In this document: in pieces, positions 1-64,000 of the stretch
Layout of the letters: the number at the start of each line of letters is the position of its first letter
Numbering within the stretch: the first letter of the stretch is position 1
Origin: a virus
Virus record (IMG/VR): IMGVR_UViG_3300023174_003433
Coordinates: 1 to 64,000 of that record
Direction: 5' to 3' (one strand)
DNA: 64,000 bases
Notes under the pieces: model-generated
Seen by the model: the letters and a program-made list of their open reading frames with translations, nothing else
Database searches by the model: none
What the model was told of the DNA's origin: nothing
Made by a program: the position numbers and the translations under genes

Positions 1-92
1 TTTATTTTATCCTTCACTCTTTTACCATTTTGAATGCCTCGATATAATATGTTGTTACCAAAACATTGAACATTTGTATAGAAATTACTCAA
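1..92 (-). CDS. 43: DNA polymerase gp43, N-terminal fragment (cut by window edge)
   Basis: The first 30 codons of a frame that stays open to base 1. After the start it reads SNFYTNVQCFGNNILYRG and continues with QNGKRVKDKI. This matches the start of T4 gp43 (MKEFYISIETVGNNIVERY) in pattern and in distance from the start. No ATG is present in frame; TTG at 92-90 is the best start, with AGG about 6 nt upstream, 2 nt after the stop of the preceding gene. gp43 is the family B replicative polymerase that works with the gp45 clamp and the gp44/62 loader. Its place downstream of regA is the T4 order. The rest of the gene lies outside the window. Confidence 0.85.
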   Translation of the reverse strand, partial: MSNFYTNVQCFGNNILYRGIQNGKRVKDKI

Positions 93-94
93 AT

Positions 95-406
95 TTAACC
101 TGTGATGATTTGTTGTTTTGCTACCACAATGCCAGAACCAAAGACGCTGTTATAATTATTAACAAAATCTTCTGCTGGAACATAAGAGTATACTACATTC
201 TTCTTAGCGATGGCAAGCGTAGAACCTTTCTTTTGTTCGGCATGTAGTGGAAAAGGTGCAAAACCAACGTTGGGTTGACCGGTCTTGGGGTCACGCACAA
301 TGGCAATACCAACGGGGTTCTCTAAAACAAATTCGGTTTCTGATTCCGATTCAATTTCACCAAGAATTTCTTCTCCGGTAACAAGTTTCATAGCTAATAT
401 CTTCAT
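95..406 (-). CDS. Small beta-rich protein, possible Sm/Hfq-like fold
   Basis: 103 aa beginning MKILAMKLVTGEEILGEI. The N-terminal pattern (hydrophobic strand, then NGE/TGEEI.GEI, then an E.P.. turn) is shared with the 126-aa protein at 15530-15910, so the two look like distant paralogues. Proteins of this kind are common in T4-like phages of aquatic bacteria and are sometimes described as Sm/Hfq-like; that fold is an inference from the strand pattern. It is the first gene after a consensus sigma70 promoter at 448-476 and ends 2 nt before the gp43 start, so it is probably co-transcribed with the polymerase. Function is unknown; RNA binding is a guess. Confidence 0.75.
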   Translation of the reverse strand: MKILAMKLVTGEEILGEIESESETEFVLENPVGIAIVRDPKTGQPNVGFAPFPLHAEQKKGSTLAIAKKNVVYSYVPAEDFVNNYNSVFGSGIVVAKQQIITG

Positions 407-422
407 TTGGTTATCTCCACGT

Positions 423-430
423 TATAAATA
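423..430 (+). promoter_or_regulatory. T4-type late promoter box on the plus strand
   Basis: Exact TATAAATA, the T4 late consensus read by gp55 (itself encoded at 14922-15458). It points at the plus-strand island that starts at 529. It lies just downstream of the -10 of the opposed minus-strand promoter, so the two cannot easily fire together. Confidence 0.7.
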
Positions 431-447
431 AGTATGTAGTTGATGTG

Positions 448-476
448 ATTATACGTTATTCTCAAGACCTTGTCAA
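448..476 (-). promoter_or_regulatory. Consensus sigma70 promoter for the 95-406 gene and gene 43
   Basis: On the minus strand TTGACA (476-471) is followed by a 17-bp spacer and TATAAT (453-448). Both hexamers are perfect consensus. The next start codon is at 406. This is the strongest host-type promoter in the window. Confidence 0.85.
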
Positions 477-528
477 TCTGACATTTGGTATTCTTTATTA
501 TTCCCATAACACAATTAAAAGAAATCAA

Positions 529-972
529 ATGGCTGATCCTATTGTTGCCGGCGCCCAAGGTGCCGTTAATACTCTCAAAGCTGCTCAAGGAGCAAGCAAA
601 CAATTAAGCGCTGTGGTTATTGACCAACAAGCCGATATGGAAAAAGCGGTTCAACAACAACATATCAACAGAATGAAGGCTAAAGCTGAACAAGATTACT
701 TAGCCACAATGGCCGAGTTTAGAGCCTACGAAAAATATCAAAAAGAAAAAGCTCACCAACAAAAAATTGACCAGTTAAAACTGGAAGCCATTAAAAAATA
801 TGGTAAAACTGCTTGGTCTGAAGTTGAAGCAACCAAAGCAAAAATGGAAAAAGAAAGATCCGATGAATTAAAATACATGGATAAGGACAGGCAGAAACAA
901 GTCCAAGTTTTTTGGTGGTGTATGACGGCTGCGGCTTTAGTAACATACTTTTTTAAGTTGTATAAATTATAA
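529..972 (+). CDS. Helical protein with C-terminal membrane anchor
   Basis: 147 aa from the ATG at 529 (the frame is open further upstream to 445, but MADPIVAGAQGAV is a natural N-terminus). Residues about 30-120 are charged and rich in Ala, Gln, Lys and Glu, consistent with a long helix or coiled coil. The last 23 residues contain VFWWCMTAAALVTYFF, a single membrane segment followed by a short basic tail. I do not recognise the family. It is the first gene of the only plus-strand island and follows a late promoter box, so late expression and a membrane or virion role are likely. A lysis-related or membrane-remodelling role is possible but not shown. Confidence 0.75.
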   Translation: MADPIVAGAQGAVNTLKAAQGASKQLSAVVIDQQADMEKAVQQQHINRMKAKAEQDYLATMAEFRAYEKYQKEKAHQQKIDQLKLEAIKKYGKTAWSEVEATKAKMEKERSDELKYMDKDRQKQVQVFWWCMTAAALVTYFFKLYKL

Positions 973-1056
973 ATGAATATGCAACCAATTGTTTTTATAT
1001 TTGTTCTTATAGTGTGTATGTCTTTAATGGTAATTGAATCAGGAGTGTTTAAATAA
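973..1056 (+). CDS. 27-aa single-pass membrane micropeptide
   Basis: Starts at the base after the stop of the preceding gene. The sequence MNMQPIVFIFVLIVCMSLMV is nearly all hydrophobic, followed by a short polar tail. The tight junction and hydrophobic composition favour a real translated peptide; there is no recognisable family. It is probably translated by coupling to the 529-972 gene. Confidence 0.5.
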   Translation: MNMQPIVFIFVLIVCMSLMVIESGVFK

Positions 1057-1076
1057 TAAACTGAGATGGAGGTATT

Positions 1077-1163
1077 ATGAATAAATTACCGCAACTAATA
1101 TTTGCGATTGTATTGATTGGTAGTTTGACTCTTGTGGCTTTAGAAATTATAGTTAAAATGTAA
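1077..1163 (+). CDS. 28-aa single-pass membrane micropeptide
   Basis: ATG at 1077 preceded by a strong ribosome-binding site GGAGG at 1068-1072. The peptide has a short N-terminal polar stretch (MNKLPQ) and one hydrophobic segment LIFAIVLIGSLTLVALEIIV. The good Shine-Dalgarno spacing is the main evidence. Function unknown; it resembles its neighbour in size and topology. Confidence 0.55.
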   Translation: MNKLPQLIFAIVLIGSLTLVALEIIVKM

Positions 1164-1166
1164 TAA

Positions 1167-1265
1167 ATGACATATAAAAATCCATTAGAAATAATTTTCG
1201 ATAGTTATATACATTATATACTATCTTTATATTTTTTGCCCTATAGATTGGCTTCTAGACTTTAA
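1167..1265 (+). CDS. Possible 32-aa small ORF
   Basis: Begins 3 nt after the stop of the 1077 micropeptide and encodes a mixed aromatic/hydrophobic peptide (MTYKNPLEIIFDSYIHYILS...). It runs into, and overlaps on the opposite strand, the 3' end of the 1227-1370 gene. No clear Shine-Dalgarno. Supported only by its tandem position; it could be fortuitous. Confidence 0.3.
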   Translation: MTYKNPLEIIFDSYIHYILSLYFLPYRLASRL

Positions 1266-1370
1266 TTCTTGTTCATATTCTATTCGATGAAATTCATCAT
1301 CTTCATTTTTTGAATCTTGTTCTTGAACAGGATCTTTTTCTGGTTTTTCTAATTCTTTTGGGTGTGTCAT
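1227..1370 (-). CDS. 47-aa acidic hypothetical protein
   Basis: Very polar and acidic (MTHPKELEKPEKDPVQEQDS...). Its ATG overlaps the stop of the upstream 1367-1498 gene in an ATGA junction, a typical sign of translational coupling. No recognised domain; likely disordered. Too short for a 60-codon ORF cut-off. Confidence 0.6.
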   Translation of the reverse strand: MTHPKELEKPEKDPVQEQDSKNEDDEFHRIEYEQELKSRSQSIGQKI

Positions 1371-1498
1371 CTGCCCCTACCTGCTTTACGCATTACAGTC
1401 ATTTTAGGTGCAAAGTTTGGTTTTGGTTTGGGAGTTACTGGTTTGAGATTGCGAACTTTTTTTAATTGTTCTTCACGAAACTTTTTATCATCTGACAT
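1367..1498 (-). CDS. 43-aa basic hypothetical protein
   Basis: ATG at 1498 is preceded by TAAGGAGA with good spacing. The product begins MSDDKKFREEQLKKVRNLKP and is basic with a proline/lysine-rich centre. It ends in an ATGA overlap with the next gene. No family recognised. It lies just downstream of the CAU tRNA in the direction of transcription. Confidence 0.65.
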   Translation of the reverse strand: MSDDKKFREEQLKKVRNLKPVTPKPKPNFAPKMTVMRKAGRGR

Positions 1499-1513
1499 AT
1501 CATCTCCTTATGT

Positions 1514-1588
1514 TGGTTGCGGGGGAAGGAATCGAACCTACGGCCCCTGGATTATGAGTCCAATGCTCTACCTCTGAGCTACCCCGCT
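1514..1588 (-). tRNA. tRNA with CAU anticodon (Met or Ile2)
   Basis: 75-nt cloverleaf on the minus strand. Acceptor strand AGCGGGG pairs with CCCCGCA except for position 1:72 (A-A). D arm GCUC/GAGC, anticodon loop CUCAUAA with anticodon CAU at 1556-1554, T loop UUCGAUU, discriminator A and an encoded CCA. The T stem has one U-U mismatch. The anticodon stem lacks the three G-C pairs of initiator tRNA. CAU can be elongator Met, or Ile2 if the wobble C is modified to lysidine; sequence alone does not decide. Confidence 0.88.
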
Positions 1589-1635
1589 ATAATTATATAT
1601 CTCAAAAACAAAAATGAAAATTTAAAACTTGGAAA

Positions 1636-1665
1636 TCGCCGGAATTTTTTCGGTGGCTCCGGCGA
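1636..1665 (-). terminator. Hairpin downstream of rubredoxin, possible terminator
   Basis: Perfect 8-bp stem TCGCCGGA/TCCGGCGA with a 14-nt loop, then TTTCCAAGTTTT on the minus strand. It lies between the rubredoxin stop (1681) and the tRNA (1588). The T tract is interrupted, so it may be a weak terminator or an RNA-processing element before the tRNA. Confidence 0.4.
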
Positions 1666-1680
1666 GTCCAACCTTTTTAG

Positions 1681-1836
1681 TTAAACTGAATGCCAAAGTT
1701 CGTCATAGTATTCGTCTTTGCCACATCCACATTCTGGACACAAGAAGTCATCTGGTAGTTCTTCCCATTTACCTTCGGTCTTTTCATCGTGTTTATGGCC
1801 ACAAACAATACAGATGTGTAATATTTCTGCTGTCAT
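1681..1836 (-). CDS. Rubredoxin-like iron protein
   Basis: 51 aa with the two metal-binding knuckles of rubredoxin: CIVCG near residue 9 and CPECGCG near residue 33. The residues between and after them (E.LPDDFLCPECG..KD.Y) fit the family. Rubredoxins carry one Fe(Cys)4 centre and pass single electrons. Its ATG follows the stop of the rubrerythrin gene directly (TAA ATG), so the two are co-translated; a rubredoxin is the usual electron donor to rubrerythrin in peroxide reduction. Missed by a 60-codon ORF cut-off. Confidence 0.85.
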   Translation of the reverse strand: MTAEILHICIVCGHKHDEKTEGKWEELPDDFLCPECGCGKDEYYDELWHSV

Positions 1837-2295
1837 TTATAGTGCCTCCAATACTTGTTTATAAGCGTTTGCATGGCGCTCTTCAACTTTCTTTAGAGCA
1901 GCAAAACGTTTCTCTGCTTTTTCTAATACATCCAGTTTTTGTTTGAACTGATTGGCATGTTCTTTTGATTCAGCAATCTGTTCAACGAACTCAACAGATG
2001 CTTGAGCATTTTTTTCTGATACAGCATTGTCATAAAAATTAGGATACATTGTAGTGAACTCATATGTTTCACCTTCAATGGCTTTCTCTAAACATTCTTT
2101 AGTGGATGGTTTACCAATAAGTAATTCTAGATGGCTCCATGCGTGAAGTAATTCTTGTTCTGCTGTGTGTTCAAAATGTTTTGCCACTTCTTCATGGCCA
2201 TTTTGACGAGCAATTTTGGCAAAGTAACGGTATTTGATGTGTGCTTGGCTTTCACCAGCCAAGGCGCTTTCTAAATTCTTTATAGTAATTGACAT
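1837..2295 (-). CDS. Rubrerythrin (diiron peroxidase, ferritin-like domain)
   Basis: 152 aa with the four-helix ferritin-like pattern: LAGESQAHIKYRYF near residue 11, EQELLHAW, EGETYEF and ESKEHANQF, giving the two Glu/ExxH half-sites for a diiron centre. The C-terminal rubredoxin domain of classical rubrerythrin is missing from this chain and is supplied by the separate gene at 1681-1836. Family role: reduction of hydrogen peroxide to water in the cytoplasm. In a phage it could protect the host during infection, but this is inference. Unusual as a T4-like phage gene. Confidence 0.88.
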   Translation of the reverse strand: MSITIKNLESALAGESQAHIKYRYFAKIARQNGHEEVAKHFEHTAEQELLHAWSHLELLIGKPSTKECLEKAIEGETYEFTTMYPNFYDNAVSEKNAQASVEFVEQIAESKEHANQFKQKLDVLEKAEKRFAALKKVEERHANAYKQVLEAL

Positions 2296-2308
2296 GATTT
2301 TTCCATAG

Positions 2309-2479
2309 TTAAAGAGTTCTTGAAGTTATTATGGCAATTCGTTTTTGTATTTTTGCTTTGTCTTTTGGTCGACTGCTTTTTTCCAGCATATCATTGAGTT
2401 GTTTCAGATTTAAAGGTCCTAATCTTGTTTTACCATTTTTGGTCAACATAGGATTTTTTTTTATTTTTGAAACTGCCAT
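2309..2479 (-). CDS. 56-aa basic conserved phage protein
   Basis: MAVSKIKKNPMLTKNGKTRL followed by GPLNLKQLNDMLEKSSRPKDK and a basic C-terminus. This type of short protein (KNGK.RLGPLN...L...SRPK.K.KI..RI) is, as far as I recall, found repeatedly in aquatic T4-like phages, without a known function. High Lys/Arg content suggests nucleic-acid binding, which is a guess. Too short for the usual ORF cut-off. It is transcribed from the sigma70 promoter at 2577-2605, through the tRNA-like element. Confidence 0.7.
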   Translation of the reverse strand: MAVSKIKKNPMLTKNGKTRLGPLNLKQLNDMLEKSSRPKDKAKIQKRIAIITSRTL

Positions 2480-2499
2480 GATATAGTCCTTTGAAAATT

Positions 2500-2567
2500 T
2501 GGAGCGGTGCCACTGCTATGCTCAGGTAATACAAGAGGGAATCTCATATCGTGCTATCACTCACCGC
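2500..2567 (-). ncRNA. tRNA-Gly-like RNA element, non-canonical
   Basis: 68 nt on the minus strand that can fold as a reduced cloverleaf: a 6-bp acceptor stem GCGGUG/CACCGC followed by U and CCA (tRNA-Gly typically starts GCGG and ends CCGCUCCA), a D-like arm GUG-AUAG-CAC, an anticodon-like arm with 7-nt loop AUUCCCU (anticodon UCC would be Gly), and a 3-bp T-like arm with loop AGCAUAG. The T loop is not UUCRANN and position 37 is C, so it is not a normal tRNA. It starts about 10 nt after the -10 box of a sigma70 promoter. Could be a degenerate tRNA, a tRNA mimic, or a structured 5' leader. Confidence 0.45.
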
Positions 2568-2576
2568 ATATGTAAT

Positions 2577-2605
2577 ACTATAACATTATATAGGTTGATT
2601 GTCAA
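2577..2605 (-). promoter_or_regulatory. sigma70 promoter upstream of the tRNA-like element
   Basis: TTGACA (2605-2600), 17-bp spacer, TATAGT (2582-2577). The expected transcription start, around 2570, coincides with the first base of the tRNA-like structure (2567). The promoter lies at and inside the 3' end of the sprT-like gene. Confidence 0.7.
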
Positions 2606-3125
2606 TGGTTATTTGTGGTATACTTCTCCAAGCAATAGGTTCTGGCTTTAGTATATCATCCGGATTACGAACATCCGAAAACACTTCCCATAATTTTTCT
2701 TTAATTGCAAATTTAGTAAACAATCCTGTTGATAAACCATATGCTTCTATTTCCCATGGTTCATCGTAATAATCCATATTTTCCGTATTGATTCTTTGGC
2801 CTCTCCAACGAGTACCATATTCATTGGTTTCACCATAAACATATTGTTTGATGTGAACCATTTCATGAGCTAAAGTTTCTAAAATATCATGTGATCCAAT
2901 TAATGGATTTATTTCTATTTCAAATTCTCTTGGTTTATTACTCTCATTATAATCAATGACTCCAGCATATCCTAAAGCATCCAATTTAGGATCAAATTTA
3001 ATGCGAACAAATATATTGTCCAACATCTTAGGTGTCATCAATTGTTGGGCATAAAAGATAGCCGCACGTTTCACATATGGACGGAAACGTATTTTGTCTG
3101 GACATCTAATTATACTGAGTTGCAT
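2586..3125 (-). CDS. SprT-like zinc metallopeptidase
   Basis: 179 aa with LAHEMVHIKQY at residues 85-95, the HExxH zinc site (His87, Glu88, His91) in the context typical of the SprT-like family. N-terminal residues 1-75 give the usual helix/strand lead-in. The family includes bacterial SprT and the DNA-protein crosslink protease Spartan; many phages carry a stand-alone catalytic domain of this size. The substrate is not known. The Shine-Dalgarno AGGAG before the ATG can pair with an upstream CTCCTA (see 3134-3158), suggesting translational control. Confidence 0.8.
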   Translation of the reverse strand: MQLSIIRCPDKIRFRPYVKRAAIFYAQQLMTPKMLDNIFVRIKFDPKLDALGYAGVIDYNESNKPREFEIEINPLIGSHDILETLAHEMVHIKQYVYGETNEYGTRWRGQRINTENMDYYDEPWEIEAYGLSTGLFTKFAIKEKLWEVFSDVRNPDDILKPEPIAWRSIPQITIDNQPI

Positions 3126-3133
3126 TTAAAACT

Positions 3134-3158
3134 CTCCTAGGATATCAATATTTAGGAG
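3134..3158 (-). promoter_or_regulatory. Hairpin that hides the sprT-like ribosome-binding site
   Basis: On the minus strand CTCCTA (3158-3153) pairs with TAGGAG (3139-3134), with extra ATAT/ATAT pairing possible inside. TAGGAG contains the Shine-Dalgarno of the gene starting at 3125, so the hairpin would block initiation when folded. Confidence 0.4.
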
Positions 3159-3166
3159 TAAAACTA

Positions 3167-3183
3167 ATTTCACCTGGTGAAAT
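3167..3183 (-). terminator. Small hairpin after the 65-aa gene, possible terminator
   Basis: Inverted repeat ATTTCACC/GGTGAAAT with a one-base centre, then TAGTTTT on the minus strand, just after the stop of the 3186-3383 gene. Usable stem about 6 bp with a 5-nt loop; weak T tract. Confidence 0.35.
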
Positions 3184-3185
3184 AC

Positions 3186-3383
3186 TTAAACTACCTCCAC
3201 ATCAACTTTTTCTACTGGTGGTTCTTGTGGTACCTGAGCAATTGCTTGGTCACGAACTTTGGCAAATAGTGATTGTGCGGCCGCTGCTTGGTCGGCCAAA
3301 GATTGTGCCTGTGAAGCTGCTTGATTGAGTAAACCTAATACACCATTTACTTCATCTACTGTTAATTTTAAGTTAATTTCCAT
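3186..3383 (-). CDS. 65-aa hypothetical protein
   Basis: Begins MEINLKLTVDEVNGVLGLLN and has an Ala/Gln-rich helical centre, then a Pro/Val-rich acidic tail. The N-terminal pattern (short strand, LTVDE.N.VL..L) is one I associate with small proteins of aquatic T4-like phages; no function is known. Purine-rich AAGGAAAA precedes the ATG. Confidence 0.65.
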   Translation of the reverse strand: MEINLKLTVDEVNGVLGLLNQAASQAQSLADQAAAAQSLFAKVRDQAIAQVPQEPPVEKVDVEVV

Positions 3384-3404
3384 TTTGTTTTCCTTTTAAA
3401 AATA

Positions 3405-3575
3405 TTACCAACTACCATCATCAATCCATATTCGAATTGTAATAGGTAGTAATTCGATAACTAAAGCATCTGTTTCCCAAACTTCATTTGTTTTATTGTA
3501 ATCACAACTAATTCTCCAATGAAATGGATTTAATTTCAATGTGATATTACAACCAGAATATCTTAACCAGTTCAT
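3405..3575 (-). CDS. 56-aa hypothetical protein, coupled to the upstream gene
   Basis: ATG at 3575 overlaps the TGA of the upstream gene (ATGA). The product is rich in Trp, Ile and Asn (MNWLRYSGCNITLKLNPFHW, then RISCDYNK...). No family recognised. The overlap and the fit of the frame between its two neighbours support it; it is below the 60-codon cut-off. Confidence 0.6.
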   Translation of the reverse strand: MNWLRYSGCNITLKLNPFHWRISCDYNKTNEVWETDALVIELLPITIRIWIDDGSW

Positions 3576-3802
3576 CTTAGTATTTCACCAATAGGTTCTG
3601 GAATGTTAAATTGACTACGGATATATTTGTCTTTCAACATTTCTGGTATTACTGTATGGGGTTCTTCCAAAATAAAAGGACAAGGTTCTTTCCACCTGTG
3701 TTCTGATAAAAACATTCTAAACAATTCAACGTCTTTTTTGTTTTTAGGATCAAATCTTCGTTTTTGATTATTTAATAATTGGTGTTGGACTAGATAACTC
3801 AT
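3572..3802 (-). CDS. 76-aa hypothetical protein
   Basis: MSYLVQHQLLNNQKRRFDPK, then a charged segment with FRMFLSEHRWKEPCPFILEEP. Looks like a small globular phage protein; no function known to me. It overlaps both neighbours by 4 nt (with 3405-3575 downstream and with 3799-3999 upstream), so this is a translationally coupled trio. Confidence 0.65.
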   Translation of the reverse strand: MSYLVQHQLLNNQKRRFDPKNKKDVELFRMFLSEHRWKEPCPFILEEPHTVIPEMLKDKYIRSQFNIPEPIGEILR

Positions 3803-3999
3803 TTCACATACTCCATACTATTTTTTTTCATATAATGAACCACTTGATTCTTTTTTGGATCTGGCATTTGTTTCACAACAGGAATAAATTTCTCACCGTC
3901 AATTTCTTCAATTGGCCAATTAGAATAAGTATAGAAAATATCCGTACCATTTTTGGCACGAACTTTTTTAAGAATTGATTTGGGTTTCACATTTTTCAT
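3799..3999 (-). CDS. 66-aa conserved phage protein
   Basis: I choose the ATG at 3999 (MKNVKPKSILKKVRAKNGTD) rather than the upstream in-frame codon at 4038, because GGAG stands 6 nt before it and because MKNVKPKS is the N-terminus I expect for this family of small aquatic T4-like proteins. The C-terminal part VVHYMKKNSMEYVK is also typical. Role unknown. A sigma70 promoter lies directly upstream (4010-4038). Confidence 0.7.
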   Translation of the reverse strand: MKNVKPKSILKKVRAKNGTDIFYTYSNWPIEEIDGEKFIPVVKQMPDPKKNQVVHYMKKNSMEYVK

Positions 4000-4009
4000 A
4001 ATATACTCC

Positions 4010-4038
4010 ATAATAACACAAAAGTAGGGGGTTGTCAA
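4010..4038 (-). promoter_or_regulatory. sigma70 promoter for the 3799-3999 gene cluster
   Basis: TTGACA (4038-4033), 17-bp spacer, TATTAT (4015-4010), overlapping the terminator hairpin 4025-4047 in the same orientation: read-through stops and a new transcript starts within 40 bp. Confidence 0.7.
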
Positions 4039-4047
4039 GACCCCCTA
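4025..4047 (-). terminator. GC-rich hairpin terminator
   Basis: Stem TAGGGGG/CCCCCTA with a 9-nt loop, then CTTTTGTG on the minus strand. It closes the hsp20 unit and contains the -35 of the next promoter in its loop. Confidence 0.6.
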
Positions 4048-4053
4048 TCATTG

Positions 4054-4116
4054 TTACCGAAATTTTGGATAATTCAACTGTTCCCATTCCTCATCGGTTA
4101 CGGGCCACCAGTTCAT
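4054..4116 (-). CDS. Possible 20-aa micropeptide after hsp20
   Basis: The ATG overlaps the hsp20 stop by one base (TAATG). It encodes MNWWPVTDEEWEQLNYPKFR and stops just before the terminator at 4025-4047. The overlap suggests reinitiation; function unknown and the reading frame is too short to be sure. Confidence 0.4.
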   Translation of the reverse strand: MNWWPVTDEEWEQLNYPKFR

Positions 4117-4577
4117 TATTCACTCTTTTCTTTAATGGCAATCTTTTTAATGGCATCTTGAGTTTGCACAAGATTTTCCAACCATACACGTAACATACCA
4201 TTTACCATTTCGGCATCTTTGATTTCAATCTTATCTGCCAATGTAAATGCACGGGTGAAATTACGGTTAGCAATACCTTTGAACAAGAAGTTTTCTTCTT
4301 CATTGATATCGTTTTCTTGAGCGGAACCTTTGATGACCAATTTATTGCCTTCAAGTGTTACTTCAATATCAGATTTGGCAAAACCAGCAACTGCCATTTC
4401 AATGACATACTTGTTTTTGCTTACTTGTTTGATATTGTATGGGGGATATGACGGCACAGCCTTTTGAACCGTTTTGGTAACTTCTTCAATATCTTTAAAG
4501 AATTTATCAAAGCCAACCGTATATGGGTCGAGGGTCTTGTGGAAGTCAAAAAGGGAAGGTAATAGACTTGTAGTCAT
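4116..4577 (-). CDS. Small heat-shock protein (Hsp20/alpha-crystallin)
   Basis: 153 aa with an alpha-crystallin domain from about residue 45 to 140: YNIKQVSKNKYVIEMAVAGF, then DIEVTLEGNKLVIKGS and the conserved NR.F.R.F.L segment, ending MVNGMLRVWLENL. N-terminal MTTSLLPSLFDFHK.LDP.TVGFDK is the IbpA-like type seen in aquatic T4-like phages. Holds unfolded proteins for refolding, in the cytoplasm or possibly during capsid assembly. Its promoter combines a sigma70 -35 with a box that is both -10 and late promoter (4643-4673), so early and late expression are both possible. Confidence 0.92.
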   Translation of the reverse strand: MTTSLLPSLFDFHKTLDPYTVGFDKFFKDIEEVTKTVQKAVPSYPPYNIKQVSKNKYVIEMAVAGFAKSDIEVTLEGNKLVIKGSAQENDINEEENFLFKGIANRNFTRAFTLADKIEIKDAEMVNGMLRVWLENLVQTQDAIKKIAIKEKSE

Positions 4578-4642
4578 GGTTATATGCTCCTTAGTTTAAG
4601 CGAGTTAATCAAAATTATAGGCCCCAAAGGCACCTACATCCA

Positions 4643-4673
4643 TATTTATAACACAAAAAGCCTATTTTGTCAA
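4643..4673 (-). promoter_or_regulatory. Composite sigma70/late promoter of hsp20
   Basis: TTGACA (4673-4668), 17-bp spacer, then TATAAA (4650-4645), which is the first six bases of an exact late box TATAAATA (4650-4643). One site can thus serve host sigma70 early and gp55 late. The -35 is inside the regA terminator hairpin. Confidence 0.65.
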
Positions 4674-4678
4674 TAGGC
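4655..4678 (-). terminator. Intrinsic terminator of regA
   Basis: Stem GCCTATT/AATAGGC (minus strand) with loop GACAA, followed by TTTTT. The regA stop codon lies inside the hairpin. Confidence 0.75.
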
Positions 4679-5077
4679 CCCTGGTTTCTTACCAATATTG
4701 TACTTGGGTACCAAGTCCCAATCGTCTTTTTCTTTGTGGGAAAGTATTTTAATTTGTGATAGGAAGATTGGTGGAGGGTTCTCTGCCTGCTTTCTATTCA
4801 CAATCTTTACTAAACCCCAATCTTCTAGGAGTTGCGCTATGGCGTTCCTACGAGATAAATCATTCTCAGATAGGTCTGTAGGTTTGCCGTCTAATGCAAA
4901 GAGTTCTTTGAAGTGAACGATATAATACTTGCCTTGTTTGTGTAGAATATGGCAAGATTGGTATAATATTCTATCTTTTTTGGAAGCCACACCGATGCGT
5001 GTAAGAGTTTCACGTACTTTTAAAAAATCATCCTTTTCACCGAGTGTAACTTCAACTAAATCTATAATTGAAATCAT
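4670..5077 (-). CDS. regA: RegA translational repressor
   Basis: 135 aa closely following T4 RegA: DFLKVRETLTRIGVASKKDR, LYQSCHILHKQGKYYIVHFKE, LLEDWGLVKIV and the C-terminal W.LVPKY.IG. RegA binds the initiation region of early phage mRNAs and blocks translation, including that of its own gene and of clamp/clamp-loader genes in T4. Gene order 62-regA-43 is as in T4, here with extra genes before 43. It overlaps the 62 gene by 4 nt (ATGA). Confidence 0.95.
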   Translation of the reverse strand: MISIIDLVEVTLGEKDDFLKVRETLTRIGVASKKDRILYQSCHILHKQGKYYIVHFKELFALDGKPTDLSENDLSRRNAIAQLLEDWGLVKIVNRKQAENPPPIFLSQIKILSHKEKDDWDLVPKYNIGKKPGAY

Positions 5078-5466
5078 GACTTGTTCATTCCGCCTTTATT
5101 TGTTTTAGCTTTTATTTCAGCGATTTGTTCATCATTTAGAATACGCAAGGCTTCTTTGGCTTTCTCATTGGAGTATCCAAAATACTGTTTGACACATTCT
5201 ATATCTTTGTCGACCTCTGATTTCTGCCACGGTTGGAATTTTCGTTTCATTGGTCTTATGGTATTTAGAAGATACGAATATTGCATGTCCACATCTATCT
5301 CTGGATGCAGATTTATCTCATTGACATATAGAACACAATCCATGTGGTATGACAAAGCACGATTGACAATAAAAGGCTTGTATTCTTTAAAATCTATCTC
5401 ATCACGGAATACAGATTTCTTAGTTTGTAGAATTGATGGTAATATCTCTTTAAATAAATCTGGCAT
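5074..5466 (-). CDS. 62: Clamp-loader small subunit gp62
   Basis: 130 aa from the ATG at 5466, which follows the upstream stop in a TGATATG junction; the open frame reaches 5544 but those codons are inside the previous gene. Core KPFIVNRALSYHMDCVLYVN, then YLLNTIRPMKRKF..W and FGYSNEKAKEALRILN are characteristic of gp62 in aquatic T4-like phages. It forms the gp44(4)/gp62(1) complex that loads the gp45 clamp using ATP. The two genes between it and gene 44 interrupt the usual T4 neighbour pair. Confidence 0.88.
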   Translation of the reverse strand: MPDLFKEILPSILQTKKSVFRDEIDFKEYKPFIVNRALSYHMDCVLYVNEINLHPEIDVDMQYSYLLNTIRPMKRKFQPWQKSEVDKDIECVKQYFGYSNEKAKEALRILNDEQIAEIKAKTNKGGMNKS

Positions 5467-5467
5467 A

Positions 5468-5932
5468 TCAATACATTGTCGAAAGTAATTGCTGTAATTC
5501 CTTTGATTTTTCATCAGGCATTTTATGCACAGGCACCAAAGCACTTTGTTTAATAGGAATAATGATTCTTTCTTTACCCCAACGGTCCTTCCATGGATAA
5601 TAATTCATTTCACTTGGCACAGCTCTGTAAATCCATCCGTCAGAAAAATGTGGCCATGTTGTATGTGGTACAGAAACAAAATACAAGACATGAGCAGAGG
5701 TGCATTTCTTTACTTGATTTGGTAAAAAAGTAAACGCATTCATTTTAACAAAAGGTGCTTGAGTTTTTACTTCTACTCTGTATTTGCCATCAACTAGAAT
5801 ATCTTTTTCAGAATCGTATTTGTTTTCCAAATACATATCACGAATTTGTAAATCGAGACCTAAAGATTTTAACATGTCAATCACGACAAGTTCTCCTGCA
5901 CGACCTAATTCTAAAATGTTTGTCGTATTCAT
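5468..5932 (-). CDS. PD-(D/E)XK nuclease-like protein
   Basis: 154 aa. Residues 8-20 (ELGRAGELVVIDM) give the helix with a conserved Glu, and residues 44-56 (DILVDGKYRVEVK) give Asp...Glu-x-Lys, the active-site pattern of the restriction-endonuclease/Holliday-junction-resolvase fold. The rest (FVSVPHTTWPH, KDRWGKERIIIPI) is not familiar to me. It sits between the cytidylyltransferase and gene 62, inside the clamp-loader operon, with 4-nt and 1-nt junctions, so it is expressed with the replication genes. DNA repair or junction processing is plausible; substrate unknown. Confidence 0.65.
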   Translation of the reverse strand: MNTTNILELGRAGELVVIDMLKSLGLDLQIRDMYLENKYDSEKDILVDGKYRVEVKTQAPFVKMNAFTFLPNQVKKCTSAHVLYFVSVPHTTWPHFSDGWIYRAVPSEMNYYPWKDRWGKERIIIPIKQSALVPVHKMPDEKSKELQQLLSTMY

Positions 5933-6405
5933 TTCAATAACTCCGTAGAATATTGTGGAATATCCACTACATCTTTTTCTTGGCGTTTGGCCAATTCTAA
6001 TTCATATACACGATTTCTTAATTCAGAAGTGCTATATGTATGTTGGCGTTTGTGATAAAATAGTTCAATGCCATTTGTCATACAGTATTGTTTTCCTGTA
6101 AAATCACGATTTAAATATTCTTCACTTAAAAAACGAATGTTCATAGTCTGTGTCATAATTAAATTTAATAACTCAGATTCGGTATCGTACAATAGGATCT
6201 CATCAACATATTTACAAGCTTGAACTTGAGCATATCTTTCATAGATTGATTGTACGGGTTTATTTTTTAGGCCAGGTCTGTCAATGGTGGGGTCAACTTG
6301 AAGTGCAACCTTTAAGTAATCACACATCTCTTTTTCCATTTTTAACATAGTAACATGGCCAGCATGAAACAAATCAAAACAAGAGCAATTAAATCCTATT
6401 TTCAT
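5929..6405 (-). CDS. Cytidylyltransferase-like nucleotidyltransferase
   Basis: 158 aa with the HxGH superfamily motifs: FDLFHAGHV at residues 10-18 (His14-Ala-Gly-His17), the middle YERYAQVQACKYVDEI that is typical of glycerol-3-phosphate cytidylyltransferase (TagD), and YSTSELRNR at 124-132 for the ISSTxIR motif. Likely transfers CMP from CTP to a small phosphorylated molecule, making a CDP-linked precursor. Overlaps gene 44 by 4 nt. Related enzymes occur in aquatic T4-like phages. The substrate cannot be read from the sequence. Confidence 0.82.
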   Translation of the reverse strand: MKIGFNCSCFDLFHAGHVTMLKMEKEMCDYLKVALQVDPTIDRPGLKNKPVQSIYERYAQVQACKYVDEILLYDTESELLNLIMTQTMNIRFLSEEYLNRDFTGKQYCMTNGIELFYHKRQHTYSTSELRNRVYELELAKRQEKDVVDIPQYSTELLK

Positions 6406-7334
6406 TTGAACTCACAATCTACCATAATTTCGGTCAAACAAGCAATCATATTGATTTCGTGGTCGGCCACAAAGGCAGATTGATACTGGTATTTGGCCAG
6501 TATGAGAACTAGTTGCGGAACCGAACTAGGTGTAAGAACATCATATAGTGAATCATATATCTTACGATAAATTTTTGTTGGATCATTATCCAGATTAGCA
6601 GTAACCCATTTACGAGTAGATGCAAAGTCTTTATCTTTTAAAGATGAAATTAGTGACTCAAATTGTATATCACTAATATTAGAAAGGATGCCAGTATCAA
6701 TGGTGCCAGATACCGAGTATCGTTGCAATTCGTTAAGAATTCTACGATGGTCTGGGAAGTGTTTTGTGATAACTGCCGCCACGACATCTTTTGAATATTT
6801 GACACCTTCTTGCTCAAGAATACTTTCAACTCTTTTAAAGAACTGTGACGCCAGCTTTGGTTTAGAACCGTTGATTTTAAAATCGATGACAGAACACCGA
6901 GAATGGATTGGATCGATGATACGGTTTTTGAAATTACATGTGAAGATGAATGAGCAGTTTGATGCAAATTCTTCAATGGCTCCCCGTAAAGCAGGTTGAG
7001 TTGAATTAGGATTGAGATAATCAGCCTCATCAATGATGACAACTTTTCTGCCACCAGCCAAAGAAACTGACGAAGCATAGTTTTTAATTTTGTTACGGAG
7101 AACATCAATGCCAGACTCATCAGAGCCATTGATGACAATATAATCGCAACCAACCTCATTACACAATGCTTTAGCAACTGTTGTTTTTCCAACACCTGCC
7201 GTACCAGATAAAAGAAGATTTGGTATTTCTTTTCTCTTAACGAACTCCTGAAAAGTTTCCTTGAGCGCATCGGGAAGAATACAATCTTCAATTGTTTTTG
7301 GCCGATACTTCTCGACCCATAGTAAATGTTCCAT
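6402..7334 (-). CDS. 44: Clamp-loader large subunit gp44 (AAA+ ATPase)
   Basis: 310 aa. Starts with the W.EKYRP signature of clamp loaders, then Walker A GTAGVGKT at 44-51, Walker B VVIIDEAD at 98-105, and the SRC arginine-finger motif at 145-147. The C-terminal third is the collar region. Four copies pair with gp62 to open and load the gp45 ring at primer ends. Downstream of 45 as in T4. Confidence 0.97.
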   Translation of the reverse strand: MEHLLWVEKYRPKTIEDCILPDALKETFQEFVKRKEIPNLLLSGTAGVGKTTVAKALCNEVGCDYIVINGSDESGIDVLRNKIKNYASSVSLAGGRKVVIIDEADYLNPNSTQPALRGAIEEFASNCSFIFTCNFKNRIIDPIHSRCSVIDFKINGSKPKLASQFFKRVESILEQEGVKYSKDVVAAVITKHFPDHRRILNELQRYSVSGTIDTGILSNISDIQFESLISSLKDKDFASTRKWVTANLDNDPTKIYRKIYDSLYDVLTPSSVPQLVLILAKYQYQSAFVADHEINMIACLTEIMVDCEFK

Positions 7335-7366
7335 TCAAAACTCCCATAATATAATTTACAACAATA

Positions 7367-7555
7367 CTACTCAACAGCGTTTAAACGACCTACTGTTTCA
7401 AGATAATCTTCATCTACTGCAATGTTACCATTTATAATACTAATAACTGTTTTTCCTTTTTGTTCACCTTCTGTAGCCGTAAAGACAGCCACAACATGTT
7501 TAGGATTAATTGCAATACTTGATTTTGAAATTGCTTCAGTAAAGTGTAACATCAT
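7367..7555 (-). CDS. 62-aa protein between genes 45 and 44
   Basis: MMLHFTEAISKSSIAINPKH followed by VVAVFTATEGEQKGKTVISIINGN and a short acidic helix. The pattern of strand, INP.HV..V, TVI.I.NG and helix recalls the small FlbD-like fold, but this is a weak resemblance. It starts 2 nt after the stop of gene 45, so it is in the clamp operon. Function unknown. Confidence 0.65.
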   Translation of the reverse strand: MMLHFTEAISKSSIAINPKHVVAVFTATEGEQKGKTVISIINGNIAVDEDYLETVGRLNAVE

Positions 7556-7557
7556 TA

Positions 7558-8229
7558 CTATTCTCCAATCTTGGTTTCTTTTGCTTCAAAAGCAATCCAA
7601 TACTGAATGTCATCTTTGGTGTTTTTGAAATGACCGATTCCTTTGAAAGAAATCTTCACATTATAACTACCAGAAATTAATTTAATATTTTCTGTTTTGA
7701 ATACGATGCTGTATTTTGAACCATTACCAGTGCCAACTTCAATTGTGTTTGTGTGTGCGGCATTATTGTTTGCATCAAAAGTAACGATTTCAATTTTCTC
7801 GCCATCAGATTTGACGGCAATATTTGGTGACGAAACAACACTTGCTGATTTAAGCAAAGAATCCAAATCTTCTGATGTCAAAGTAAATTCACAATCAACA
7901 GAAGGCAAAGTAATTTCTTTTTCAGGTGGTGTTACAATCATTTCTTTGGCAGTCATTCTGTAGTTGCCAGAGCGTTTACCTACTTTAAAAATAACATCAG
8001 ATTCCGTAAAATCGATTTCAGAATCTTTATAGAGGCTATGAATTGATAAGAATTCATTCAAATCATAGATACAGAATTCTTTTGGAAATTCATCTTTAAG
8101 ATTGGCTTGTGCCAAAACAGTTTTACCAGAAGATACTGTGGTAAGTTTGTTGCCTTTTTTGAATTGAATACCTTGATTGATAGAAGAAAAGTTCTTCAAT
8201 ACGGTAAGGGTTTCATTTGATAGTTTCAT
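7558..8229 (-). CDS. 45: Sliding clamp gp45
   Basis: 223 aa. N-terminus MKLSNETLTVLKNFSSINQG matches T4 gp45 (MKLSKDTTALLKNFATINSG), and FCIYDLNEFLSIHSL matches its YDLNGFLGILSL. The protein forms a trimeric ring that tethers gp43 to DNA and, in T4, also activates late transcription with gp55 and gp33. Its start lies inside the end of the upstream dATP/dGTP diphosphohydrolase gene (17-nt overlap). Confidence 0.96.
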   Translation of the reverse strand: MKLSNETLTVLKNFSSINQGIQFKKGNKLTTVSSGKTVLAQANLKDEFPKEFCIYDLNEFLSIHSLYKDSEIDFTESDVIFKVGKRSGNYRMTAKEMIVTPPEKEITLPSVDCEFTLTSEDLDSLLKSASVVSSPNIAVKSDGEKIEIVTFDANNNAAHTNTIEVGTGNGSKYSIVFKTENIKLISGSYNVKISFKGIGHFKNTKDDIQYWIAFEAKETKIGE

Positions 8230-8584
8230 TCACTTCTCCATTATTTAAAAAATCTATTGTATCATGTTCATACAAAAACATCAAGCAGCACAGCGCATGT
8301 GCCAAGTGATTTTTACCAGTTTCTTGGTCATTTTGTTCACCACATTTCCAAGCCCAAAGATGCCGTTGTGCAGCATCAAAATATCTACGCTTTGAATCTG
8401 GTACCCATTTCCAATTATCTGGTTCATACTTCTCTGCACCAAAGGTAAGAATCTCTACTGTTGCCTTGAGTGCATTAGGTGGAATTAATCCATACTGCAA
8501 TTTACCACCATCAAACTTACGACCACCTGTTGTGGCCGTTTGTGAAGCTTTAACAATGTCTTTTGTTAAATTACTTCTTTTCAT
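8213..8584 (-). CDS. dATP/dGTP diphosphohydrolase-like protein (DUF5664)
   Basis: 123 aa containing RKFDGGKLQYGLIPPNAL near residue 22, then LTFGAEKYEPDNWKWVPDS and a helix with HLWAWKCGE..D.ETG..HLAHALCCLMFL. These are the hallmarks of the phage family annotated as dATP/dGTP diphosphohydrolase N-terminal domain (DUF5664), with acidic and His residues for metal-bound nucleotide hydrolysis. It would adjust the dNTP pool or remove particular nucleotides. It overlaps gene 45 and abuts the glycosyltransferase. Confidence 0.8.
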   Translation of the reverse strand: MKRSNLTKDIVKASQTATTGGRKFDGGKLQYGLIPPNALKATVEILTFGAEKYEPDNWKWVPDSKRRYFDAAQRHLWAWKCGEQNDQETGKNHLAHALCCLMFLYEHDTIDFLNNGEVNETIK

Positions 8585-9402
8585 TACATCTCTCCTACGA
8601 AATTAGCCACAGCTGGCATATCTCCTTGGAAATGATAAGTGCCGATGTGTGATGTTTTCATCCAAGGACACAGGTGAATTTTTCCACCAATCTTACGCCA
8701 CATTTGGCAGAACATATAATCTTCTGAAAGATAACGGTCAGAACCACCACCAGTAATACTATTTGCAGTATCGATAACTGTATCAAAATAAGCATGAATG
8801 TAACGAGAACCGTCAAAGTGTGCTTGACCTACATGGTCGGGCTTATAACGAATCATTGGATAAGCACTTTCCATTTTCTTAAACACTTCACGTTTAATCA
8901 TCATGAAGCCAGTACCAATTTCCATAACTTCTAATGGCTCTGTAACGGAGAATTGTGCTGTACCTTTAACTGGATTAAACACATAATCACCAGTAACTTT
9001 CTCAAGCATACCAGGATCAATATCTGGATGTTTTGTTACGGCAGTTTTAACTGATTTCCATTTAATTGCTTTCTTAGGATAGGGACCACCAGATACTTCT
9101 TTATCCATAGCCAAGAGTGCAATCACATCTTGTGGATTAAAATGAATATCTGAATCAATAAACAACATATGTGTGCAATCGGAACGATGGAGATATTCAT
9201 CGACAAGATAATTTCTTGCTCGTGTAATTAGGGACTCATTGAATAAAAATGAGAATTTAACATTAACGCCATACTGCATACAAAGACCTTGTAAGTCAAG
9301 GCAGGCTTTCATGTATAGACCGTGATTCATGCCACCATACATTGGAGTGGCCACAAACAAACTTTTTTTCTGTAAATCTTCTTTTTTAATTGATATTTCC
9401 AT
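8584..9402 (-). CDS. GT-A type glycosyltransferase-like protein
   Basis: 272 aa. N-terminal LFVATPMYGGMNHGLYMKAC is a nucleotide-sugar-binding-like start, FNESLITRARNYLVDEYL follows, and MLFIDSDIHFNP at 79-90 supplies the DxD metal motif (Asp83-Ser-Asp85). Later SEDYMFCQMWR is a likely catalytic acidic segment. Glycosyltransferases of this kind occur in T4-like phages near replication genes; possible targets are phage DNA bases, virion protein or host envelope. Its target is unknown. Follows a terminator (9425-9446). Confidence 0.72.
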   Translation of the reverse strand: MEISIKKEDLQKKSLFVATPMYGGMNHGLYMKACLDLQGLCMQYGVNVKFSFLFNESLITRARNYLVDEYLHRSDCTHMLFIDSDIHFNPQDVIALLAMDKEVSGGPYPKKAIKWKSVKTAVTKHPDIDPGMLEKVTGDYVFNPVKGTAQFSVTEPLEVMEIGTGFMMIKREVFKKMESAYPMIRYKPDHVGQAHFDGSRYIHAYFDTVIDTANSITGGGSDRYLSEDYMFCQMWRKIGGKIHLCPWMKTSHIGTYHFQGDMPAVANFVGEM

Positions 9403-9424
9403 GTGAACTCCAGTATGGTAAAAA

Positions 9425-9446
9425 GGGTATACTTATAAGTATACCC
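9425..9446 (-). terminator. Perfect palindrome terminator
   Basis: GGGTATACTTATAAGTATACCC reads the same on both strands (11-bp arms); on the minus strand it is followed by TTTTT. It ends the HTH gene transcript. The centre contains TATAAGTA, one base off the late box, so a second function is possible. Confidence 0.75.
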
Positions 9447-9459
9447 AATTTACTTTTGA

Positions 9460-9747
9460 TTAAACTACTTCGTTGTGTGGTTGTTTAAAGCTGAAACCTG
9501 CGGCTAATGCGGCACGTACCATAGCTTTAGTTGGTTTGCCCATACGATACAAATTGAAACGAGTACCATCAGAACGGGTTTTTGTGTTTGTATAAATCAC
9601 ATGACCTTCTTGACGTAACTCATCGATGCGGGCAGACACATTTTGGATACGAAACATTGAACGAGCTTGGCTAACAGTTAGGCCACGATCTGAATGTTTG
9701 TTTAGATAGTTAACGATTTTTTGTTTTGCGGTTAATTGCTTTTTCAT
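9460..9747 (-). CDS. Winged-helix/HTH DNA-binding protein
   Basis: 95 aa from ATG 9747, which has GGAG at a good distance; the longer frame to 9795 starts inside the leader. Residues 1-55 (MKKQLTAKQKIVNYLNKHSD, LTVSQARSMFRI, VSARIDELRQEGHVI) fit the small HTH domain seen in many phage proteins (HTH_39-like). Single gene with its own sigma70 promoter (9796-9824) and terminator, so probably an early regulator. Its target is unknown. Confidence 0.78.
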   Translation of the reverse strand: MKKQLTAKQKIVNYLNKHSDRGLTVSQARSMFRIQNVSARIDELRQEGHVIYTNTKTRSDGTRFNLYRMGKPTKAMVRAALAAGFSFKQPHNEVV

Positions 9748-9795
9748 AAAAACTCCATAGTAAATTAAAAAACCTTGCTTATTGCAAGTTCTCAC

Positions 9796-9824
9796 ATCAT
9801 ATCATTATATAGATATAATGTCAA
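9796..9824 (-). promoter_or_regulatory. sigma70 promoter of the HTH gene
   Basis: TTGACA (9824-9819), 17-bp spacer, TATGAT (9801-9796). The spacer also contains TATAAT at an offset of 9, the same arrangement as in the promoter at 2577-2605. Confidence 0.75.
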
Positions 9825-9828
9825 GCGT

Positions 9829-11094
9829 TTATCGACCAACTTGTGGTAAATATTTTGCTTTCGTTTCTTCCCACGACAGGTAAATTAAATCGTCATAGAA
9901 AAGTGTTTCATATGAAACATTGTTTTTCTTTTGTAGTTGCCGAATACGACCTTTGGCATACTTTGTTTTCCATATATTGGACAATGCTTCTACGCTGGTA
10001 TCAAATGATTTTACCAGTTTATCTTCGGTAATTTGTTTGCAAAGGAACTCATTGGTATTATTATAGAGTGGACTAAAATAGATACCACGCTGATGTTCCG
10101 TTCTCGTTAATTCTTTTGGTATACCAAGTTTTGGATACGCAAAATGTAATGAACGATTTTTATGGTCACGCTTAAGTGGAAGTCCTTGTAAATTTTTGGC
10201 TTCCCACCATTCAAAATATTTCTTAGTGTGTTCTTCTTTTAACCATTCAAAAATCATTTTCTTGGTTGCTCTTGATGGTTCAAATGCCACAGAACCACTT
10301 GAGAAACCCATTTTATTCCAATGTTCTAGTCCATCGTACTGAGATAGACCGCCAGACTTAGTATTCCCATAAAGAGAAGTAGTTGTAACTCCAACAAGGA
10401 TATCTCCATATCTTTCCTTCCAATCTTTTTGAACTGTATCAGCCAAACAAAGTAGAGCAAGTAATTTACCGCCCATGTAATTGAAACCGAGTGGTTGTAG
10501 TGGAACAATAGTTGAACCGATTGCGGTATGATTAATCATTCCTTGTTGTGTTTTAACATCTCTATCCCAACCAATTGCTTTATCTCTAGGAGTTAAATCC
10601 AGAAAGTCTGAGGAGATACAGATGACACCCAAATATTTATTGGTAATTTCATCTTCAATCGTATAGAATAGATTACGACCAATATTGGAATTGTTCTTCA
10701 TTGTAGAAGAAAAGGTACGAATGGCATTCCACGTTTCTGCCAATTCACCGTTATGTAGTTTCATAACAGGTTTTAATTTTTCATAATCATCCGGTTCAGT
10801 AGGCATCCAGAAATTATTTTTAACTTGATTGATAAGTTTTTCTTGTTCGGGATTTACCATTTGACTTTCTTGGCCAAACAATGTAGATACTTCTTGAACA
10901 GGATATCTTTCTTTTACTTCGCACCATTTTTGATATAGAGTGTATTCACGAACATCCATTTGTGATGCATAAGTTAAATCTTCGGTAAGAACTTTTACTA
11001 ATTGTTCTTTATCAATGTGTTTAAATGTGGAAGGTGGGTTCTTTTCAGACCATTCGTTCCATTGTTTTTCTACATATTCAATTGGTGTCGCCAT
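9829..11094 (-). CDS. DruA-like (DUF4338-related) protein
   Basis: 421 aa. The central part, residues about 138-250, has the order of features I associate with DUF4338/DruA: IGRNLFYTIEDE, KYLGVICISSDFLDLTPRDK, AIGWD at 173-177, a run ending NHTAIGSTIVPL, GGKLLALLCLADTVQKDW, and YGDILVGVTTTSLYG. DruA is the shared component of the Druantia anti-phage system; its biochemistry is not settled. N- and C-terminal parts are helical and charged and unfamiliar. It follows peptide deformylase directly. The family assignment is by pattern only. Confidence 0.55.
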   Translation of the reverse strand: MATPIEYVEKQWNEWSEKNPPSTFKHIDKEQLVKVLTEDLTYASQMDVREYTLYQKWCEVKERYPVQEVSTLFGQESQMVNPEQEKLINQVKNNFWMPTEPDDYEKLKPVMKLHNGELAETWNAIRTFSSTMKNNSNIGRNLFYTIEDEITNKYLGVICISSDFLDLTPRDKAIGWDRDVKTQQGMINHTAIGSTIVPLQPLGFNYMGGKLLALLCLADTVQKDWKERYGDILVGVTTTSLYGNTKSGGLSQYDGLEHWNKMGFSSGSVAFEPSRATKKMIFEWLKEEHTKKYFEWWEAKNLQGLPLKRDHKNRSLHFAYPKLGIPKELTRTEHQRGIYFSPLYNNTNEFLCKQITEDKLVKSFDTSVEALSNIWKTKYAKGRIRQLQKKNNVSYETLFYDDLIYLSWEETKAKYLPQVGR

Positions 11095-11663
11095 TAACGG
11101 ATTCTCAATTTCTTTATCATTTTGTTACGTTTATTCATACCAGACTGTAGTGCCATCGGTTTTACTTTTTCAGTATACACTATTCCATTCATGTGGTCAA
11201 GCTCATGTTGGAAGCAACGAGCAGATATGCCATTGTATTTTGCCGTTCTGGTTACTCCGTTAAAATCTTGGTATTCTACCTCAATCTCTTGTGGTCTGGT
11301 AATTCTAAGACCTAAAAGTGGAAACGATAAACAACCTTCTATCATATGGCATTCACCACTAGTTGAAATTATTTTGGGATTAAAAAACGCCACATACTCC
11401 TCATTGGCACCCATTACGAAAACACGATATGATAGTCCACATTGATTGGCAGATAAACCATATCCTTTATAATACTTGCAAGTTTCCACTAAAGAAGATG
11501 CAAGCGAATTTGGATTAACAGGAGGATTATCAAAATTAAATTTTGGTACAACTTGTTTTAATATTGGATTATCTTCGGCAACTAAAGGCAACACCTGTGC
11601 CTGAGGTTGTATTGGTTTTTGGTTTAATGCTTCTTCTGTATTGTATGTAAAAACTTCACTCAT
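11094..11663 (-). CDS. def: Peptide deformylase
   Basis: 189 aa with all three family motifs: GYGLSANQ near residue 68, EGCLSFP at 109-115 with the metal-binding Cys111, and QHELDHMNG at 152-160 with metal ligands His153 and His157 and catalytic Glu154. It removes the N-formyl group from new proteins. Phage-borne versions are known from aquatic T4-like phages. N-terminal 40 residues form an extra Pro/Gln-rich leader. Gene junctions on both sides overlap by 1-4 nt. Confidence 0.93.
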   Translation of the reverse strand: MSEVFTYNTEEALNQKPIQPQAQVLPLVAEDNPILKQVVPKFNFDNPPVNPNSLASSLVETCKYYKGYGLSANQCGLSYRVFVMGANEEYVAFFNPKIISTSGECHMIEGCLSFPLLGLRITRPQEIEVEYQDFNGVTRTAKYNGISARCFQHELDHMNGIVYTEKVKPMALQSGMNKRNKMIKKLRIR

Positions 11664-13375
11664 TTTGCCACCTGACTAAAATTGTTTTTCTTTTCAAACC
11701 GGATGATACTCCGGAACTTATCAAATAATTGGTCACCTTTATGGGAGATAACAAAAATATTTGTATCAGAACCCATTTCTTGTATTAGTTTTAAAAACTC
11801 CTCGGTGCCAACACCATCTAAACTAGAATCAAATACTTCATCAAGAATTAATAGATTCGTATTGGTACTATTCTTTAGCTTGGCAATCTGTCGCCATGTA
11901 AACAATAGAGCCAAGTCAATACGCATTTTCTCACCTTCTGAGAAATTGGCATAACCAAATTCGTCACGATGCCTTGATTTGATTGTTTCTTCAAACGATT
12001 CATTAATATTAAAATTCACAAAAAAATCCATGGCAGTCAAATACTTATTAATCAACTTATTCATAATAGGTAAGTATTGACGAATAATCTTTGTTTTGAT
12101 GCCAGTATCTTTTAATAAATTGCCAGCAAATTCATAGTATTGTTTTTCTGAGGAAAGTTCTTCTTGTTTGGTAATCAATGCAGCCAACTGAGTTCTAAGT
12201 TCCTTTAACTTAGCGTTTTCTTCTTCTAATGAATCTTTCTTGGTCGATAAATCACTAATTTCTTTCTTGAGTTTATCAATGTAAGAATGTGCTGCTGATA
12301 TGGTAGAATTATGTTTGATTATTTCGTTATTATGTGCTGAAATATGAGTATTGATTTCTTGTATCTTTTCAATACGATTATTGGTATCTTCGATTTGTTT
12401 TTCAATATCTTTTAAAGCGGTACCTACTTCACCTTTTGTTTCATTAAGTGTAACAATCTGTTGAGTTCTGAAATCGTGGTCAATACCTTGTTTACAAGTA
12501 GGACAATTATCATGGTCGTGATAGAACACCACTTCTTTATCAATCTTTTTTAAACGGGATTCAAGTTTAGATTCCAAGTGAATTAACTTGGTACTTTTTC
12601 TTTGTGTGGCCATTTGGTCGGCAATTTTACTCTGTAACACATCAATATGTTTTTGTATTAACATAATGTTTTTACCAAGAGTTTGGCATTGTGTTTCAGA
12701 ATCTTCTATTTCTTTTTGTTTTTTTTCAATCTCTGTATCGTTATGTTTTTTATGCTCTTCGATATTTTGTTTTTGAAAATTGATTCTTTCAGATGTTAAG
12801 TCCATCTCAAATTTGTTTTTGGTACTTGTATCTTTAATCAGAGCCATCTTTTCTTTAACTACGGCATTCATTGATGAGAAGATGCCGATGTCCAACAAAT
12901 CTTCAATGATTGATCTACGATCCGCTGGAGTTAATTGCATAAATGGAACAAACGAAGCCGAACCCAAAATAACAACTTGAGTGAACGATTTATAATTTAA
13001 TTTGAGAATAAATTTTTCTAAATGTTCTTGGTAATCTTTTGCCTTGGCATCTTGGTCAACCATGTTACCATTACAATATACTTCAAATGTATTTGGTTTA
13101 ATGCCACGAATTACTTTGTATTGTTTTTTACCAATAGAAAATTCAATCTCAACTATACAATCTTGTTGATTAATGGAATTAAGTAATTGTGGTTTATTGA
13201 TTTTACGAAATGGTTTACCAAATAAACCAAAACACAATGCATCCAGAATAGTGGACTTACCTGCACCATTGTTACCAATGATTAATGTGTTTGGTGACCT
13301 TTGTAAATCAATTTCGGTAAAATAGGTGCCGGTAGACAGAAAGTTTTTCCATCTAACTTTTTCAAAAATTATCAT
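11660..13375 (-). CDS. 46: Recombination ATPase gp46 (Rad50/SbcC-like)
   Basis: 571 aa. Walker A GNNGAGKS at 34-41, two long coiled-coil arms separated by a zinc hook CPTC at 291-294, then GYANFSEGEKMRIDLALLF (signature) and LLILDEVFDSSLD (Walker B) near the C-terminus. With gp47 it resects DNA ends for recombination-dependent replication. Order 47-46 is kept, with one small gene between. Confidence 0.95.
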   Translation of the reverse strand: MIIFEKVRWKNFLSTGTYFTEIDLQRSPNTLIIGNNGAGKSTILDALCFGLFGKPFRKINKPQLLNSINQQDCIVEIEFSIGKKQYKVIRGIKPNTFEVYCNGNMVDQDAKAKDYQEHLEKFILKLNYKSFTQVVILGSASFVPFMQLTPADRRSIIEDLLDIGIFSSMNAVVKEKMALIKDTSTKNKFEMDLTSERINFQKQNIEEHKKHNDTEIEKKQKEIEDSETQCQTLGKNIMLIQKHIDVLQSKIADQMATQRKSTKLIHLESKLESRLKKIDKEVVFYHDHDNCPTCKQGIDHDFRTQQIVTLNETKGEVGTALKDIEKQIEDTNNRIEKIQEINTHISAHNNEIIKHNSTISAAHSYIDKLKKEISDLSTKKDSLEEENAKLKELRTQLAALITKQEELSSEKQYYEFAGNLLKDTGIKTKIIRQYLPIMNKLINKYLTAMDFFVNFNINESFEETIKSRHRDEFGYANFSEGEKMRIDLALLFTWRQIAKLKNSTNTNLLILDEVFDSSLDGVGTEEFLKLIQEMGSDTNIFVISHKGDQLFDKFRSIIRFEKKNNFSQVAK

Positions 13376-13391
13376 GCTATAATATTTTCAC

Positions 13392-13688
13392 TTATACAGT
13401 AATGTATTGTTTAGTATTTTCCGTATCTTGTATTAAAAGATTTTTCATGTGTTGAATTTGTTCTTTGCCTAGAGTGTTTTCGATCCATGGATAAAGAATT
13501 TGTTTTCCTTTTTCTTCAACTTCAGAATATAAAAGGTATTCCTTTTCTTCATATGTTAGATGGACAATGTATAATCTTTTATACTTATCTAAACAATGAA
13601 AAAAACGGATTTCTGTAACGACATTTTCTATTCCGTTTTTTGTTTCCGTACCAATTTGAGAAATTTCATAAGAAAAATTATAATTCAT
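13392..13688 (-). CDS. 98-aa hypothetical protein between 47 and 46
   Basis: MNYNFSYEISQIGTETKNGI, then EIRFFHCLDKYKRLYIVHL and an acidic C-terminal half. Looks like a small beta protein (DUF7936-like proteins sit at comparable places, an uncertain recollection). It begins 1 nt after the stop of gene 47. Function unknown. Confidence 0.7.
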   Translation of the reverse strand: MNYNFSYEISQIGTETKNGIENVVTEIRFFHCLDKYKRLYIVHLTYEEKEYLLYSEVEEKGKQILYPWIENTLGKEQIQHMKNLLIQDTENTKQYITV

Positions 13689-13689
13689 T

Positions 13690-14790
13690 TTATGCTTGTT
13701 CCGTGTTTAAAGCTTCGATATATAACTCTCGTAATACCGTTTTCAATCGGGTATTATCGATGTGTTCTTCTTTAATACCATCCACATACTTATTGATAAT
13801 AGTTATGGTATCTTCTGCTTGATTAACTATATCATCATCCAAACCTTCTGTCAAGTCAATTACATCTTCAGCAATGGTAATATCGACAGGATTAACATTG
13901 TATAGATTACCCATAAACTTATCAAATAGATAAGGATTTGTTTTATTGACTACCACAACTTTTACATATGTGTTGGTATATTTATCTAGGTTTTTACTGG
14001 TAATTTCCGTAATGCTTTGTTCCTTATCATCATACACGATACGATGAAACATCACATTAGGATTCTCAATAAACTCCAACTGGCGGCTAGATAAATCAAA
14101 AAGATGGAACCCTCTTGGATCATTATAATCTTGCCAAGTAAGTTCGTAAGGGTTACCCAAATACCAAATATTATCTGCTTGAGAACGATGGTGAAAATGA
14201 CCACTAAACACCATATCAAAACGCTTAAATAAATCACGGTCATATCCTTCATAATTTGGTATGCCACGATTCATGGAAAAACCAGCAATTTCTAAATGGC
14301 CCATACAAAGTGATGCATCTGTGCTTTCAATAACCTTTAGACTTTCATCATAATTATCGGCACAAATCCAAGGAACCATACAAATCTTTGTGTCGTAGAC
14401 CTGAATGTTTGTGGGTGAATCAATAACATTAATATTGTTGTATTCTTGTAGTAATAAATGTACTGAGTTTACATTGTTGGTATTTTTAAAATATGTGTCG
14501 TGATTACCAGCCAACATATGAACTTTAATGCCTTTGACATACAGTTTATCAAAGAACATTTCTCTTGCACGTTTTAATGTGAAAAAATTTATATATTTTC
14601 TACGGTCAAATGTATCACCCAAAATAAGAACAGTATCAATGCCGTTCTTATCAAGAATTGGAAAAAAAGTGTCCCGATAAAATCTTTCATAATATTCTAA
14701 GAAATGTAATGAATCATTACGAGCACCAAAGTGTTGGTCAGTAATAATTGCTACTTTAGTTGCGGTTTGGTTTTCTGTTGTCAACGTCAT
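13690..14790 (-). CDS. 47: Recombination nuclease gp47 (Mre11/SbcD-like)
   Basis: 366 aa metallophosphoesterase: IITDQHFGARND (Asp18, His20), LILGDTFDRRK (Asp59), LAGNHDTY (Asn96, His97) and GHFHHRSQ further on, in the usual order. Partner of gp46 in end resection. Its start lies 35 nt inside the 3' end of the 53-aa gene at 14756-14917. Confidence 0.95.
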   Translation of the reverse strand: MTLTTENQTATKVAIITDQHFGARNDSLHFLEYYERFYRDTFFPILDKNGIDTVLILGDTFDRRKYINFFTLKRAREMFFDKLYVKGIKVHMLAGNHDTYFKNTNNVNSVHLLLQEYNNINVIDSPTNIQVYDTKICMVPWICADNYDESLKVIESTDASLCMGHLEIAGFSMNRGIPNYEGYDRDLFKRFDMVFSGHFHHRSQADNIWYLGNPYELTWQDYNDPRGFHLFDLSSRQLEFIENPNVMFHRIVYDDKEQSITEITSKNLDKYTNTYVKVVVVNKTNPYLFDKFMGNLYNVNPVDITIAEDVIDLTEGLDDDIVNQAEDTITIINKYVDGIKEEHIDNTRLKTVLRELYIEALNTEQA

Positions 14791-14917
14791 TATAATATTT
14801 AATTTCTAATACAGATTCGAGTGGTTGTTGGTTGGCAAACACAGTTGCCTCATGTAGTGTTTCAAACGATTTAAACCTTAAACTTCCTCCGCTCAAGGTA
14901 TAACTAACTTTGTACAT
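14756..14917 (-). CDS. 53-aa small protein overlapping the gene 47 start
   Basis: ATG 14917 with GGAG about 12 nt upstream. Product starts MYKVSYTLSGGSLRFKSFET and reads LHEATVFANQQPLESVLEIKYYN, a compact beta-alpha-beta pattern of a type I associate with this position (between 55 and 47) in aquatic T4-like phages. It overlaps gp47 by 35 nt in another frame. Function unknown. Below the 60-codon cut-off. Confidence 0.65.
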   Translation of the reverse strand: MYKVSYTLSGGSLRFKSFETLHEATVFANQQPLESVLEIKYYNDVDNRKPNRN

Positions 14918-14921
14918 TATA

Positions 14922-15458
14922 TCATTCTCCTAAAAACTTTTCAATACCCTTGGGTTTCTTTACCTCTTTTTTCTTTTCTCTGGCTTCCTCATAGTTCTCA
15001 ATAAACTCGGCAATATTGTCATACAGTTCAAACTGCCTTGAAGTACCATCTTCAAACTCCATTAATTCCATTTCATCTAATATGCCCATTTGTTCCGTGG
15101 CTTTATATTTAACGTACAACTGTTTCTTTTCTTTTTGTATTCTTCGTAAAAAGGCATAGTAGATGATTTGTGTAAAGTAAGCAAATGGATTCTTGGACTT
15201 ACTAGGATCAAAGTTGTCAAAGTACATCAAACAGTTCTCAATACCATCAGACATCATTTCATCACGATAGGTATAGTTTATAAAATTAGGTTTATGTGAT
15301 AGTCCTTCCGCTATCTTCATAAAGCACTCGCCAATATAGTTTGGAATAGGAGGTGGCGGTGCCTTATTCTTCTTGGCTGTCTTTTGTGCCTTCTTGTAAT
15401 CAATTAACGCCTGTAAAAAGTCAGCATTGTTTATATAATGTTTTTGTTTAGTCGCCAT
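14922..15458 (-). CDS. 55: Late-transcription sigma factor gp55
   Basis: 178 aa from ATG 15458; the frame has a GTG three codons earlier. MATKQKHYINNADFLQALID is the family N-terminus; KPNFINYTYRDEMMSDGIENCLMYFDNFDP and NPFAYFTQIIYYAFLRRI (given here in parts) resemble sigma region 2. gp55 directs host RNA polymerase to TATAAATA boxes, several of which are present in this window. Confidence 0.92.
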   Translation of the reverse strand: MATKQKHYINNADFLQALIDYKKAQKTAKKNKAPPPPIPNYIGECFMKIAEGLSHKPNFINYTYRDEMMSDGIENCLMYFDNFDPSKSKNPFAYFTQIIYYAFLRRIQKEKKQLYVKYKATEQMGILDEMELMEFEDGTSRQFELYDNIAEFIENYEEAREKKKEVKKPKGIEKFLGE

Positions 15459-15529
15459 GTTTACCACATAATGTTATTGACATTCGCTTGACAAGAGTGT
15501 AAAGTCGAGTATGTCCTTGGTTGAAAGTA

Positions 15530-15910
15530 TTAATGTATTGTATCATTACCTTGGTTTAAAGTATTTAATTCATCCACAATCTCTTGTATTTCTTCATCAC
15601 TCATTTCGTTAACTGAAGCTTTTGCTTTCAACAAACGTTTAATCTTTTCCACGGTATGGAGATAATACTCAGAGAATTCTTCATCAGGTTCCAAAATACA
15701 AAGAACGTCTTGTATTTTTAATTGTATTTGATTTTTCTTTAATAGTTGTACAGGCAACCAATGACGCATGACCAAACCAGAATGATTTCCACGATAATCA
15801 ATCTCAAATGACATAGGTTCTTCAACGTCATAATATTGAACGCCGTTGGCTGTTACTGTACCAACAATATCTTCACCATTCTGTAACTTAATTATTTTTA
15901 TGTTATCCAT
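15530..15910 (-). CDS. Sm/Hfq-like small protein
   Basis: 126 aa. MDNIKIIKLQNGEDIVGTVT, then a beta-rich middle with RHWLPVQLLKKNQI and DVLCILEPDEEFSEYY, then an acidic helical tail. The strand order and QNGEDIVG turn suggest an LSm-type fold; it appears to be a distant paralogue of the protein at 95-406. Its start overlaps the uvsW stop region by 8 nt. RNA binding is an inference. Confidence 0.72.
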   Translation of the reverse strand: MDNIKIIKLQNGEDIVGTVTANGVQYYDVEEPMSFEIDYRGNHSGLVMRHWLPVQLLKKNQIQLKIQDVLCILEPDEEFSEYYLHTVEKIKRLLKAKASVNEMSDEEIQEIVDELNTLNQGNDTIH

Positions 15911-17390
15911 TTTTAAGTCCTATTTTATAGATTTTGAATGGGAACTTCTCATTATTATATATCTTTGTTCTTTCCACAAAATGTTTTAATGTATAATTCA
16001 TATGTTTTTTGTATCTAAGGTCATCTGCTATGTCGTATAATGTGGCTATTTCTTTGCCATCACTTTGTCGTAAACTTCGTCCAATACTTTGCAAAGTTCG
16101 AATACTCGATTTTGTTGGCATCGCAAATATAATGTTATGCAAATTCCTAATATTAATACCAGTGCTAAAAGTCCCAAAAGAAGCCACAATAATAGCATCG
16201 TTTTCTATCTCCATAATTTTTCTAATTTCTTCACGGTCAGTAGTTTCTGTGCCGCCATAAACAAAGAATATTTTTCTATTGCCAATATTCTTGGTGTTCT
16301 TTATCATATCATACAGGACACGACCATGTTTGTCAACCATTTGAAAGAGTATAAGAGTATTTTTACCTAAGCTAACTGCAAGATTCTTAATGAATTTATT
16401 TCTTGTTTCATGTGTAATAAGATACTCAATTTCTTCTTGGTATGTTTTATCTTTTAACTTTAAACATTCTTCATCGGTATGTTTTAAAACTAAACATTTA
16501 ATTTCAAAATTTGAAAGTTGCTGTTTATCAATAAGTTCTTTTGTTGAGATTACTTTTTCTACAGAACCAAATAAACCTTCTAACACCAGTTTGTGTGTTT
16601 TGGTTCCATCTAAAGTACCTGTAAGACCAATACGGTATTTGGCATTGATACAAGATGTAAGAATAGTAGTAAGAGATTGTGCTTTGAATAGGTGTGCTTC
16701 GTCACCTATAATATAATCAAATTGTTCAAAGTATTCTTTTGGCATTTTATATAATGATTGCCAAGTAGAAATGATTAAATCTTTATCAGATTCTTTTTCT
16801 TTGCCTTGATAGATACGGTGAATATTGGTCATTTCACCATCATTATAATCACCAAAGTCGGAATATAATTGTTCGACCAATGATGTGGTAGGAACAATTA
16901 CAAGACCTTTAAGGTTTTGATATTTGTGTAACTGTTGGAAGATTAGATAGATGATAAGAGATTTGCCAGATGCCGTTGGAGAAACTAATAACGCTCGGCG
17001 TTTCTGCATGGCATGAATAAAGGCATCTAATTGGTGTTCTCGTACTTCAATAGGATCACCACGAGAATGTATATTTAATTCTTCAGCAAACTTTTTGGCA
17101 TGATATAAAGAAAACTCATCTTCAAAATCCAAATTGTTTTGAATTTCATAACTGTAGTTTCTTTCTTTACAGAATTCTTCAATGTAGTTTAATAATCCAG
17201 TGTAAATGGTATTGTTGCGTAAATCAAACAGGCGTATCTTGCCGTCCCATATACGATTTCGATATGCTGGGACAAACTGATAACCTGGAACAAAAAATGT
17301 AAAAAACTCCGATAGCTCTTTGGCTACGTGCTTTTCACATTCTATTTTTGCATAGACCTCATTTACTTTAGAGATTATTATATCATTCAT
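15903..17390 (-). CDS. uvsW: UvsW helicase
   Basis: 495 aa SF2 helicase: REHQLDAF (Q-like), SPTASGKS at 137-144, GDEAH at 229-233, TGTLDGT, and the C-terminal SIGRSLRQSDGK motif VI. UvsW unwinds R-loops and recombination intermediates and helps switch from origin- to recombination-dependent replication. Follows the 17383 gene by an 8-nt overlap. Confidence 0.95.
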   Translation of the reverse strand: MNDIIISKVNEVYAKIECEKHVAKELSEFFTFFVPGYQFVPAYRNRIWDGKIRLFDLRNNTIYTGLLNYIEEFCKERNYSYEIQNNLDFEDEFSLYHAKKFAEELNIHSRGDPIEVREHQLDAFIHAMQKRRALLVSPTASGKSLIIYLIFQQLHKYQNLKGLVIVPTTSLVEQLYSDFGDYNDGEMTNIHRIYQGKEKESDKDLIISTWQSLYKMPKEYFEQFDYIIGDEAHLFKAQSLTTILTSCINAKYRIGLTGTLDGTKTHKLVLEGLFGSVEKVISTKELIDKQQLSNFEIKCLVLKHTDEECLKLKDKTYQEEIEYLITHETRNKFIKNLAVSLGKNTLILFQMVDKHGRVLYDMIKNTKNIGNRKIFFVYGGTETTDREEIRKIMEIENDAIIVASFGTFSTGINIRNLHNIIFAMPTKSSIRTLQSIGRSLRQSDGKEIATLYDIADDLRYKKHMNYTLKHFVERTKIYNNEKFPFKIYKIGLKNG

Positions 17391-18009
17391 ACATTACTGT
17401 GTTGGTGTTTCCTAATGCCCATTTAGGATCTGTTTCAACCGACCAGCGTTTTGTTGCTACTTTAAAATCTGGCATCTTCAATTCTTTTGGATTACTACTT
17501 GGTTCCAATATAATTAACCTATTATTTGGCTGAGCAGCAAACTGCCCATTATCACACATAACAAAATTATAAGATTTATGGTCCTCGACATCTTCGGAAA
17601 AGCCAGTATCAAGAGTATTAAAATCAGGATGGGCACTATCAACTGTGAAAAGATATACACCATACATCCAACCTCCATCTTTCAATTTAAACTTACACTT
17701 CATTGATTGTAACTGTGCCTTTTTAAGAACAGTAATATCATATGATAAACAATCCCACAACTGTAAACTATCTAATGGCAATGGTTCACCAACGATAGGT
17801 TTCCAACAAAATGCGTGTAATGGTAATTTGTCATACAATGCACCATATTCATTGAGATATGCCTCAATACGAAATGCTTGACCCCGTAATGATTTAATAC
17901 TTATCCACCAACATGGTTCAAGTTCTCCATGTCCTTTTTGAAAATCATAGAGAAACTCTTTACGAACAAAACATTTAACTGGTGGTAAGTTTGCTATAAT
18001 ATGTGCCAT
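17383..18009 (-). CDS. Conserved hypothetical protein between uvsY and uvsW
   Basis: 208 aa from ATG 18009, which overlaps the uvsY stop by one base (TAATG); an earlier in-frame ATG at 18060 lies inside uvsY. Rich in Trp and Cys: MAHIIANLPPVKCFVRKEFL, EPCWWISIKSLRGQAFRIE and LKDGGWMYGVYLFTVD. Proteins like this occupy the same slot in related aquatic phages as far as I recall. No function known; context suggests recombination. Confidence 0.75.
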   Translation of the reverse strand: MAHIIANLPPVKCFVRKEFLYDFQKGHGELEPCWWISIKSLRGQAFRIEAYLNEYGALYDKLPLHAFCWKPIVGEPLPLDSLQLWDCLSYDITVLKKAQLQSMKCKFKLKDGGWMYGVYLFTVDSAHPDFNTLDTGFSEDVEDHKSYNFVMCDNGQFAAQPNNRLIILEPSSNPKELKMPDFKVATKRWSVETDPKWALGNTNTVMYE

Positions 18010-18443
18010 TATTGGCCTCCAATAAATTTTTCCCAAGAGATAAAATCTCGGAGTTGCCAAGTTCTTTGTTTCAATTCATTCATAATAGATTCAATGACCG
18101 ATACACATTCTTCATGGTATACTTTTTTCTCTAACATTTTAATCAAATCAGAATCGCCTTCCAGATAGGCACTAATGTCCGATTTTAATACAAATGAAAA
18201 AGGTTGCCATCCATGTTCTTCCAATTCTTCTTGGCTCATTCTGCCAGAGTAATACTCAATCTTTACCTTGCGCACACGTAGGTAATCAAAGTGTGCTTTT
18301 TTGGCCGCAATCTTGTGTTTGGTGAGAATGGAAAGATATTTGTTGTGTAATACCGGAATACGGAGAAGTTCTTTGCCAGGTTCTGTCTGGTCAATCTCTA
18401 CATCTTTTTCCCAATGTTTAAGTATTTGTTCTAAATTTTCCAT
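18009..18443 (-). CDS. uvsY: UvsY recombination mediator
   Basis: 144 aa. KH.IA.KKA..DYLRVRKVKIEYYSGRMS matches T4 UvsY (ALKARLDYYSGRGDGDEF region), and the C-terminal LKQRTWQLRDFISWEKF fits AIKSRGFAIKHIQDMRAFE. Loads the UvsX recombinase on gp32-covered single-stranded DNA. First gene after the promoter at 18475-18503. Confidence 0.9.
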   Translation of the reverse strand: MENLEQILKHWEKDVEIDQTEPGKELLRIPVLHNKYLSILTKHKIAAKKAHFDYLRVRKVKIEYYSGRMSQEELEEHGWQPFSFVLKSDISAYLEGDSDLIKMLEKKVYHEECVSVIESIMNELKQRTWQLRDFISWEKFIGGQ

Positions 18444-18474
18444 AATATTTTCAATAGTTTAACATCAATTCTAC

Positions 18475-18503
18475 ATCATAACATACTTCATGTTAAATGG
18501 CAA
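18475..18503 (-). promoter_or_regulatory. sigma70-like promoter of the uvsY-uvsW unit
   Basis: TTGCCA (18503-18498), 17-bp spacer, TATGAT (18480-18475); one mismatch to consensus in each hexamer. About 30 nt upstream of uvsY and downstream of the late structural genes, so it can express recombination genes early. Confidence 0.6.
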
Positions 18504-18516
18504 TACTTTATGTCAC

Positions 18517-19047
18517 TTAAACTGGTATAAAATTATAGTAATCATACTGTAAGGTCACGGTGGAATACATGATATCGTCAGCAGACAATTTGGTATCAAA
18601 AACAATGTCTGCCAACATGATTGGAAATGCATTAACAAATTGAATACGTATGGTTGGATTGTTTAAGTTATTTAATACAGTTAAAGTGGCATCTGAATAT
18701 GGGCTTTCAGGTGTTTGTTTATATTGGTTTTGTAGTGCTGCCAACCTTTTTCTTTCCTCAAAACTCTCTGGAGAGGCAATGGAACGCATCCAAGAGTATA
18801 TATTCTGCCATGTTTCTAACTTCTCATCTACGGCAAAATCAACGTTTAACTGGTTATACATTATTTTATTACCAGGGGCAAATATGTCCAACATTGGAGT
18901 AAACAATGGAGCCTGTCCTAGATTAACTCCAGGTAGGTTTACTGATTGGCAGAAATACTGTACCGATCCAATTCTGTCAAATGTAAGAATATACTTTGAC
19001 GCTTGAAGATAGTTTGTATTTTCGGGGATTCTTGTAAGTGCTGTCAT
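18517..19047 (-). CDS. Tail-tube-fold structural protein
   Basis: 176 aa: YILTFDRIGSVQYFCQSVNL, PGVNLG followed by TPMLDIFAPGNKIMYNQLNV, FAVDEKLETWQNIYSWMRSI and a C-terminal beta segment. The order (S/C...LPG.N.G, P..., GNK..Y..L.V.F.VDE.....I..W) is that of gp19/gp54-type tube proteins, and it differs from the true gp19 at 25558. In related phages the gene between 23 and uvsY is sometimes called gp3 (tail completion); I cannot decide between tube initiator, tube terminator and other tube parts. Confidence 0.7.
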   Translation of the reverse strand: MTALTRIPENTNYLQASKYILTFDRIGSVQYFCQSVNLPGVNLGQAPLFTPMLDIFAPGNKIMYNQLNVDFAVDEKLETWQNIYSWMRSIASPESFEERKRLAALQNQYKQTPESPYSDATLTVLNNLNNPTIRIQFVNAFPIMLADIVFDTKLSADDIMYSTVTLQYDYYNFIPV

Positions 19048-19064
19048 ACGTTTATTTAGGTGAT

Positions 19065-19092
19065 AAAAAAAGAGACCACCGAAGTGGTCTCT
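19065..19092 (-). terminator. Intrinsic terminator after gene 23
   Basis: 9-bp stem AGAGACCAC/GTGGTCTCT closed by a UUCG tetraloop and followed by six or more T on the minus strand. The strongest terminator in the window; it limits read-through from the abundant capsid mRNA. Confidence 0.92.
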
Positions 19093-19123
19093 CTAAATGT
19101 CCTTCTTGTCGAGGATTTTTTGA

Positions 19124-20470
19124 TTACATCAAGTTCTTAACGCCAAATAAACGATAGTATACGTTTCTACGGGCTTGTAACTTGCCATCATCTGGATATA
19201 CACCAGAAGCACCATTCGAGAATGGGTTAGCAACCATGCCGTAACGAGTCTTGAATCCAATCTTTGGTTGGAATGTATACTGGTCTACTGCACGAACCAT
19301 TTGGAGAGGAACGTATGGGCAATAGAACAAGCCAGCGTCATATGGACTTGTACCTTTGTAACCAATCGTTACCAACTCTTGGTTGCTTGTGTAGCCACCA
19401 AAATATGGGTCGATGTATACTTTGATACGGCCATGTAACAGACCAGCAAATGTATTGCCTGTGTCATCTACTTGCAAATCAGTTTGTAGAGCAGGAGTAT
19501 AAGAAAGAACACCAGCCATAGCCATTGCAGATGCTACGTCAGATGAAACAATCAATACGTTACCTTTACCTCTACGAGTTTGCTTAGCAATAACGTTAGC
19601 GTCACGCTCGATTTGGAAAATCAAACCTTTGAAACGCTCAACTGACCAACGGCCGTTAGAGTCTGTGTCAAGGTCGAAATAACCAGCGGTAGTTGTACCA
19701 TACTGAGCACCAGCAACAGCACAGGTGTAAATTGTACGGATAACTTCACGGTTGATTTCAGAGAGGATTTCTGTGGACAGAATGTTTGACAATTCTGTTT
19801 CAGCATCAAGACCATGAACTGCTTTTAAGTCTTGTGCAAGTTCCAGAGAATACTCAGCCTTCAAAGCACGTGATTGTGCTGTTACAGTAACTTTCTCAAT
19901 CGAGAATGCCATCTGTTGGAAGTTCTTTGTATAATCTGTATCTGTACCAAGAATCTCAGCGTTAGCTGTAGGCATTGCAATACCAGATGTGGTTGCGTTG
20001 CCAGTAGGATCTTGGAAAGAAGTGGAGATGTCAGCTGCACGTGTACCTTTGAAACCATAAGGATTGTTCTCAGAGAAAGAACCAGAGAATACCGTATTAG
20101 CTTCGTTGTAGAAGGCTTCTGTACCTGTTTGACTTGCGTAACGTGCACGCATTGCGAAAATCAAACCTGTAGGACCAGTCATTGGCTGAACGCCAGCAAC
20201 GTCATAAGCGATTAGATTTGGCAAAGCACGGCGTACTAATGAAATCAAAATAGGATCAAAATTGCTGATAGCAGATCCAGTAATGTTGGCAGGGGTGGAA
20301 CCACCAGTGGCGGTCTCATTCAAAGCCATACGATCTTGATTCATAGCTTGTTGTTGATTTTCCAAAACAAGAGCTGTAACAGCTTTTTTGTAAGGATCGG
20401 TAATCGATTCGAGCTCAGGATGCTCGAGTACCGGTTGCCATTTTTTTTGTAGTTCTTCTGTTAAATACAT
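19124..20470 (-). CDS. 23: Major capsid protein gp23
   Basis: 448 aa with gp23 features: ISNFDPILISLVRRALPNLI, AYDVAGVQPMTGPTGLIFAM, and C-terminal FQPKIGFKTRYGMVANPF. A likely prohead-protease site LNE/T is at residue 52 (family cleavage after Leu/Ile-x-Glu), leaving a mature protein of about 396 aa, shorter than in T4. Forms the hexameric capsid lattice. Last gene of the head unit, closed by the terminator at 19065-19092. Confidence 0.97.
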   Translation of the reverse strand: MYLTEELQKKWQPVLEHPELESITDPYKKAVTALVLENQQQAMNQDRMALNETATGGSTPANITGSAISNFDPILISLVRRALPNLIAYDVAGVQPMTGPTGLIFAMRARYASQTGTEAFYNEANTVFSGSFSENNPYGFKGTRAADISTSFQDPTGNATTSGIAMPTANAEILGTDTDYTKNFQQMAFSIEKVTVTAQSRALKAEYSLELAQDLKAVHGLDAETELSNILSTEILSEINREVIRTIYTCAVAGAQYGTTTAGYFDLDTDSNGRWSVERFKGLIFQIERDANVIAKQTRRGKGNVLIVSSDVASAMAMAGVLSYTPALQTDLQVDDTGNTFAGLLHGRIKVYIDPYFGGYTSNQELVTIGYKGTSPYDAGLFYCPYVPLQMVRAVDQYTFQPKIGFKTRYGMVANPFSNGASGVYPDDGKLQARRNVYYRLFGVKNLM

Positions 20471-20504
20471 TTTGTTGTTCCTTTTTTTATGTATTAAAGG
20501 TTAA

Positions 20505-21767
20505 TTACTTAACCAAAGTTTGTGAAATGGTTTTTGTGTAAAGTTCCATCATGGGATCGCCAGAAGCAACTGACTTCTTTTCTTCCTCAATTTGGACTTC
20601 ATCATCTAGTGAAGAATTGTCTGCAACTTTAACATCTGACCTAAAATATGATTCCTTTAAAGTCGTAAGTTTAGAGGCAAATTCTTCCTCAGTATTAAAT
20701 TCCACACCCTCTGCGAGTGATTTTAATTTTTCTACTTGAGTTTGGGTTAAGCCTTCACACGCTGTGTAAATGGCTTCAATTTTTTTCTGTTCGTTTAACT
20801 CTTTGGTTAACTCGACACCTTTGCTAATTTGTTCATTAAGAGCAGATTCAAGTTCATCAACCTTTTCGGTCAATTCACCAATAACGTCAACCTTGTCGGC
20901 AGGAATATCGATGTAATGCTCTTCGAATAAACCTTTGAGACCAGTAATAAAATCTTCCACGATTTCAGCACGGAGGCCTTGTTCGATGGCGATTTCGTTT
21001 TCTTTCATCCACTCCTCAACCATGTAGTTGAGATAGTCATCAACTTTAGCGGCCAAATCTTCTTTGATTTCTTCTACTGCGGCTTCAAATTGTTCTGTCA
21101 AAGCAACTTCGGCTTCAGCAATAACTTCTTCAGCACGAGCAATAACGGCGGCTTCAAAAATTGTGGAAGCTTTTTGAACAAATTCTTCAGAAAGGTTCTC
21201 ACCGGATAAAAGAGCATCTAAATCTTCTTTCATTTTTTCCTTTTTCATCATTTTTTTGATAAGGGCTTTGTCTTGTGCTTCATCTTCATGGCCTTCTTCT
21301 TTTTCTTCAGAAACTACTTCATCATCAGATTCAGTTTCTTCACCATAAGATTGGAATGTGGCACCAGCATTGGCTTGCATTGTTTGTTTTGGTTTTATAC
21401 CAGGTTTACGGTCACGAATTGTTTCGTAAGAATCTTCAGAACCTTGAACATCACCGTTGTCACCGTTTTTGTCATTCTGTGGTTGTGCTGCCAATTTTTT
21501 CATTGGTTCAGAACTTACAGGAGGTGTGGCACCAGGAGGAGTTGCTGTTGGTGTACCTTTTGTATAATCTGGTAACTCATCTTTTGTAGAGTTTGGTGAA
21601 TCACCAATTTTACCAGCATCTTTCATACCGTAACCAACGGATGTGTTTAGTTTTTGTGGTTTGTCTTGACCACTTGCTTTGGAAGAAATGTTTGAATCAA
21701 ACGTTTCTTTGGCGCCTTCACCGACTAAAATTTGTTTAGCGGCTTCCGACAGATTAAATTTTGCCAT
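20505..21767 (-). CDS. 22: Prohead core scaffold gp22
   Basis: 420 aa, acidic and largely helical. Residues 1-150 are polar and disordered-looking; 180-350 is Glu/Ala-rich coiled coil (EEKEEGHEDEAQDKALIKKM and a run of AEEVIAEAEVALTEQFEA type). Located between 21 and 23 as in T4. It forms the core around which gp23 assembles and is degraded by gp21. Longer than T4 gp22 (269 aa). Confidence 0.9.
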   Translation of the reverse strand: MAKFNLSEAAKQILVGEGAKETFDSNISSKASGQDKPQKLNTSVGYGMKDAGKIGDSPNSTKDELPDYTKGTPTATPPGATPPVSSEPMKKLAAQPQNDKNGDNGDVQGSEDSYETIRDRKPGIKPKQTMQANAGATFQSYGEETESDDEVVSEEKEEGHEDEAQDKALIKKMMKKEKMKEDLDALLSGENLSEEFVQKASTIFEAAVIARAEEVIAEAEVALTEQFEAAVEEIKEDLAAKVDDYLNYMVEEWMKENEIAIEQGLRAEIVEDFITGLKGLFEEHYIDIPADKVDVIGELTEKVDELESALNEQISKGVELTKELNEQKKIEAIYTACEGLTQTQVEKLKSLAEGVEFNTEEEFASKLTTLKESYFRSDVKVADNSSLDDEVQIEEEKKSVASGDPMMELYTKTISQTLVK

Positions 21768-21795
21768 TTTAAAAATCTCCTTGATTTATATTGGA

Positions 21796-21803
21796 TATTT
21801 ATA
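21796..21803 (-). promoter_or_regulatory. Late promoter of genes 22-23
   Basis: Exact TATAAATA on the minus strand, 28 nt before the gene 22 start; inside the end of gene 21 region. Confidence 0.75.
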
Positions 21804-21804
21804 T

Positions 21805-22449
21805 TTAAAGTTTTTTCATGAAGTTTTCAAAAATGTGCAGACTTACTTCTTCAATCTCTCGGCGTGAAGCCTGACGAATCGATTGAATCGCCTGAGAATG
21901 ATCCTGTTCTGTCCATACACCATTGACCAACATCCATTCTTTACCTTCCATGATACCTTGTACAAACGCACCAGGTGCAGAAGGATCTGCTACAATATCT
22001 GCCGCTGTGGCTAGATAGAAATCGGGCTGAACGACATTAACTCCATTAACGTTCTTTAATGAGCCCATACCTCTTGAAGATACACCTAATTGAGCACCAC
22101 CTTCAATAAGACTTCTGGCAATATTACCCATAGGAGTATCTAAAATTTTTGCTTTACCAATCCATGTATTACCATTTTCTCTTAATGATGTAATCATGTG
22201 TGATACACGGTCTAGATTGATACTTGGTGATTCAGGATGACCCAGTTCACCAAATGCACGATGTTTATTAATGTATTCTTCTGTATATCGAGCAACCTCT
22301 TTTTTCATGGTGTTGTATTCATACAAACGACCATTGCGATTTTTCTTTTCCGCAACTAAAAAAGGACCCTCGATATGCAAAGATTTTTTGCCATCGGCTT
22401 CTTCTATCAGATAACTGACTGTTTCTGTAATTTCTTTAATGAGTTTCAT
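21805..22449 (-). CDS. 21: Prohead protease gp21
   Basis: 214 aa serine protease of the prohead-maturation family. EGPFLVAEKKNRNGRLYE gives the N-terminal strand, GELGHPESPSINLDRVSH holds catalytic His71, and LGVSSRGMGS at 121-130 holds the catalytic Ser. Cleaves scaffold and capsid proteins after Leu/Ile-x-Glu. Directly follows the 68-like gene. Confidence 0.95.
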   Translation of the reverse strand: MKLIKEITETVSYLIEEADGKKSLHIEGPFLVAEKKNRNGRLYEYNTMKKEVARYTEEYINKHRAFGELGHPESPSINLDRVSHMITSLRENGNTWIGKAKILDTPMGNIARSLIEGGAQLGVSSRGMGSLKNVNGVNVVQPDFYLATAADIVADPSAPGAFVQGIMEGKEWMLVNGVWTEQDHSQAIQSIRQASRREIEEVSLHIFENFMKKL

Positions 22450-22866
22450 TTATAGTCCCATTGCACTTCTGCGTCTTAAAGATATTTTTCTTTTTCTTAA
22501 CGACTGCCTTAATTTGGCTCGTCTTTTAAACTTAGACTTTCTTGATGCCATTTTACGGTTTCTACGTTCAACAGGTGACATACGAACCAACTTACCACCT
22601 CTTGTTGTATAACCTTGTACTGCTGACAACTTTTTGCGTCTTTGTACCTTCCCACCCCGAATACGGACACGAATCAACTTTGTTCGGCCCATCTTCATAA
22701 TATTACCTTCTTCTAATTCATCTAAATCTACATCAAACATTTCTAAAGCCATGTCATCTTTAACATCAGTTAAAGCGTCATCTGCTAATTCATCGAGCCT
22801 TTCATCTAATATTCTTTTGGCTTCGAGTAAATCATTAGAAAAAATGGCATCAATTAATGATCTCAT
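22450..22866 (-). CDS. 68: Prohead core protein, gp68-like
   Basis: 138 aa. The first 50 residues (MRSLIDAIFSNDLLEAKRIL, DERLDELADDAL) have the ...I..ND..EAK..... pattern of T4 core proteins gp67/gp68; the C-terminal half is extremely basic, with many Arg/Lys (RRKKLSAVQGY, RRNRKMASRKSKFKRRAKLR). Position 67-...-68-21 is that of T4. Likely a component of the prohead core. The name is by position and N-terminal pattern. Confidence 0.65.
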   Translation of the reverse strand: MRSLIDAIFSNDLLEAKRILDERLDELADDALTDVKDDMALEMFDVDLDELEEGNIMKMGRTKLIRVRIRGGKVQRRKKLSAVQGYTTRGGKLVRMSPVERRNRKMASRKSKFKRRAKLRQSLRKRKISLRRRSAMGL

Positions 22867-23381
22867 TATGGTGCTAAAGCATACGGTCCATAGTTAAATG
22901 CTGCTGGATCGGTCAATTGGCCTTTGTCGTAATATTTGTTATTTTTATGCAATTCAATAATTATTGTATATGCTGCATTGGCAGTTGTACCCACAGTTTT
23001 AATTGTTACGTTACCTGTAGGACCAATTGCATTGTTTCCAATTGATGGAAACTGGTATTGTGGATTAGTATCAAAAACACCTACACCAGTTGCAACAATA
23101 GTGTGTGATGTTGTTGTGCCTTGCCACTTTAATTGTAGATGACCAACTTCAGCATCTACAGAAGCAAGAATTCTTGAAATAGTAAACGCAGAATTGGCTA
23201 GACCAGCAGGAGTTGTATTGCCTGTTTGATAGTAAGCGCCATTGGCATTCAATGCACCAAATAATTTTAATGGTTCAATGATGACTGTTTCATTTTCGTC
23301 AGAATCAATAATACCAATACGTTTAATAACGGTTCTAGAATTAGTATCGACTAAAGTTTGTATGCTATTTGCGATTGCCAT
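22866..23381 (-). CDS. Virion structural protein of the head region
   Basis: 171 aa, beta-rich: MAIANSIQTLVDTNSRTVIK, RIGIIDSDENETVIIEP, then Gly/Thr/Asn-rich strands and ELHKNNKYYDKGQ. A protein of this type is present between 67 and 21 in aquatic T4-like phages and is annotated there as a structural protein; I recall no function. It is not present in T4. Confidence 0.72.
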   Translation of the reverse strand: MAIANSIQTLVDTNSRTVIKRIGIIDSDENETVIIEPLKLFGALNANGAYYQTGNTTPAGLANSAFTISRILASVDAEVGHLQLKWQGTTTSHTIVATGVGVFDTNPQYQFPSIGNNAIGPTGNVTIKTVGTTANAAYTIIIELHKNNKYYDKGQLTDPAAFNYGPYALAP

Positions 23382-23390
23382 TTTTTTATC

Positions 23391-23585
23391 CTATTGAAAT
23401 TCTAATGGTACTGTAGAGGACCATTTCATTGCTGTATATGGTACGGTTACATATTTATCTAATTTATCCACATAGTATAATGCCACCCGTTGACCATCAG
23501 AAAACTGTCTAACAGATTTTCTTCTCATCATTAGAACGGCTGGAGGATCCATTTGAGTTTCTTTTTTCTCTTTGGCCTCAGACAT
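23391..23585 (-). CDS. 64-aa hypothetical protein in the head cluster
   Basis: I prefer ATG 23585 (MSEAKEKKETQMDPPAVLMM) over the codon at 23651, because the longer version would overlap the gp67-like gene by 59 nt; neither has a clear Shine-Dalgarno. C-terminal half FSDGQRVALYYVDKLDKYV followed by TVPYTAMKW looks like a small beta domain. Unknown function. Confidence 0.55.
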   Translation of the reverse strand: MSEAKEKKETQMDPPAVLMMRRKSVRQFSDGQRVALYYVDKLDKYVTVPYTAMKWSSTVPLEFQ

Positions 23586-23592
23586 TAATTGT

Positions 23593-23793
23593 TTAAGTGT
23601 TTTCAACTTCTGTTTCCTGTTGTTCTTGGTCCAACTCTTGTTGTGGAGCAATTAAACTGTGTGCAATTTCTTGTTTTTTTGCTTCAATATGATCTGCCAC
23701 TCTGTCATGAATTGCCGAATACAAAGCATTACGAAACTCTACGCCGTTGTCATCTTGTGCAAAATCAATAATTTGTCTTGTTGCCTCTGTCAT
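23593..23793 (-). CDS. 67: Prohead core protein, gp67-like
   Basis: 66 aa. Helical first part FRNALYSAIHDRVADHIEAK followed by KQEIAHSLIAPQ and an acidic Gln/Glu tail. Small size, acidic tail and position just after the portal gene match T4 gp67 (80 aa, acidic tail). Part of the prohead core; likely cleaved during maturation. Confidence 0.65.
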   Translation of the reverse strand: MTEATRQIIDFAQDDNGVEFRNALYSAIHDRVADHIEAKKQEIAHSLIAPQQELDQEQQETEVENT

Positions 23794-23812
23794 TTTTTAA
23801 TCTCCATTCCAA

Positions 23813-23820
23813 TATTTATA
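23813..23820 (-). promoter_or_regulatory. Late promoter of the 67-21 unit
   Basis: Exact TATAAATA on the minus strand, overlapping the last codons of gene 20 and 20 nt before the gp67-like start. Confidence 0.7.
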
Positions 23821-25489
23821 ATATTCGTTTCAGTTTCACCAATGTATTGGTTTCTTCTTTAACACTTGACTTGGCGGCCGCTTGTTGGGCCAATTCTGCC
23901 TCATGCTCTTGGTCTAACGGATGTTGTGGTTGTGATGGTACTTGTGACATCATTTGTGCTTGTGCCACATCATTGGTCACACCAACTGGTAATCCAAGGC
24001 CTGCTTCTTTTTCTTCGTCCATCTCAATTTGCATCTCTTTAATATCATCATCATTTAGACGTAGAACATTTCTTTGAATCCAAGATTGAGAGAAATAACG
24101 ACCAGTATATGGATCAATTGTTGCCAACAAAGCCAATCTTTCTTTCATCAATTCAGCATCTTTGAGTTCAGTAAAGTTATTATCTTTAATAAAATCATAG
24201 TGAATGTTGGTTCTAAAATCTTCCCATTCTTGGTTTGTACAAATACCTTTTAATACACATTGTACTCGTAATGCTTGGTCAAATAAATCAGAGAAACGAT
24301 TACGTAAACGGTCTACAAATTTAGCAAACTTTAATTCGTCACGGGTAATCTCATTGGTACGACCGAGAGAAAAACCAGATGTTTCTGGATTCAAACGAGA
24401 TACAGGAACGTTTAGTGCCTTGTATAATTTCTTTTCAAAGTATTTGACATCTTCTAACTCACCTAAGTTTTGGCCACCAGGTAGTGTAGTAATCTCTGTA
24501 CCTTTTCCACCTTCACGGCGTGGTAACCAGAAATCTTCCATCATGGATAAAAATTTACGGTCATCACGGACTTCACCTGTGTTGGCATCATAGACAAGTT
24601 TGTTCTTGTATTTTACCATGATGTCACGGAGGTATTGTTCTGCCTTTAACTTAGGTAAATTACCCACGTCAATATAGAAAATACGGCGCTCAGGTGCACG
24701 TGAGATACGATAAATAACTGTTGCATCTTCAATCATACGTAACTGATTGAGTGGCTTAATGGCTTTGTGTAGGTACGATAGAACTACTGCACGGCGAGAA
24801 TCCATTAAACCGGAAACCACAGAGATAATAGAATCAGTAGTAATACGAACACCAACAGGACCAAAATTAGAAGAAGTGCCGGTATTAACTTTGTCGTTAT
24901 ACAGATAGTACTCATTAATTACCTTCATAACTTCTACGCCAGTACGCTCATCTTTTGATTTTTTCATCTCACGAATTTTACGTAGTTTGCGTGGATCAAC
25001 GTATCGTAATTCTTTAACACCTTCCATAGGTTTGGTTTGATCCACTATGATGTGGTAGAATAGGCGACCATCAACATAGTACCTACGGAAGATATCTTGT
25101 GCCATATTCTTATAATTCAAAAGCTTCATTACTGTTTCAAATTCAGTTTTAATGGCATTTTTAATTTTGTCTGGTTGTTTTAAATCGTCCAACACGATTT
25201 GAATAATCTTACCATCATCATCTTGGCAAATTGCTTCGCCAACAATATCATCAATAGCGGATTCAATCTCTGGTTGCATTGCCATTTCACGGTAACGTGA
25301 GATAAGTTCTACATCATTTTTTGCTGTGCCATCTAGGTCAACATATGTTCCATAATAAGCGGCTGAAGTAATTGTGAGAGCGCCATCATCATTTGATGGG
25401 GGCGTAAAAGACTGTTGCACGGTTTGATCTTCTTCGACCTTATTTCGTGCAATTGTAAAACCAAAAAGAGAGAATTTATTAGCTGCCAT
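23816..25489 (-). CDS. 20: Portal vertex protein gp20
   Basis: 557 aa. AAYYGTYVDLDGTAKND, then LISRYREMAMQPEIESAIDD, IVGEAICQDDDGKIIQI, YVDGRLFYHIIVD and LRYVDPRKLRKIRE are the classical gp20 blocks, and NPETSGFSLGRTNEITRDEL follows later. Twelve copies form the ring through which DNA is packaged and to which the neck binds. The C-terminus is Gln/Ala-rich. Confidence 0.97.
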   Translation of the reverse strand: MAANKFSLFGFTIARNKVEEDQTVQQSFTPPSNDDGALTITSAAYYGTYVDLDGTAKNDVELISRYREMAMQPEIESAIDDIVGEAICQDDDGKIIQIVLDDLKQPDKIKNAIKTEFETVMKLLNYKNMAQDIFRRYYVDGRLFYHIIVDQTKPMEGVKELRYVDPRKLRKIREMKKSKDERTGVEVMKVINEYYLYNDKVNTGTSSNFGPVGVRITTDSIISVVSGLMDSRRAVVLSYLHKAIKPLNQLRMIEDATVIYRISRAPERRIFYIDVGNLPKLKAEQYLRDIMVKYKNKLVYDANTGEVRDDRKFLSMMEDFWLPRREGGKGTEITTLPGGQNLGELEDVKYFEKKLYKALNVPVSRLNPETSGFSLGRTNEITRDELKFAKFVDRLRNRFSDLFDQALRVQCVLKGICTNQEWEDFRTNIHYDFIKDNNFTELKDAELMKERLALLATIDPYTGRYFSQSWIQRNVLRLNDDDIKEMQIEMDEEKEAGLGLPVGVTNDVAQAQMMSQVPSQPQHPLDQEHEAELAQQAAAKSSVKEETNTLVKLKRIL

Positions 25490-25520
25490 ATTGTGTTATT
25501 CCAATTCAAAAAAACATAAT

Positions 25521-25542
25521 GAGAGAGACCTTGGCCTCTCTC
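25521..25542 (-). terminator. Terminator between genes 19 and 20
   Basis: Stem GAGAGAGGCC/GGTCTCTCTC on the minus strand (one G-U pair; the innermost bases form the loop), then ATTATG and seven T. Limits read-through from the tail-tube mRNA. Confidence 0.75.
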
Positions 25543-25557
25543 GTAAAATAAAATAAA

Positions 25558-26100
25558 TTAACTTGTTGTATCTGTTTCCCACCATTGATATGCGAATGTT
25601 ACTGCGTATTCTTCAATAGTGTCATTAGAACCCCAATCTAAATCAATGGGGGCCAGATCAAGAGGATACATGCCAACAAATTTATAAGTTTTCAATGTGT
25701 CGCCAGTTTTCCCATATTGTGTAACTGTTGCATCTACGGTGTAACCAGATGGACCAGATGCAGCACCAGTACGAACATTACCTGCGTGACTGTTAATGCC
25801 GTTCATCCACGATTCTAAAGCTTTACGAATTGTGAAATCTTCATCATTAATAATCTGTAATGTCCAGTCAGTAAATGTACGATTACCAGCAAATTTTAGT
25901 TCACGGCCAAAATAATACAACGGTACTTGGCCAATTGTTGAACCAGGTAATTGAGCAGTTTTAGCCATAAATGTGGTTTTCTGACCTGCTGCAACACCAT
26001 TTTCTGCAATTGTTGGAAAAATGAGAGTGACTTGAAATAGATTGGGACGTGCACCGTCACCAATCAAATTCGCTCTAAATTCTGCTACGTTGAATGCCAT
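25558..26100 (-). CDS. 19: Tail tube protein gp19
   Basis: 180 aa. RPNLFQVTLIFP, FMAKTAQLPGSTIGQVPLYY, FGRELKFAGNRTFTDWTLQI, INDEDFTIRKALESWMNGIN are the standard gp19 blocks. Hexameric rings stack to form the inner tube through which DNA passes. Followed by a terminator. Confidence 0.97.
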   Translation of the reverse strand: MAFNVAEFRANLIGDGARPNLFQVTLIFPTIAENGVAAGQKTTFMAKTAQLPGSTIGQVPLYYFGRELKFAGNRTFTDWTLQIINDEDFTIRKALESWMNGINSHAGNVRTGAASGPSGYTVDATVTQYGKTGDTLKTYKFVGMYPLDLAPIDLDWGSNDTIEEYAVTFAYQWWETDTTS

Positions 26101-26122
26101 TTGTTTTCTCCTATATCGTGGT

Positions 26123-26130
26123 TATTTATT
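26123..26130 (-). promoter_or_regulatory. Probable late promoter of gene 19
   Basis: AATAAATA on the minus strand, one mismatch to TATAAATA, 23 nt before the gene 19 start; overlaps the end of gene 18. Confidence 0.5.
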
Positions 26131-27871
26131 AAGCTGCACCAACGACTTCAGTAAAATCAACACCAGTTCTTACTGCAATAAAGTTCAACTGGATAAAGTT
26201 GATAGAACGAGCAGGTTTGATATAAATGTCACCAACAAACTGGTTAGAATCAATGACTTGTGGTGTATTATTTGTTGTATCACAAACAACACGGAAGTCA
26301 TAGATACCACGGCGACCTTGAATATCACGGAGGAACGGTGTTACTAATGCTACAAACTGAGCTCGAGTAAATTCATCATTAAATTCAAACAATGAATACT
26401 TAGCGGCTTGAGCAATTGTTTTTTCTAATACAATAAACAATCTACGGACATTGATACGGTCAAAAGCGGAAGGCTTGATTTGTAATGTCTTGTCACCATA
26501 CAATACCGTGCCATTTCCTGGGAATGTGGCAACTGGATTAACACCCTTAGAATACAATGTATCTCTTTGTGTTTTTGTTGGATTCCATGCCAAACGAACA
26601 ACATTTTTTAGATTACCACGATTGAAACCAGCAGGCGAGAACCATGGATCACGAACATTGTCGGTATTAACACAAAGACCGGCAATATCACCGTTTAGTG
26701 GTACCCAACGATAAATGTTGTTGTATTTGTCAAACATATATTTCCAACCAGAATCAGCAACAGCATAAGATGTTGAACGACCTAATGCAGTTGTCCAATT
26801 CGTAATATTGGTTGTTTCGTTACCGGCTTGATTAATAACGTTTGCTGAAGGAGGTGAAATAAATGCTAAACAATCTTTACGAGTATTAACAATATTGTCA
26901 ATTACGTATTGTTGTGTTGCAATATTGCCATCACCAGTTAGTACTAAAGAAATGTCCACTTCATCACCGTTTTGGAATAAACCAAAAGCTGTTTGTGTAT
27001 TTGCTGCAGAAGGAGCATCATCTGCACCACCAGTTAAAACATATGTACTGGTTGTGTTAGAAGTGTAATATGTTGTATTAGCTAATGGTAAACCCCATGT
27101 ACTATAATTAGGAGCAGTACTTAGTCCATCGACAGCATAAATGTATTTTGAATTATTAAAAATTACATTTTTGAAGTAGTTTGAATTGCCTAAAGCATCA
27201 ACGGCATCAGATCCTTTTGACATAAATGGAAATACTTCTAACACAGTATTTCTAACACCAGTAATTAAGCCACCAGTATCAACAACAATACCGTGAATTT
27301 CATCATACAATGCGCCAGCAGAATTAGCTTGTTCTGATGTTCCTGGAGCTCCAGTAAAATATGGTGCAAGTGTTACTACAATATTTGTATTTGATCCAGC
27401 TTGATATGTGGTGATATTCCAAGTAGCAAAAGTACTACTTGAATCACAGAAAGAAACTGTTAAAGAATTTCCTAAAGCACCAGGATACCTTGCAAAAGCT
27501 GGACCAGCAGCGGCTCCAGCAGAGCCAGTTAAATAAGCCGCTTGAAATACATCTTCGTTTGGAATTTGTAAAGCTGTACCGCTTGTGTTGGCACGAGCAT
27601 TTCGGCCAGCGGAACCAACTGCACGAACAACAGTTAAGTTATTACCATAAGCTAAGAATGAAGCAGCAGTAAAAAATGATGTTGCTGAGTTGCTGTCTGG
27701 AGTACCAAATACACTTGCAAGAGTAATCTCGCTATCTACTTGAATTCTTTTTTGTGCTGGACCCCATTTGAAATTTCCAGCAAAAGCACCGGCTGTAGTT
27801 AGTACTGAAGGTACGACTGTGGTTAAGTCAACTTCAGATACATTTACGCCTGGAGAGATTTGAAATGCCAT
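26129..27871 (-). CDS. 18: Tail sheath protein gp18
   Basis: 580 aa. MAFQISPGVNVSEVDLTTVV is the sheath N-terminus; the C-terminal part has INVRRLFIVLEKTIAQAAKY, FEFNDEFTRAQFVALV and the final strand region FIQLNFIAVRTGVDF. The middle is a variable surface domain. Contracts to drive the tube into the host. Confidence 0.97.
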   Translation of the reverse strand: MAFQISPGVNVSEVDLTTVVPSVLTTAGAFAGNFKWGPAQKRIQVDSEITLASVFGTPDSNSATSFFTAASFLAYGNNLTVVRAVGSAGRNARANTSGTALQIPNEDVFQAAYLTGSAGAAAGPAFARYPGALGNSLTVSFCDSSSTFATWNITTYQAGSNTNIVVTLAPYFTGAPGTSEQANSAGALYDEIHGIVVDTGGLITGVRNTVLEVFPFMSKGSDAVDALGNSNYFKNVIFNNSKYIYAVDGLSTAPNYSTWGLPLANTTYYTSNTTSTYVLTGGADDAPSAANTQTAFGLFQNGDEVDISLVLTGDGNIATQQYVIDNIVNTRKDCLAFISPPSANVINQAGNETTNITNWTTALGRSTSYAVADSGWKYMFDKYNNIYRWVPLNGDIAGLCVNTDNVRDPWFSPAGFNRGNLKNVVRLAWNPTKTQRDTLYSKGVNPVATFPGNGTVLYGDKTLQIKPSAFDRINVRRLFIVLEKTIAQAAKYSLFEFNDEFTRAQFVALVTPFLRDIQGRRGIYDFRVVCDTTNNTPQVIDSNQFVGDIYIKPARSINFIQLNFIAVRTGVDFTEVVGAA

Positions 27872-27924
27872 TTTATTATCTCCTTGAATATGATGTTATA
27901 TTGGCAATTAAGATACCATACGAA

Positions 27925-27932
27925 TATTTATG
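27925..27932 (-). promoter_or_regulatory. Probable late promoter of gene 18
   Basis: CATAAATA on the minus strand, one mismatch to the late consensus, 54 nt before the gene 18 start and within the 72-bp gap after gene 17. Confidence 0.5.
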
Positions 27933-27943
27933 AAAGGCCATAT

Positions 27944-29623
27944 TTAGAGATTCCTCATAGCGTCTTTAATAAATTTTGAATATAGTTCGGAACCATCGGC
28001 AACTTCCCACAAATCTCCGTCCATATTTTCATACCGTTCACCCAGTCCGTCATCAATAATTGGAGCCGGAAGAACTTCTTCATCTAACTGATTCATATTT
28101 TCTAACTGAATCTGTTTACGAATATCATGGTTTACGATGTCTTTAAAGTATTTTTGAGTGGCCACCCAAGCAAAAAGTACCAAAGTCATTACTAAATCAT
28201 CATTATTATCATCTTCTGCCGCAAATGATGTTTTACTTGCCACAAAAGTTGTCAGTTCCGAAATGGTATCAAAATCTGGAATCAACAACTTATCACCTTC
28301 AATCAATGTTTTTAAATTGGAACAACCAATTCTTTTGACGGCCACAGACATTTTAAGTCCCATCTGTATGCCTCGGCCAAATCCACTATGTAACTGTTGT
28401 GGTTTTTTATTTCCTGTAAACACTTTCCAAAGATTCTCATACTCTAAATCTTGGTGTATAATGTCAGCTACCTGTGGATTGTTATTAATTTCAACCAAAA
28501 TGTAGGCATCATTATAATACCGAGCGGCATTATGAATCACCGTAGGAAACAATATGGGTGAAATAGAAGAACTCTTATACACCGCCACCTGTCTATATGG
28601 TGTTGATGAAATATCAAATACAGAAAATGCTGAGCAATCCAGATTACGACCTTCTGATACGTCCACGGTAATACAATACAGATGGTCTTTGGTAGTTTCA
28701 TCGTCACCTTTAATCGGATGTTCATAGATTATCATCTTATCATGGTGAGCAATTGGCGGACTGTAGGTCATCTTCTGTAACTTGGTACCAGCAATAAGAG
28801 TATTGGTGGAACCTAAAAACTCGGTTTCAAACTCCTGTCGGAACTGGTGTTCAGAAGTATTACGAATCGTTTCTTCTTTCCAATTCTCATCACGACCTGG
28901 TACCATCGACCAGTGTACCTCAAACGGCACATAGTTGTTTCTTTTATTGATGGCATCTGTCCATATCTTATAGAACAGATTCATACCATTAGGTGTAGAA
29001 ACAATAATAATCTTTGTTTTAGTACCAGCAGTAATAACAGGATAAACTGAGGTAAAGAATTCTGTGGCAATATTAGATGGTACGAAAGCAAACTCATCTA
29101 AGAATACAATGTTAAACGAACCAGAACGAGCTGCTGAAGAAGATGTTGAAGAAGCAATAATTACAGAACCATTCTCTAGTTCTACACGACCTTTGTTCCA
29201 CTCAACGACACCTTGCTGTAACCACATAGGCAGATTCTCATAGGCCAGTTGTAACTTACCAAGAATGCCACGAGCAGTTTCACCACGATTGGCCAAAACG
29301 GCAATTGATTGTGCATCTTGAAAGAGTATTGTCCAAAGAAGATATGCCACCGTGGTGGTTGTTTTACCCACCTGTCGTGGACATTTCATAATAGTAAAAC
29401 GATTATTGTGAAAAGTTCGTATCATGTCTTGCTGAAAATCATACATCCTGAAATCAGTTACACCGTCATCTAGTGTGATAATTTTAATGTACTTGGCAAA
29501 ATAGATAGGATCTCTAGAACACTTGATATATTCATCAACTTGGTCTTGAGTAAAATTGACTTGAACTCCTACTCGTTTGAGTAGAGGGTTGTCACGGTAA
29601 CTTTCTTTATTCTTTGCTGGCAT
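27944..29623 (-). CDS. 17: Terminase large subunit gp17
   Basis: 559 aa. ATPase: CPRQVGKTTT at 81-90 (Walker A) and FNIVFLDEFAF at 169-179 (Walker B). Nuclease: CITVDVSEGRNLDCSAF and later Asp residues. Cuts concatemeric DNA and pumps it into the prohead through gp20. Overlaps the gene 16 stop by 17 nt. No intein or intron visible. Confidence 0.97.
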   Translation of the reverse strand: MPAKNKESYRDNPLLKRVGVQVNFTQDQVDEYIKCSRDPIYFAKYIKIITLDDGVTDFRMYDFQQDMIRTFHNNRFTIMKCPRQVGKTTTTVAYLLWTILFQDAQSIAVLANRGETARGILGKLQLAYENLPMWLQQGVVEWNKGRVELENGSVIIASSTSSSAARSGSFNIVFLDEFAFVPSNIATEFFTSVYPVITAGTKTKIIIVSTPNGMNLFYKIWTDAINKRNNYVPFEVHWSMVPGRDENWKEETIRNTSEHQFRQEFETEFLGSTNTLIAGTKLQKMTYSPPIAHHDKMIIYEHPIKGDDETTKDHLYCITVDVSEGRNLDCSAFSVFDISSTPYRQVAVYKSSSISPILFPTVIHNAARYYNDAYILVEINNNPQVADIIHQDLEYENLWKVFTGNKKPQQLHSGFGRGIQMGLKMSVAVKRIGCSNLKTLIEGDKLLIPDFDTISELTTFVASKTSFAAEDDNNDDLVMTLVLFAWVATQKYFKDIVNHDIRKQIQLENMNQLDEEVLPAPIIDDGLGERYENMDGDLWEVADGSELYSKFIKDAMRNL

Positions 29624-30035
29624 TGTTCTTTAGTAATTTGCTGAGTTCAGATGTTGAACCAACAAAAATAGCCTTATCAATATTGGTATTATTTGTTTCT
29701 TTTTTAATACCTTCCATTTCACGCATTTCTTTTTGTATCTTCAATAATCTATCATTGGCTTCGGTCATATTTTTTAATAGACCAGAATATACTTCAAACG
29801 CTCGTGGGTGTTGGCCAGCTTTGGCAATATTGAGTATTTCTTCCATGGCTTCTTTGCCTTGGTCAATAATACCTTGAAGATTTTCTTTTGATTGCTGATA
29901 AGCATCATTCAAATCTTGTTTGATATCTGCTTCATTATACTTAGCAGATACTACAGGTAAAGGAGTAATTTTTTCTTCTTTTACTGTGGGCGTCACATCA
30001 AATATTTGTTCCATATTCTTTTCAAAATTGTTCAT
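29607..30035 (-). CDS. 16: Terminase small subunit gp16
   Basis: 142 aa. Core DAYQQSKENLQGIIDQGKEA followed by EEILNIAKAGQHPRAFEVYS and GLLKNMTEANDRLL is the helical pattern of gp16. Recognises DNA and regulates gp17. Overlaps genes 15 and 17 by 4 and 17 nt. Confidence 0.92.
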   Translation of the reverse strand: MNNFEKNMEQIFDVTPTVKEEKITPLPVVSAKYNEADIKQDLNDAYQQSKENLQGIIDQGKEAMEEILNIAKAGQHPRAFEVYSGLLKNMTEANDRLLKIQKEMREMEGIKKETNNTNIDKAIFVGSTSELSKLLKNNASKE

Positions 30036-31027
30036 AGTGTATTAGGAAATTCCGTTATTGTGGTGGTATATGTATAATCAACATTGGCGTTAGCTGTATT
30101 AGCCGTTGTGGGATTAGGCACAACAGTAATTGTGGCCATTTTTTCTGCTGGCACAACGTAAGAAGTAAATTGATAATTTGAATTTGTTTTTGTGCCTATA
30201 ATACGTGCATCAGATACAAAATTACCTTGTATGTTGGTCAAATGTAATATATTATTAGTCCACAAAACAACACGACCTGATGCCGTAGATTCTTGTGCTG
30301 AATATCCTTGATATACAATTTCACCGGTTTGATATTTTCCTGTGCCGGTATTGGCCATATTAAATTGAACAACATCAGTTGATGAAATATCATTAAATAT
30401 GTTTGTAATTGAAGTTCTAATTTGGCCTGTTGGTGTAGTTTTACCAAACACATAACCCTTAACAGTAAAACTTAAAGTCCAAATAATCATACGAGTTTCG
30501 GATTCTTTATCACCTTCATAAACGATGTCGTGTGTTGTACTATTTAACACGACAGGTATTTCTTTAACAATACCCATTTCAGGAATTAAATTTAATTTAA
30601 TGGTATAATCTGGTGCAAAGAATGGTAAAATATGTTCAATGATTTGTGTACCATCTTCTATGTTTCGTACATAGATGTAAAGATTAAAATCAAAATTATA
30701 TGGCACAGGATTATATTGTGAAATTAATCCGCCAGTTGTAGATGCAAATTGTTTAACATTAGTATTTTGTTTACGAGAAGAATCGTAAGAAAGGCCTGCC
30801 ATTTCAAATGACATTCTTGGTAATGCTATTTGAATTTTTTTACTTAAATCTGGATCATCTTCTAAACGTTTTACGTATAATTCTTTTGTTGCATACACAA
30901 TGGGCACCAACATACGTTCTGCTTCTGTTAAATCTGGATTATAACGAACTAGAGTAATGTTATCGAATAGGTTACCAAACCCAATGACCATCTTTCGAAT
31001 GATTCGGTGATATGTGGTATTTGACAT
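30032..31027 (-). CDS. 15: Tail terminator/sheath-stabilising protein gp15
   Basis: 331 aa; N-terminal 210 residues match T4 gp15 in order: MVIGFGNLFDNITLVRYN, VPIVYATKELYVKRL, ALPRMSFEMAGLSYD, SQYNPVPYNFDFNLYIYVRN and EHILPFFAPDY. The remaining 120 residues are a Thr/Asn-rich beta extension not present in T4 gp15 (272 aa). Caps the tail where it meets the neck. Confidence 0.92.
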   Translation of the reverse strand: MSNTTYHRIIRKMVIGFGNLFDNITLVRYNPDLTEAERMLVPIVYATKELYVKRLEDDPDLSKKIQIALPRMSFEMAGLSYDSSRKQNTNVKQFASTTGGLISQYNPVPYNFDFNLYIYVRNIEDGTQIIEHILPFFAPDYTIKLNLIPEMGIVKEIPVVLNSTTHDIVYEGDKESETRMIIWTLSFTVKGYVFGKTTPTGQIRTSITNIFNDISSTDVVQFNMANTGTGKYQTGEIVYQGYSAQESTASGRVVLWTNNILHLTNIQGNFVSDARIIGTKTNSNYQFTSYVVPAEKMATITVVPNPTTANTANANVDYTYTTTITEFPNTL

Positions 31028-31929
31028 TAAATTTCTCCAAACGGATTGGTCTCAGAGAAATCTATAATTGCGTCTGCTTGAGTATTAATATACTTGTTGT
31101 CATAACTTTCATTATAAGAATTATCTAATTGTGTATCATATGAAGTTAATATGTAACGTGCATTACTTGATGCACCAATAATTACAACATTATTTGTAAA
31201 CTCACCAGAAATATTACTGATCATTAGAGAATTGGCCGATGGTGTCCAAGCTTGTACGATTGCCACAGAAGTGGCATTGGCTTCAGTTTGGTCTGCGGCT
31301 TGATATACTGTTTCGTTTATTATATAATTATTTGCATTACCAGTTTTTGCGCCAGTAACCAACTTAATCATGTAACCAGAATCATTAACAATCATATCAA
31401 TATCGTTAACACCAGTATCAATAATTTCTTGAGCATACTTAAATTTCTCAAGGCGTAACTCATAAAAATATGGTTGTTTACGACCCAATGTATGAAAATC
31501 TTTTGCTTGCTCAGTAAATGTTATTTCATATAATTCACCAGTACCATTTAAAAATGGCACATAGACTAAATCACCTTCCCTTGGTCGTGTGAATGTATTT
31601 TGTGGAACTCGTTGTTGGAATGTCCTACGAGAAACAGATACCGTTACCACATTTTTAATTTCTAGGCCAAACTTAGAAAAGAACTCTTGTTGACCTTGGT
31701 AATCCATTACGTCACCAGAAAGGTACATTTCTAATGGAAAAGCTGATTTGAATTTTTTAACTGGATCTTCACCATATAATATATCTCTATCTGCCGGATT
31801 TTCTATAGGCAAATAGAATGCATCAAAACCCATGATTTGCATGGATTCAACAATCAGATCCTCTATTACTCTTTGTTCGGCAGTAGAGTTGTAGTTATTA
31901 AAATAAACCGATGTTGGAATTTTAGGTAC
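31027..31929 (-). CDS. 14: Neck protein gp14, without a normal start codon
   Basis: The frame is open from GTA at 31929 (preceded in frame by TAG) and reads PKIPTSVYFNNYNSTAEQRV, then IEDLIVESMQIMGFDAFYLP, which is the usual gp14 N-terminus; later FFSKFGLEIKNVV and GDLVYVPFLNGTGELYEI also match gp14. The first in-frame ATG (31842) would drop 29 conserved residues. The HNH gene upstream occupies the ATG next to the gene 13 stop. Translation may use a non-AUG start such as ATT at 31920, or reinitiation from the HNH stop. gp14 forms the neck with gp13. C-terminal 110 residues extend beyond the T4 core. Confidence 0.85.
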   Translation of the reverse strand, partial: VPKIPTSVYFNNYNSTAEQRVIEDLIVESMQIMGFDAFYLPIENPADRDILYGEDPVKKFKSAFPLEMYLSGDVMDYQGQQEFFSKFGLEIKNVVTVSVSRRTFQQRVPQNTFTRPREGDLVYVPFLNGTGELYEITFTEQAKDFHTLGRKQPYFYELRLEKFKYAQEIIDTGVNDIDMIVNDSGYMIKLVTGAKTGNANNYIINETVYQAADQTEANATSVAIVQAWTPSANSLMISNISGEFTNNVVIIGASSNARYILTSYDTQLDNSYNESYDNKYINTQADAIIDFSETNPFGEI

Positions 31930-32497
31930 CTATCTTTCTTTTCATTCTTGGTTTAAATGCTCTACCAAGAAACCATCCGGTTGGAATTGTATCTCCATTT
32001 TTAATTTTTTTTGAATCTGTGTTATTGTTTATCCAAATAGAGCCAAAACTAGGATTTTTTTGGCCAGTTCTTGTTCCTATCATTGATTTTTTTATATTTA
32101 ACCTATGTTCTTTTGATTTTGGTTTTTTGTGTTTGTTTTTTGTTTCTTCTGAAAGTTTCCAAGTTTTGCCTTTGGAACCATTTGTTAATTTCCTAACTTT
32201 CAAAAATTGATTTTTTTTAATTGTTTTTTCTTCTTCGGTTAAATTATTCCAAAATTCTTTACCTTTTTTAGATAAATGGTTTTTTATTGATTCTTGATTC
32301 ATTATACCTTTAAGTATATCTTCTTTACCAATTAAACCGGCCAGTCCTTGCCAAGCATAATAATCTTGATATCTTCCTTGTTCTTCCCAAAGCAATTTAT
32401 GAGCTTCGGCGTGTTCTTCAACAGTAAGTTCTATTAAGTTTGATGGATCATCAGTACCACCAGCGTGTTTTGGAATAATATGGTGTTTATGTTTCAT
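31922..32497 (-). CDS. HNH homing endonuclease (free-standing)
   Basis: 191 aa. KHHIIPKHAGGTDDPSNLIE and LTVEEHAEAHKLL form the HNH zinc-finger-like nuclease. Then two NUMOD3-like DNA-binding segments (GKTWKLSEETKNKH; KSKEHRLNIKKSMIG) and a terminal repeat (IWINNNTDSKKIKNGDTIPT, GWFLGR). It fills exactly the space between the gene 13 stop (TGATATG junction) and the second codon of gene 14, leaving no room for a ribozyme, so it is not an intron ORF. Expected to cut gene-13/14 junctions that lack it and to spread by repair. Confidence 0.9.
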   Translation of the reverse strand: MKHKHHIIPKHAGGTDDPSNLIELTVEEHAEAHKLLWEEQGRYQDYYAWQGLAGLIGKEDILKGIMNQESIKNHLSKKGKEFWNNLTEEEKTIKKNQFLKVRKLTNGSKGKTWKLSEETKNKHKKPKSKEHRLNIKKSMIGTRTGQKNPSFGSIWINNNTDSKKIKNGDTIPTGWFLGRAFKPRMKRKIGT

Positions 32498-32498
32498 A

Positions 32499-33272
32499 TC
32501 AATTCATTAGAAATTCCAATGGCGCTCCGTATTCGGTTTGCATTTCGGTTTCCAGCTTCTCAATTTCACCTACCGCTTCTTCATAAATCTTATCACCATT
32601 AAGTGTGACACCACCTGGTAACTGTAAGCCAGAAAACTTTTTGAGGTTATTTCCCCATGTTCGTTTAATTAAAGCGGTAGTATATTCTTTTAACCAACGG
32701 TCATTCCACACACGATTATATGTTGTGGCATCAATACAAGCATAACATTCGGCAACTACAATTGTACCCGCTGGTGCTTCAGATGCTCCCCATGCCCAAT
32801 CAATAAAGAGTTTTCCCATATGTCGTTGGAAACGAATAGGAACTTCTCCACTAAACAATAACTCTAGTGAACGTAAATGCTGTTGAGTTAAGGTATAATT
32901 GACGTATGATGCGGAGGTGAAGTCGTAGAGTTCGTTTAGACGGAGTTGATACCGCAGGTCAAACATATTAATAGTTGCCTGAGAATCTTGAACTGGAAAA
33001 ATACGAGTAACGCCAACAATGTCCAAAGGAACATTGGCAGAATCTAACACATTGGTTAAATTCAAATATTGATTATTGACATCGGTATCCGTAATCCTTC
33101 GAATATAATAGATTTTTTGGAGACCATCAAAGTGGTAGTCTTGCCAATATTGAATGGCATCATCTATTCTATCTTCTAACTGGTCATCATCAATATTGAT
33201 TTCAATGACTGGAAAACCTAATCGTCTGAGGCAATAATCTTTGAGTGTTTGTCTACTAGTTACCGCTGGCAT
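32499..33272 (-). CDS. 13: Neck protein gp13
   Basis: 257 aa. TLKDYCLRRLGFPVIEINID, then DDQLEDRIDDAIQYWQDYHF and YVNYTLTQQHLRSLELLFSG are gp13 hallmarks. Joins head and tail with gp14. Intact, ending FLMN just before the HNH gene. Late promoter at 33294-33301. Confidence 0.95.
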   Translation of the reverse strand: MPAVTSRQTLKDYCLRRLGFPVIEINIDDDQLEDRIDDAIQYWQDYHFDGLQKIYYIRRITDTDVNNQYLNLTNVLDSANVPLDIVGVTRIFPVQDSQATINMFDLRYQLRLNELYDFTSASYVNYTLTQQHLRSLELLFSGEVPIRFQRHMGKLFIDWAWGASEAPAGTIVVAECYACIDATTYNRVWNDRWLKEYTTALIKRTWGNNLKKFSGLQLPGGVTLNGDKIYEEAVGEIEKLETEMQTEYGAPLEFLMN

Positions 33273-33293
33273 ATTACCCTCCTATTATAGAGG

Positions 33294-33301
33294 TATTTAT
33301 A
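33294..33301 (-). promoter_or_regulatory. Late promoter of genes 13-17
   Basis: Exact TATAAATA on the minus strand, 21 nt before the gene 13 start and after the end of the kinase gene. Confidence 0.75.
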
Positions 33302-33312
33302 CCTTGTCCTGT

Positions 33313-34146
33313 TTATTGTATTCCAAGACTTTTCCTTATTTTGGTTGCGGAAATATCAGTAATTGATTTATCAAAAGACTCTTGTTCAATTTTATAACCT
33401 ACATCACGACCATAAGTAATATTTACAATGTTTGGTACCACCTGAATCTCATATTGACCTTGAAACAACGGATCCAAATCTCTACGGATGTATGATTTAA
33501 CTTGTTCAATGGCAAAAGGATTAGAACCTTGCCATCCTTGACAGTCACGGATTTGAATAACCACTTGACCAGTTTTGGCAATGGCTCGCTCAAATAAAGC
33601 TCGATGGCCTTCATGCCATGGTTGCCAACGACCTAACATCTGTACAGTTTCTTTCTGCCAGTCAAATGTTGGACGCCTACGATTCTCAATGATATGGTTA
33701 CCAATAAACTCAGCCCATTTTTCAGCATTTTGTTCTGTCACACGGAAGTCATATACTTCTGGTGGAATGAACGCTTTATTGGTATCTTCAAATCGACCTT
33801 TTTCAATTGTGTCCATCCAAATAGTCCAATCGGCTTTAAAGTTGTTTCTCATCTCAACCAATGGCGCCACAAAATCACAGATAACATAATCACCGCCAGC
33901 CTCTAAAGCAAACTGTGCCATTCTTAGAGATTGGCGAATACGACCAGCATCTGAGAAATCCCAATCATTATATTTTTTACGAACTTCATCAGCATTAAAC
34001 CAAGTGACTTGAGCATTAAAGCCTGTAATTGGCAACATCTCAGCAATATTATTCGTTGTACCGTTTTTTTCAAGGTATTTTTTTAAGGCTTCTGCCATAA
34101 ATGTTTTTCCAGAACCTGGTAATCCCATAATCAAAATCTTTTTCAT
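33313..34146 (-). CDS. APS-kinase-like kinase fused to a nucleotidyltransferase
   Basis: 277 aa, two domains. Residues 1-155: P-loop GLPGSGKT at 8-15, FNADEVRKKYN near 50 and GGDYVICDFVAPLVEMRNNF, the layout of adenylylsulfate kinase. Residues 165-277: LGRWQPWHEGHRALF with His178-Glu-Gly-His181 and ISATKIRKS at 265-273, the HxGH nucleotidyltransferase fold. Similar fusions in phages are usually named adenylylsulfate kinase. If true, the first domain makes PAPS, the sulfate donor for the sulfotransferase at 36123. The substrate of the second domain is unknown. Confidence 0.8.
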   Translation of the reverse strand: MKKILIMGLPGSGKTFMAEALKKYLEKNGTTNNIAEMLPITGFNAQVTWFNADEVRKKYNDWDFSDAGRIRQSLRMAQFALEAGGDYVICDFVAPLVEMRNNFKADWTIWMDTIEKGRFEDTNKAFIPPEVYDFRVTEQNAEKWAEFIGNHIIENRRRPTFDWQKETVQMLGRWQPWHEGHRALFERAIAKTGQVVIQIRDCQGWQGSNPFAIEQVKSYIRRDLDPLFQGQYEIQVVPNIVNITYGRDVGYKIEQESFDKSITDISATKIRKSLGIQ

Positions 34147-34156
34147 TTGTATTCCT

Positions 34157-34894
34157 TTATTGAGGTTTGCATAATAAATTATTTCCTACTACCTTATAAT
34201 CATATTCATACTGATCTAAAAATTGCTTGATATCATCTATAATAGTTTTTCTGTTGTCGCAGTGTTCCACAAATATAATAGGTAGGTGCTTTTTGATTGT
34301 ATTGGAGCCTCCAACTAAAACATCTAAGTCCATACCTTCTACATCTATCTTTAGCAGATGCACTTTAGGTATATTATAGTGTTCTAAAAACCAATCAATT
34401 GTGTGTATGTCAACAACGACTTTATTGTTTGTTTTTTCGGTAATAATATCTTCTACTAAACTAAAAGTACCAAAATCATTTTTTCTAAAGTAATTAGGTT
34501 CTTCAAATTCAATTTTAGTATTATCTTTACCTAATCCAATGTTGTATGGATATACATTATATAGATTGTTTATAGAAGCATTTCCACACAGCATTTTAAA
34601 CACTTCTCTTTGAGGCTCAAAAGAATATATTTTTCCTTGAGGAAAGGCTCTGGACATCCAAGTGGTAAACGTTCCTATATTGGCACCAATGTCAAATATT
34701 ATAGGTTCAGAATATTCTTTAATTGATTCATAACAATTGAATGCTTCAATCGTAGAAGTATTTCCATGATCTAATAACCATTGGCCATGACCAACTTGTT
34801 CACTATTACAATCAAATCGATTTACAATCATTAAACCGTGGTCACAACTCAGTAACACATTTCGGTGAACTTTATCACCTATATTAAAAACCAT
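34157..34894 (-). CDS. FkbM-family methyltransferase
   Basis: 245 aa. IIFDIGANIGTFTTWMSRAF is the SAM-binding motif I region and LLKIDVEGMDLDVLVGG is the second hallmark of the FkbM family. Members methylate hydroxyl groups of sugars, often in surface polysaccharides or nodulation factors. Third of the cassette; co-directional with its neighbours, 1-2 nt from the next methyltransferase. Confidence 0.85.
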   Translation of the reverse strand: MVFNIGDKVHRNVLLSCDHGLMIVNRFDCNSEQVGHGQWLLDHGNTSTIEAFNCYESIKEYSEPIIFDIGANIGTFTTWMSRAFPQGKIYSFEPQREVFKMLCGNASINNLYNVYPYNIGLGKDNTKIEFEEPNYFRKNDFGTFSLVEDIITEKTNNKVVVDIHTIDWFLEHYNIPKVHLLKIDVEGMDLDVLVGGSNTIKKHLPIIFVEHCDNRKTIIDDIKQFLDQYEYDYKVVGNNLLCKPQ

Positions 34895-34895
34895 T

Positions 34896-35498
34896 CTATT
34901 CTTTCAACTTTTTAAAAGCCACTTGAAAAGAATCTGGTAAATGTATTAATTCTATTTTATGCCAATTACATTGTATAAACATCTCAATGCCCATTCTTGG
35001 AGAGAGTTGTACAGGAGCACTACCATGTTCATCAACAAGTTTCCAGCCTATAGAATCGTCACATAACATTACTCCGCCTACTGGCAGTAATCTCCAAGAT
35101 AGCATCATATCTTCTAGAACAGCAGCAGATGTATGGTCACCATCAACAAAAATAAATTCAGCTGTTTCTTTTTGATGAATCAACTCGACTAAAGCCTCAT
35201 AACTGTATTTGTTAATGTATGTTACATTGCCTACACACTTACTTAAATTATATTCAAACGTTCTTTTAATTGTTTTAAAATCAAAATTTGGATTATCATT
35301 TAATGTGGTGTGTGGATCAATGGCATATATTTTAAATTTATCATTATGAATTTTACCAAACTCTGAAACCCAAAATGTGGTTATTCCTTCAAAACAACCA
35401 ATTTCTATCATTGTGTTTGGTACACCAAACTTTTCAAATAAAAATTTAATATTCGTTTGAGTTCTTTCTCTACCCATATCGACTGTTGAAATATACAT
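34896..35498 (-). CDS. Class I SAM-dependent methyltransferase (type 24-like)
   Basis: 200 aa from ATG 35498 in a TGATATG junction with the upstream gene; the open frame extends to 35528 within that gene. MIEIGCFEGITTFWVSEF is motif I, FKIYAIDPHTT follows, and EFIFVDGDHTSAAVLEDMML with VGGVMLCDD are typical of the Methyltransf_24 type. Target unknown. Confidence 0.82.
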   Translation of the reverse strand: MYISTVDMGRERTQTNIKFLFEKFGVPNTMIEIGCFEGITTFWVSEFGKIHNDKFKIYAIDPHTTLNDNPNFDFKTIKRTFEYNLSKCVGNVTYINKYSYEALVELIHQKETAEFIFVDGDHTSAAVLEDMMLSWRLLPVGGVMLCDDSIGWKLVDEHGSAPVQLSPRMGIEMFIQCNWHKIELIHLPDSFQVAFKKLKE

Positions 35499-35499
35499 A

Positions 35500-36108
35500 T
35501 CAATTATTCTTTTTATGCCAATCAGCAAATCTTCCTGGCTTATGCACTCTGATAAAAATATTTACACTTTCACAGACATTCGCCATAGTATTTAAATTAA
35601 TGTCCATCTGTTTTGGTGCCAGCATACCATCTTGCTGTTGTTGTAACCAATAGCCAACCATATTGTAAGTCACATCATAAACTTCCAAATCTACGTCATG
35701 GTATAATCCAAATGTACTATCACTTAATTTTTTAGCAATAGATTCAAAATTTACTTTTTGGTCAAACATTTTAAAAGTTTTGGCAGTCAATGGCCTAACA
35801 TGAGTGTAATCGTCCCAAAACAAATCACACCGATGATGTGGTACATTGATAAACCATTCTGCTTGATCTGCACTTACTCGATACATTTCTTTAATAATAT
35901 TGGTAAAAACTTTTGGATCTTGACCTAAATGTTCCAAAACATTATCTGCTGTAATTTTTTCAAAGAAGTTATCTTCATATGGCCAAGGAGTTATTTCAAA
36001 ATCTAATACTTCATCAGGATTACATTTGGCTTCTACATCTACATTCCAATGGTCGTTTAATTTTTTAAATCCACAACCCATGTTTAGTTTTTTATTTTCT
36101 GGTGTCAT
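35500..36108 (-). CDS. Class I SAM-dependent methyltransferase (type 11-like)
   Basis: 202 aa from ATG 36108, which has AAGGAATATATT before it; an in-frame codon at 36141 is inside the sulfotransferase. KLNMGCGFKKLNDHWNVDVE is motif I, then DFEITPWPYEDNFFEKITAD and NVLEHLGQDPKVFTNIIKEM. This pattern is seen in methyltransferases of surface-polysaccharide clusters. Target unknown. Confidence 0.82.
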   Translation of the reverse strand: MTPENKKLNMGCGFKKLNDHWNVDVEAKCNPDEVLDFEITPWPYEDNFFEKITADNVLEHLGQDPKVFTNIIKEMYRVSADQAEWFINVPHHRCDLFWDDYTHVRPLTAKTFKMFDQKVNFESIAKKLSDSTFGLYHDVDLEVYDVTYNMVGYWLQQQQDGMLAPKQMDINLNTMANVCESVNIFIRVHKPGRFADWHKKNN

Positions 36109-36122
36109 AATATATTCCTTTA

Positions 36123-36920
36123 TTAAATCCAAGCATTCCAAAATATTTCACGATTATACTGTTCGTAAATATCAAGTCCAAGATACTCTACACAATTAAC
36201 TGTGGTACGATCAAGTGATGGCTTAATCTTGTGTAAGTTAGGCAAACCAATTGCCAAATCATTATACACTTCTGTTTGAACAATCTTTTCAAAATCATGT
36301 TCAAACTTTGGTAGTTCTAAAAATTCATAGATACGTTTAGTTTGGCTTTTTGGACTATTGCAAAAACGATTGTAATCAATAAAAAGAAAACGATCCAAAT
36401 AACCCATTGTAATTGCATCTTTAATATTTCTATGAGATAATCCCATTGCGCCTTCTGGACCAGCATAGTAATAAGCTCTTGAAGCAATATTGGATCCTTC
36501 TCTTAAAGAAGAATCTGCTTTGGTAAAAAACAAAGGATTCTCTTTTCTAAGTTTTTCAAAAGAAGTTAAAATTTCGGCTGGGTTTCTAACACAAACAATA
36601 ATTTTAACTTTGCGATCCAAAATTGCTTCGACTTGTGGTAGTAGTGGAATCCATCCACGGTCTTTATCAACAATAATAGGCTTATCAATATGAGAATAAT
36701 ATCCCTGTAATACTGATTTTAAAACTCCAACTTTGGCATCTGTATTATTATATTCTTGATTTTGTTCCATACTAGACCAAGAAGCATTAATACTACCAAA
36801 TATAGAAGATAAAGAACTTACGGATTCTCCGTGAACTTCTGAATTTTGTTTGAGTATGTTTGTTATGAGAGTGGAACCTGATCTTGGGAGACCTGCCACA
36901 AAATGTATGGTTTTTTCCAT
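36123..36920 (-). CDS. Sulfotransferase family protein (PAPS-dependent)
   Basis: 265 aa. Residues 5-20 (IHFVAGLPRSGSTLIT) form the 5'-phosphosulfate-binding loop and residues 106-122 (KIIVCVRNPAEILTSFE) the 3'-phosphate-binding segment, in the spacing of bacterial sulfotransferases. FLFIDYNRFCNSPKSQTKRI, YEFLELP supplies the C-terminal region. Transfers sulfate from PAPS to a sugar, lipid or tyrosine. The PAPS-forming kinase is two kb downstream in the same cassette. Own late promoter at 36971. Confidence 0.88.
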   Translation of the reverse strand: MEKTIHFVAGLPRSGSTLITNILKQNSEVHGESVSSLSSIFGSINASWSSMEQNQEYNNTDAKVGVLKSVLQGYYSHIDKPIIVDKDRGWIPLLPQVEAILDRKVKIIVCVRNPAEILTSFEKLRKENPLFFTKADSSLREGSNIASRAYYYAGPEGAMGLSHRNIKDAITMGYLDRFLFIDYNRFCNSPKSQTKRIYEFLELPKFEHDFEKIVQTEVYNDLAIGLPNLHKIKPSLDRTTVNCVEYLGLDIYEQYNREIFWNAWI

Positions 36921-36970
36921 GATTACCTTTCAGTTTAAAATTATAAAATCAAGATTTAACACTTGTTGTA

Positions 36971-36978
36971 TATTTATA
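36971..36978 (-). promoter_or_regulatory. Late promoter of the sulfotransferase-methyltransferase unit
   Basis: Exact TATAAATA on the minus strand at the 3' end of the TPR-glycosyltransferase gene, 51 nt before the sulfotransferase start. It puts the cassette under late control, with virion genes. Confidence 0.72.
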
Positions 36979-38035
36979 CGCTTATTTTTTCAGCTTTTTG
37001 TTTTTTAGTTTTTTGAGGAAAACGTTCTTTTAATTCATTAGAAACTTTTTGAAATGTATCTGTCCAATCTCCAAATTTAGTTTGCCTAAAAACTTTAGTG
37101 GTGTTTTGATACCAAGGACTATGATCTCCTCCATAAGCCCAAACATGATATGGTAACAATGGCACAATTACCCATGTGGGTTTACCCATTGCAGAAGCAA
37201 GATGAGCAATACTAGTACAAGAAGTAATAACTAAATCTAAATTAGCAATACATGCAGCTGTATCTTCCCAAGAAATTATTAAATGTTGAAGATCGGATAT
37301 TGCTTCAGGTAATTCTTTTACATCTGTATCTCTTTGCAAACTATAGAATTGTATATGAGGAAAATCTTTGTGTAAATTAATTAATTTTTCTGCAGGAAAA
37401 ATACGAAATTGCTGATGTTCAAAAAGAGGGCTACCACTCCAACGAATACCAACTTTTATTTTTTCTGTGTTTAACATTGTTTTCCAAAGATCGACACTTT
37501 CGTTTTTAGCAAAAATGTAAGGCTCGTTTGGTAAATTATCAAATTCATGTCCAAATAACCAGCTAGCACTAAATCCTGGAATCCAAAAATCATGATATGT
37601 TTGAGATACTTGGTCTAAAGTGATACATTCTTTAACACCAGGAATCCGTAGAAAGAGGGGGTGCAATAATTTTTCACAACACATAATACATTTACCGCCT
37701 CGTTTCCAAATTTCGGTGGCAAATCTAGCGTAAATCATTTGGTCGCCAAAACCACACTCCATATTTAAAATGACAGTTTTACCTTTTAAATCACTTTGAT
37801 CCCAAATTGGCTTAGTAGTGTTAATTTTACCACTACCATAAACTTTGAGTGCTCGTCCATTTTCAAGACATTGAAATCCTTCTTGTAATTTTCCTTGATT
37901 AATAAGAAACCAACCACGATTAAATTTTGCTTTTGGATCTGTAGGATCTAAAGCTTCCAATTCTTCAGCCAATTTCCAAGCTTCTTCAAATCTTCCTCTT
38001 ATCATCAAATTCAATTGCTGATCAATCATATGCAT
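36974..38035 (-). CDS. TPR-glycosyltransferase (GT9/heptosyltransferase-like)
   Basis: 353 aa. Residues 5-70 form TPR-like helices (RGRFEEAWKLAEELEALDPT, FNRGWFLINQGKLQEGFQCL). Residues 85-345 resemble GT-B transferases: ILNMECGFGDQMIYARFATE, VGIRWSGSPLFEHQQFRIFP, FYSLQRD, CIANLDLVITSCTSIAHLAS and MGKPTWVIVPL, the heptosyltransferase-like donor-binding region. Shine-Dalgarno CAGGAG before the ATG. Could glycosylate a virion protein or host glycan. Acceptor unknown. Confidence 0.82.
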   Translation of the reverse strand: MHMIDQQLNLMIRGRFEEAWKLAEELEALDPTDPKAKFNRGWFLINQGKLQEGFQCLENGRALKVYGSGKINTTKPIWDQSDLKGKTVILNMECGFGDQMIYARFATEIWKRGGKCIMCCEKLLHPLFLRIPGVKECITLDQVSQTYHDFWIPGFSASWLFGHEFDNLPNEPYIFAKNESVDLWKTMLNTEKIKVGIRWSGSPLFEHQQFRIFPAEKLINLHKDFPHIQFYSLQRDTDVKELPEAISDLQHLIISWEDTAACIANLDLVITSCTSIAHLASAMGKPTWVIVPLLPYHVWAYGGDHSPWYQNTTKVFRQTKFGDWTDTFQKVSNELKERFPQKTKKQKAEKISV

Positions 38036-38083
38036 AATCTAAAACTCCTGTAAAATAATTATATAGATATTTAGTAAAGCTTT

Positions 38084-41000
38084 TTATGAAATTCCTACTG
38101 TATGAGCATCACCACCAGCAGATACAGCAGTCCATGAGCTGGATCCTATTTGTACTGGACTGGATCTACTGGTAAGTGTACCATCTCCTAATCGGCCACT
38201 ACCATTATATCCCCACGTAAACAATGTACCACCAGAACGTATAGCTGCTGTATGTACACCACCAGCAGATACAGCAGTCCATGAGCTGGATCCTATTTGT
38301 ACTGGACTGGATTTACTGTTAATGGATCCACTTGTACCATCTCCTAATTGGCCTTGACCATTATATCCCCATGTAAACAAGGTACCACCAGAACGTATAG
38401 CTGCTGTATGATTACCACCAGCAGATACAGCAGTCCATGAGCTGGATCCTATTTGTACTGGACTGGATCTATTGATAAGTGTACCATCTCCTAATCGACC
38501 GACACTATTAGATCCCCATGTAAACAAGGTACCACCAGAACGAATAGCTGCTGTATGAATACTACCAGGACCAGCAGCCACAGCAGTCCATGAGCTGGAT
38601 CCTATTTGTACTGGACTGGATTTTTGAGTACCAAAACCACCAGTACCATCTCCTAATTGGCCATTACTATTAAGTCCCCACGTAAACAAAGTACCACCAG
38701 AACGAATAGCGACTGTGTGACTAAGACCACCAGCCACAGCAGTCCATGAGCTGGATCCTATTTGAACTGGACTGGATCTAGATGTGCTTGTACCATCTCC
38801 TAATTGGCCATATGTATTATTTCCCCATGTAAACAAGGTACCACCAGAACGAATAGCTGCTGTATGATCACGACCAGCACCTACAGCAGTCCATGAGCTG
38901 GATCCTATTTGAACTGGACTGGATCTACTAGTAGTTGTACCATCTCCTAATTGGCCAGCATTAACTCCCCATGTAAATAATCTTCCATCAGAACGAATAG
39001 CTGCTGTATGAGTACCACCAGCAGCCACAGCAGTCCATGAGCTGGATCCTATTAATAAGGGAGAAGGTAGAATAACCACAACATTATTGCCTACTGTTAT
39101 TGGACTGGATTTATTAGTTAATGATCCACCTGTACCATCTCCTAATTGGCCAGATTGATTATATCCCCATGTAAACAATATATTATCAGAACGAATAGCT
39201 GCTGTATGACCTCTACTTACGCTACTATTACCACCACCAGACACAGCAGTCCATGAGCTGGATCCTATTTGTATAGGACTGGATCTACTGACAATTGAAC
39301 TATTTCCTAATTGGCCTTGACCATTATATCCCCATGCAAACAGAGTACCACCAGAACGAATAGCTGCTGTATGCCTACCTCCAGCAGACACAGCAGTCCA
39401 GGAACTAGATCCTATTTGTACTGGCCTAGATTTAGCAACAGCTGTACCATCTCCTAATTGGCCACCAGTATTACCTCCCCATGTAAATAAGTAGCCATCA
39501 GAACGAATAGCTGCTGAATGAGATAAACCAGCAGTTACAACAGTCCATGACATAGATGCAAAATCGGATCCAATTTGTACTGGACTGGATTTACTGTTAA
39601 TGGCTCCACTTGTACCATCTCCTAATTGGCCATGAAAATTATATCCCCATGTAAATATTGTACCACCAGAACGTATAGCTGCTGTATGAGCATCACCACC
39701 AGACACAGCAGTCCATGAGCTGGATCCTATTTGTACTGGACTGGATCTATTGGTAAGTGTACCATCTCCTAATCGGCCATCACTTCTTTGAGAATTATTT
39801 CCCCATGTAAACAAATATCCATCAGAACGTATAGCTCCAGTATGATACCTACCAGCACCTACAGCAGTCCATGAGCTGGATCCTATTTGTACTGGACTGG
39901 ATTTGAGAGCAGTTGTACCATCTCCTAATTGGCCAGCACTATTAAATCCCCATGTAAATAGTGTACCACCGGAACGAATAGCTACTGCATGGTATTGGCC
40001 ACCAGCCACAGCAGTCCAAGAGCTAGATCCTATTTGTACTGGACTAGATTTAGAAACATTCGTACCATCTCCCAATTGGCCAAAAATACCTTGGCCCCAT
40101 GTAAACAACGTACCCCCAGAACGAATAGCTGTTGAATGCCGGCGCCCAGCAGCCACAGCAGTCCATGAACTAGATCCTATTTGAACTGGACTGGAGCTAC
40201 TAGTAGTTGTACCATCTCCTAATTGGCCATTATTATTATAACCCCATGTAAACAAGTAACCATCAGAACGAATAGCTGCTGTATGATCATTTACACTACC
40301 AGCAGCTACAGCAGTCCATGAGCTGGATCCTATTTGTACAGGACTGGAGCTACTAGTAGTTGTACCATCTCCTAACTGGCCATTGTTATTAAATCCCCAC
40401 GTAAATAATGTGCCACCAGATCGAATAGCTACTGTATGCTTAGCACCAGTACTCACAGCAGTCCATGAACTGGATCCAATTTGAACTGGACTGGATCTAG
40501 AAGTGGTTGTACCATCTCCTAAACATCCAGGATTATTATAACCCCATGTAAATAAATATCCATCAGAACGAATAGCTGCTACATGCGCATAACCAGTAGA
40601 CACAACAGTCCAACTCGCAGAACTTGCAATTACAACTGGACTTGATTGCACTATATTAATGAATCCTATTTGTACAGGACTGGATCTATTGGTAAGTGTA
40701 CTATCTCCCACTTGGCCCGCAGTATTAATTCCCCATGTAAATAATAAATTATCAGAACGAATAGCTCCCGCATGATAACCACCAGTACTCACAGCAGTCC
40801 ATGAGCTGGATCCTATTTGTACAGGACTGGAGCTACTAGTAGTTGTACCATCTCCTAACTGGCCACCGCTATTAAATCCCCACGTAAATAATGTGCCACC
40901 AGATCGAATAGCTGCTGTGAAAGCTGCGCCAGCATTTATTACAGTCCAGGAACTAGATCCTATTTGAATCGGACTGGATTTGCTATTAGCATCACCGGAT

Positions 41001-43450
41001 GTACTATCACCTATTTGTCCTCTGTAATTACCTCCCCATGTAAATAAGGTACCACCAGAACGAATAGCTGCTGTATGAGAACCACCAGCAGATACAGCAG
41101 TCCATGAGCTGGATCCTATTTGAACTGGACTGGATAGTGAAACAAGATTATTTCCAACCGTTACTGGACTGCTTTGCCTGAACCGTGTGCCAAAACTAAT
41201 TTGTCCTAATTGGCCATAATTATTAATTCCCCATGTAAATAAGGCACTATAAAAACCACTAGAACGAACAGCTGCTGTATAATATCGGCCAGCAGACACA
41301 GCAGTCCATGAACTAGATCCTATTTGTACTGGACTGGATTTATCAGCAGTTGTACCATCTCCCAATTGGCCTTGGGCATTTCGACCCCATGTAAACAAAG
41401 TACCACCAGAACGAATAGCTGTTGTATGATCGTTACCACCAGACACAGCAGTCCATGAGCTGGATCCTATTTGAACTGGACTGGATCTAGATGTGCTTGT
41501 ACCATCTCCTAATCGACCTTGGCCATTAGATCCCCATGTAAACAAGTAACCATCAGAACGAATAGCTGCTGTATGATAAGCACCAGCATTTACAGCAGTC
41601 CATGAACTAGATCCTATTTGAACCGGACTGGATTTAGCAACAGCTGTACCATCTCCTAATTGGCCATAATTATTTTGGCCCCATGTAAATAATAAATTAT
41701 CAGAACGTATAGCAATTCCATGTCGAGCACCAGCATCTACAACAGTCCATGAGCTGGATCCTATTTGTACAGGACTGGATCTATTGGTGGTACCACCATC
41801 TCCTAACTGACCAGTACTATTATATCCCCATGTAAACAAGGTACCACCAGAACGAATAGCTGCTGTATGAGATAAACCAGCAGTTACAACAGTCCAAGAG
41901 CTGGATCCAATTTGAACTGGACTGGACCTATTAAAACCAGAAGTCCCATCACCCACTTGTCCTCTGTAATTACCTCCCCATGCAAACAAATATCCATCAG
42001 AACGAATAGCTGCTGTATGAGTACCACCAGCAGCCACAGCAGTCCAAGAGCTGGATCCAATTTGAACTGGACTAGATTTACCAACAATTGTACTATCTCC
42101 TAATTGGCCTTGGGTATTTCGACCCCATGTAAATAATAAATTATCAGAACGAATAGCTGCTGTATGGTAACCACCTACAGACACAACAGTCCAGCTAGAT
42201 AAATTTGTTAGTGACTCATTTCCAATTTGGCCCGCACTTCCAAGACCCCATGTAAACAAGTATCCAATATTATTAATAGCTGCTGTATGAGTACCACCAG
42301 CACTTACAGCAGTCCATGAGCTGGATCCTATTTGAACTGGACTAGATTTATCAGCAGTTGTACCATCTCCTAATTGGCCTTGAAGATTATATCCCCATGT
42401 AAATAAGGTACCACCAGAACGAATAGCAGTTGTATGAAAAAAACCAGCATCTACAACAGTCCATGAGCTGGATCCTATTTGTACAGGACTGGATCTATTG
42501 GTAGTTGTATTATCTCCTAATCGACCGTTTCCATTACCTCCCCATGTGAACAAGGTACCACCAGAACGAATAGCAACTGTATGAACATAACCAGCACTCA
42601 CAGCAGTCCATGAGCTAGAGCCTATTTGTACTGGACTGGATCTAGTGGTAGTTGTACTATCTCCTAATTGACCATAATTATTTCGTCCCCATGTAAATAA
42701 TAAATTATCGGAACGAATAGCAGCTGTATGAGAACCATTAACAGACACAACAGTCCAGCTAAGCAAAGCTGTTGTATCTCCTTGCCCCAACTGGCCAGAA
42801 CCATTAAGTCCCCATGTAAATAAGGTACCACCAGAACGAACAGCCATTGTATGAAGAGCACCAGCAGCTACAGCAGTCCATGAGCTGGATCCTATTTGTA
42901 TTGGACTGGATTTATTGGTAAGTGTACCATCTCCTAATTGGCCTTGACCATTATATCCCCATGTAAACAAGTAACCATCAGAACGAATAGCTGCTGTATG
43001 ATTACCACCAGCAGCCACAGCAGTCCATGAACTGGATCCTATTTGTACTGGACTAGATTTATTGAAAGTTGTACTATCTCCTAATTTGCCATATTGATTA
43101 AATCCCCATGTGAACAAAGTACCACCAGAACGAAGAGCAGCTGTATGTCTAAATCCAGCAGACACAGCAGTCCATGAGCTGGATCCAATTTGAACTGGAC
43201 TGGATCTAGTGGTAGTTGTATTATCACCTAATACGCCATTATTATATCCCCATGTAAACAAGTAACCATCAGAACGAATAGCTGCTGTATGAGAACCACC
43301 AGCACTTACAGCAGTCCAACTGGATAAAGGTGTTGTTACAGTTGTTCCTAACTGGCCATAAGCATTATTTCCCCATGTGTATAAAAATTTATTCTCGGCT
43401 GGAGCAGCTGCAGAAGCACCTTTAGCTAAAAGTTGTTCAATGAATAACAT
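38084..43450 (-). CDS. Giant RCC1-repeat beta-propeller protein, candidate receptor-binding fibre
   Basis: 1788 aa. After a 25-residue leader (MLFIEQLLAKGASAAAPAEN) the whole chain is RCC1-type repeats: LFTWG, a variable N.....G.LGDGT segment, SSPVQIGSSSWTAVSAG, HTAAIRS. I count 35 units of about 50 residues, the last one truncated after HTVGIS. RCC1 propellers have seven blades, so 35 would be five propellers. It lies among fibre genes next to a tail assembly chaperone. No signal peptide or membrane segment. Most likely a surface-exposed adhesin; no enzymatic motif is visible. The DNA units are nearly identical and the gene should recombine. Confidence 0.9.
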   Translation of the reverse strand: MLFIEQLLAKGASAAAPAENKFLYTWGNNAYGQLGTTVTTPLSSWTAVSAGGSHTAAIRSDGYLFTWGYNNGVLGDNTTTTRSSPVQIGSSSWTAVSAGFRHTAALRSGGTLFTWGFNQYGKLGDSTTFNKSSPVQIGSSSWTAVAAGGNHTAAIRSDGYLFTWGYNGQGQLGDGTLTNKSSPIQIGSSSWTAVAAGALHTMAVRSGGTLFTWGLNGSGQLGQGDTTALLSWTVVSVNGSHTAAIRSDNLLFTWGRNNYGQLGDSTTTTRSSPVQIGSSSWTAVSAGYVHTVAIRSGGTLFTWGGNGNGRLGDNTTTNRSSPVQIGSSSWTVVDAGFFHTTAIRSGGTLFTWGYNLQGQLGDGTTADKSSPVQIGSSSWTAVSAGGTHTAAINNIGYLFTWGLGSAGQIGNESLTNLSSWTVVSVGGYHTAAIRSDNLLFTWGRNTQGQLGDSTIVGKSSPVQIGSSSWTAVAAGGTHTAAIRSDGYLFAWGGNYRGQVGDGTSGFNRSSPVQIGSSSWTVVTAGLSHTAAIRSGGTLFTWGYNSTGQLGDGGTTNRSSPVQIGSSSWTVVDAGARHGIAIRSDNLLFTWGQNNYGQLGDGTAVAKSSPVQIGSSSWTAVNAGAYHTAAIRSDGYLFTWGSNGQGRLGDGTSTSRSSPVQIGSSSWTAVSGGNDHTTAIRSGGTLFTWGRNAQGQLGDGTTADKSSPVQIGSSSWTAVSAGRYYTAAVRSSGFYSALFTWGINNYGQLGQISFGTRFRQSSPVTVGNNLVSLSSPVQIGSSSWTAVSAGGSHTAAIRSGGTLFTWGGNYRGQIGDSTSGDANSKSSPIQIGSSSWTVINAGAAFTAAIRSGGTLFTWGFNSGGQLGDGTTTSSSSPVQIGSSSWTAVSTGGYHAGAIRSDNLLFTWGINTAGQVGDSTLTNRSSPVQIGFINIVQSSPVVIASSASWTVVSTGYAHVAAIRSDGYLFTWGYNNPGCLGDGTTTSRSSPVQIGSSSWTAVSTGAKHTVAIRSGGTLFTWGFNNNGQLGDGTTTSSSSPVQIGSSSWTAVAAGSVNDHTAAIRSDGYLFTWGYNNNGQLGDGTTTSSSSPVQIGSSSWTAVAAGRRHSTAIRSGGTLFTWGQGIFGQLGDGTNVSKSSPVQIGSSSWTAVAGGQYHAVAIRSGGTLFTWGFNSAGQLGDGTTALKSSPVQIGSSSWTAVGAGRYHTGAIRSDGYLFTWGNNSQRSDGRLGDGTLTNRSSPVQIGSSSWTAVSGGDAHTAAIRSGGTIFTWGYNFHGQLGDGTSGAINSKSSPVQIGSDFASMSWTVVTAGLSHSAAIRSDGYLFTWGGNTGGQLGDGTAVAKSRPVQIGSSSWTAVSAGGRHTAAIRSGGTLFAWGYNGQGQLGNSSIVSRSSPIQIGSSSWTAVSGGGNSSVSRGHTAAIRSDNILFTWGYNQSGQLGDGTGGSLTNKSSPITVGNNVVVILPSPLLIGSSSWTAVAAGGTHTAAIRSDGRLFTWGVNAGQLGDGTTTSRSSPVQIGSSSWTAVGAGRDHTAAIRSGGTLFTWGNNTYGQLGDGTSTSRSSPVQIGSSSWTAVAGGLSHTVAIRSGGTLFTWGLNSNGQLGDGTGGFGTQKSSPVQIGSSSWTAVAAGPGSIHTAAIRSGGTLFTWGSNSVGRLGDGTLINRSSPVQIGSSSWTAVSAGGNHTAAIRSGGTLFTWGYNGQGQLGDGTSGSINSKSSPVQIGSSSWTAVSAGGVHTAAIRSGGTLFTWGYNGSGRLGDGTLTSRSSPVQIGSSSWTAVSAGGDAHTVGIS
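38100..43410 (-). repeat. About 35 tandem RCC1-coding repeats, unit about 150 bp
   Basis: The core block coding SSPVQIGSSSWTAV (plus-strand CAGTCCATGAGCTGGATCC and following bases) recurs nearly unchanged in most units, while the bases coding the N.....G segment differ. Units 1, 5 and 9 lack the SSPVQIGSS part; units 16, 19 and 29 have a second copy of it. Confidence 0.92.
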
Positions 43451-43945
43451 TTAATTTTCTAATGATGGCCAATTGACTTGAGCAATATTCACAACCTCAT
43501 TTTCTGAATATACTTGTATAATATCTCTTAGAGCTTGTCGATATATAATCCATTTATTTTTGGTGTTTTCATCAAATAAATTTTGTACATCTTGTAATTG
43601 AGTCCAATCAGAACTAACTAACAATTCATTTCTTTTTTTTCTTAGTTCTTCTATAAATCTATATTTTAAAGTAGAGAATTCTTCAACAGGTTCTGGTTGT
43701 CTTTCAGTTATAATAATACTTTCTAAAACATCATTCTCTCTAATCTCATAATTATATCCACTTACATAATGGGTTAAATCATTCCACGTTTCATTTTGTT
43801 TAGTTACAGGATACCAACCTACAGATTTTAAAAAAGGCAAATCATCAGCAGCCAAATTTAGTCCGCTTACATTTCTCCAATTATTAGGTAGTAAGTCATA
43901 CTGACCTGTAATTTCATTATTTTCTATGTGTACCCAATTTGCCAT
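43451..43945 (-). CDS. Tail fibre assembly chaperone-like protein
   Basis: 164 aa. C-terminal ELRKKRNELLVSSDWTQLQD, KNKWIIYRQALRDIIQVY and VNWPSLEN match the phage tail assembly chaperone type (Phage_tail_APC), in which RR.ELL..SDWTQ..D..L and W..YR.ALRDI are conserved. The first 90 residues are a separate domain (NNEITGQYDLLPNNWRNVSG). It directly precedes the RCC1 gene, which suggests it helps that protein fold or attach. Confidence 0.75.
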   Translation of the reverse strand: MANWVHIENNEITGQYDLLPNNWRNVSGLNLAADDLPFLKSVGWYPVTKQNETWNDLTHYVSGYNYEIRENDVLESIIITERQPEPVEEFSTLKYRFIEELRKKRNELLVSSDWTQLQDVQNLFDENTKNKWIIYRQALRDIIQVYSENEVVNIAQVNWPSLEN

Positions 43946-43957
43946 TTTTAATATCCG

Positions 43958-44518
43958 TTATTTGCTGTCTACCATAGAGGCCACACCTCGCCAATTTAAA
44001 CCGCCGTCATCTGTGATAAATGTTAACACATCAACACCGGCCGCTGTAAGAGATGGAGCTGTACCTCCAGGCCATTTGACTGCCGAAGGCCAAGTTAATG
44101 CTGCAGAGCCTCCATTGGTAAGCTCTAAAACAAAACCGATGGCAGCCGGCGGTGCAATTGGATTAGAAAATACCCAAGTTGTAACACCCGTTACAGTTGC
44201 TGATACATAATTACCTAAAGTTAAATCTATGGTTCTAGTACCAGAACCAGCACCCAATACATTATGTGTTGTACCATATTGAGTAATTGCTCTGTTACTG
44301 TTTATGTATGGAGAACCCAATATAGAATATGAATTGGCTGTTATGATACCAGTATGCGAACTTAATAAAACTTCTACGTTGGTGACTTGTGTGCCACCAA
44401 CAGGTAAAGTTTTGAAAAGCCGATTTGATGTTGGGTCATACACCTCATCACCAAGCCGTTGGCCGTTTAATGAGGTGTTTGCCGATACTACATGCCGAAT
44501 ATAATCCCGAGAGGACAT
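43958..44518 (-). CDS. Small tail-fibre structural protein
   Basis: 186 aa from ATG 44518, preceded by GGGAGG; the longer frame to 44581 overlaps the upstream gene. MSSRDYIRHVVSANTSLNGQ, then RLGDEVYDPTSNRLFKTLPV and a beta-rich C-terminus with WPSAVKWPGGTAPSLTAAGV and DVLTFITDDGGLNWRGVAS, a segment frequent in phage fibre and tail-tip proteins. No enzyme motif. Confidence 0.7.
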   Translation of the reverse strand: MSSRDYIRHVVSANTSLNGQRLGDEVYDPTSNRLFKTLPVGGTQVTNVEVLLSSHTGIITANSYSILGSPYINSNRAITQYGTTHNVLGAGSGTRTIDLTLGNYVSATVTGVTTWVFSNPIAPPAAIGFVLELTNGGSAALTWPSAVKWPGGTAPSLTAAGVDVLTFITDDGGLNWRGVASMVDSK

Positions 44519-44528
44519 TTTACCTCCC

Positions 44529-47429
44529 TTAAGCTTGTGCCTCTGACCAACTAAAACGAGCGGCAACGTTAGCTGCACCACCTAATGGAGTAATACACAA
44601 AGTTAAAATATCTGGACCATCAGGATAAATTTGCAATGCTGTGTTTGATACGGCATTGTTTACACCGCCACCTAAAATACTATTACCAATATCACGCAAC
44701 CTTACTAAATCTTGAGAATCTGTATTATTTGCTGGTGTAAAGCCGGTCCAAATTGATTCACCACCATTAATTACAGCTGCTGGTCCATGAATAGCATACT
44801 GTGCTAAAGAAGAACCTCCAACTGGCAGATAAGTTCCTGAAGAAACACGACCATTCAAAACCAATTCAGCACGAACAGCATTATTAGAAGCAAAAATACC
44901 TATTGAAGCGGGAGCTAATTGCATACGGTTAATAATTTCACGTTGTCCTAAAACACCAGCAGTACCATTGTCAATTGATGGTGCTAGGCGAACACTAAAC
45001 ACCGGATAACGTATTGCTGGGCTTGGATATGTTTGTTGAGTATTTTGTCCAAAATTAAAAATAAATGATTTATCATCATCATAACGGCCGTCCATAATTA
45101 CAGAAGAACCCCAGTGACTAACTGTTGATGCTTGGCCAGGTGAATAAGATTCAACACGAACAGGAGCTGTACCACCAGGATTGACTGCTGTAGCACCAGT
45201 AACGGTAAATGTTGTTGCTGTGCTAGTACCTAAAGCAATACCACCAGTATTTGCTGAGTTGCGTTGTAGTCCTGTAAATGTTGTTGCTGTTTTACCTGTG
45301 TAGTAAATATATTCAATTGCACCACCAGTATCAGCAGCTGCATAAACTAATAATACACCAACAGGTGGGAAGAATGTTGTATCATTAACTGTCATTGATG
45401 TTGCACCAGCAGCCAATGTAGCAGTTAAGAATGTTGTAACAGGAATTGTATTTGTTTCGTAACGAGCAGGCAAGTTACCAGAACGCATATATGCTTCTGT
45501 GTTGATGTTGTTGTTTGGCATACGATGGCAATAAATTACTTCTCCACGAGTGTTCTTAAATCCGAAACGAACAGCACCTGCACCATACCAAGAATAGTCG
45601 GCATAGAACATTTGCATTCTTGTTAAATCTAGATTGAATAAACTTGCACCAGTGCCATCACACCGGTCAATATTCCATTGCGATTGAGGTACACGTAAAT
45701 CAACTGTTTTACTAATTTGGCAAGCAGACGATGTTACGCCACGATACTCAGGATAAATGTACATTAAAGTATCAGATACAATTGTTTGTACCAGATATGA
45801 TTGGCCACGAATGACAATATAATCATTTGGTTTTAGTTGTTGACTGAAACGAGTGCTTGTACCAAATACAGCACCGTTACCAGAAACAACAGAACCAACA
45901 CCAGATAATTGTAATGTGCTTGAACGTCTAACTGCATATAATGTTTGGCCATCATATTCAAAGAAGAAACCGTTTTGTGAATCAAACATACCAACACGAT
46001 TAGCAGCACCATACCAAGAATATGGTGAAACATTTAGTGGAAATCCAGATGCTGTTGCAGATGATGGTACTGAGTTTGCTGTGTAAGTAAACTGTAAAGG
46101 AGTATTTGCACCAGTCACGGTAAACAATCCATTGTATGCCGTTTCTGTTGCACCTGAAATTAAAATTTGTGAGTTGGCACCAAGACCATGAGCGAACTTG
46201 GTTGTTACTGTACAAGTCGTACCAGAACTTGTAATACCATCAGTTGCAACTGCTGGTTTTAGAATAGAACCGGTTGAAAATTGAATACCTTTACCGGACT
46301 GATAACGGAATTGACGGCGTGTCTGACGAATAACTTGATAACCATGGAATGGAGATACGTTAGAGAATTGAACACCGCCATCAAATGGACGATGCTGAAC
46401 ATAACCTAATGGACGTGGATAAATTGACGCATTGGCGGGAGCTGTAATTGTTCCTGTTGCGGCACAAGAGAATGTAAATATGTTAGTATTAGGTGTATTA
46501 GCAACAACCCAAGAACTGTTAATAAGTCCTGTATTGCCTGTGGCACCAGTAACATAAAATCCATCACCGACTCGAAAGCCATGAGCATTGGCTGTTGTGA
46601 TTGTACCAACTACACCGTTCAAAACGATGGTACCACCTGCTGCACCTGAAGAAGGTAACGCAGCGCCAGTATAATATGCACCAATAAATAAAACTGTTTT
46701 ATTAGAATCAAATAAAGCAGCTGCAGGAGTGTTTATTACTGTATATGTAAAGTTGGCATTAGGAGAAACGCCTTCAACAATCCACCATCCATCAGCGTTA
46801 GCATTATCTAAAGTACCTTGTACAAAAATAGGAGTGCCAGCAGTAATACCTGTTGTATTATTAATTGCTACTGTTACTGTTTTACCGGATGCTGTAACGT
46901 TAGTAATTTGATATGAACCAGCAGAACCAACGTTAGTAGAACCAACAAATGCTACGTTAGCAGAAATGTTTGAAATACTTTGTGTAGGATCATAAAAAGC
47001 ACCAGGACGATTGTTAAGAAGATTAATTGATTCCCATTTTGTTGGCTGAGGACCATATTCAAAGTCTGTATCAATCAATGCCTGTGGAGTAGATACACGC
47101 ATTTTGTCCACAGGATCACGTAAAACTTCATTTGGAGTAATTTCTTGATAAGTTTCTTCTGTAAGAATAGATAACTTATCTGTCGAGTTCATCGAGCCAG
47201 TAGCAAAAGCTAATACAATAGTGGTTGTTTCTAAACCACTAACTGTATTGGACGAATTGGTAAATGAAGTTGCTTGAAGTGCTGGATCGGAGAAATTATA
47301 AATGACTGTGCCAGAAGTTGTATTGGTAATCAATAACAACTGCTCTCTACGAATGTTTTTACCAGATACCGTAACGGTTCTTGTTGACGGGGTAAATGTG
47401 TAACTTTCTAATATAACATGCTTTGCCAT
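44529..47429 (-). CDS. Large virion structural protein
   Basis: 966 aa. MAKHVILESYTFTPSTRTVT, then Thr/Asn/Gly-rich beta segments with repeated TVTVAINNTTGITAGTPIFV-like units (fibronectin-like or Ig-like feel), a central YVQHRPFDGGVQFSNVSPFH and RQFRYQSGKGIQFSTGS. Proteins with this sequence style and the RDPVDKMRVS / DTDFEYGPQPTKWE N-terminus are, as I recall, conserved virion proteins of aquatic T4-like phages. Exact place in the virion unknown. Confidence 0.75.
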   Translation of the reverse strand: MAKHVILESYTFTPSTRTVTVSGKNIRREQLLLITNTTSGTVIYNFSDPALQATSFTNSSNTVSGLETTTIVLAFATGSMNSTDKLSILTEETYQEITPNEVLRDPVDKMRVSTPQALIDTDFEYGPQPTKWESINLLNNRPGAFYDPTQSISNISANVAFVGSTNVGSAGSYQITNVTASGKTVTVAINNTTGITAGTPIFVQGTLDNANADGWWIVEGVSPNANFTYTVINTPAAALFDSNKTVLFIGAYYTGAALPSSGAAGGTIVLNGVVGTITTANAHGFRVGDGFYVTGATGNTGLINSSWVVANTPNTNIFTFSCAATGTITAPANASIYPRPLGYVQHRPFDGGVQFSNVSPFHGYQVIRQTRRQFRYQSGKGIQFSTGSILKPAVATDGITSSGTTCTVTTKFAHGLGANSQILISGATETAYNGLFTVTGANTPLQFTYTANSVPSSATASGFPLNVSPYSWYGAANRVGMFDSQNGFFFEYDGQTLYAVRRSSTLQLSGVGSVVSGNGAVFGTSTRFSQQLKPNDYIVIRGQSYLVQTIVSDTLMYIYPEYRGVTSSACQISKTVDLRVPQSQWNIDRCDGTGASLFNLDLTRMQMFYADYSWYGAGAVRFGFKNTRGEVIYCHRMPNNNINTEAYMRSGNLPARYETNTIPVTTFLTATLAAGATSMTVNDTTFFPPVGVLLVYAAADTGGAIEYIYYTGKTATTFTGLQRNSANTGGIALGTSTATTFTVTGATAVNPGGTAPVRVESYSPGQASTVSHWGSSVIMDGRYDDDKSFIFNFGQNTQQTYPSPAIRYPVFSVRLAPSIDNGTAGVLGQREIINRMQLAPASIGIFASNNAVRAELVLNGRVSSGTYLPVGGSSLAQYAIHGPAAVINGGESIWTGFTPANNTDSQDLVRLRDIGNSILGGGVNNAVSNTALQIYPDGPDILTLCITPLGGAANVAARFSWSEAQA

Positions 47430-47433
47430 TTAA

Positions 47434-50019
47434 TTAATCTCCTAGTGCTATAGTAGCGGCTGAATATGGATATCTTCTATTTTGTGAAGCTGATGAACTA
47501 TTTATAAGCGTTAGAATCGCTTGGTCACCTGGTGCAGGTGGGTTGTAAATTACCAATTGAGAACTGGTATTACTACTTACCACCCTATGACCTTTAAAGG
47601 AATCATATGGTATTAACCATGGGTACCGAATCTCTGTTACATACGGTGCCAATTTAGCACCATTAATAATGACTTCCAGATTTCTGGAGTTCATAATGTT
47701 AATTACATTTGACTGTTCCGACCTCAAATCAAATACACATTTAAGGTTATCAAACTGATTAGTAATATCATTTAGAACTACGGATGGTGATGGAGTGACT
47801 ACGTTATTTGCAAGAACTGAAGTTACTATCTCAACACCACCAGAAACAAATACAGTATTGGAAATTAAATTTCCTGTTAGAACTATTGTATTGTTAGAAG
47901 CAACAAAGAATGAATTACTATTACTTAAATAACCTGTTGAGTTAGCAACGATGATTGTATTGGCTAACCATCCAAATCCGCCACCTGTGGCAGCTGTTGT
48001 TTGTTTTGTGCCATCAGCAAACGTAATACCATTGGAACCAGCAAAAAATGTATTGGCTGCACTAATGTTTGTATTGGAATAAATGGCACCATTGGCATAT
48101 AAAGCCCAAGAATTAGTTACAGTAAGATTCGTATTAGCAACATTAATTGATGGAGCATTTATATGAACTGTTGATAAATTTCTATAAGTTACTGGTGCAG
48201 GTGCATTTCTTAATATTGGACCAATAAAATAATTATAATATATTGGTTCTGCTATTGTTCCTGTATCGGAGATATCCACAAAAGTGGATCCTTTAACAAA
48301 TAAACTTCCTCCTAAAGCACTACCAAAGGGTCCACTTAGATTACGCAAAGAAAAGCCGTTATTGGTGCTACCACTGGTAGTTAAACCATTTTGTAAAACG
48401 GTGCCTCCGGTACTCGTAAAACTAAACGATGTCAATGAGGCAATCCAGCTAGCACCGGCGATGTAGGCACCACCAGCCATTTGTAAACTACCCGCCACCG
48501 GAAAACTACTTCCAGCATTTGTTCCAGTGAGTACCAAATTAGCCGCAGTGAATGTATTGGCTAATTGTAAATTATTATTAGATTGAAAAAATTGTAAATT
48601 ACTTGTGTTTGAAAGATAACCAGTAGAGTTAGCAACGATAACTGTATTGGCTGTCCAGCTAGATAATGTTTGATTGATTGCTGTATTACTATAATCCAAC
48701 CTTACATTCTGGCTGTTATCTACACCTTGTATAATAGTAATGGCTGTGTTACTGTAATCAATTCTTACATTTTGGCTTGCATCAGTACCTTCAATTACAG
48801 TTAATCTGGTATTTTGAGTAACATCAGTGCCTTGAATAATGGTGATGGCTGTATTACTATAATCCAACCTTACATTCTGGCTAGCATCTGTACCTTCAAT
48901 TACAGTTAATCTGGTATTTTGAGTAACATCAGTACCTTGAATTATGGTGATGGCTGTATTACTATAATCCAACCTTACATTCTGGCTAGCATCAACACCA
49001 TCCGCAATGGTCATTCTAGCGTTCTGGCTAGTATCAGTACCTTCTATAATAACCATTCTAGCATTTTGGCTTACATCTGTACCTTCAATAATAACCATTC
49101 TAGCATTTTGGCTAGTGTCTGTACCTTGAATTATGGTGATAGCTGCATTGCTATAATCTAAACGGACATTTTGGCTTGCATCAGTACCTTCAATTACAGT
49201 AAGTCTGGTGTTCTGGCCAACATCCACACCTTGAACAATAGTAATGGCTGTATTGCTATAATCCAATCTTACGTTTTGGCTAGTATCAGTACCTTGAATA
49301 ATAGTTATAGCTGTATTGCTATAATCTATTCTAACGTTTTGACTAGCATCTACACCATCCGCAATGGTCATTCTAGCATTTTGGCTAGTATCAACACCTT
49401 GAATTATGGTGATAGCTGCATTGCTGAAATCTAACCTTACATTCTGACTAGCATCTACACCTTGAATAATGATAGTGTTTGCCGAGGCACTATTTGCAGT
49501 ATCTCTGGCCGCTTGGTCAATCGATGTGCCGCCACCGCCACCACCAGAACCCATAACCCAAGGTAATCCGTTAGCCGCATATCGTAATATGTCAGTATAG
49601 ATACCATTTGATCCTGCACTTGTGCCACCAACATAGATATTACCTGTTACACCGACACCACCAAAAACAACTAGTTCACCAGTCGTATTTGAATTTGAGG
49701 TTGTTGCAGATGTGTTGGCACCAATAACAACACTACCATTGTATTGTGCTAGATTAACACGACCAGTATCCAGCACCTCAATACTAGGAATACCAGAGAT
49801 GTCATTGACGGAGAATAAAGAACCAGTTAGATTGTTGGTAATTGAGAATAGTTGACCAGCAGAACCTTCAAATGATAGAGTTCCATTAGATGTAGGATAA
49901 GCCCGAATGGTGATATTGGCTGAATTGGATGTGGTATTGGCCGCAGAAAAGACAATCGTAGGATCATTATTGGATCCAACATTGGGCGTTATTAGGATAT
50001 TTTTATCTAGATTACTCAT
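47434..50019 (-). CDS. Repeat-rich tail fibre A
   Basis: 861 aa. N-terminal 165 residues are a beta-rich attachment part (MSNLDKNILITPNVGSNNDP...). Residues about 170-450 consist of tandem units such as GTDASQNVRLDYSNTAITII and GVDASQNARMTI, spaced 14 or 21 residues, probably a rigid trimeric rod. The C-terminal 400 residues are Asn/Ser/Thr-rich, ending with a globular tip (NRRYPYSAATIALGD). The same repeats are in the fibre at 52084-56574. Host recognition is likely. Confidence 0.8.
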   Translation of the reverse strand: MSNLDKNILITPNVGSNNDPTIVFSAANTTSNSANITIRAYPTSNGTLSFEGSAGQLFSITNNLTGSLFSVNDISGIPSIEVLDTGRVNLAQYNGSVVIGANTSATTSNSNTTGELVVFGGVGVTGNIYVGGTSAGSNGIYTDILRYAANGLPWVMGSGGGGGGTSIDQAARDTANSASANTIIIQGVDASQNVRLDFSNAAITIIQGVDTSQNARMTIADGVDASQNVRIDYSNTAITIIQGTDTSQNVRLDYSNTAITIVQGVDVGQNTRLTVIEGTDASQNVRLDYSNAAITIIQGTDTSQNARMVIIEGTDVSQNARMVIIEGTDTSQNARMTIADGVDASQNVRLDYSNTAITIIQGTDVTQNTRLTVIEGTDASQNVRLDYSNTAITIIQGTDVTQNTRLTVIEGTDASQNVRIDYSNTAITIIQGVDNSQNVRLDYSNTAINQTLSSWTANTVIVANSTGYLSNTSNLQFFQSNNNLQLANTFTAANLVLTGTNAGSSFPVAGSLQMAGGAYIAGASWIASLTSFSFTSTGGTVLQNGLTTSGSTNNGFSLRNLSGPFGSALGGSLFVKGSTFVDISDTGTIAEPIYYNYFIGPILRNAPAPVTYRNLSTVHINAPSINVANTNLTVTNSWALYANGAIYSNTNISAANTFFAGSNGITFADGTKQTTAATGGGFGWLANTIIVANSTGYLSNSNSFFVASNNTIVLTGNLISNTVFVSGGVEIVTSVLANNVVTPSPSVVLNDITNQFDNLKCVFDLRSEQSNVINIMNSRNLEVIINGAKLAPYVTEIRYPWLIPYDSFKGHRVVSSNTSSQLVIYNPPAPGDQAILTLINSSSASQNRRYPYSAATIALGD
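47499..47506 (-). promoter_or_regulatory. Late promoter of the 44529-47429 gene
   Basis: Exact TATAAATA on the minus strand within the last codons of fibre A, 69 nt before the next start. It is in coding sequence, so chance is possible. Confidence 0.5.
48670..49480 (-). repeat. 14/21-residue coding repeats of fibre A
   Basis: Repeated DNA units of 42 or 63 bp coding [G][TV]D[AT]SQN[VA]R[LM] and the DYSNTAITIIQ spacer. About a dozen copies with small differences; highly similar to the repeats at 53330-56330. Confidence 0.85.
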
Positions 50020-50046
50020 TGAACATTCTTCTTATTGGTTACCTAT

Positions 50047-50054
50047 TATTTATA
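50047..50054 (-). promoter_or_regulatory. Late promoter of fibre A
   Basis: Exact TATAAATA on the minus strand, 27 nt before the fibre A start. Confidence 0.72.
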
Positions 50055-50769
50055 GACCGTATCTTCCACGGCTGGCATTGAAATTGTTTAAAACTTCATT
50101 ACCAGAAAGTTCTATGGTGTAACATCTTATTGCATAAATGTCTGAATTGGTGGCATAATTTTTATCATTTGACCATCCACCAATACATAAAGTATCTCCA
50201 TATGCATTCATTCCATTATTACTAAGATAATCAAATGTACTGGTTGCTATCAACACACCATTGATATAGCTTTTAACAATACCATTATTATAAGTCATTA
50301 CGGAATGCACAATTGTTCCTGGTGCCACAGTAGCAACGTTTGCAACTAAAGCTCCTGTCCAACAGTTACCCGTTTTAATGGCGTGTTGTATGATAGTATT
50401 TGCTCCATCGGGAGCCAAATAAATTCCACCATGGCAACCAATTCTACCCACAAGAAATGATTCACCTGAAACTGGAGATGAGATGTTTTTCCATAAACCT
50501 TCTAATGACCAAGTGCCTGTTAAATTTGTACTTTTTAAAACTCCCTCATTAAAACTGGCGGACATCCAAGATTTATTGGTACTTGGATTTGTATTATCAT
50601 TTCTAACCTGAAATGAATTGGCTGTAAATGTAACAGAATTGGCTGTTATTGTATAATTTTTATTTGAAAGGTCTTTTACTGAAGTACTTAAATTTGATTT
50701 GGAATTATTTGCATCCAAATAAAATATCAGGCCTGCAGTAGTAACAAGAGGTCCACCAAATACACTCAT
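50050..50769 (-). CDS. LamG-like lectin-domain protein 1
   Basis: 239 aa. LVTTAGLIFYLDANNSKSNL, then LTGTWSLEGLWKNI and SVMTYNNGIVKSYINGVLIA, the concanavalin-A/LamG jelly-roll pattern (trapping YLDA, W, NG.V). It ends LNNFNASRGRYGL, the same end as its two neighbours. One of three paralogues arranged head to tail, separated by 1-4 nt overlaps. Probably a carbohydrate-binding part of the fibre complex. Confidence 0.78.
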   Translation of the reverse strand: MSVFGGPLVTTAGLIFYLDANNSKSNLSTSVKDLSNKNYTITANSVTFTANSFQVRNDNTNPSTNKSWMSASFNEGVLKSTNLTGTWSLEGLWKNISSPVSGESFLVGRIGCHGGIYLAPDGANTIIQHAIKTGNCWTGALVANVATVAPGTIVHSVMTYNNGIVKSYINGVLIATSTFDYLSNNGMNAYGDTLCIGGWSNDKNYATNSDIYAIRCYTIELSGNEVLNNFNASRGRYGL

Positions 50770-51410
50770 AGTTGATACCTTCCACGAGTAGCATTAAAGT
50801 TTTGTTGTATTTCTTGTGCAGTTAATACACGATCATATACAAAAGCTCCGTTTATTTGTCCTTGAAAATTGTTACTATTACCATATGCTGCAACCTGCAC
50901 ATCTCCAGTACCGGTGAAAGTAGTAGTTGCTACGTCAGTATCTTCTAATAAACCATTTAAATATAATGCCCAACCTGTTGTAGTACTAAATGTAACTGCA
51001 CCAAAATACCATCGATTTGCTAAAAGAGATGTATTTGATTGAACGATATACCACGATCCATTGTGGCCAGAATTTAATTTATCACCACTCGACAACCAAA
51101 AAGCGTGTTGGCCATTATTACCACTCATAATATTATTGGTTGCTGCTAAATTTTGTGTTTGAAACCAAGCGCATTTTGTATACGCAGTTGAGTTTAAAAG
51201 ATTATTAGATGTACTAGCATACTGAGATCCGTTAAAAGAAAATATATTATTTGCTCCTACTGTTGGTGAACCAACTAGGGTAAAAGAGTTTGTATTGGTA
51301 CTTAAATTAGTCCATGTGGTACCTGAACCTGAATAACTTTTTGAATTAACTGAATCCAAATATAAAGTTAATCCGTTAGTAACAATAGAAGGTGAATGAT
51401 TAAGTCCCAT
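50766..51410 (-). CDS. LamG-like lectin-domain protein 2
   Basis: 214 aa. IVTNGLTLYLDSVNSKSYSG, GTTWTNLS, WFQTQNLAATNNIMSG, WALYLNGLLEDTDVA and the C-terminal IQQNFNATRGRYQL. Overlaps gene 1 by 4 nt (ATGA) and gene 3 by 1 nt. Same architecture as its neighbours, so a tandem duplication. Confidence 0.78.
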   Translation of the reverse strand: MGLNHSPSIVTNGLTLYLDSVNSKSYSGSGTTWTNLSTNTNSFTLVGSPTVGANNIFSFNGSQYASTSNNLLNSTAYTKCAWFQTQNLAATNNIMSGNNGQHAFWLSSGDKLNSGHNGSWYIVQSNTSLLANRWYFGAVTFSTTTGWALYLNGLLEDTDVATTTFTGTGDVQVAAYGNSNNFQGQINGAFVYDRVLTAQEIQQNFNATRGRYQL

Positions 51411-52081
51411 TATAGGTTATACCTTCCACGGAGGGCATTGAAGTTTTGTGTAATTTCTGCTGATGTTAATGTTCTATTATAAACTTTTACAGAAGATATA
51501 TCACCAGCATAGTTAATAAAGAAATTATTTAAATATATTAATGGTACATGAGCATATGCACCACCATCACCGTTGTACATAGTTTTTGGTGAATTGTTAA
51601 TATAGAATTGGTAGTTTGTTGTTTCCCAATTAAAAACGATGTGATTCCATCCAGCGCTTATACTATCCTTTATTGCTGTTCTATAATAAACAGAACTAAT
51701 GTATGACACAAAAGTTAAAGTTTCTCCCGTAACAAAGCCGGTTGAAGCTCCAAAAGTACAATAACCTTGACTAAAAGTATCATAATTAAAAAAGTTGGTA
51801 GGAGCCGATGCACTTGTTATCGTATTCGGTAAGTTGATCCAAAACTCACAACTGTACATGTAACTATTAGTATTACCAGAATTACCCATAGTGGCTGTTG
51901 TTGGTGAAAATGTTATGGCATTGTTTGCAAATGTTGGTGTCTGGGAAAATATTCCGTTATTATTACTACCACTTAAATCAGTCCATATTGTACCAGAACC
52001 AGGATAACTTTTTCGATTGGCTGCATCTAAAGCCAACACCAAACCACTAGTTACTATCTGTGGATTATAATTGGTGCCCAT
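51410..52081 (-). CDS. LamG-like lectin-domain protein 3
   Basis: 223 aa. IVTSGLVLALDAANRKSYPG, GTIWTDLSGSNNNGI, YMYSCEFWINLPNT, NHIVFNWETTNYQFYINNSP and C-terminal ITQNFNALRGRYNL. First of the three in transcription order and directly after the big fibre at 52084. The conserved SYPGSGTIWTDLSGSNNNG block is the clearest version of the family in the trio. Confidence 0.78.
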   Translation of the reverse strand: MGTNYNPQIVTSGLVLALDAANRKSYPGSGTIWTDLSGSNNNGIFSQTPTFANNAITFSPTTATMGNSGNTNSYMYSCEFWINLPNTITSASAPTNFFNYDTFSQGYCTFGASTGFVTGETLTFVSYISSVYYRTAIKDSISAGWNHIVFNWETTNYQFYINNSPKTMYNGDGGAYAHVPLIYLNNFFINYAGDISSVKVYNRTLTSAEITQNFNALRGRYNL

Positions 52082-52083
52082 AG

Positions 52084-55000
52084 TTAACCTTCTACATCAA
52101 GTTTATCTACGTCAGCTCTTTCTCCGTATACAACATAGTAACAATAAATTTCTTTTCTGAACCATCCATCATTATTAATGATAATTGTATTGTCTTTGAT
52201 TTCTTTTACGGAAAGTTTTTGATATTTACCAATAGGTGTAAGTGAAACAGTAATTGTATCGGTATCAACTAACTTAGTCCAGTAATCAGGCAACTCAATA
52301 ACATTAGAACCTTTTAATGTGCCACGAACATACACACCAAACTCTGGTCCCTCTAAAGAACCATAACGTAGGTCTTTGCCTTCTTTAGTTGGATGTGGAA
52401 TGTTGAATGACTTGGTTGTAGCATTAAGAGCACCAGAGATACCTACACCACCTTGAACTACAAGAGCACCAGTAGTTGTATTGGAACTTCCTGTGCCGTT
52501 TTGAATCTTAACTGGAGAAATGCCAGCAAAGATTACAGTATTGTTACCATCATCTTTGGAAATTGTGCCTCGTTGTATCAAAGCGTTTTGATTGTATACA
52601 CCAATGGAATTATTAAAATAATAATAAGCGGTGCCACCAAAAGCTACGCTGCCTGTTGCAACACTATCAGAATAAATAAAGTTTGCTTGACTTAATGTAA
52701 TACGATTTATAGCAGCAGCACTTGAAGCCAAATTCATCGACAGGTTGCCGGACAATCCAAGGCCACCATCAACAATCAGAGAACCTGTAGTATTACTTAT
52801 AGATGCTGCAGTGTTTTGAATTCTAACTGGAGAAGAACCAGCAAATAATACGGTGTTGTTACCTGTGTCATTTAAAATTACACCTCTAGCAACATAAGAA
52901 GATGTTGTGTAAAAATTGGAATTAATATTTAAAAAATTTCCAGTAAACTCTGCTCCACCAAATTGATTACTTCTCATAAAGTAATTGTCTGTCCAACCTA
53001 AACGGTAACTTTGTGCACCGTTTGTAGTTAAAAAGAAATTATTAGCAGCTGACATAAACAAGTTACCAGTAATACCAACACCACCAGAAACAACCAGAGA
53101 ACCTGTAGTGTTACTTGTTGATACTGTGTTTGAAGTGACTAAAAGTGTATTATTGGATGAGATAAAGAAAACGTTACTATTTGATAAGTAACCTGCTGAA
53201 TTAGCAACAACAATTGTATTAGCCAAATAATTAAATGAATCTGGTTCTGTATTGGCACGATTGAAAGCCGCTTGAGCAAGAACTGTACCTGTATTGGCTT
53301 GATTATAAGCAGATGCCATTTTGCCATCAGTTGCATTAATGGCAGTATTACTAAAGTCCAGCCTTACATTCTGGCTATTGTCCACACCTTGAGCAATGGT
53401 GAGAGCAGTATTACTGTAGTCCAATCTCACATTCTGGCTAGCATCAACACCTTCTATAATTGTCATTCTGGTGTTTTGACCAACATCCACGCCTTGAATA
53501 ATTGTTATAGCTGTATTGCTATAATCTATTCGAACATTCTGACTAGCATCAACACCAATAGTCACATTGGCTTGATCAAATGCCGCATTGGCTTTAATGA
53601 AAGCTCCGTTAGCATGGAAGTATGCAGCTACAGACCGAACATCAGCAGTATTGGCCACATTGTAAGCGCCTTGCATCTTATTATCTGTTGCGGCAATGTT
53701 GGTGTTTTGAGTTAAATCGACACCCTCAATAATGGTCATACGGGTATTGCTAAAATCTAATCTAGAATTTACATCTAATCCACCAACTCTTGCTGTAGTA
53801 GCAATTAAGTTACCTTTGAACCAGTTACCATGAATATTTGCTTTAGTAAATGATGCAGCGTTAACATTGATTACGTTACCTGATACCTCTGGTGTATAAC
53901 CTTGAAACGCATAGAATTCTTTTGTTAGGGCATCTCGAATCATACCGGCATGAGCATTCGTGCCATCATTATAGTGACCAACATAACCAATTGTTAAAGC
54001 ATCTGTATAGTAATTTCCTATACCAAGTTGAATTAAAGTATCTTCTACTTCAAACGAGGTTACATTAAGTGATATGGTGTTGCCAAGAACAACTAAGTTA
54101 CCTGTTACTGTAACATCATTACCAAATACCACATTGCCGGTTACTGTTTGACTTGCTGCACCAGTTAATGCTAATCGATTTGCTATATTAGTATTCTGTG
54201 TAACATCCACACCTTCAATGATCGTCATGCGAGCATTTTGGCCTGCATCGACACCATCAATAATATTCATCCGTGTGTTACTGAAATCCAATCTTACGTT
54301 TTGGCTTAAATCCACACCCTCGGATACAGTTAATCTGGTGTTTTGAGTTACATCTACACCTTGTATAATAGTAATGGCTGTATTGCTAAAATCTAACCGA
54401 ACGTTTTGGCTTAAATCAACACCTTCACTTACAACTATACGAGCATTTTGGCTAGTGTCGGTACCTTCAATGATGGTCATACGAGAATTTTGACCAACAT
54501 CCACACCTTGTATGATTGTTATAGCGGCATTACTGAAATCTAGCCTTACGTTTTGGCTTGCATCGGTACCTTCAATCACGGTCAATCTGGTGTTCTGTGT
54601 AACATCTACACCTTGGATGATGGTAATAGCCGTGTTACTAAAATCCAGCCTTACGTTCTGACTTGCATTGGTACCTTCAATGATGGCCATACGAGCATTT
54701 TGGCTGGTATCTGTACCCTCAATGATGGTCATTCTGTTGTTTTGGCCAACATCAACACCATCAATAATGTTCATTCTAGTGTTACTAAAATCCAATCTTA
54801 CATTCTGGCTTGCATCAACACCTTCAATGATAGTCATGCGAGCATTTTGGCCTGCATCAACACCATCAATAATGTTCATTCTAGTGTTACTAAAATCCAA
54901 TCTTACGTTTTGGCTTGCATCAGTACCTTCAATGATTGTCATGCGAGAATTCTGGCCAACATCCACACCTTGTATGATTGTTATAGCGGCATTACTAAAG

Positions 55001-56574
55001 TCCAGTCTTACGTTTTGACTAACATTCACACCATCACTTATAGACATTCTAGAATTTTGACCTGCATCCACACCTTCTATGATGGTCATACGAGTATTAC
55101 TAAAGTCCAGCCTTACGTTTTGGCTTGCATCGGCACCTTCGATAATGGTCATTCTAGCATTTTGGCTAGTGTCAGTACCTTCAATGATTGTCATGCGAGC
55201 ATTTTGGCCTGCATCCACACCATCAATAATATTCATACGGGTATTACTAAAGTCCAGCCTTACGTTTTGGCTGGCATCTGTACCTTCAACAATGGTCATT
55301 CTAGCATTTTGGCCAACATCTACGCCTTGAATAATAGTAATGGCTGTGTTACTGAAATCTAGCCTTACGTTTTGGCTGGCATTTACACCATCAATTACAG
55401 TCATTCTAGTATTCTGGCCAACATCAACACCTTCGATGATGGTCATACGAGTATTACTAAAATCTAACCTTACGTTTTGGCTGGCATTAACGCCATCACT
55501 TATGTCCATGCGGGTATTACTGAAATTTAACCGAACATTCTGGCTCAAATCAGTACCTTCAATCACCGCCATTCTAGTATTGCTGAAATCCAATCTAGAA
55601 TTTACATCTAAACCACCAACTCTTGCTGTTGTAGCAATTAGATTGCCTTTGAACCAATTGCCGTGTATGTTTGCCTTGGCAAACGATGCATCATTAATGT
55701 TGACCGTATTACCTGTTACTCCTGGTGTGTAACCTTGAAATGCATAGAACTCTTTCGTTCCCGCATCACGAATCATACCAGCTTGAGCATTTGTTCCATC
55801 GTTGTAATGGCCAACATAACCGATAGTTAGTACATCTGTATTATAATTTCCTATTCCCAACTGAATTAAAGTATCCTTTACTTCAAGCGAGGTCACATTA
55901 AGTGATATTGTATTACCGAGAACAATTAAATTACCTGATACAGAAACATCATTGAGAAATGCAACGTTACCAGAAACAGTTTGAAGGCTTGCTCCAGACA
56001 AACTTAGTTTGTTCGCTATGTCGGTGTTTTGAGTTACATTCACACCTTCAATGATGGTCATACGGGTATTACTAAAATCTAATCTAGAATTCTGGCTTGC
56101 GTTTACGCCATCACTAATGGTCATACGACTATTTTGACCAGCATCTACACCTTCAATGATGGTCATGCGAGTATTGCTGAAATCTAGCCTTACGTTTTGG
56201 CTAACATTAACACCATCACTAATTGCCATGCGAGTGTTACTAAAGTCCAGCCTTACGTTTTGGCTAGTGTTTACACCATCACTAATGGACATTCTAGCAT
56301 TTTGAGAAGCGTCTACACCTATGGTTACGTTAGCTTGATTGTAACTAGCTTGAGCCAATACTGTTGCCGTATTTGCTTGATTATAAGCTTCTTGAGCTTT
56401 TAGATCAGTAGGAGGATTACTAATAATTTTGATGCCAGTATTAGATCCAATAAACAAAGTATTGGATACAAATGAAAATGCTAATTGTCCATCATCTAGT
56501 GTTAGTGGCGCACTATTAGAGTACGACCGAAGAATCTGTATGGTCGATATATTAGATGTATTTGCAGCTGGCAT
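52084..56574 (-). CDS. Repeat-rich tail fibre B
   Basis: 1496 aa. N-terminal 65 residues attach (MPAANTSNISTIQILRSYSN). The middle is a long rod of GVDASQNVRLDFSNTRMTII and GVDAGQNARMTIIE units, interrupted by two copies of a 140-residue module (SLNVTSFEVEDTLIQLGIGN ... GNWFKGNLIATTARVGGLDV). The last 105 residues (HPTKEGKDLRYGSLEGPE, YWTKLVDTDTITVSLTPIG, YYVVYGERADVDKL) are a conserved fibre C-terminus in aquatic T4-like phages. Trimeric fibre, host recognition likely. Confidence 0.85.
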   Translation of the reverse strand: MPAANTSNISTIQILRSYSNSAPLTLDDGQLAFSFVSNTLFIGSNTGIKIISNPPTDLKAQEAYNQANTATVLAQASYNQANVTIGVDASQNARMSISDGVNTSQNVRLDFSNTRMAISDGVNVSQNVRLDFSNTRMTIIEGVDAGQNSRMTISDGVNASQNSRLDFSNTRMTIIEGVNVTQNTDIANKLSLSGASLQTVSGNVAFLNDVSVSGNLIVLGNTISLNVTSLEVKDTLIQLGIGNYNTDVLTIGYVGHYNDGTNAQAGMIRDAGTKEFYAFQGYTPGVTGNTVNINDASFAKANIHGNWFKGNLIATTARVGGLDVNSRLDFSNTRMAVIEGTDLSQNVRLNFSNTRMDISDGVNASQNVRLDFSNTRMTIIEGVDVGQNTRMTVIDGVNASQNVRLDFSNTAITIIQGVDVGQNARMTIVEGTDASQNVRLDFSNTRMNIIDGVDAGQNARMTIIEGTDTSQNARMTIIEGADASQNVRLDFSNTRMTIIEGVDAGQNSRMSISDGVNVSQNVRLDFSNAAITIIQGVDVGQNSRMTIIEGTDASQNVRLDFSNTRMNIIDGVDAGQNARMTIIEGVDASQNVRLDFSNTRMNIIDGVDVGQNNRMTIIEGTDTSQNARMAIIEGTNASQNVRLDFSNTAITIIQGVDVTQNTRLTVIEGTDASQNVRLDFSNAAITIIQGVDVGQNSRMTIIEGTDTSQNARIVVSEGVDLSQNVRLDFSNTAITIIQGVDVTQNTRLTVSEGVDLSQNVRLDFSNTRMNIIDGVDAGQNARMTIIEGVDVTQNTNIANRLALTGAASQTVTGNVVFGNDVTVTGNLVVLGNTISLNVTSFEVEDTLIQLGIGNYYTDALTIGYVGHYNDGTNAHAGMIRDALTKEFYAFQGYTPEVSGNVINVNAASFTKANIHGNWFKGNLIATTARVGGLDVNSRLDFSNTRMTIIEGVDLTQNTNIAATDNKMQGAYNVANTADVRSVAAYFHANGAFIKANAAFDQANVTIGVDASQNVRIDYSNTAITIIQGVDVGQNTRMTIIEGVDASQNVRLDYSNTALTIAQGVDNSQNVRLDFSNTAINATDGKMASAYNQANTGTVLAQAAFNRANTEPDSFNYLANTIVVANSAGYLSNSNVFFISSNNTLLVTSNTVSTSNTTGSLVVSGGVGITGNLFMSAANNFFLTTNGAQSYRLGWTDNYFMRSNQFGGAEFTGNFLNINSNFYTTSSYVARGVILNDTGNNTVLFAGSSPVRIQNTAASISNTTGSLIVDGGLGLSGNLSMNLASSAAAINRITLSQANFIYSDSVATGSVAFGGTAYYYFNNSIGVYNQNALIQRGTISKDDGNNTVIFAGISPVKIQNGTGSSNTTTGALVVQGGVGISGALNATTKSFNIPHPTKEGKDLRYGSLEGPEFGVYVRGTLKGSNVIELPDYWTKLVDTDTITVSLTPIGKYQKLSVKEIKDNTIIINNDGWFRKEIYCYYVVYGERADVDKLDVEG
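53330..53570 (-). repeat. Fibre B rod repeats, C-terminal block
   Basis: Four or five units coding DASQNVRLDYSNTAITIIQG-type sequence, closer to fibre A (DYSNTAI) than to the rest of fibre B (DFSNTRM). Confidence 0.75.
53755..54210 (-). repeat. Duplicated 140-residue module, copy 2
   Basis: Codes NLVVLGNTISLNVTSFEVED through TTARVGGLDVNSRLDFSNTR. Matches copy 1 at 55585-56040 with scattered silent and conservative changes (for example GVTGNTVNINDASFAKANIH versus EVSGNVINVNAASFTKANIH). Confidence 0.85.
54215..55580 (-). repeat. Fibre B rod repeats, main block
   Basis: About 30 tandem 42-bp and 63-bp units coding GVD[AV][GS]QN.RM.I and DFSNTRM/AITI spacers. Plus-strand readings of this block give long but meaningless ORFs. 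Confidence 0.85.
55585..56040 (-). repeat. Duplicated 140-residue module, copy 1
   Basis: See copy 2 at 53755-54210. Contains the IQLGIGNYNTDVLTIGYVGH and RDAGTKEFYAFQGYTPGVTG segments. Confidence 0.85.
56030..56330 (-). repeat. Fibre B rod repeats, N-terminal block
   Basis: Six or seven units coding GVNASQNSRLDFSNTRMTII-type repeats just before copy 1 of the module. Confidence 0.75.
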
Positions 56575-56795
56575 TAAAAGAATCCGTTATCTATAATTAA
56601 TCGTGAATTTTCTGCTGGAGCAATAATAAAAGAATTTGTTGAAGCCACATAAGTTACCACATCACGGTCTAGAGCACCAGCCATACTAACATCACTTAAT
56701 GCTTTTAATGTTGTTGCACCATATGATAGTGTTCGAACTGTTTGTTGAGAAGCACCTAGTTGTACATTGACTGTACCTATTGTTTGACCTGGCAT
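56574..56795 (-). CDS. 73-aa small virion protein
   Basis: MPGQTIGTVNVQLGASQQTV, then RTLSYGATTLKALSDVSMAG and DRDVVTYVASTNSFIIAP. The ...ALSDV.....DRDVV.Y....N.F phrase is common in phage fibre-associated proteins. ATG-stop junction with fibre B is 1 nt. Likely a connector or trimming piece; function unknown. Confidence 0.7.
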   Translation of the reverse strand: MPGQTIGTVNVQLGASQQTVRTLSYGATTLKALSDVSMAGALDRDVVTYVASTNSFIIAPAENSRLIIDNGFF

Positions 56796-56798
56796 GTT

Positions 56799-57137
56799 TT
56801 ACCTCGTAACTCGTGGAGAAACATCAACAATGCCTTCTAAAACTCTTGTTACTGTATTGGCACCGGCATTGGTGATTATTGTGTCGTAAACATATCTTCC
56901 TGGAGAAATGTTAGCGGTTTGAGCAGAAGTCAAAGCAAGCTCAATGACCCCTGTGGCGGGGTATACTGTTGTTGAAAATGTTGCTGTAGCGTTTGAGGAA
57001 TAGTAGGATTTACGCATTTGACCACTGGCCGTACAACCAGTTAAATCGTATACGTTACCATATACATCGTCTAATGTAATAGTGGTATTAAATGTGGTAC
57101 CTTGTTCTAACAGTAGATTTGAGTAAGCAGCTGGCAT
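56799..57137 (-). CDS. 112-aa Ig-like virion protein
   Basis: YSNLLLEQGTTFNTTITLDD, VYGNVYDLTGCTASGQMRKS, YYSSNATATFSTTVYPATGV and ALTSAQTANISPGRYVYDTI are the typical blocks of a small beta-sandwich phage protein (BppU N-terminal-like) that sits near baseplate or fibre genes. Probably a fibre attachment part. Confidence 0.75.
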   Translation of the reverse strand: MPAAYSNLLLEQGTTFNTTITLDDVYGNVYDLTGCTASGQMRKSYYSSNATATFSTTVYPATGVIELALTSAQTANISPGRYVYDTIITNAGANTVTRVLEGIVDVSPRVTR

Positions 57138-57169
57138 TTTATATTCCTGATATCATTAATCCTATTGGA

Positions 57170-57177
57170 TATTTATG
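57170..57177 (-). promoter_or_regulatory. Probable late promoter of the 57137-52084 unit
   Basis: CATAAATA on the minus strand (one mismatch to consensus), 32 nt before the 57137 start. It overlaps TTGACA (57179-57174), but no good sigma70 -10 follows. Confidence 0.45.
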
Positions 57178-57204
57178 TCAACACCAACTTAAGCTCAAAA
57201 GTAA

Positions 57205-57260
57205 ATTCGCTTTTTGGAATCTAGGATTTCGTCTCCGGAAATTCTAGGCCGGAATGAAAA
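57205..57260 (-). other. Intergenic hairpins after the S74 fibre gene
   Basis: The gap 57138-57271 holds an imperfect inverted repeat (plus strand CTAGGATTTC...GAAATTCTAG) and AAAATT/AATTTT near 57255-57270. Possible terminator or mRNA 3' end, without a clean T tract. Confidence 0.3.
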
Positions 57261-57271
57261 TTTTCGAATTT

Positions 57272-58528
57272 TTAATTATTCAGTTCGTTGTCAAGGGGTT
57301 TACGAATTGAATCTAATTCTTTTTTGAGTTCTTTGATGGCCTCGACTAAAAGTGGTATAACTCGTTCATAATGAATAGTGAGATATTTCTCATCAATCGG
57401 TGCTGGAACAACCACTTCAGGTAATACTGCCTGTACTTCTTGTGCCGATAGGCCAATTTCTGGTTTAACTGTATATCCTAGAGCTTGTGCGGTTTCATTG
57501 GCTTCATATTGAAAACCATTTAATGTCATTACCTTGGCCAACGCATTTTCTATATTACCCAAACGTTTCTTCAATCTATCATCCGAATAATAAGCAGTAA
57601 TATTGTTGGTGGCACGAAGTTCGCCTGTTGTACCAGAACCTGCAGTTCCTACACCAACCGATCTAAATTGAACATCATTACCCGTACTCACAGATTGGTT
57701 AATTGTGTAACTAGAGAGATTTGCTGAAGAACCGGCGATATCACCAGTTATCTTAGAACCCGCTAAAGATGTAATCCATGAAGGATTAGCATATGAACCA
57801 TTATTAACCACTCCATTAACTACTGCCATATTAAACGTATTACCTGAATTTAAAGCAGACTTAACAAATTGTGTTGTGGCCACAGTATTAGTGTTTGCAT
57901 TTAAATCTCCAGTAACCGCTGTTGAACCAGCGGATAATGTCGCAACACCACTATATGCACCAGCAATTGAACTTGTAGAAATTGCATTATTACATGTAAT
58001 ATTATTAAAAATGCCTGTTGTACTAGCGTTAATAAGTGGAGCAAATATTGCAGTATTTGAAGTTAAAGAATCTGCCACTACAAATCCAAGTGCATTTAAA
58101 TTTAAAGTTCTTATTAAAGTATTTGCTGTAATTCCGTTAACAAAGGCACCACCACTGGCATTTACTGTTGTGGTTCTTACTAAAGTGTTTGATGTGATTG
58201 AATCAGTAATTAATGTTTTTGCAATAACAGCATTATTAGCAACTTGCAAAGCAAAATCGGAACCAGTAATTGCTACGTTAGATGTAGCAACTAAATCTCC
58301 CAATAAAGAGGTGTTTCCAGAAACAATTGCTCTTCCTAAACTAACAGTATTGGCTACTGACAAAGCAACACCAACTCCATTTAAAAATAAAGTTCCAGTA
58401 TCTTTAGTGAAATTGTTAGAAGATGTTCCTCCAGCAAGATTATTTAACTCGACTGCAGCTTTATTTTGCTGAGCAACTAAGTCACCAAATGTGTTATTAA
58501 AACTTAAAATGTTTACTGTATTTGCCAT
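57272..58528 (-). CDS. Tail fibre with S74 intramolecular chaperone
   Basis: 418 aa. N-terminal 300 residues are repetitive beta/Asn-Thr-rich (NTLIRTTTVNASGGAFVNGI, VADSLTSNTAIFAP). From about residue 318: YYSDDRLKKRLGNIENALAK, then LNGFQYEANETAQ, EIGLSAQEVQAVLPEVV and YERVIPLLVEAIKELKKEL, the Peptidase_S74 chaperone, with the Ser-Asp...Lys dyad for self-cleavage. The chaperone trimerises the fibre and is then cut off. Independent of the other fibres, which have different C-termini. Confidence 0.9.
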   Translation of the reverse strand: MANTVNILSFNNTFGDLVAQQNKAAVELNNLAGGTSSNNFTKDTGTLFLNGVGVALSVANTVSLGRAIVSGNTSLLGDLVATSNVAITGSDFALQVANNAVIAKTLITDSITSNTLVRTTTVNASGGAFVNGITANTLIRTLNLNALGFVVADSLTSNTAIFAPLINASTTGIFNNITCNNAISTSSIAGAYSGVATLSAGSTAVTGDLNANTNTVATTQFVKSALNSGNTFNMAVVNGVVNNGSYANPSWITSLAGSKITGDIAGSSANLSSYTINQSVSTGNDVQFRSVGVGTAGSGTTGELRATNNITAYYSDDRLKKRLGNIENALAKVMTLNGFQYEANETAQALGYTVKPEIGLSAQEVQAVLPEVVVPAPIDEKYLTIHYERVIPLLVEAIKELKKELDSIRKPLDNELNN

Positions 58529-58530
58529 TA

Positions 58531-58752
58531 TTAGTTCCTAGTGAACAATTGTTGTAAAAGATGTTTAATTTCTTTTACATCATTTTTTACGTCATTAATT
58601 TCAGATTTTAGAGTATTTATTTCGGACTTCTGATTGTTTATTAACTTTGATTTAAAAGTATATTCTTCTAAACCTACAGAATCAGTATTAATCAGAGCCA
58701 TAGTGTTAGTATCTCTAACAAATGTGGTTCCTGGTATTTTAACTAATGGCAT
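58531..58752 (-). CDS. 73-aa conserved coiled-coil protein
   Basis: MPLVKIPGTTFVRDTNTMAL, INTDSVGLEEYTFKSKL, then a coiled coil of KSEINTLKSEINDVKNDVKE-type heptads. The IPGT.FVRD...MAL...D..GLEEY.. signature is one I know from aquatic T4-like phages; function unknown, probably virion-associated. Confidence 0.72.
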   Translation of the reverse strand: MPLVKIPGTTFVRDTNTMALINTDSVGLEEYTFKSKLINNQKSEINTLKSEINDVKNDVKEIKHLLQQLFTRN

Positions 58753-58755
58753 TTT

Positions 58756-61700
58756 TTATCCTATTGCTGGTAGAGCGATTGCACGAATATCAGTTAAGAA
58801 CGGAACAGCAGTTTTATCTGATGTTGCAAGAACTACTTTAATTGCAAACTGACTAAATCTATTATATGTTTGTCCGTTAACTGTACTGGCGTAAGAAACA
58901 TAATTCTGAGCAGTTCCTCCAGAACCAGGAGCAGCAACATACTCGTACAAATTGTTTCTGTTTTCAGAAAACTTAGAATCGCCACTATTAATTAAAGTCA
59001 TTAACTGCCAGTTACCATCATCAAATAATTGTGTATCGGTTCTTGAAAGAATCTTGTAGTAAACATAGATATTTGTATTAACTGGACGATATGCGGTAAA
59101 GTATACACGTAAATCGCCAGAATCAAATCCTTGGTCCAATACAACTTTTTTGGTAATATATTTGGCAAGACCATTACCACCAGATTTAGAAGTTTCACCG
59201 GCAATCGTAATGATAGCATTTGCATTTCCTGTCAACCGAGTGTTTCCTGTTGATTCAGAAAGTGTAATTGTTGGTGTTGTTGCATAACCAGAACCACCAG
59301 AGGTAATGAAAATACTAGTAATATTACCTTGTGCTGAAACATTAGCTACAGCTACTGCACCCGAACCAAAACCATTTGCAGCAGTAACGGTAACCAATAG
59401 TGTATTGGCGTTATAACCACCACCAGTATTGGCAACAGAAATCATTGAATTAGAGATTCCAAGATTATTAATATTCCAACGAATTGTATACACACTTAAA
59501 CCATCATCAGAAATCATTGGTGACACGGCATCATCTGCGGTACTCATTACTGCATACAATGAGAACGATGTATTAGAATCGGCAACAAGTACACGTTCAC
59601 CATATCCATCATTTAAATAAATGTCATCATACGTTGGTGTACCAAATTTACCTGGAGTTATTCCGGTTGTTGCTGCAGCTGTAAATGAACTATTCAATGT
59701 AGCACTATAAGTGTAATTTAATGTTGTATCGCCGGGCAAGAAATCAGTTGTTGAGATATTCAATGCGTGAATTGGAACATTTGTATTTGCCGAAGTAACA
59801 ATCTTATTAGATGTTGTATTAGGATTCAAATAATAGTTAATATCATCTTCAACAACTTTTCTGTATGGTAATCTATTAGGTACAACAAACTGTAATGTTG
59901 GAGTTACTGTTTTAGAGAATACGCAACGATTCATTACAAACATCATTGCTTCATTTTGGTCAGCAGTCCATGTTTGTAGATTTTGAGAAACAAACAGAGA
60001 ACCAACATATGGTGCTGAATTAATCTTAGTTACTGTAGTTGGTGTTGTGTCTGTTGGCAAATTCTTAGTAGAAGATGCAATTGCAGTATCACCAAGTTGA
60101 GCAGTATAGATTGAATACTCATTTGATGTTGGGCAACGAACAATAAATGCATACAACTTGTTGGATTCCAAATATACAGGAGCAGGGAACTTAAACAATG
60201 TGTATGTTGTAGGATCCAAATAATGTGGTTCTGCTGTAGGTTCATTAATATGTTCAGAAGTCAAAGTTACTTGTGAATTATCTAAAGTTTCACCATTTGG
60301 ATAACCATTAGTAGTGCCAACAATTGACAATGTTACTGGTGCAAAACCTGTTGTTGGCTTAGTTGCAAAAAACAATTTAACAGAATCAATGAATACACCG
60401 TTAGGATAATTTTCTTTATCAACAATAAACGTTTGTGCAACAGGATCCCAAACTACAGTATATGTGTATGAGCTTGTATTTTCTCTTGTTGCTGTGCTAA
60501 CAAATGTATTCTTTGCAGCATCAATAGAAGAAGCATAATTTAGACCTTGTTTTGTTGCTTGTAATCCTGAAGCAAAGAATGTTGCCTTAGAATATGTTGT
60601 TGCACTATCTAAATTGTTATTGATACTATTATCAATTCTAAATGTTCTTTCACCTGTATTAAATGTGCCACCAGGTATAGAGAACACACCAGAAACCATA
60701 CCAACTTCATTGGTCTTTAATGAACCAATAGAGTAAATATCACCATTGGCTGCTGTGATAGAACTACCTAATGTGGCCAACTTAGTGGTGCCATTGTATG
60801 AGGTGATATTGGCAGATTGACCAACACCTGTTCCGTTAATTACATACAATGTATTGCCAGCATAGAAGTTGGTTGTATTTGAAGCAAGAGGTGATAATGT
60901 AAGTGTAGTAGTTGTATTGGCATTGGTAATTAAACCACCCAAATGAGTATAGGTACTAATTACACCACTTGCCGTTGTTGTTTGATATTGACCAGATGTG
61001 TTAAACTGTGCATTACGGACTGAAGCTCCAGTATTAAAATTCGCATTAACAATATCACCAATTACATATAAACGTACATTGGTTGTTCCTGAATAGCTGT
61101 AATATGAGAGAACTTTTGCAATTGGTGTAAAATTACCACCAGCAAAATAACCAATGATATCACCATCTTGGAATTCACCAGAAACATTAGTTAATTCTAA
61201 TACGTTTGGTTTACGAATATACTTATTAACTTGTACGTTGTCAAAATAAGCATTAACAGAAGTGTTAATTAACATGCCATACGAATTAAAGAATACAAAT
61301 TGTTGACGAATGTAAGGAAGAATACTAACGTCTTGTACATATCCAGAAGTTTCAACATAACTAGAATTTAACTTGTCATAGTTACCTAAAATAGTTTGTT
61401 GTTGTTCTTGGATATAATTTGTCACCCGATTGGTGAACCAGTTTCTACCAGAACCAATTGTAGCAACCGTTGTTGTTGCAACAGTAGTTTTCCAATCACC
61501 CACTTGTAACACATTAACTTGGTCGCTTGCACGATATACTTGTAAGTTAGGATCAACAATTAATAAATCAGGAGATTTTTGTGTATCTACCCAATTGTCC
61601 ATTGGAGGACTTAAAGTTGTTATACCTTCTTTGAGAGCCACAGCAAAAGGATTTAAATTGACTGTGCGGGAGGCAATTGGCTGTGTAACAACATTCGATG

Positions 61701-64000
61701 TTGTGTATGGTAATGTATAGAAATTAGAAGAACCAGATTTAGAAATCTTGTAGTTCAAATTGTTTGCACTTGTTGAATCTATCTGACCCATGTTATATAC
61801 AAGTGATAACGACTGTAACGGGAAATTAGAAACATTCTGTGATGCTGTCATCTGTTTTGTTCTACGATTGACAGTAATCAAATAATCATTATTATTTGTA
61901 TCTGATGTTGAGTAACCAGAGAAGTCATCAACTAAAATACCATTTTTGAAACGATTTAAACCATTAGTATCAGGAATCTGTAATGCGGCTGCATTTTTCT
62001 CTAAGAGATTTAATGCTGTATAGTATTCAAGATTGTTTACTCGGCTTTCTAAACCAGTAATATCACTCATTAACCAACGTTTATGTTTCACTTTCTCAAC
62101 AGAAAGATTTGGTAAAATACCAGTAGTTACTTCACTTGGAATATAAGCTGTGTATGGATCGTGGAATAGATTTGCAACAACCAATGCACCATCTGGTTCT
62201 GCCGGCAGTAAAGGATTATCAGAAGGTGTTCCTTGAATGATTTCAAATGCACGGTCTTTACTTAATACTAATTTGTCGTAACGTCCCAAATAATTGGAAT
62301 AATCAGAAACAAATGTACTTAAATCGACAGGCATATAGGCACCAGCAGCACCAGAGCCAGAACCACTAGTTCTAATTGTAAAGTTTGCTTGAGCATTAAT
62401 AAGTGCTGGTCTAAAATCTAAAGCATCTCGTAGTTGATATGTTGTGCCTGAAGTACTTGTGTAACTTGGTATCTCTGCATAATTTTCTGGTAAAGAAGAA
62501 ACTGGAGACAAATATGAACCAACAGAATAATAACCATCACCACCAGTTGTTTCATAATAATCTAACAACACCAACATATTACCTTGTATTGGTGTTTGAC
62601 CAATTTTTAAAGTAAGTGTTGCAAAATCATAATATGAATCTCTTTGGCCGTTATCAAACAAGAAACGGTTTGTAACATCAAAAGAAGGATTCGTCAACAT
62701 TGCATCTGTGGGCACAGTTGCCGGCGCACCAGTATCAATAATTTTACGAATTCGTTTTACATCAGTAATATATAATTTTTGTGGCTGTCCCGCAGAAACT
62801 AAACCAGAATTTTGTACATATACTTGTCCATTTGTTAAATCAACTTTGGTAAAAGTTGCAACAGTTGTACCGGTATAATTTACGTTTGCTGTATTTGCCG
62901 TTTTGAGATTTTTGGCTTTTAACACATAACTGGTATCATTACCATTTCGTACATATGCTTTGGCAATAATGGTGGCCGTAAACGCACCTAGGTCGCTTGT
63001 TGGAGTTGTGAAGGTCGCAGTTGATCCGCTACCTGAAATCGTTACGGTGCGACTTCCTGTCGTCCAAGGCAGGCATTGGCCGGCTCTCAGACCACTGGAT
63101 TGTGGATTGGTAACGATAATTTGAAAGTTTTGAGTAACCGAATCTGCTGAAAGTGCTCCGTTACCAAATGGGAAAGATAAAGTGGCAACTGGTGCGGCAC
63201 CAAATGTTAAAGCGGCAGAAATATTAGCACCAGAAACAGTAAATGCCACATTTCTAAACACCTGAACGGTATTATAAGAAGTATCTGTTACGGTGCTTAC
63301 ATAACGATTACCCAAATTGAATAATAATTCAGGATTGTTTTGATTTTGTAATACTGTATCACCAGTGGAAATATTACCAACTTTACTTGAATTATCAATT
63401 GCAGCGTTTGCCGTAATTGTGTATGGTGTTCCTGGAGTATCTACAATGATAGATTCATAATCAGTAACATCAAAACGTAATGTAAATACTGATGTCGTAT
63501 CTGGTGCAACAGTAAATGGCCGGTCAACAAAAGCAACTCTTGTTGCTCCACCTGGAACATAAGATGTAATTGTTCTAAAATCACCAGCAGATGTGCCTCG
63601 GTCAATACTAATTGTTACGTTATAGTAAGCATTGGCATTGGCAGAAAATTGTGCTGTACTTGGTATTGTAATAAATGTATTATTGGCGGAACTGGCTGAT
63701 GCATTTGCTGATAACGCTTGATTCTGTAATCCAAACACATATGCTTTGTAAATATAAGCATCACCATTAGAAGTGTTTGATGTGCTAGAAAATATTAAAT
63801 TGCGAATATAACCTGTACCTGCCAATGTTGAGTTATATGTAGTTACGTTTGCTGTATTAACATTTGCTTTAACTACACTATGAAAATCAACTGCCGGTAA
63901 TGTGGATACATCAAACACACCATTGGCAGAATTAACATAGAAATAATTGCCATAATCAATATATGTTGGATTATTATTTGCAGCTGATGTTGTTCTTGCA
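58756..64000 (-). CDS. Very large virion structural protein (5' end outside the window)
   Basis: At least 1747 codons; the frame stays open to base 64000 (through GNYFYVNSANGVFDVSTLP), so the start is not in the window and the GTG at 63918 is not the true start. Beta-rich with many Asn/Thr/Ser; contains PDLLIVDPNLQVYRASD, ENYPNGVFIDSVKLFFATKP, and LSEHINEPTAEPHYLDPTTY-like segments. It matches the large DUF4815-type virion proteins of aquatic T4-like phages (baseplate or fibre network), by style and position. Followed by the 73-aa coiled-coil gene. Confidence 0.78.
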   Translation of the reverse strand, partial: ARTTSAANNNPTYIDYGNYFYVNSANGVFDVSTLPAVDFHSVVKANVNTANVTTYNSTLAGTGYIRNLIFSSTSNTSNGDAYIYKAYVFGLQNQALSANASASSANNTFITIPSTAQFSANANAYYNVTISIDRGTSAGDFRTITSYVPGGATRVAFVDRPFTVAPDTTSVFTLRFDVTDYESIIVDTPGTPYTITANAAIDNSSKVGNISTGDTVLQNQNNPELLFNLGNRYVSTVTDTSYNTVQVFRNVAFTVSGANISAALTFGAAPVATLSFPFGNGALSADSVTQNFQIIVTNPQSSGLRAGQCLPWTTGSRTVTISGSGSTATFTTPTSDLGAFTATIIAKAYVRNGNDTSYVLKAKNLKTANTANVNYTGTTVATFTKVDLTNGQVYVQNSGLVSAGQPQKLYITDVKRIRKIIDTGAPATVPTDAMLTNPSFDVTNRFLFDNGQRDSYYDFATLTLKIGQTPIQGNMLVLLDYYETTGGDGYYSVGSYLSPVSSLPENYAEIPSYTSTSGTTYQLRDALDFRPALINAQANFTIRTSGSGSGAAGAYMPVDLSTFVSDYSNYLGRYDKLVLSKDRAFEIIQGTPSDNPLLPAEPDGALVVANLFHDPYTAYIPSEVTTGILPNLSVEKVKHKRWLMSDITGLESRVNNLEYYTALNLLEKNAAALQIPDTNGLNRFKNGILVDDFSGYSTSDTNNNDYLITVNRRTKQMTASQNVSNFPLQSLSLVYNMGQIDSTSANNLNYKISKSGSSNFYTLPYTTSNVVTQPIASRTVNLNPFAVALKEGITTLSPPMDNWVDTQKSPDLLIVDPNLQVYRASDQVNVLQVGDWKTTVATTTVATIGSGRNWFTNRVTNYIQEQQQTILGNYDKLNSSYVETSGYVQDVSILPYIRQQFVFFNSYGMLINTSVNAYFDNVQVNKYIRKPNVLELTNVSGEFQDGDIIGYFAGGNFTPIAKVLSYYSYSGTTNVRLYVIGDIVNANFNTGASVRNAQFNTSGQYQTTTASGVISTYTHLGGLITNANTTTTLTLSPLASNTTNFYAGNTLYVINGTGVGQSANITSYNGTTKLATLGSSITAANGDIYSIGSLKTNEVGMVSGVFSIPGGTFNTGERTFRIDNSINNNLDSATTYSKATFFASGLQATKQGLNYASSIDAAKNTFVSTATRENTSSYTYTVVWDPVAQTFIVDKENYPNGVFIDSVKLFFATKPTTGFAPVTLSIVGTTNGYPNGETLDNSQVTLTSEHINEPTAEPHYLDPTTYTLFKFPAPVYLESNKLYAFIVRCPTSNEYSIYTAQLGDTAIASSTKNLPTDTTPTTVTKINSAPYVGSLFVSQNLQTWTADQNEAMMFVMNRCVFSKTVTPTLQFVVPNRLPYRKVVEDDINYYLNPNTTSNKIVTSANTNVPIHALNISTTDFLPGDTTLNYTYSATLNSSFTAAATTGITPGKFGTPTYDDIYLNDGYGERVLVADSNTSFSLYAVMSTADDAVSPMISDDGLSVYTIRWNINNLGISNSMISVANTGGGYNANTLLVTVTAANGFGSGAVAVANVSAQGNITSIFITSGGSGYATTPTITLSESTGNTRLTGNANAIITIAGETSKSGGNGLAKYITKKVVLDQGFDSGDLRVYFTAYRPVNTNIYVYYKILSRTDTQLFDDGNWQLMTLINSGDSKFSENRNNLYEYVAAPGSGGTAQNYVSYASTVNGQTYNRFSQFAIKVVLATSDKTAVPFLTDIRAIALPAIG

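Follow-up and report, generated by a model that had tools for sequence, protein, structure and literature searches.

A phage RCC1 repeat protein with a predicted nest of five seven-bladed propellers, probably a receptor-binding fibre

Here we describe a 1788-amino-acid (aa) RCC1 repeat protein of a T4-like myophage. It is probably a receptor-binding fibre or adhesin in which five seven-bladed propellers are nested. This reading draws on features of the sequence, namely the seams between repeat units, their bracket arithmetic, length changes by sevens, module exchange and gene linkage, and on a structural model for the fold of an inner propeller. From these we infer the shape of the whole chain, its location in the virion, receptor binding, the placement of variable positions on one face and glycosylation.

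The gene lies in a 64,000-nucleotide stretch of DNA (the window), taken from an IMG/VR virus record of 117,727 bases. This record carries T4-like sheath, portal, terminase and major head genes and is a T4-like myophage; its head protein is nearest to those of Methylophilales and Pelagibacter phages (62 to 65% identity). No RVT_1 domain or diversity-generating retroelement was found in the 117.7-kb record, which is perhaps incomplete, and defence-system profiles gave no match. A single tRNA-Met (CAT) gene is present at 1514 to 1588 (minus strand). Matches to the NfeD, Ivy, UB2H and FliO profiles in scans of the window were low-complexity noise.

Unit anatomy and propeller parse

The open reading frame (ORF) runs from 43450 to 38084 on the minus strand and encodes exactly 35 RCC1 units behind a 22-aa leader, with exactly 35 unit starts matching the motif [LI][FY][TA]WG. 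A Pfam scan of the ORF returned PF00415 in 34 stretches, with E = 0 for both PF25390 and PF00415, and no domain besides RCC1, the remainder being the leader. A preliminary description of this DNA had given the same coordinates and length, leaving the strand unstated, and its account of about 35 RCC1 repeats with no other domain save a short leader is confirmed. The standard unit consists of three conserved stretches and a fourth strand, designated segments A (LFTWG.N..GQLG), B (SSPVQIGS), C (SWTAVSAG) and D (HTAAIRSD). The units had also been described as alike and nearly identical in DNA, which they are not: the 17 standard 49-aa units are only 68 to 87% identical (mean, 78%), segment B is absent from units 1, 5 and 9, and it is doubled in units 16, 19 and 29.

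The short and long units were parsed as brackets, an absent segment B marking an opening seam and a double segment B a closing one. Under this rule, an inner propeller begins with the C-D half of the short unit, runs through six whole units and ends with the A-B half of the long unit, whose second segment B is where the outer propeller restarts. The parse yields 7 blades for units 9 to 16, 7 for units 5 to 19, 14 for units 1 to 29 and 7 for the outermost set. Among the 32 places where segment B leads into segment C, the linker is abnormal in units 19 and 26 only, seven units from each other, and in the homologues L009 and L105 the linkers of those two units deviate as well, making 3 of 3 homologues. 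When these linkers are read as a B-C seam, the 14-blade propeller splits into 7 plus 7. The protein then resolves into five propellers, with 28 segments in each of A to D and 27 in propeller E, whose final segment D is cut short.

In the resulting map, with all coordinates on the minus strand, the 35-unit protein (38084 to 43450; motif parse and Pfam) would begin in base propeller E with the leader (aa 1 to 22) and a first segment A (together aa 1 to 35; 43346 to 43450). The chain would exit inside blade 1 of propeller E and build propeller D, whose part 1 is aa 36 to 222 (42785 to 43345). It would leave propeller D inside blade 5, between segments A and B, and build propeller B (part 1, aa 223 to 410, 42221 to 42784; part 2, aa 768 to 930, 40661 to 41149), which would bear in its own blade 5 the contiguous propeller A (aa 411 to 767; 41150 to 42220). 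Part 2 of propeller D, the segment B of blade 5 (aa 931 to 945; 40616 to 40660), would lie between inserted propellers B and C, and propeller C (aa 946 to 1296; 39563 to 40615), again contiguous, would be inserted between segments B and C of the same blade. The chain would then come back to close propeller D (part 3, aa 1297 to 1455; 39086 to 39562) and lastly propeller E, where the stack parse completes blade 1 and adds units 30 to 35 (aa 1456 to 1788; 38087 to 39085). Each daughter propeller would thus hang from a loop of its parent by two chain connections, an arrangement that would leave both protein ends at the base.

Cut out where the brackets place its ends, an inner segment is predicted to fold as a complete, closed seven-bladed propeller. 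The AF2 model of aa 417 to 769 (propeller A), made with 41 natural sequences, had a mean pLDDT of 95.1, a pTM of 0.92 and 28 strands, and its best matches in the PDB were the seven-bladed RCC1 folds of UVR8 (TM, 0.91), HERC2 RLDs (TM, 0.86) and RCC1 (TM, 0.78). Those proteins differ from the phage protein in being eukaryotic, in having one propeller per domain and in their functions, and there is no reason to expect Ran GEF activity in a phage of bacteria. A 713-aa two-propeller fragment modelled with only 3 sequences reached a pLDDT of 36.7.

The preliminary description had placed five propellers in a row, with 35 units as 5 × 7. The arithmetic is right, since every propeller of the protein has exactly seven blades, but the seams place the propellers one inside another. 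In a row, the propellers would be units 1 to 7, 8 to 14, 15 to 21, 22 to 28 and 29 to 35, and the short and long units would be harmless length variation. This arrangement does not predict that short units should be as many as long ones, or how the two are spaced, even though it gives 35 units as readily and suits the relatives L010, L132 and L023, which have 35 or 14 units and no bracket seams. In addition, for relative L011, with 49 units and 6 seam pairs, nesting alone yields seven blades per propeller, and the borders of the exchanged module described below coincide with those of propeller C (units 19 to 26) and mismatch the in-row borders. Tested as a linear tandem array, the ORF did not behave as one, given its bracketed seams and exchange borders. 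We therefore consider the in-row arrangement very improbable, and the sequence strongly supports propellers that are nested, each within a blade of another.

Seven-bladed propellers and their exchange among relatives

The same arithmetic was found in relatives. Across 14 proteins of 14 to 49 units (the window protein and 13 relatives), 57 of 58 propellers had seven blades, a tally made up of 49 of 50 counted first plus those of L113 (5) and L114 (3); the parse was partly hand-curated, for L011, L113, L114, L018a and the hidden B-C seam of the window protein. All propellers were sevens by the same parse in L115, L120/L121, L142, L126, L145b, L028, L106 and L124 (one segment A motif was missed in the last two, whose B and C counts were still 7), as they were in L011, L018a, L113 and L114 once missed motifs were inspected. 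The sole exception was L018b, in which one inner propeller has 6 blades. When seams were placed at random in the same bracket order, an all-sevens outcome arose in 0 of 200,000 trials for L011 and in 9 to 11 of 200,000 for L115 and the window protein (hidden seam included); small proteins are less decisive, with about 8% all-sevens for L028.

Relatives lacking seams mostly have 14, 21 or 35 units, with L010, L132, L133 and L023 appearing linear, and the single-propeller ORFs of L020, L026, L031 and L064 have 7 units apiece. The long relatives L012, L015, L017, L127, L154 and L155 gave no clean bracket parse; L012 encodes the largest family member met, a protein of 4384 aa and at least 78 units (L012:3722-16876) whose seams did not parse. 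In cellular genomes, the automated segment parser found no nested seams in the five distant matches. In L026, L064, L020, L031 and L088, the adhesin is split into several separate single-propeller ORFs in the same slot, an alternative, many-gene solution; those of L026 each have an N-terminal region of 200 to 250 aa, and the one scanned contained Ig-like domains of the TIG and He_PIG types.

Insertion sites were not spread evenly over the blades of inner parents. Daughter propellers sat in blade 5 (13 cases), 6 (4), 4 (3) or 3 (1) and never in blades 1, 2 or 7, in a tally that excludes L113 and L114. Since the parent itself is attached through blade 1, daughters tend to the far side and would extend the fibre, if the chain takes the shape we propose.

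Comparison of the locus across related phages, as the preliminary description had suggested, showed that copy number varies between near-identical flanks: loci with flanks 84 to 99% identical have 35 (L009), 49 (L011), 42 (L106) or 14 (L028/L111) units. Counts shift by whole propellers (14, 21, 28, 35, 42 and 49). The proposal that copy number changes between relatives thus stands for the range of 14 to 49 units, with the step being a whole propeller and not a single blade. The preliminary description had also listed a fixed repeat number together with a non-propeller fold as evidence that would count against it; the number varies, and the inner propeller is confidently modelled as seven-bladed.

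Propeller C has a history of its own. It is 72% identical between the window and L009, which is the level of unrelated propellers, and 88.5% identical between L009 and L105, whereas the other four propellers show the reverse (86 to 91% and 68 to 72%, respectively). Along the DNA, the change from one identity level to the other falls inside units 19 and 26, where the seams are predicted. This pattern and these breakpoints indicate that whole propellers are exchanged. Recombination, invoked earlier as a means of altering the number and order of blades, is seen here as the exchange of one whole propeller.

Between the window and L009, with propeller C left out, dN/dS was 1.69 in variable columns against 0.10 in the core. 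The variable columns had been picked by how much positions differ inside the window protein itself, and dN can be raised when units exchange sequence. Flanking dN/dS was 0.01 to 0.10 in ten genes and 0.29, on few changes, in the APC gene. These values are suggestive of diversifying selection on the variable columns, and columns 6 to 9, 17 to 20 and 35 to 39 should, from strand order, lie on one face.

Tail neighbourhood and downstream cassette

Upstream of the RCC1 gene in transcription are a Phage_tail_APC family tail assembly chaperone (43451 to 43945, minus strand; PF16778, E = 3.4e-13) and, preceding it, tail-fibre-like and virion structural genes, including one for a 207-aa tail-fibre-like protein (43958 to 44581, minus strand; phrog_9017, E = 1.4e-12). 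The gene does lie in a tail-fibre cluster right after a tail assembly chaperone, as first described, and a surface adhesin remains the best reading, which this neighbourhood makes plausible; the form of the adhesin has changed from in-row to nested.

Other features of the region were recorded. Three adjoining, mutually related Laminin_G_3 (concanavalin-like) genes of 214 to 239 aa (50050 to 52081, minus strand) may encode a second group of tail proteins that bind glycans. Two proteins of 1496 and 861 aa (52084 to 56574 and 47434 to 50019, minus strand) have only low-complexity or spurious Pfam matches and are probably long repetitive fibres, with homologues scattered in the tail regions of relatives. 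An HNH/homing endonuclease-like gene (31922 to 32497, minus strand) lies between the genes for head-tail adaptor Ad2 and head closure Hc2, which directly adjoin, without the HNH gene, in L009 and L011.

Annotation already records RCC1 proteins in phages. In phage GAP32, the RCC1-like GAP_001, a distant relative of the window protein, was detected by mass spectrometry as one of the structural proteins (PMC5259590); phAPEC6 encodes eleven RCC1-like proteins, for which a DNA-organising role was suggested (PMC7247149). The matched GAP32 protein, K4F6B8, differs from ours in having 385 aa, the length of a single propeller, and no nesting is described for these phages (PMC5259590, PMC7247149). If the phAPEC6 proposal (PMC7247149) applied here, the window protein would be an internal or DNA-organising head protein and not a fibre, in keeping with the chromatin binding of eukaryotic RCC1 and with PHROGs, which place phage RCC1 proteins under DNA metabolism. 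We regard this as highly unlikely, because acid residues and lysine are nearly absent from the protein (E, 0.2%; K, 1.0%; R, 4.0%), its gene adjoins tail chaperone and fibre genes, and fast change at variable columns suits an exposed receptor binder. Moreover, gp12 of Pseudomonas phage PollyC couples an RCC1 propeller to a T7-type tail-fibre N-terminus (a match just under the Pfam cut-off), although this anchor differs from that of the window protein.

On the other side of the fibre gene, all on the minus strand, are genes for a TPR protein with a GT9-like glycosyltransferase C-terminus (36974 to 38035; weak GT9 Pfam match; TIGR02193, E = 0.0085), a sulfotransferase (36123 to 36920; PF00685, E = 9.5e-16), a methyltransferase-like protein (35500 to 36141; phrog_6636, E = 9e-10), a Methyltransf_24 family protein weakly matching rhamnosyl O-methyltransferase (34896 to 35528; PF13578, E = 1.8e-16), an FkbM methyltransferase (34157 to 34894; PF05050, E = 1.6e-25; TIGR01444) and a protein with APS-kinase-like P-loop and nucleotidyltransferase-like domains (33313 to 34146; PF01583, E = 3.8e-7), which possibly supplies the sulfate donor. 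The Glyco_transf_9 profile matched 17 of 28 members of the glycosyltransferase family weakly, at E = 0.003 to 0.1, under the curated cut-off, and PDB searches with the glycosyltransferase, by phmmer and by profile, yielded no useful match. L064 has the glycosyltransferase and a sulfotransferase joined in one fusion.

This cassette is linked to RCC1 genes. With the glycosyltransferase as the query, 45 loci were found, and in all 43 that were testable an RCC1 ORF lies directly upstream, ending less than 400 bp away. In the interval from the virion gene gp966 to the head-tail adaptor gene Ad2, at least three cassette genes were present in 16 of 16 loci with RCC1, which are about six distinct phages, several of them fetched by RCC1 or glycosyltransferase queries, and no locus without RCC1 had any (0 of 11). 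The freshwater cyanophages S-SRM01 and BUCT-ZZ01 (Kyanoviridae) likewise have RCC1 genes next to members of this TPR-glycosyltransferase family, and S-SRM01 groups RCC1 genes, the TPR protein, a sulfotransferase and sugar genes together; these phages differ in that the S-SRM01 propellers are single and in separate genes and BUCT-ZZ01 has 14 apparently linear units.

The gene linkage suggests that the cassette likely makes a glycan for the fibre, which the downstream genes would probably decorate with a sulfated, methylated glycan. Phage sugar-modifying genes can change host surface glycans, so the nested fibre may be right and the cassette still act on the host surface, for example as a superinfection block. 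That is a minority possibility, though not a negligible one: the all-or-none linkage with RCC1 (16 of 16 versus 0 of 11 loci) speaks for the fibre as the acceptor, and proteins are the usual targets of TPR glycosyltransferases.

Proposed growth of the fibre family

Single domain insertions are a known phenomenon, and some propellers of DDB1 are discontinuous in sequence. The DDB1 triple propeller is also three propellers on one chain (PMC3847654), but it is WD40-type, with a fixed number and without recursion or module exchange. No description of nested propellers was found in the open-access literature, and a nested multi-propeller fibre with modular growth and swapping of receptor-binding heads appears to be undescribed so far.

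The nested fibre would evolve through the gain, loss and swapping of whole propellers at seams and through diversifying selection at variable positions, which we place on one face. Recursive nesting may, at roughly even odds, be the growth rule of the whole fibre family, each new propeller going in whole at a single blade of an existing one, preferably blade 5, which would be nearly opposite the parent's own attachment. Fibres grown in this way would branch like trees, comprise 2 to 7 or more propellers and keep both chain ends at the base, and every propeller would serve as a glycosylated receptor-binding head that can be swapped.

If this is true, recursive nesting, to about six levels in one relative and with seven blades at every level, would be a new building rule for very large repeat proteins. 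It would account for changes in fibre length that leave every propeller intact, and it makes the control of blade number, modular receptor switching and phage fibre glycosylation testable. The DNA-metabolism label that PHROGs give to phage RCC1 proteins is probably misleading in this group.
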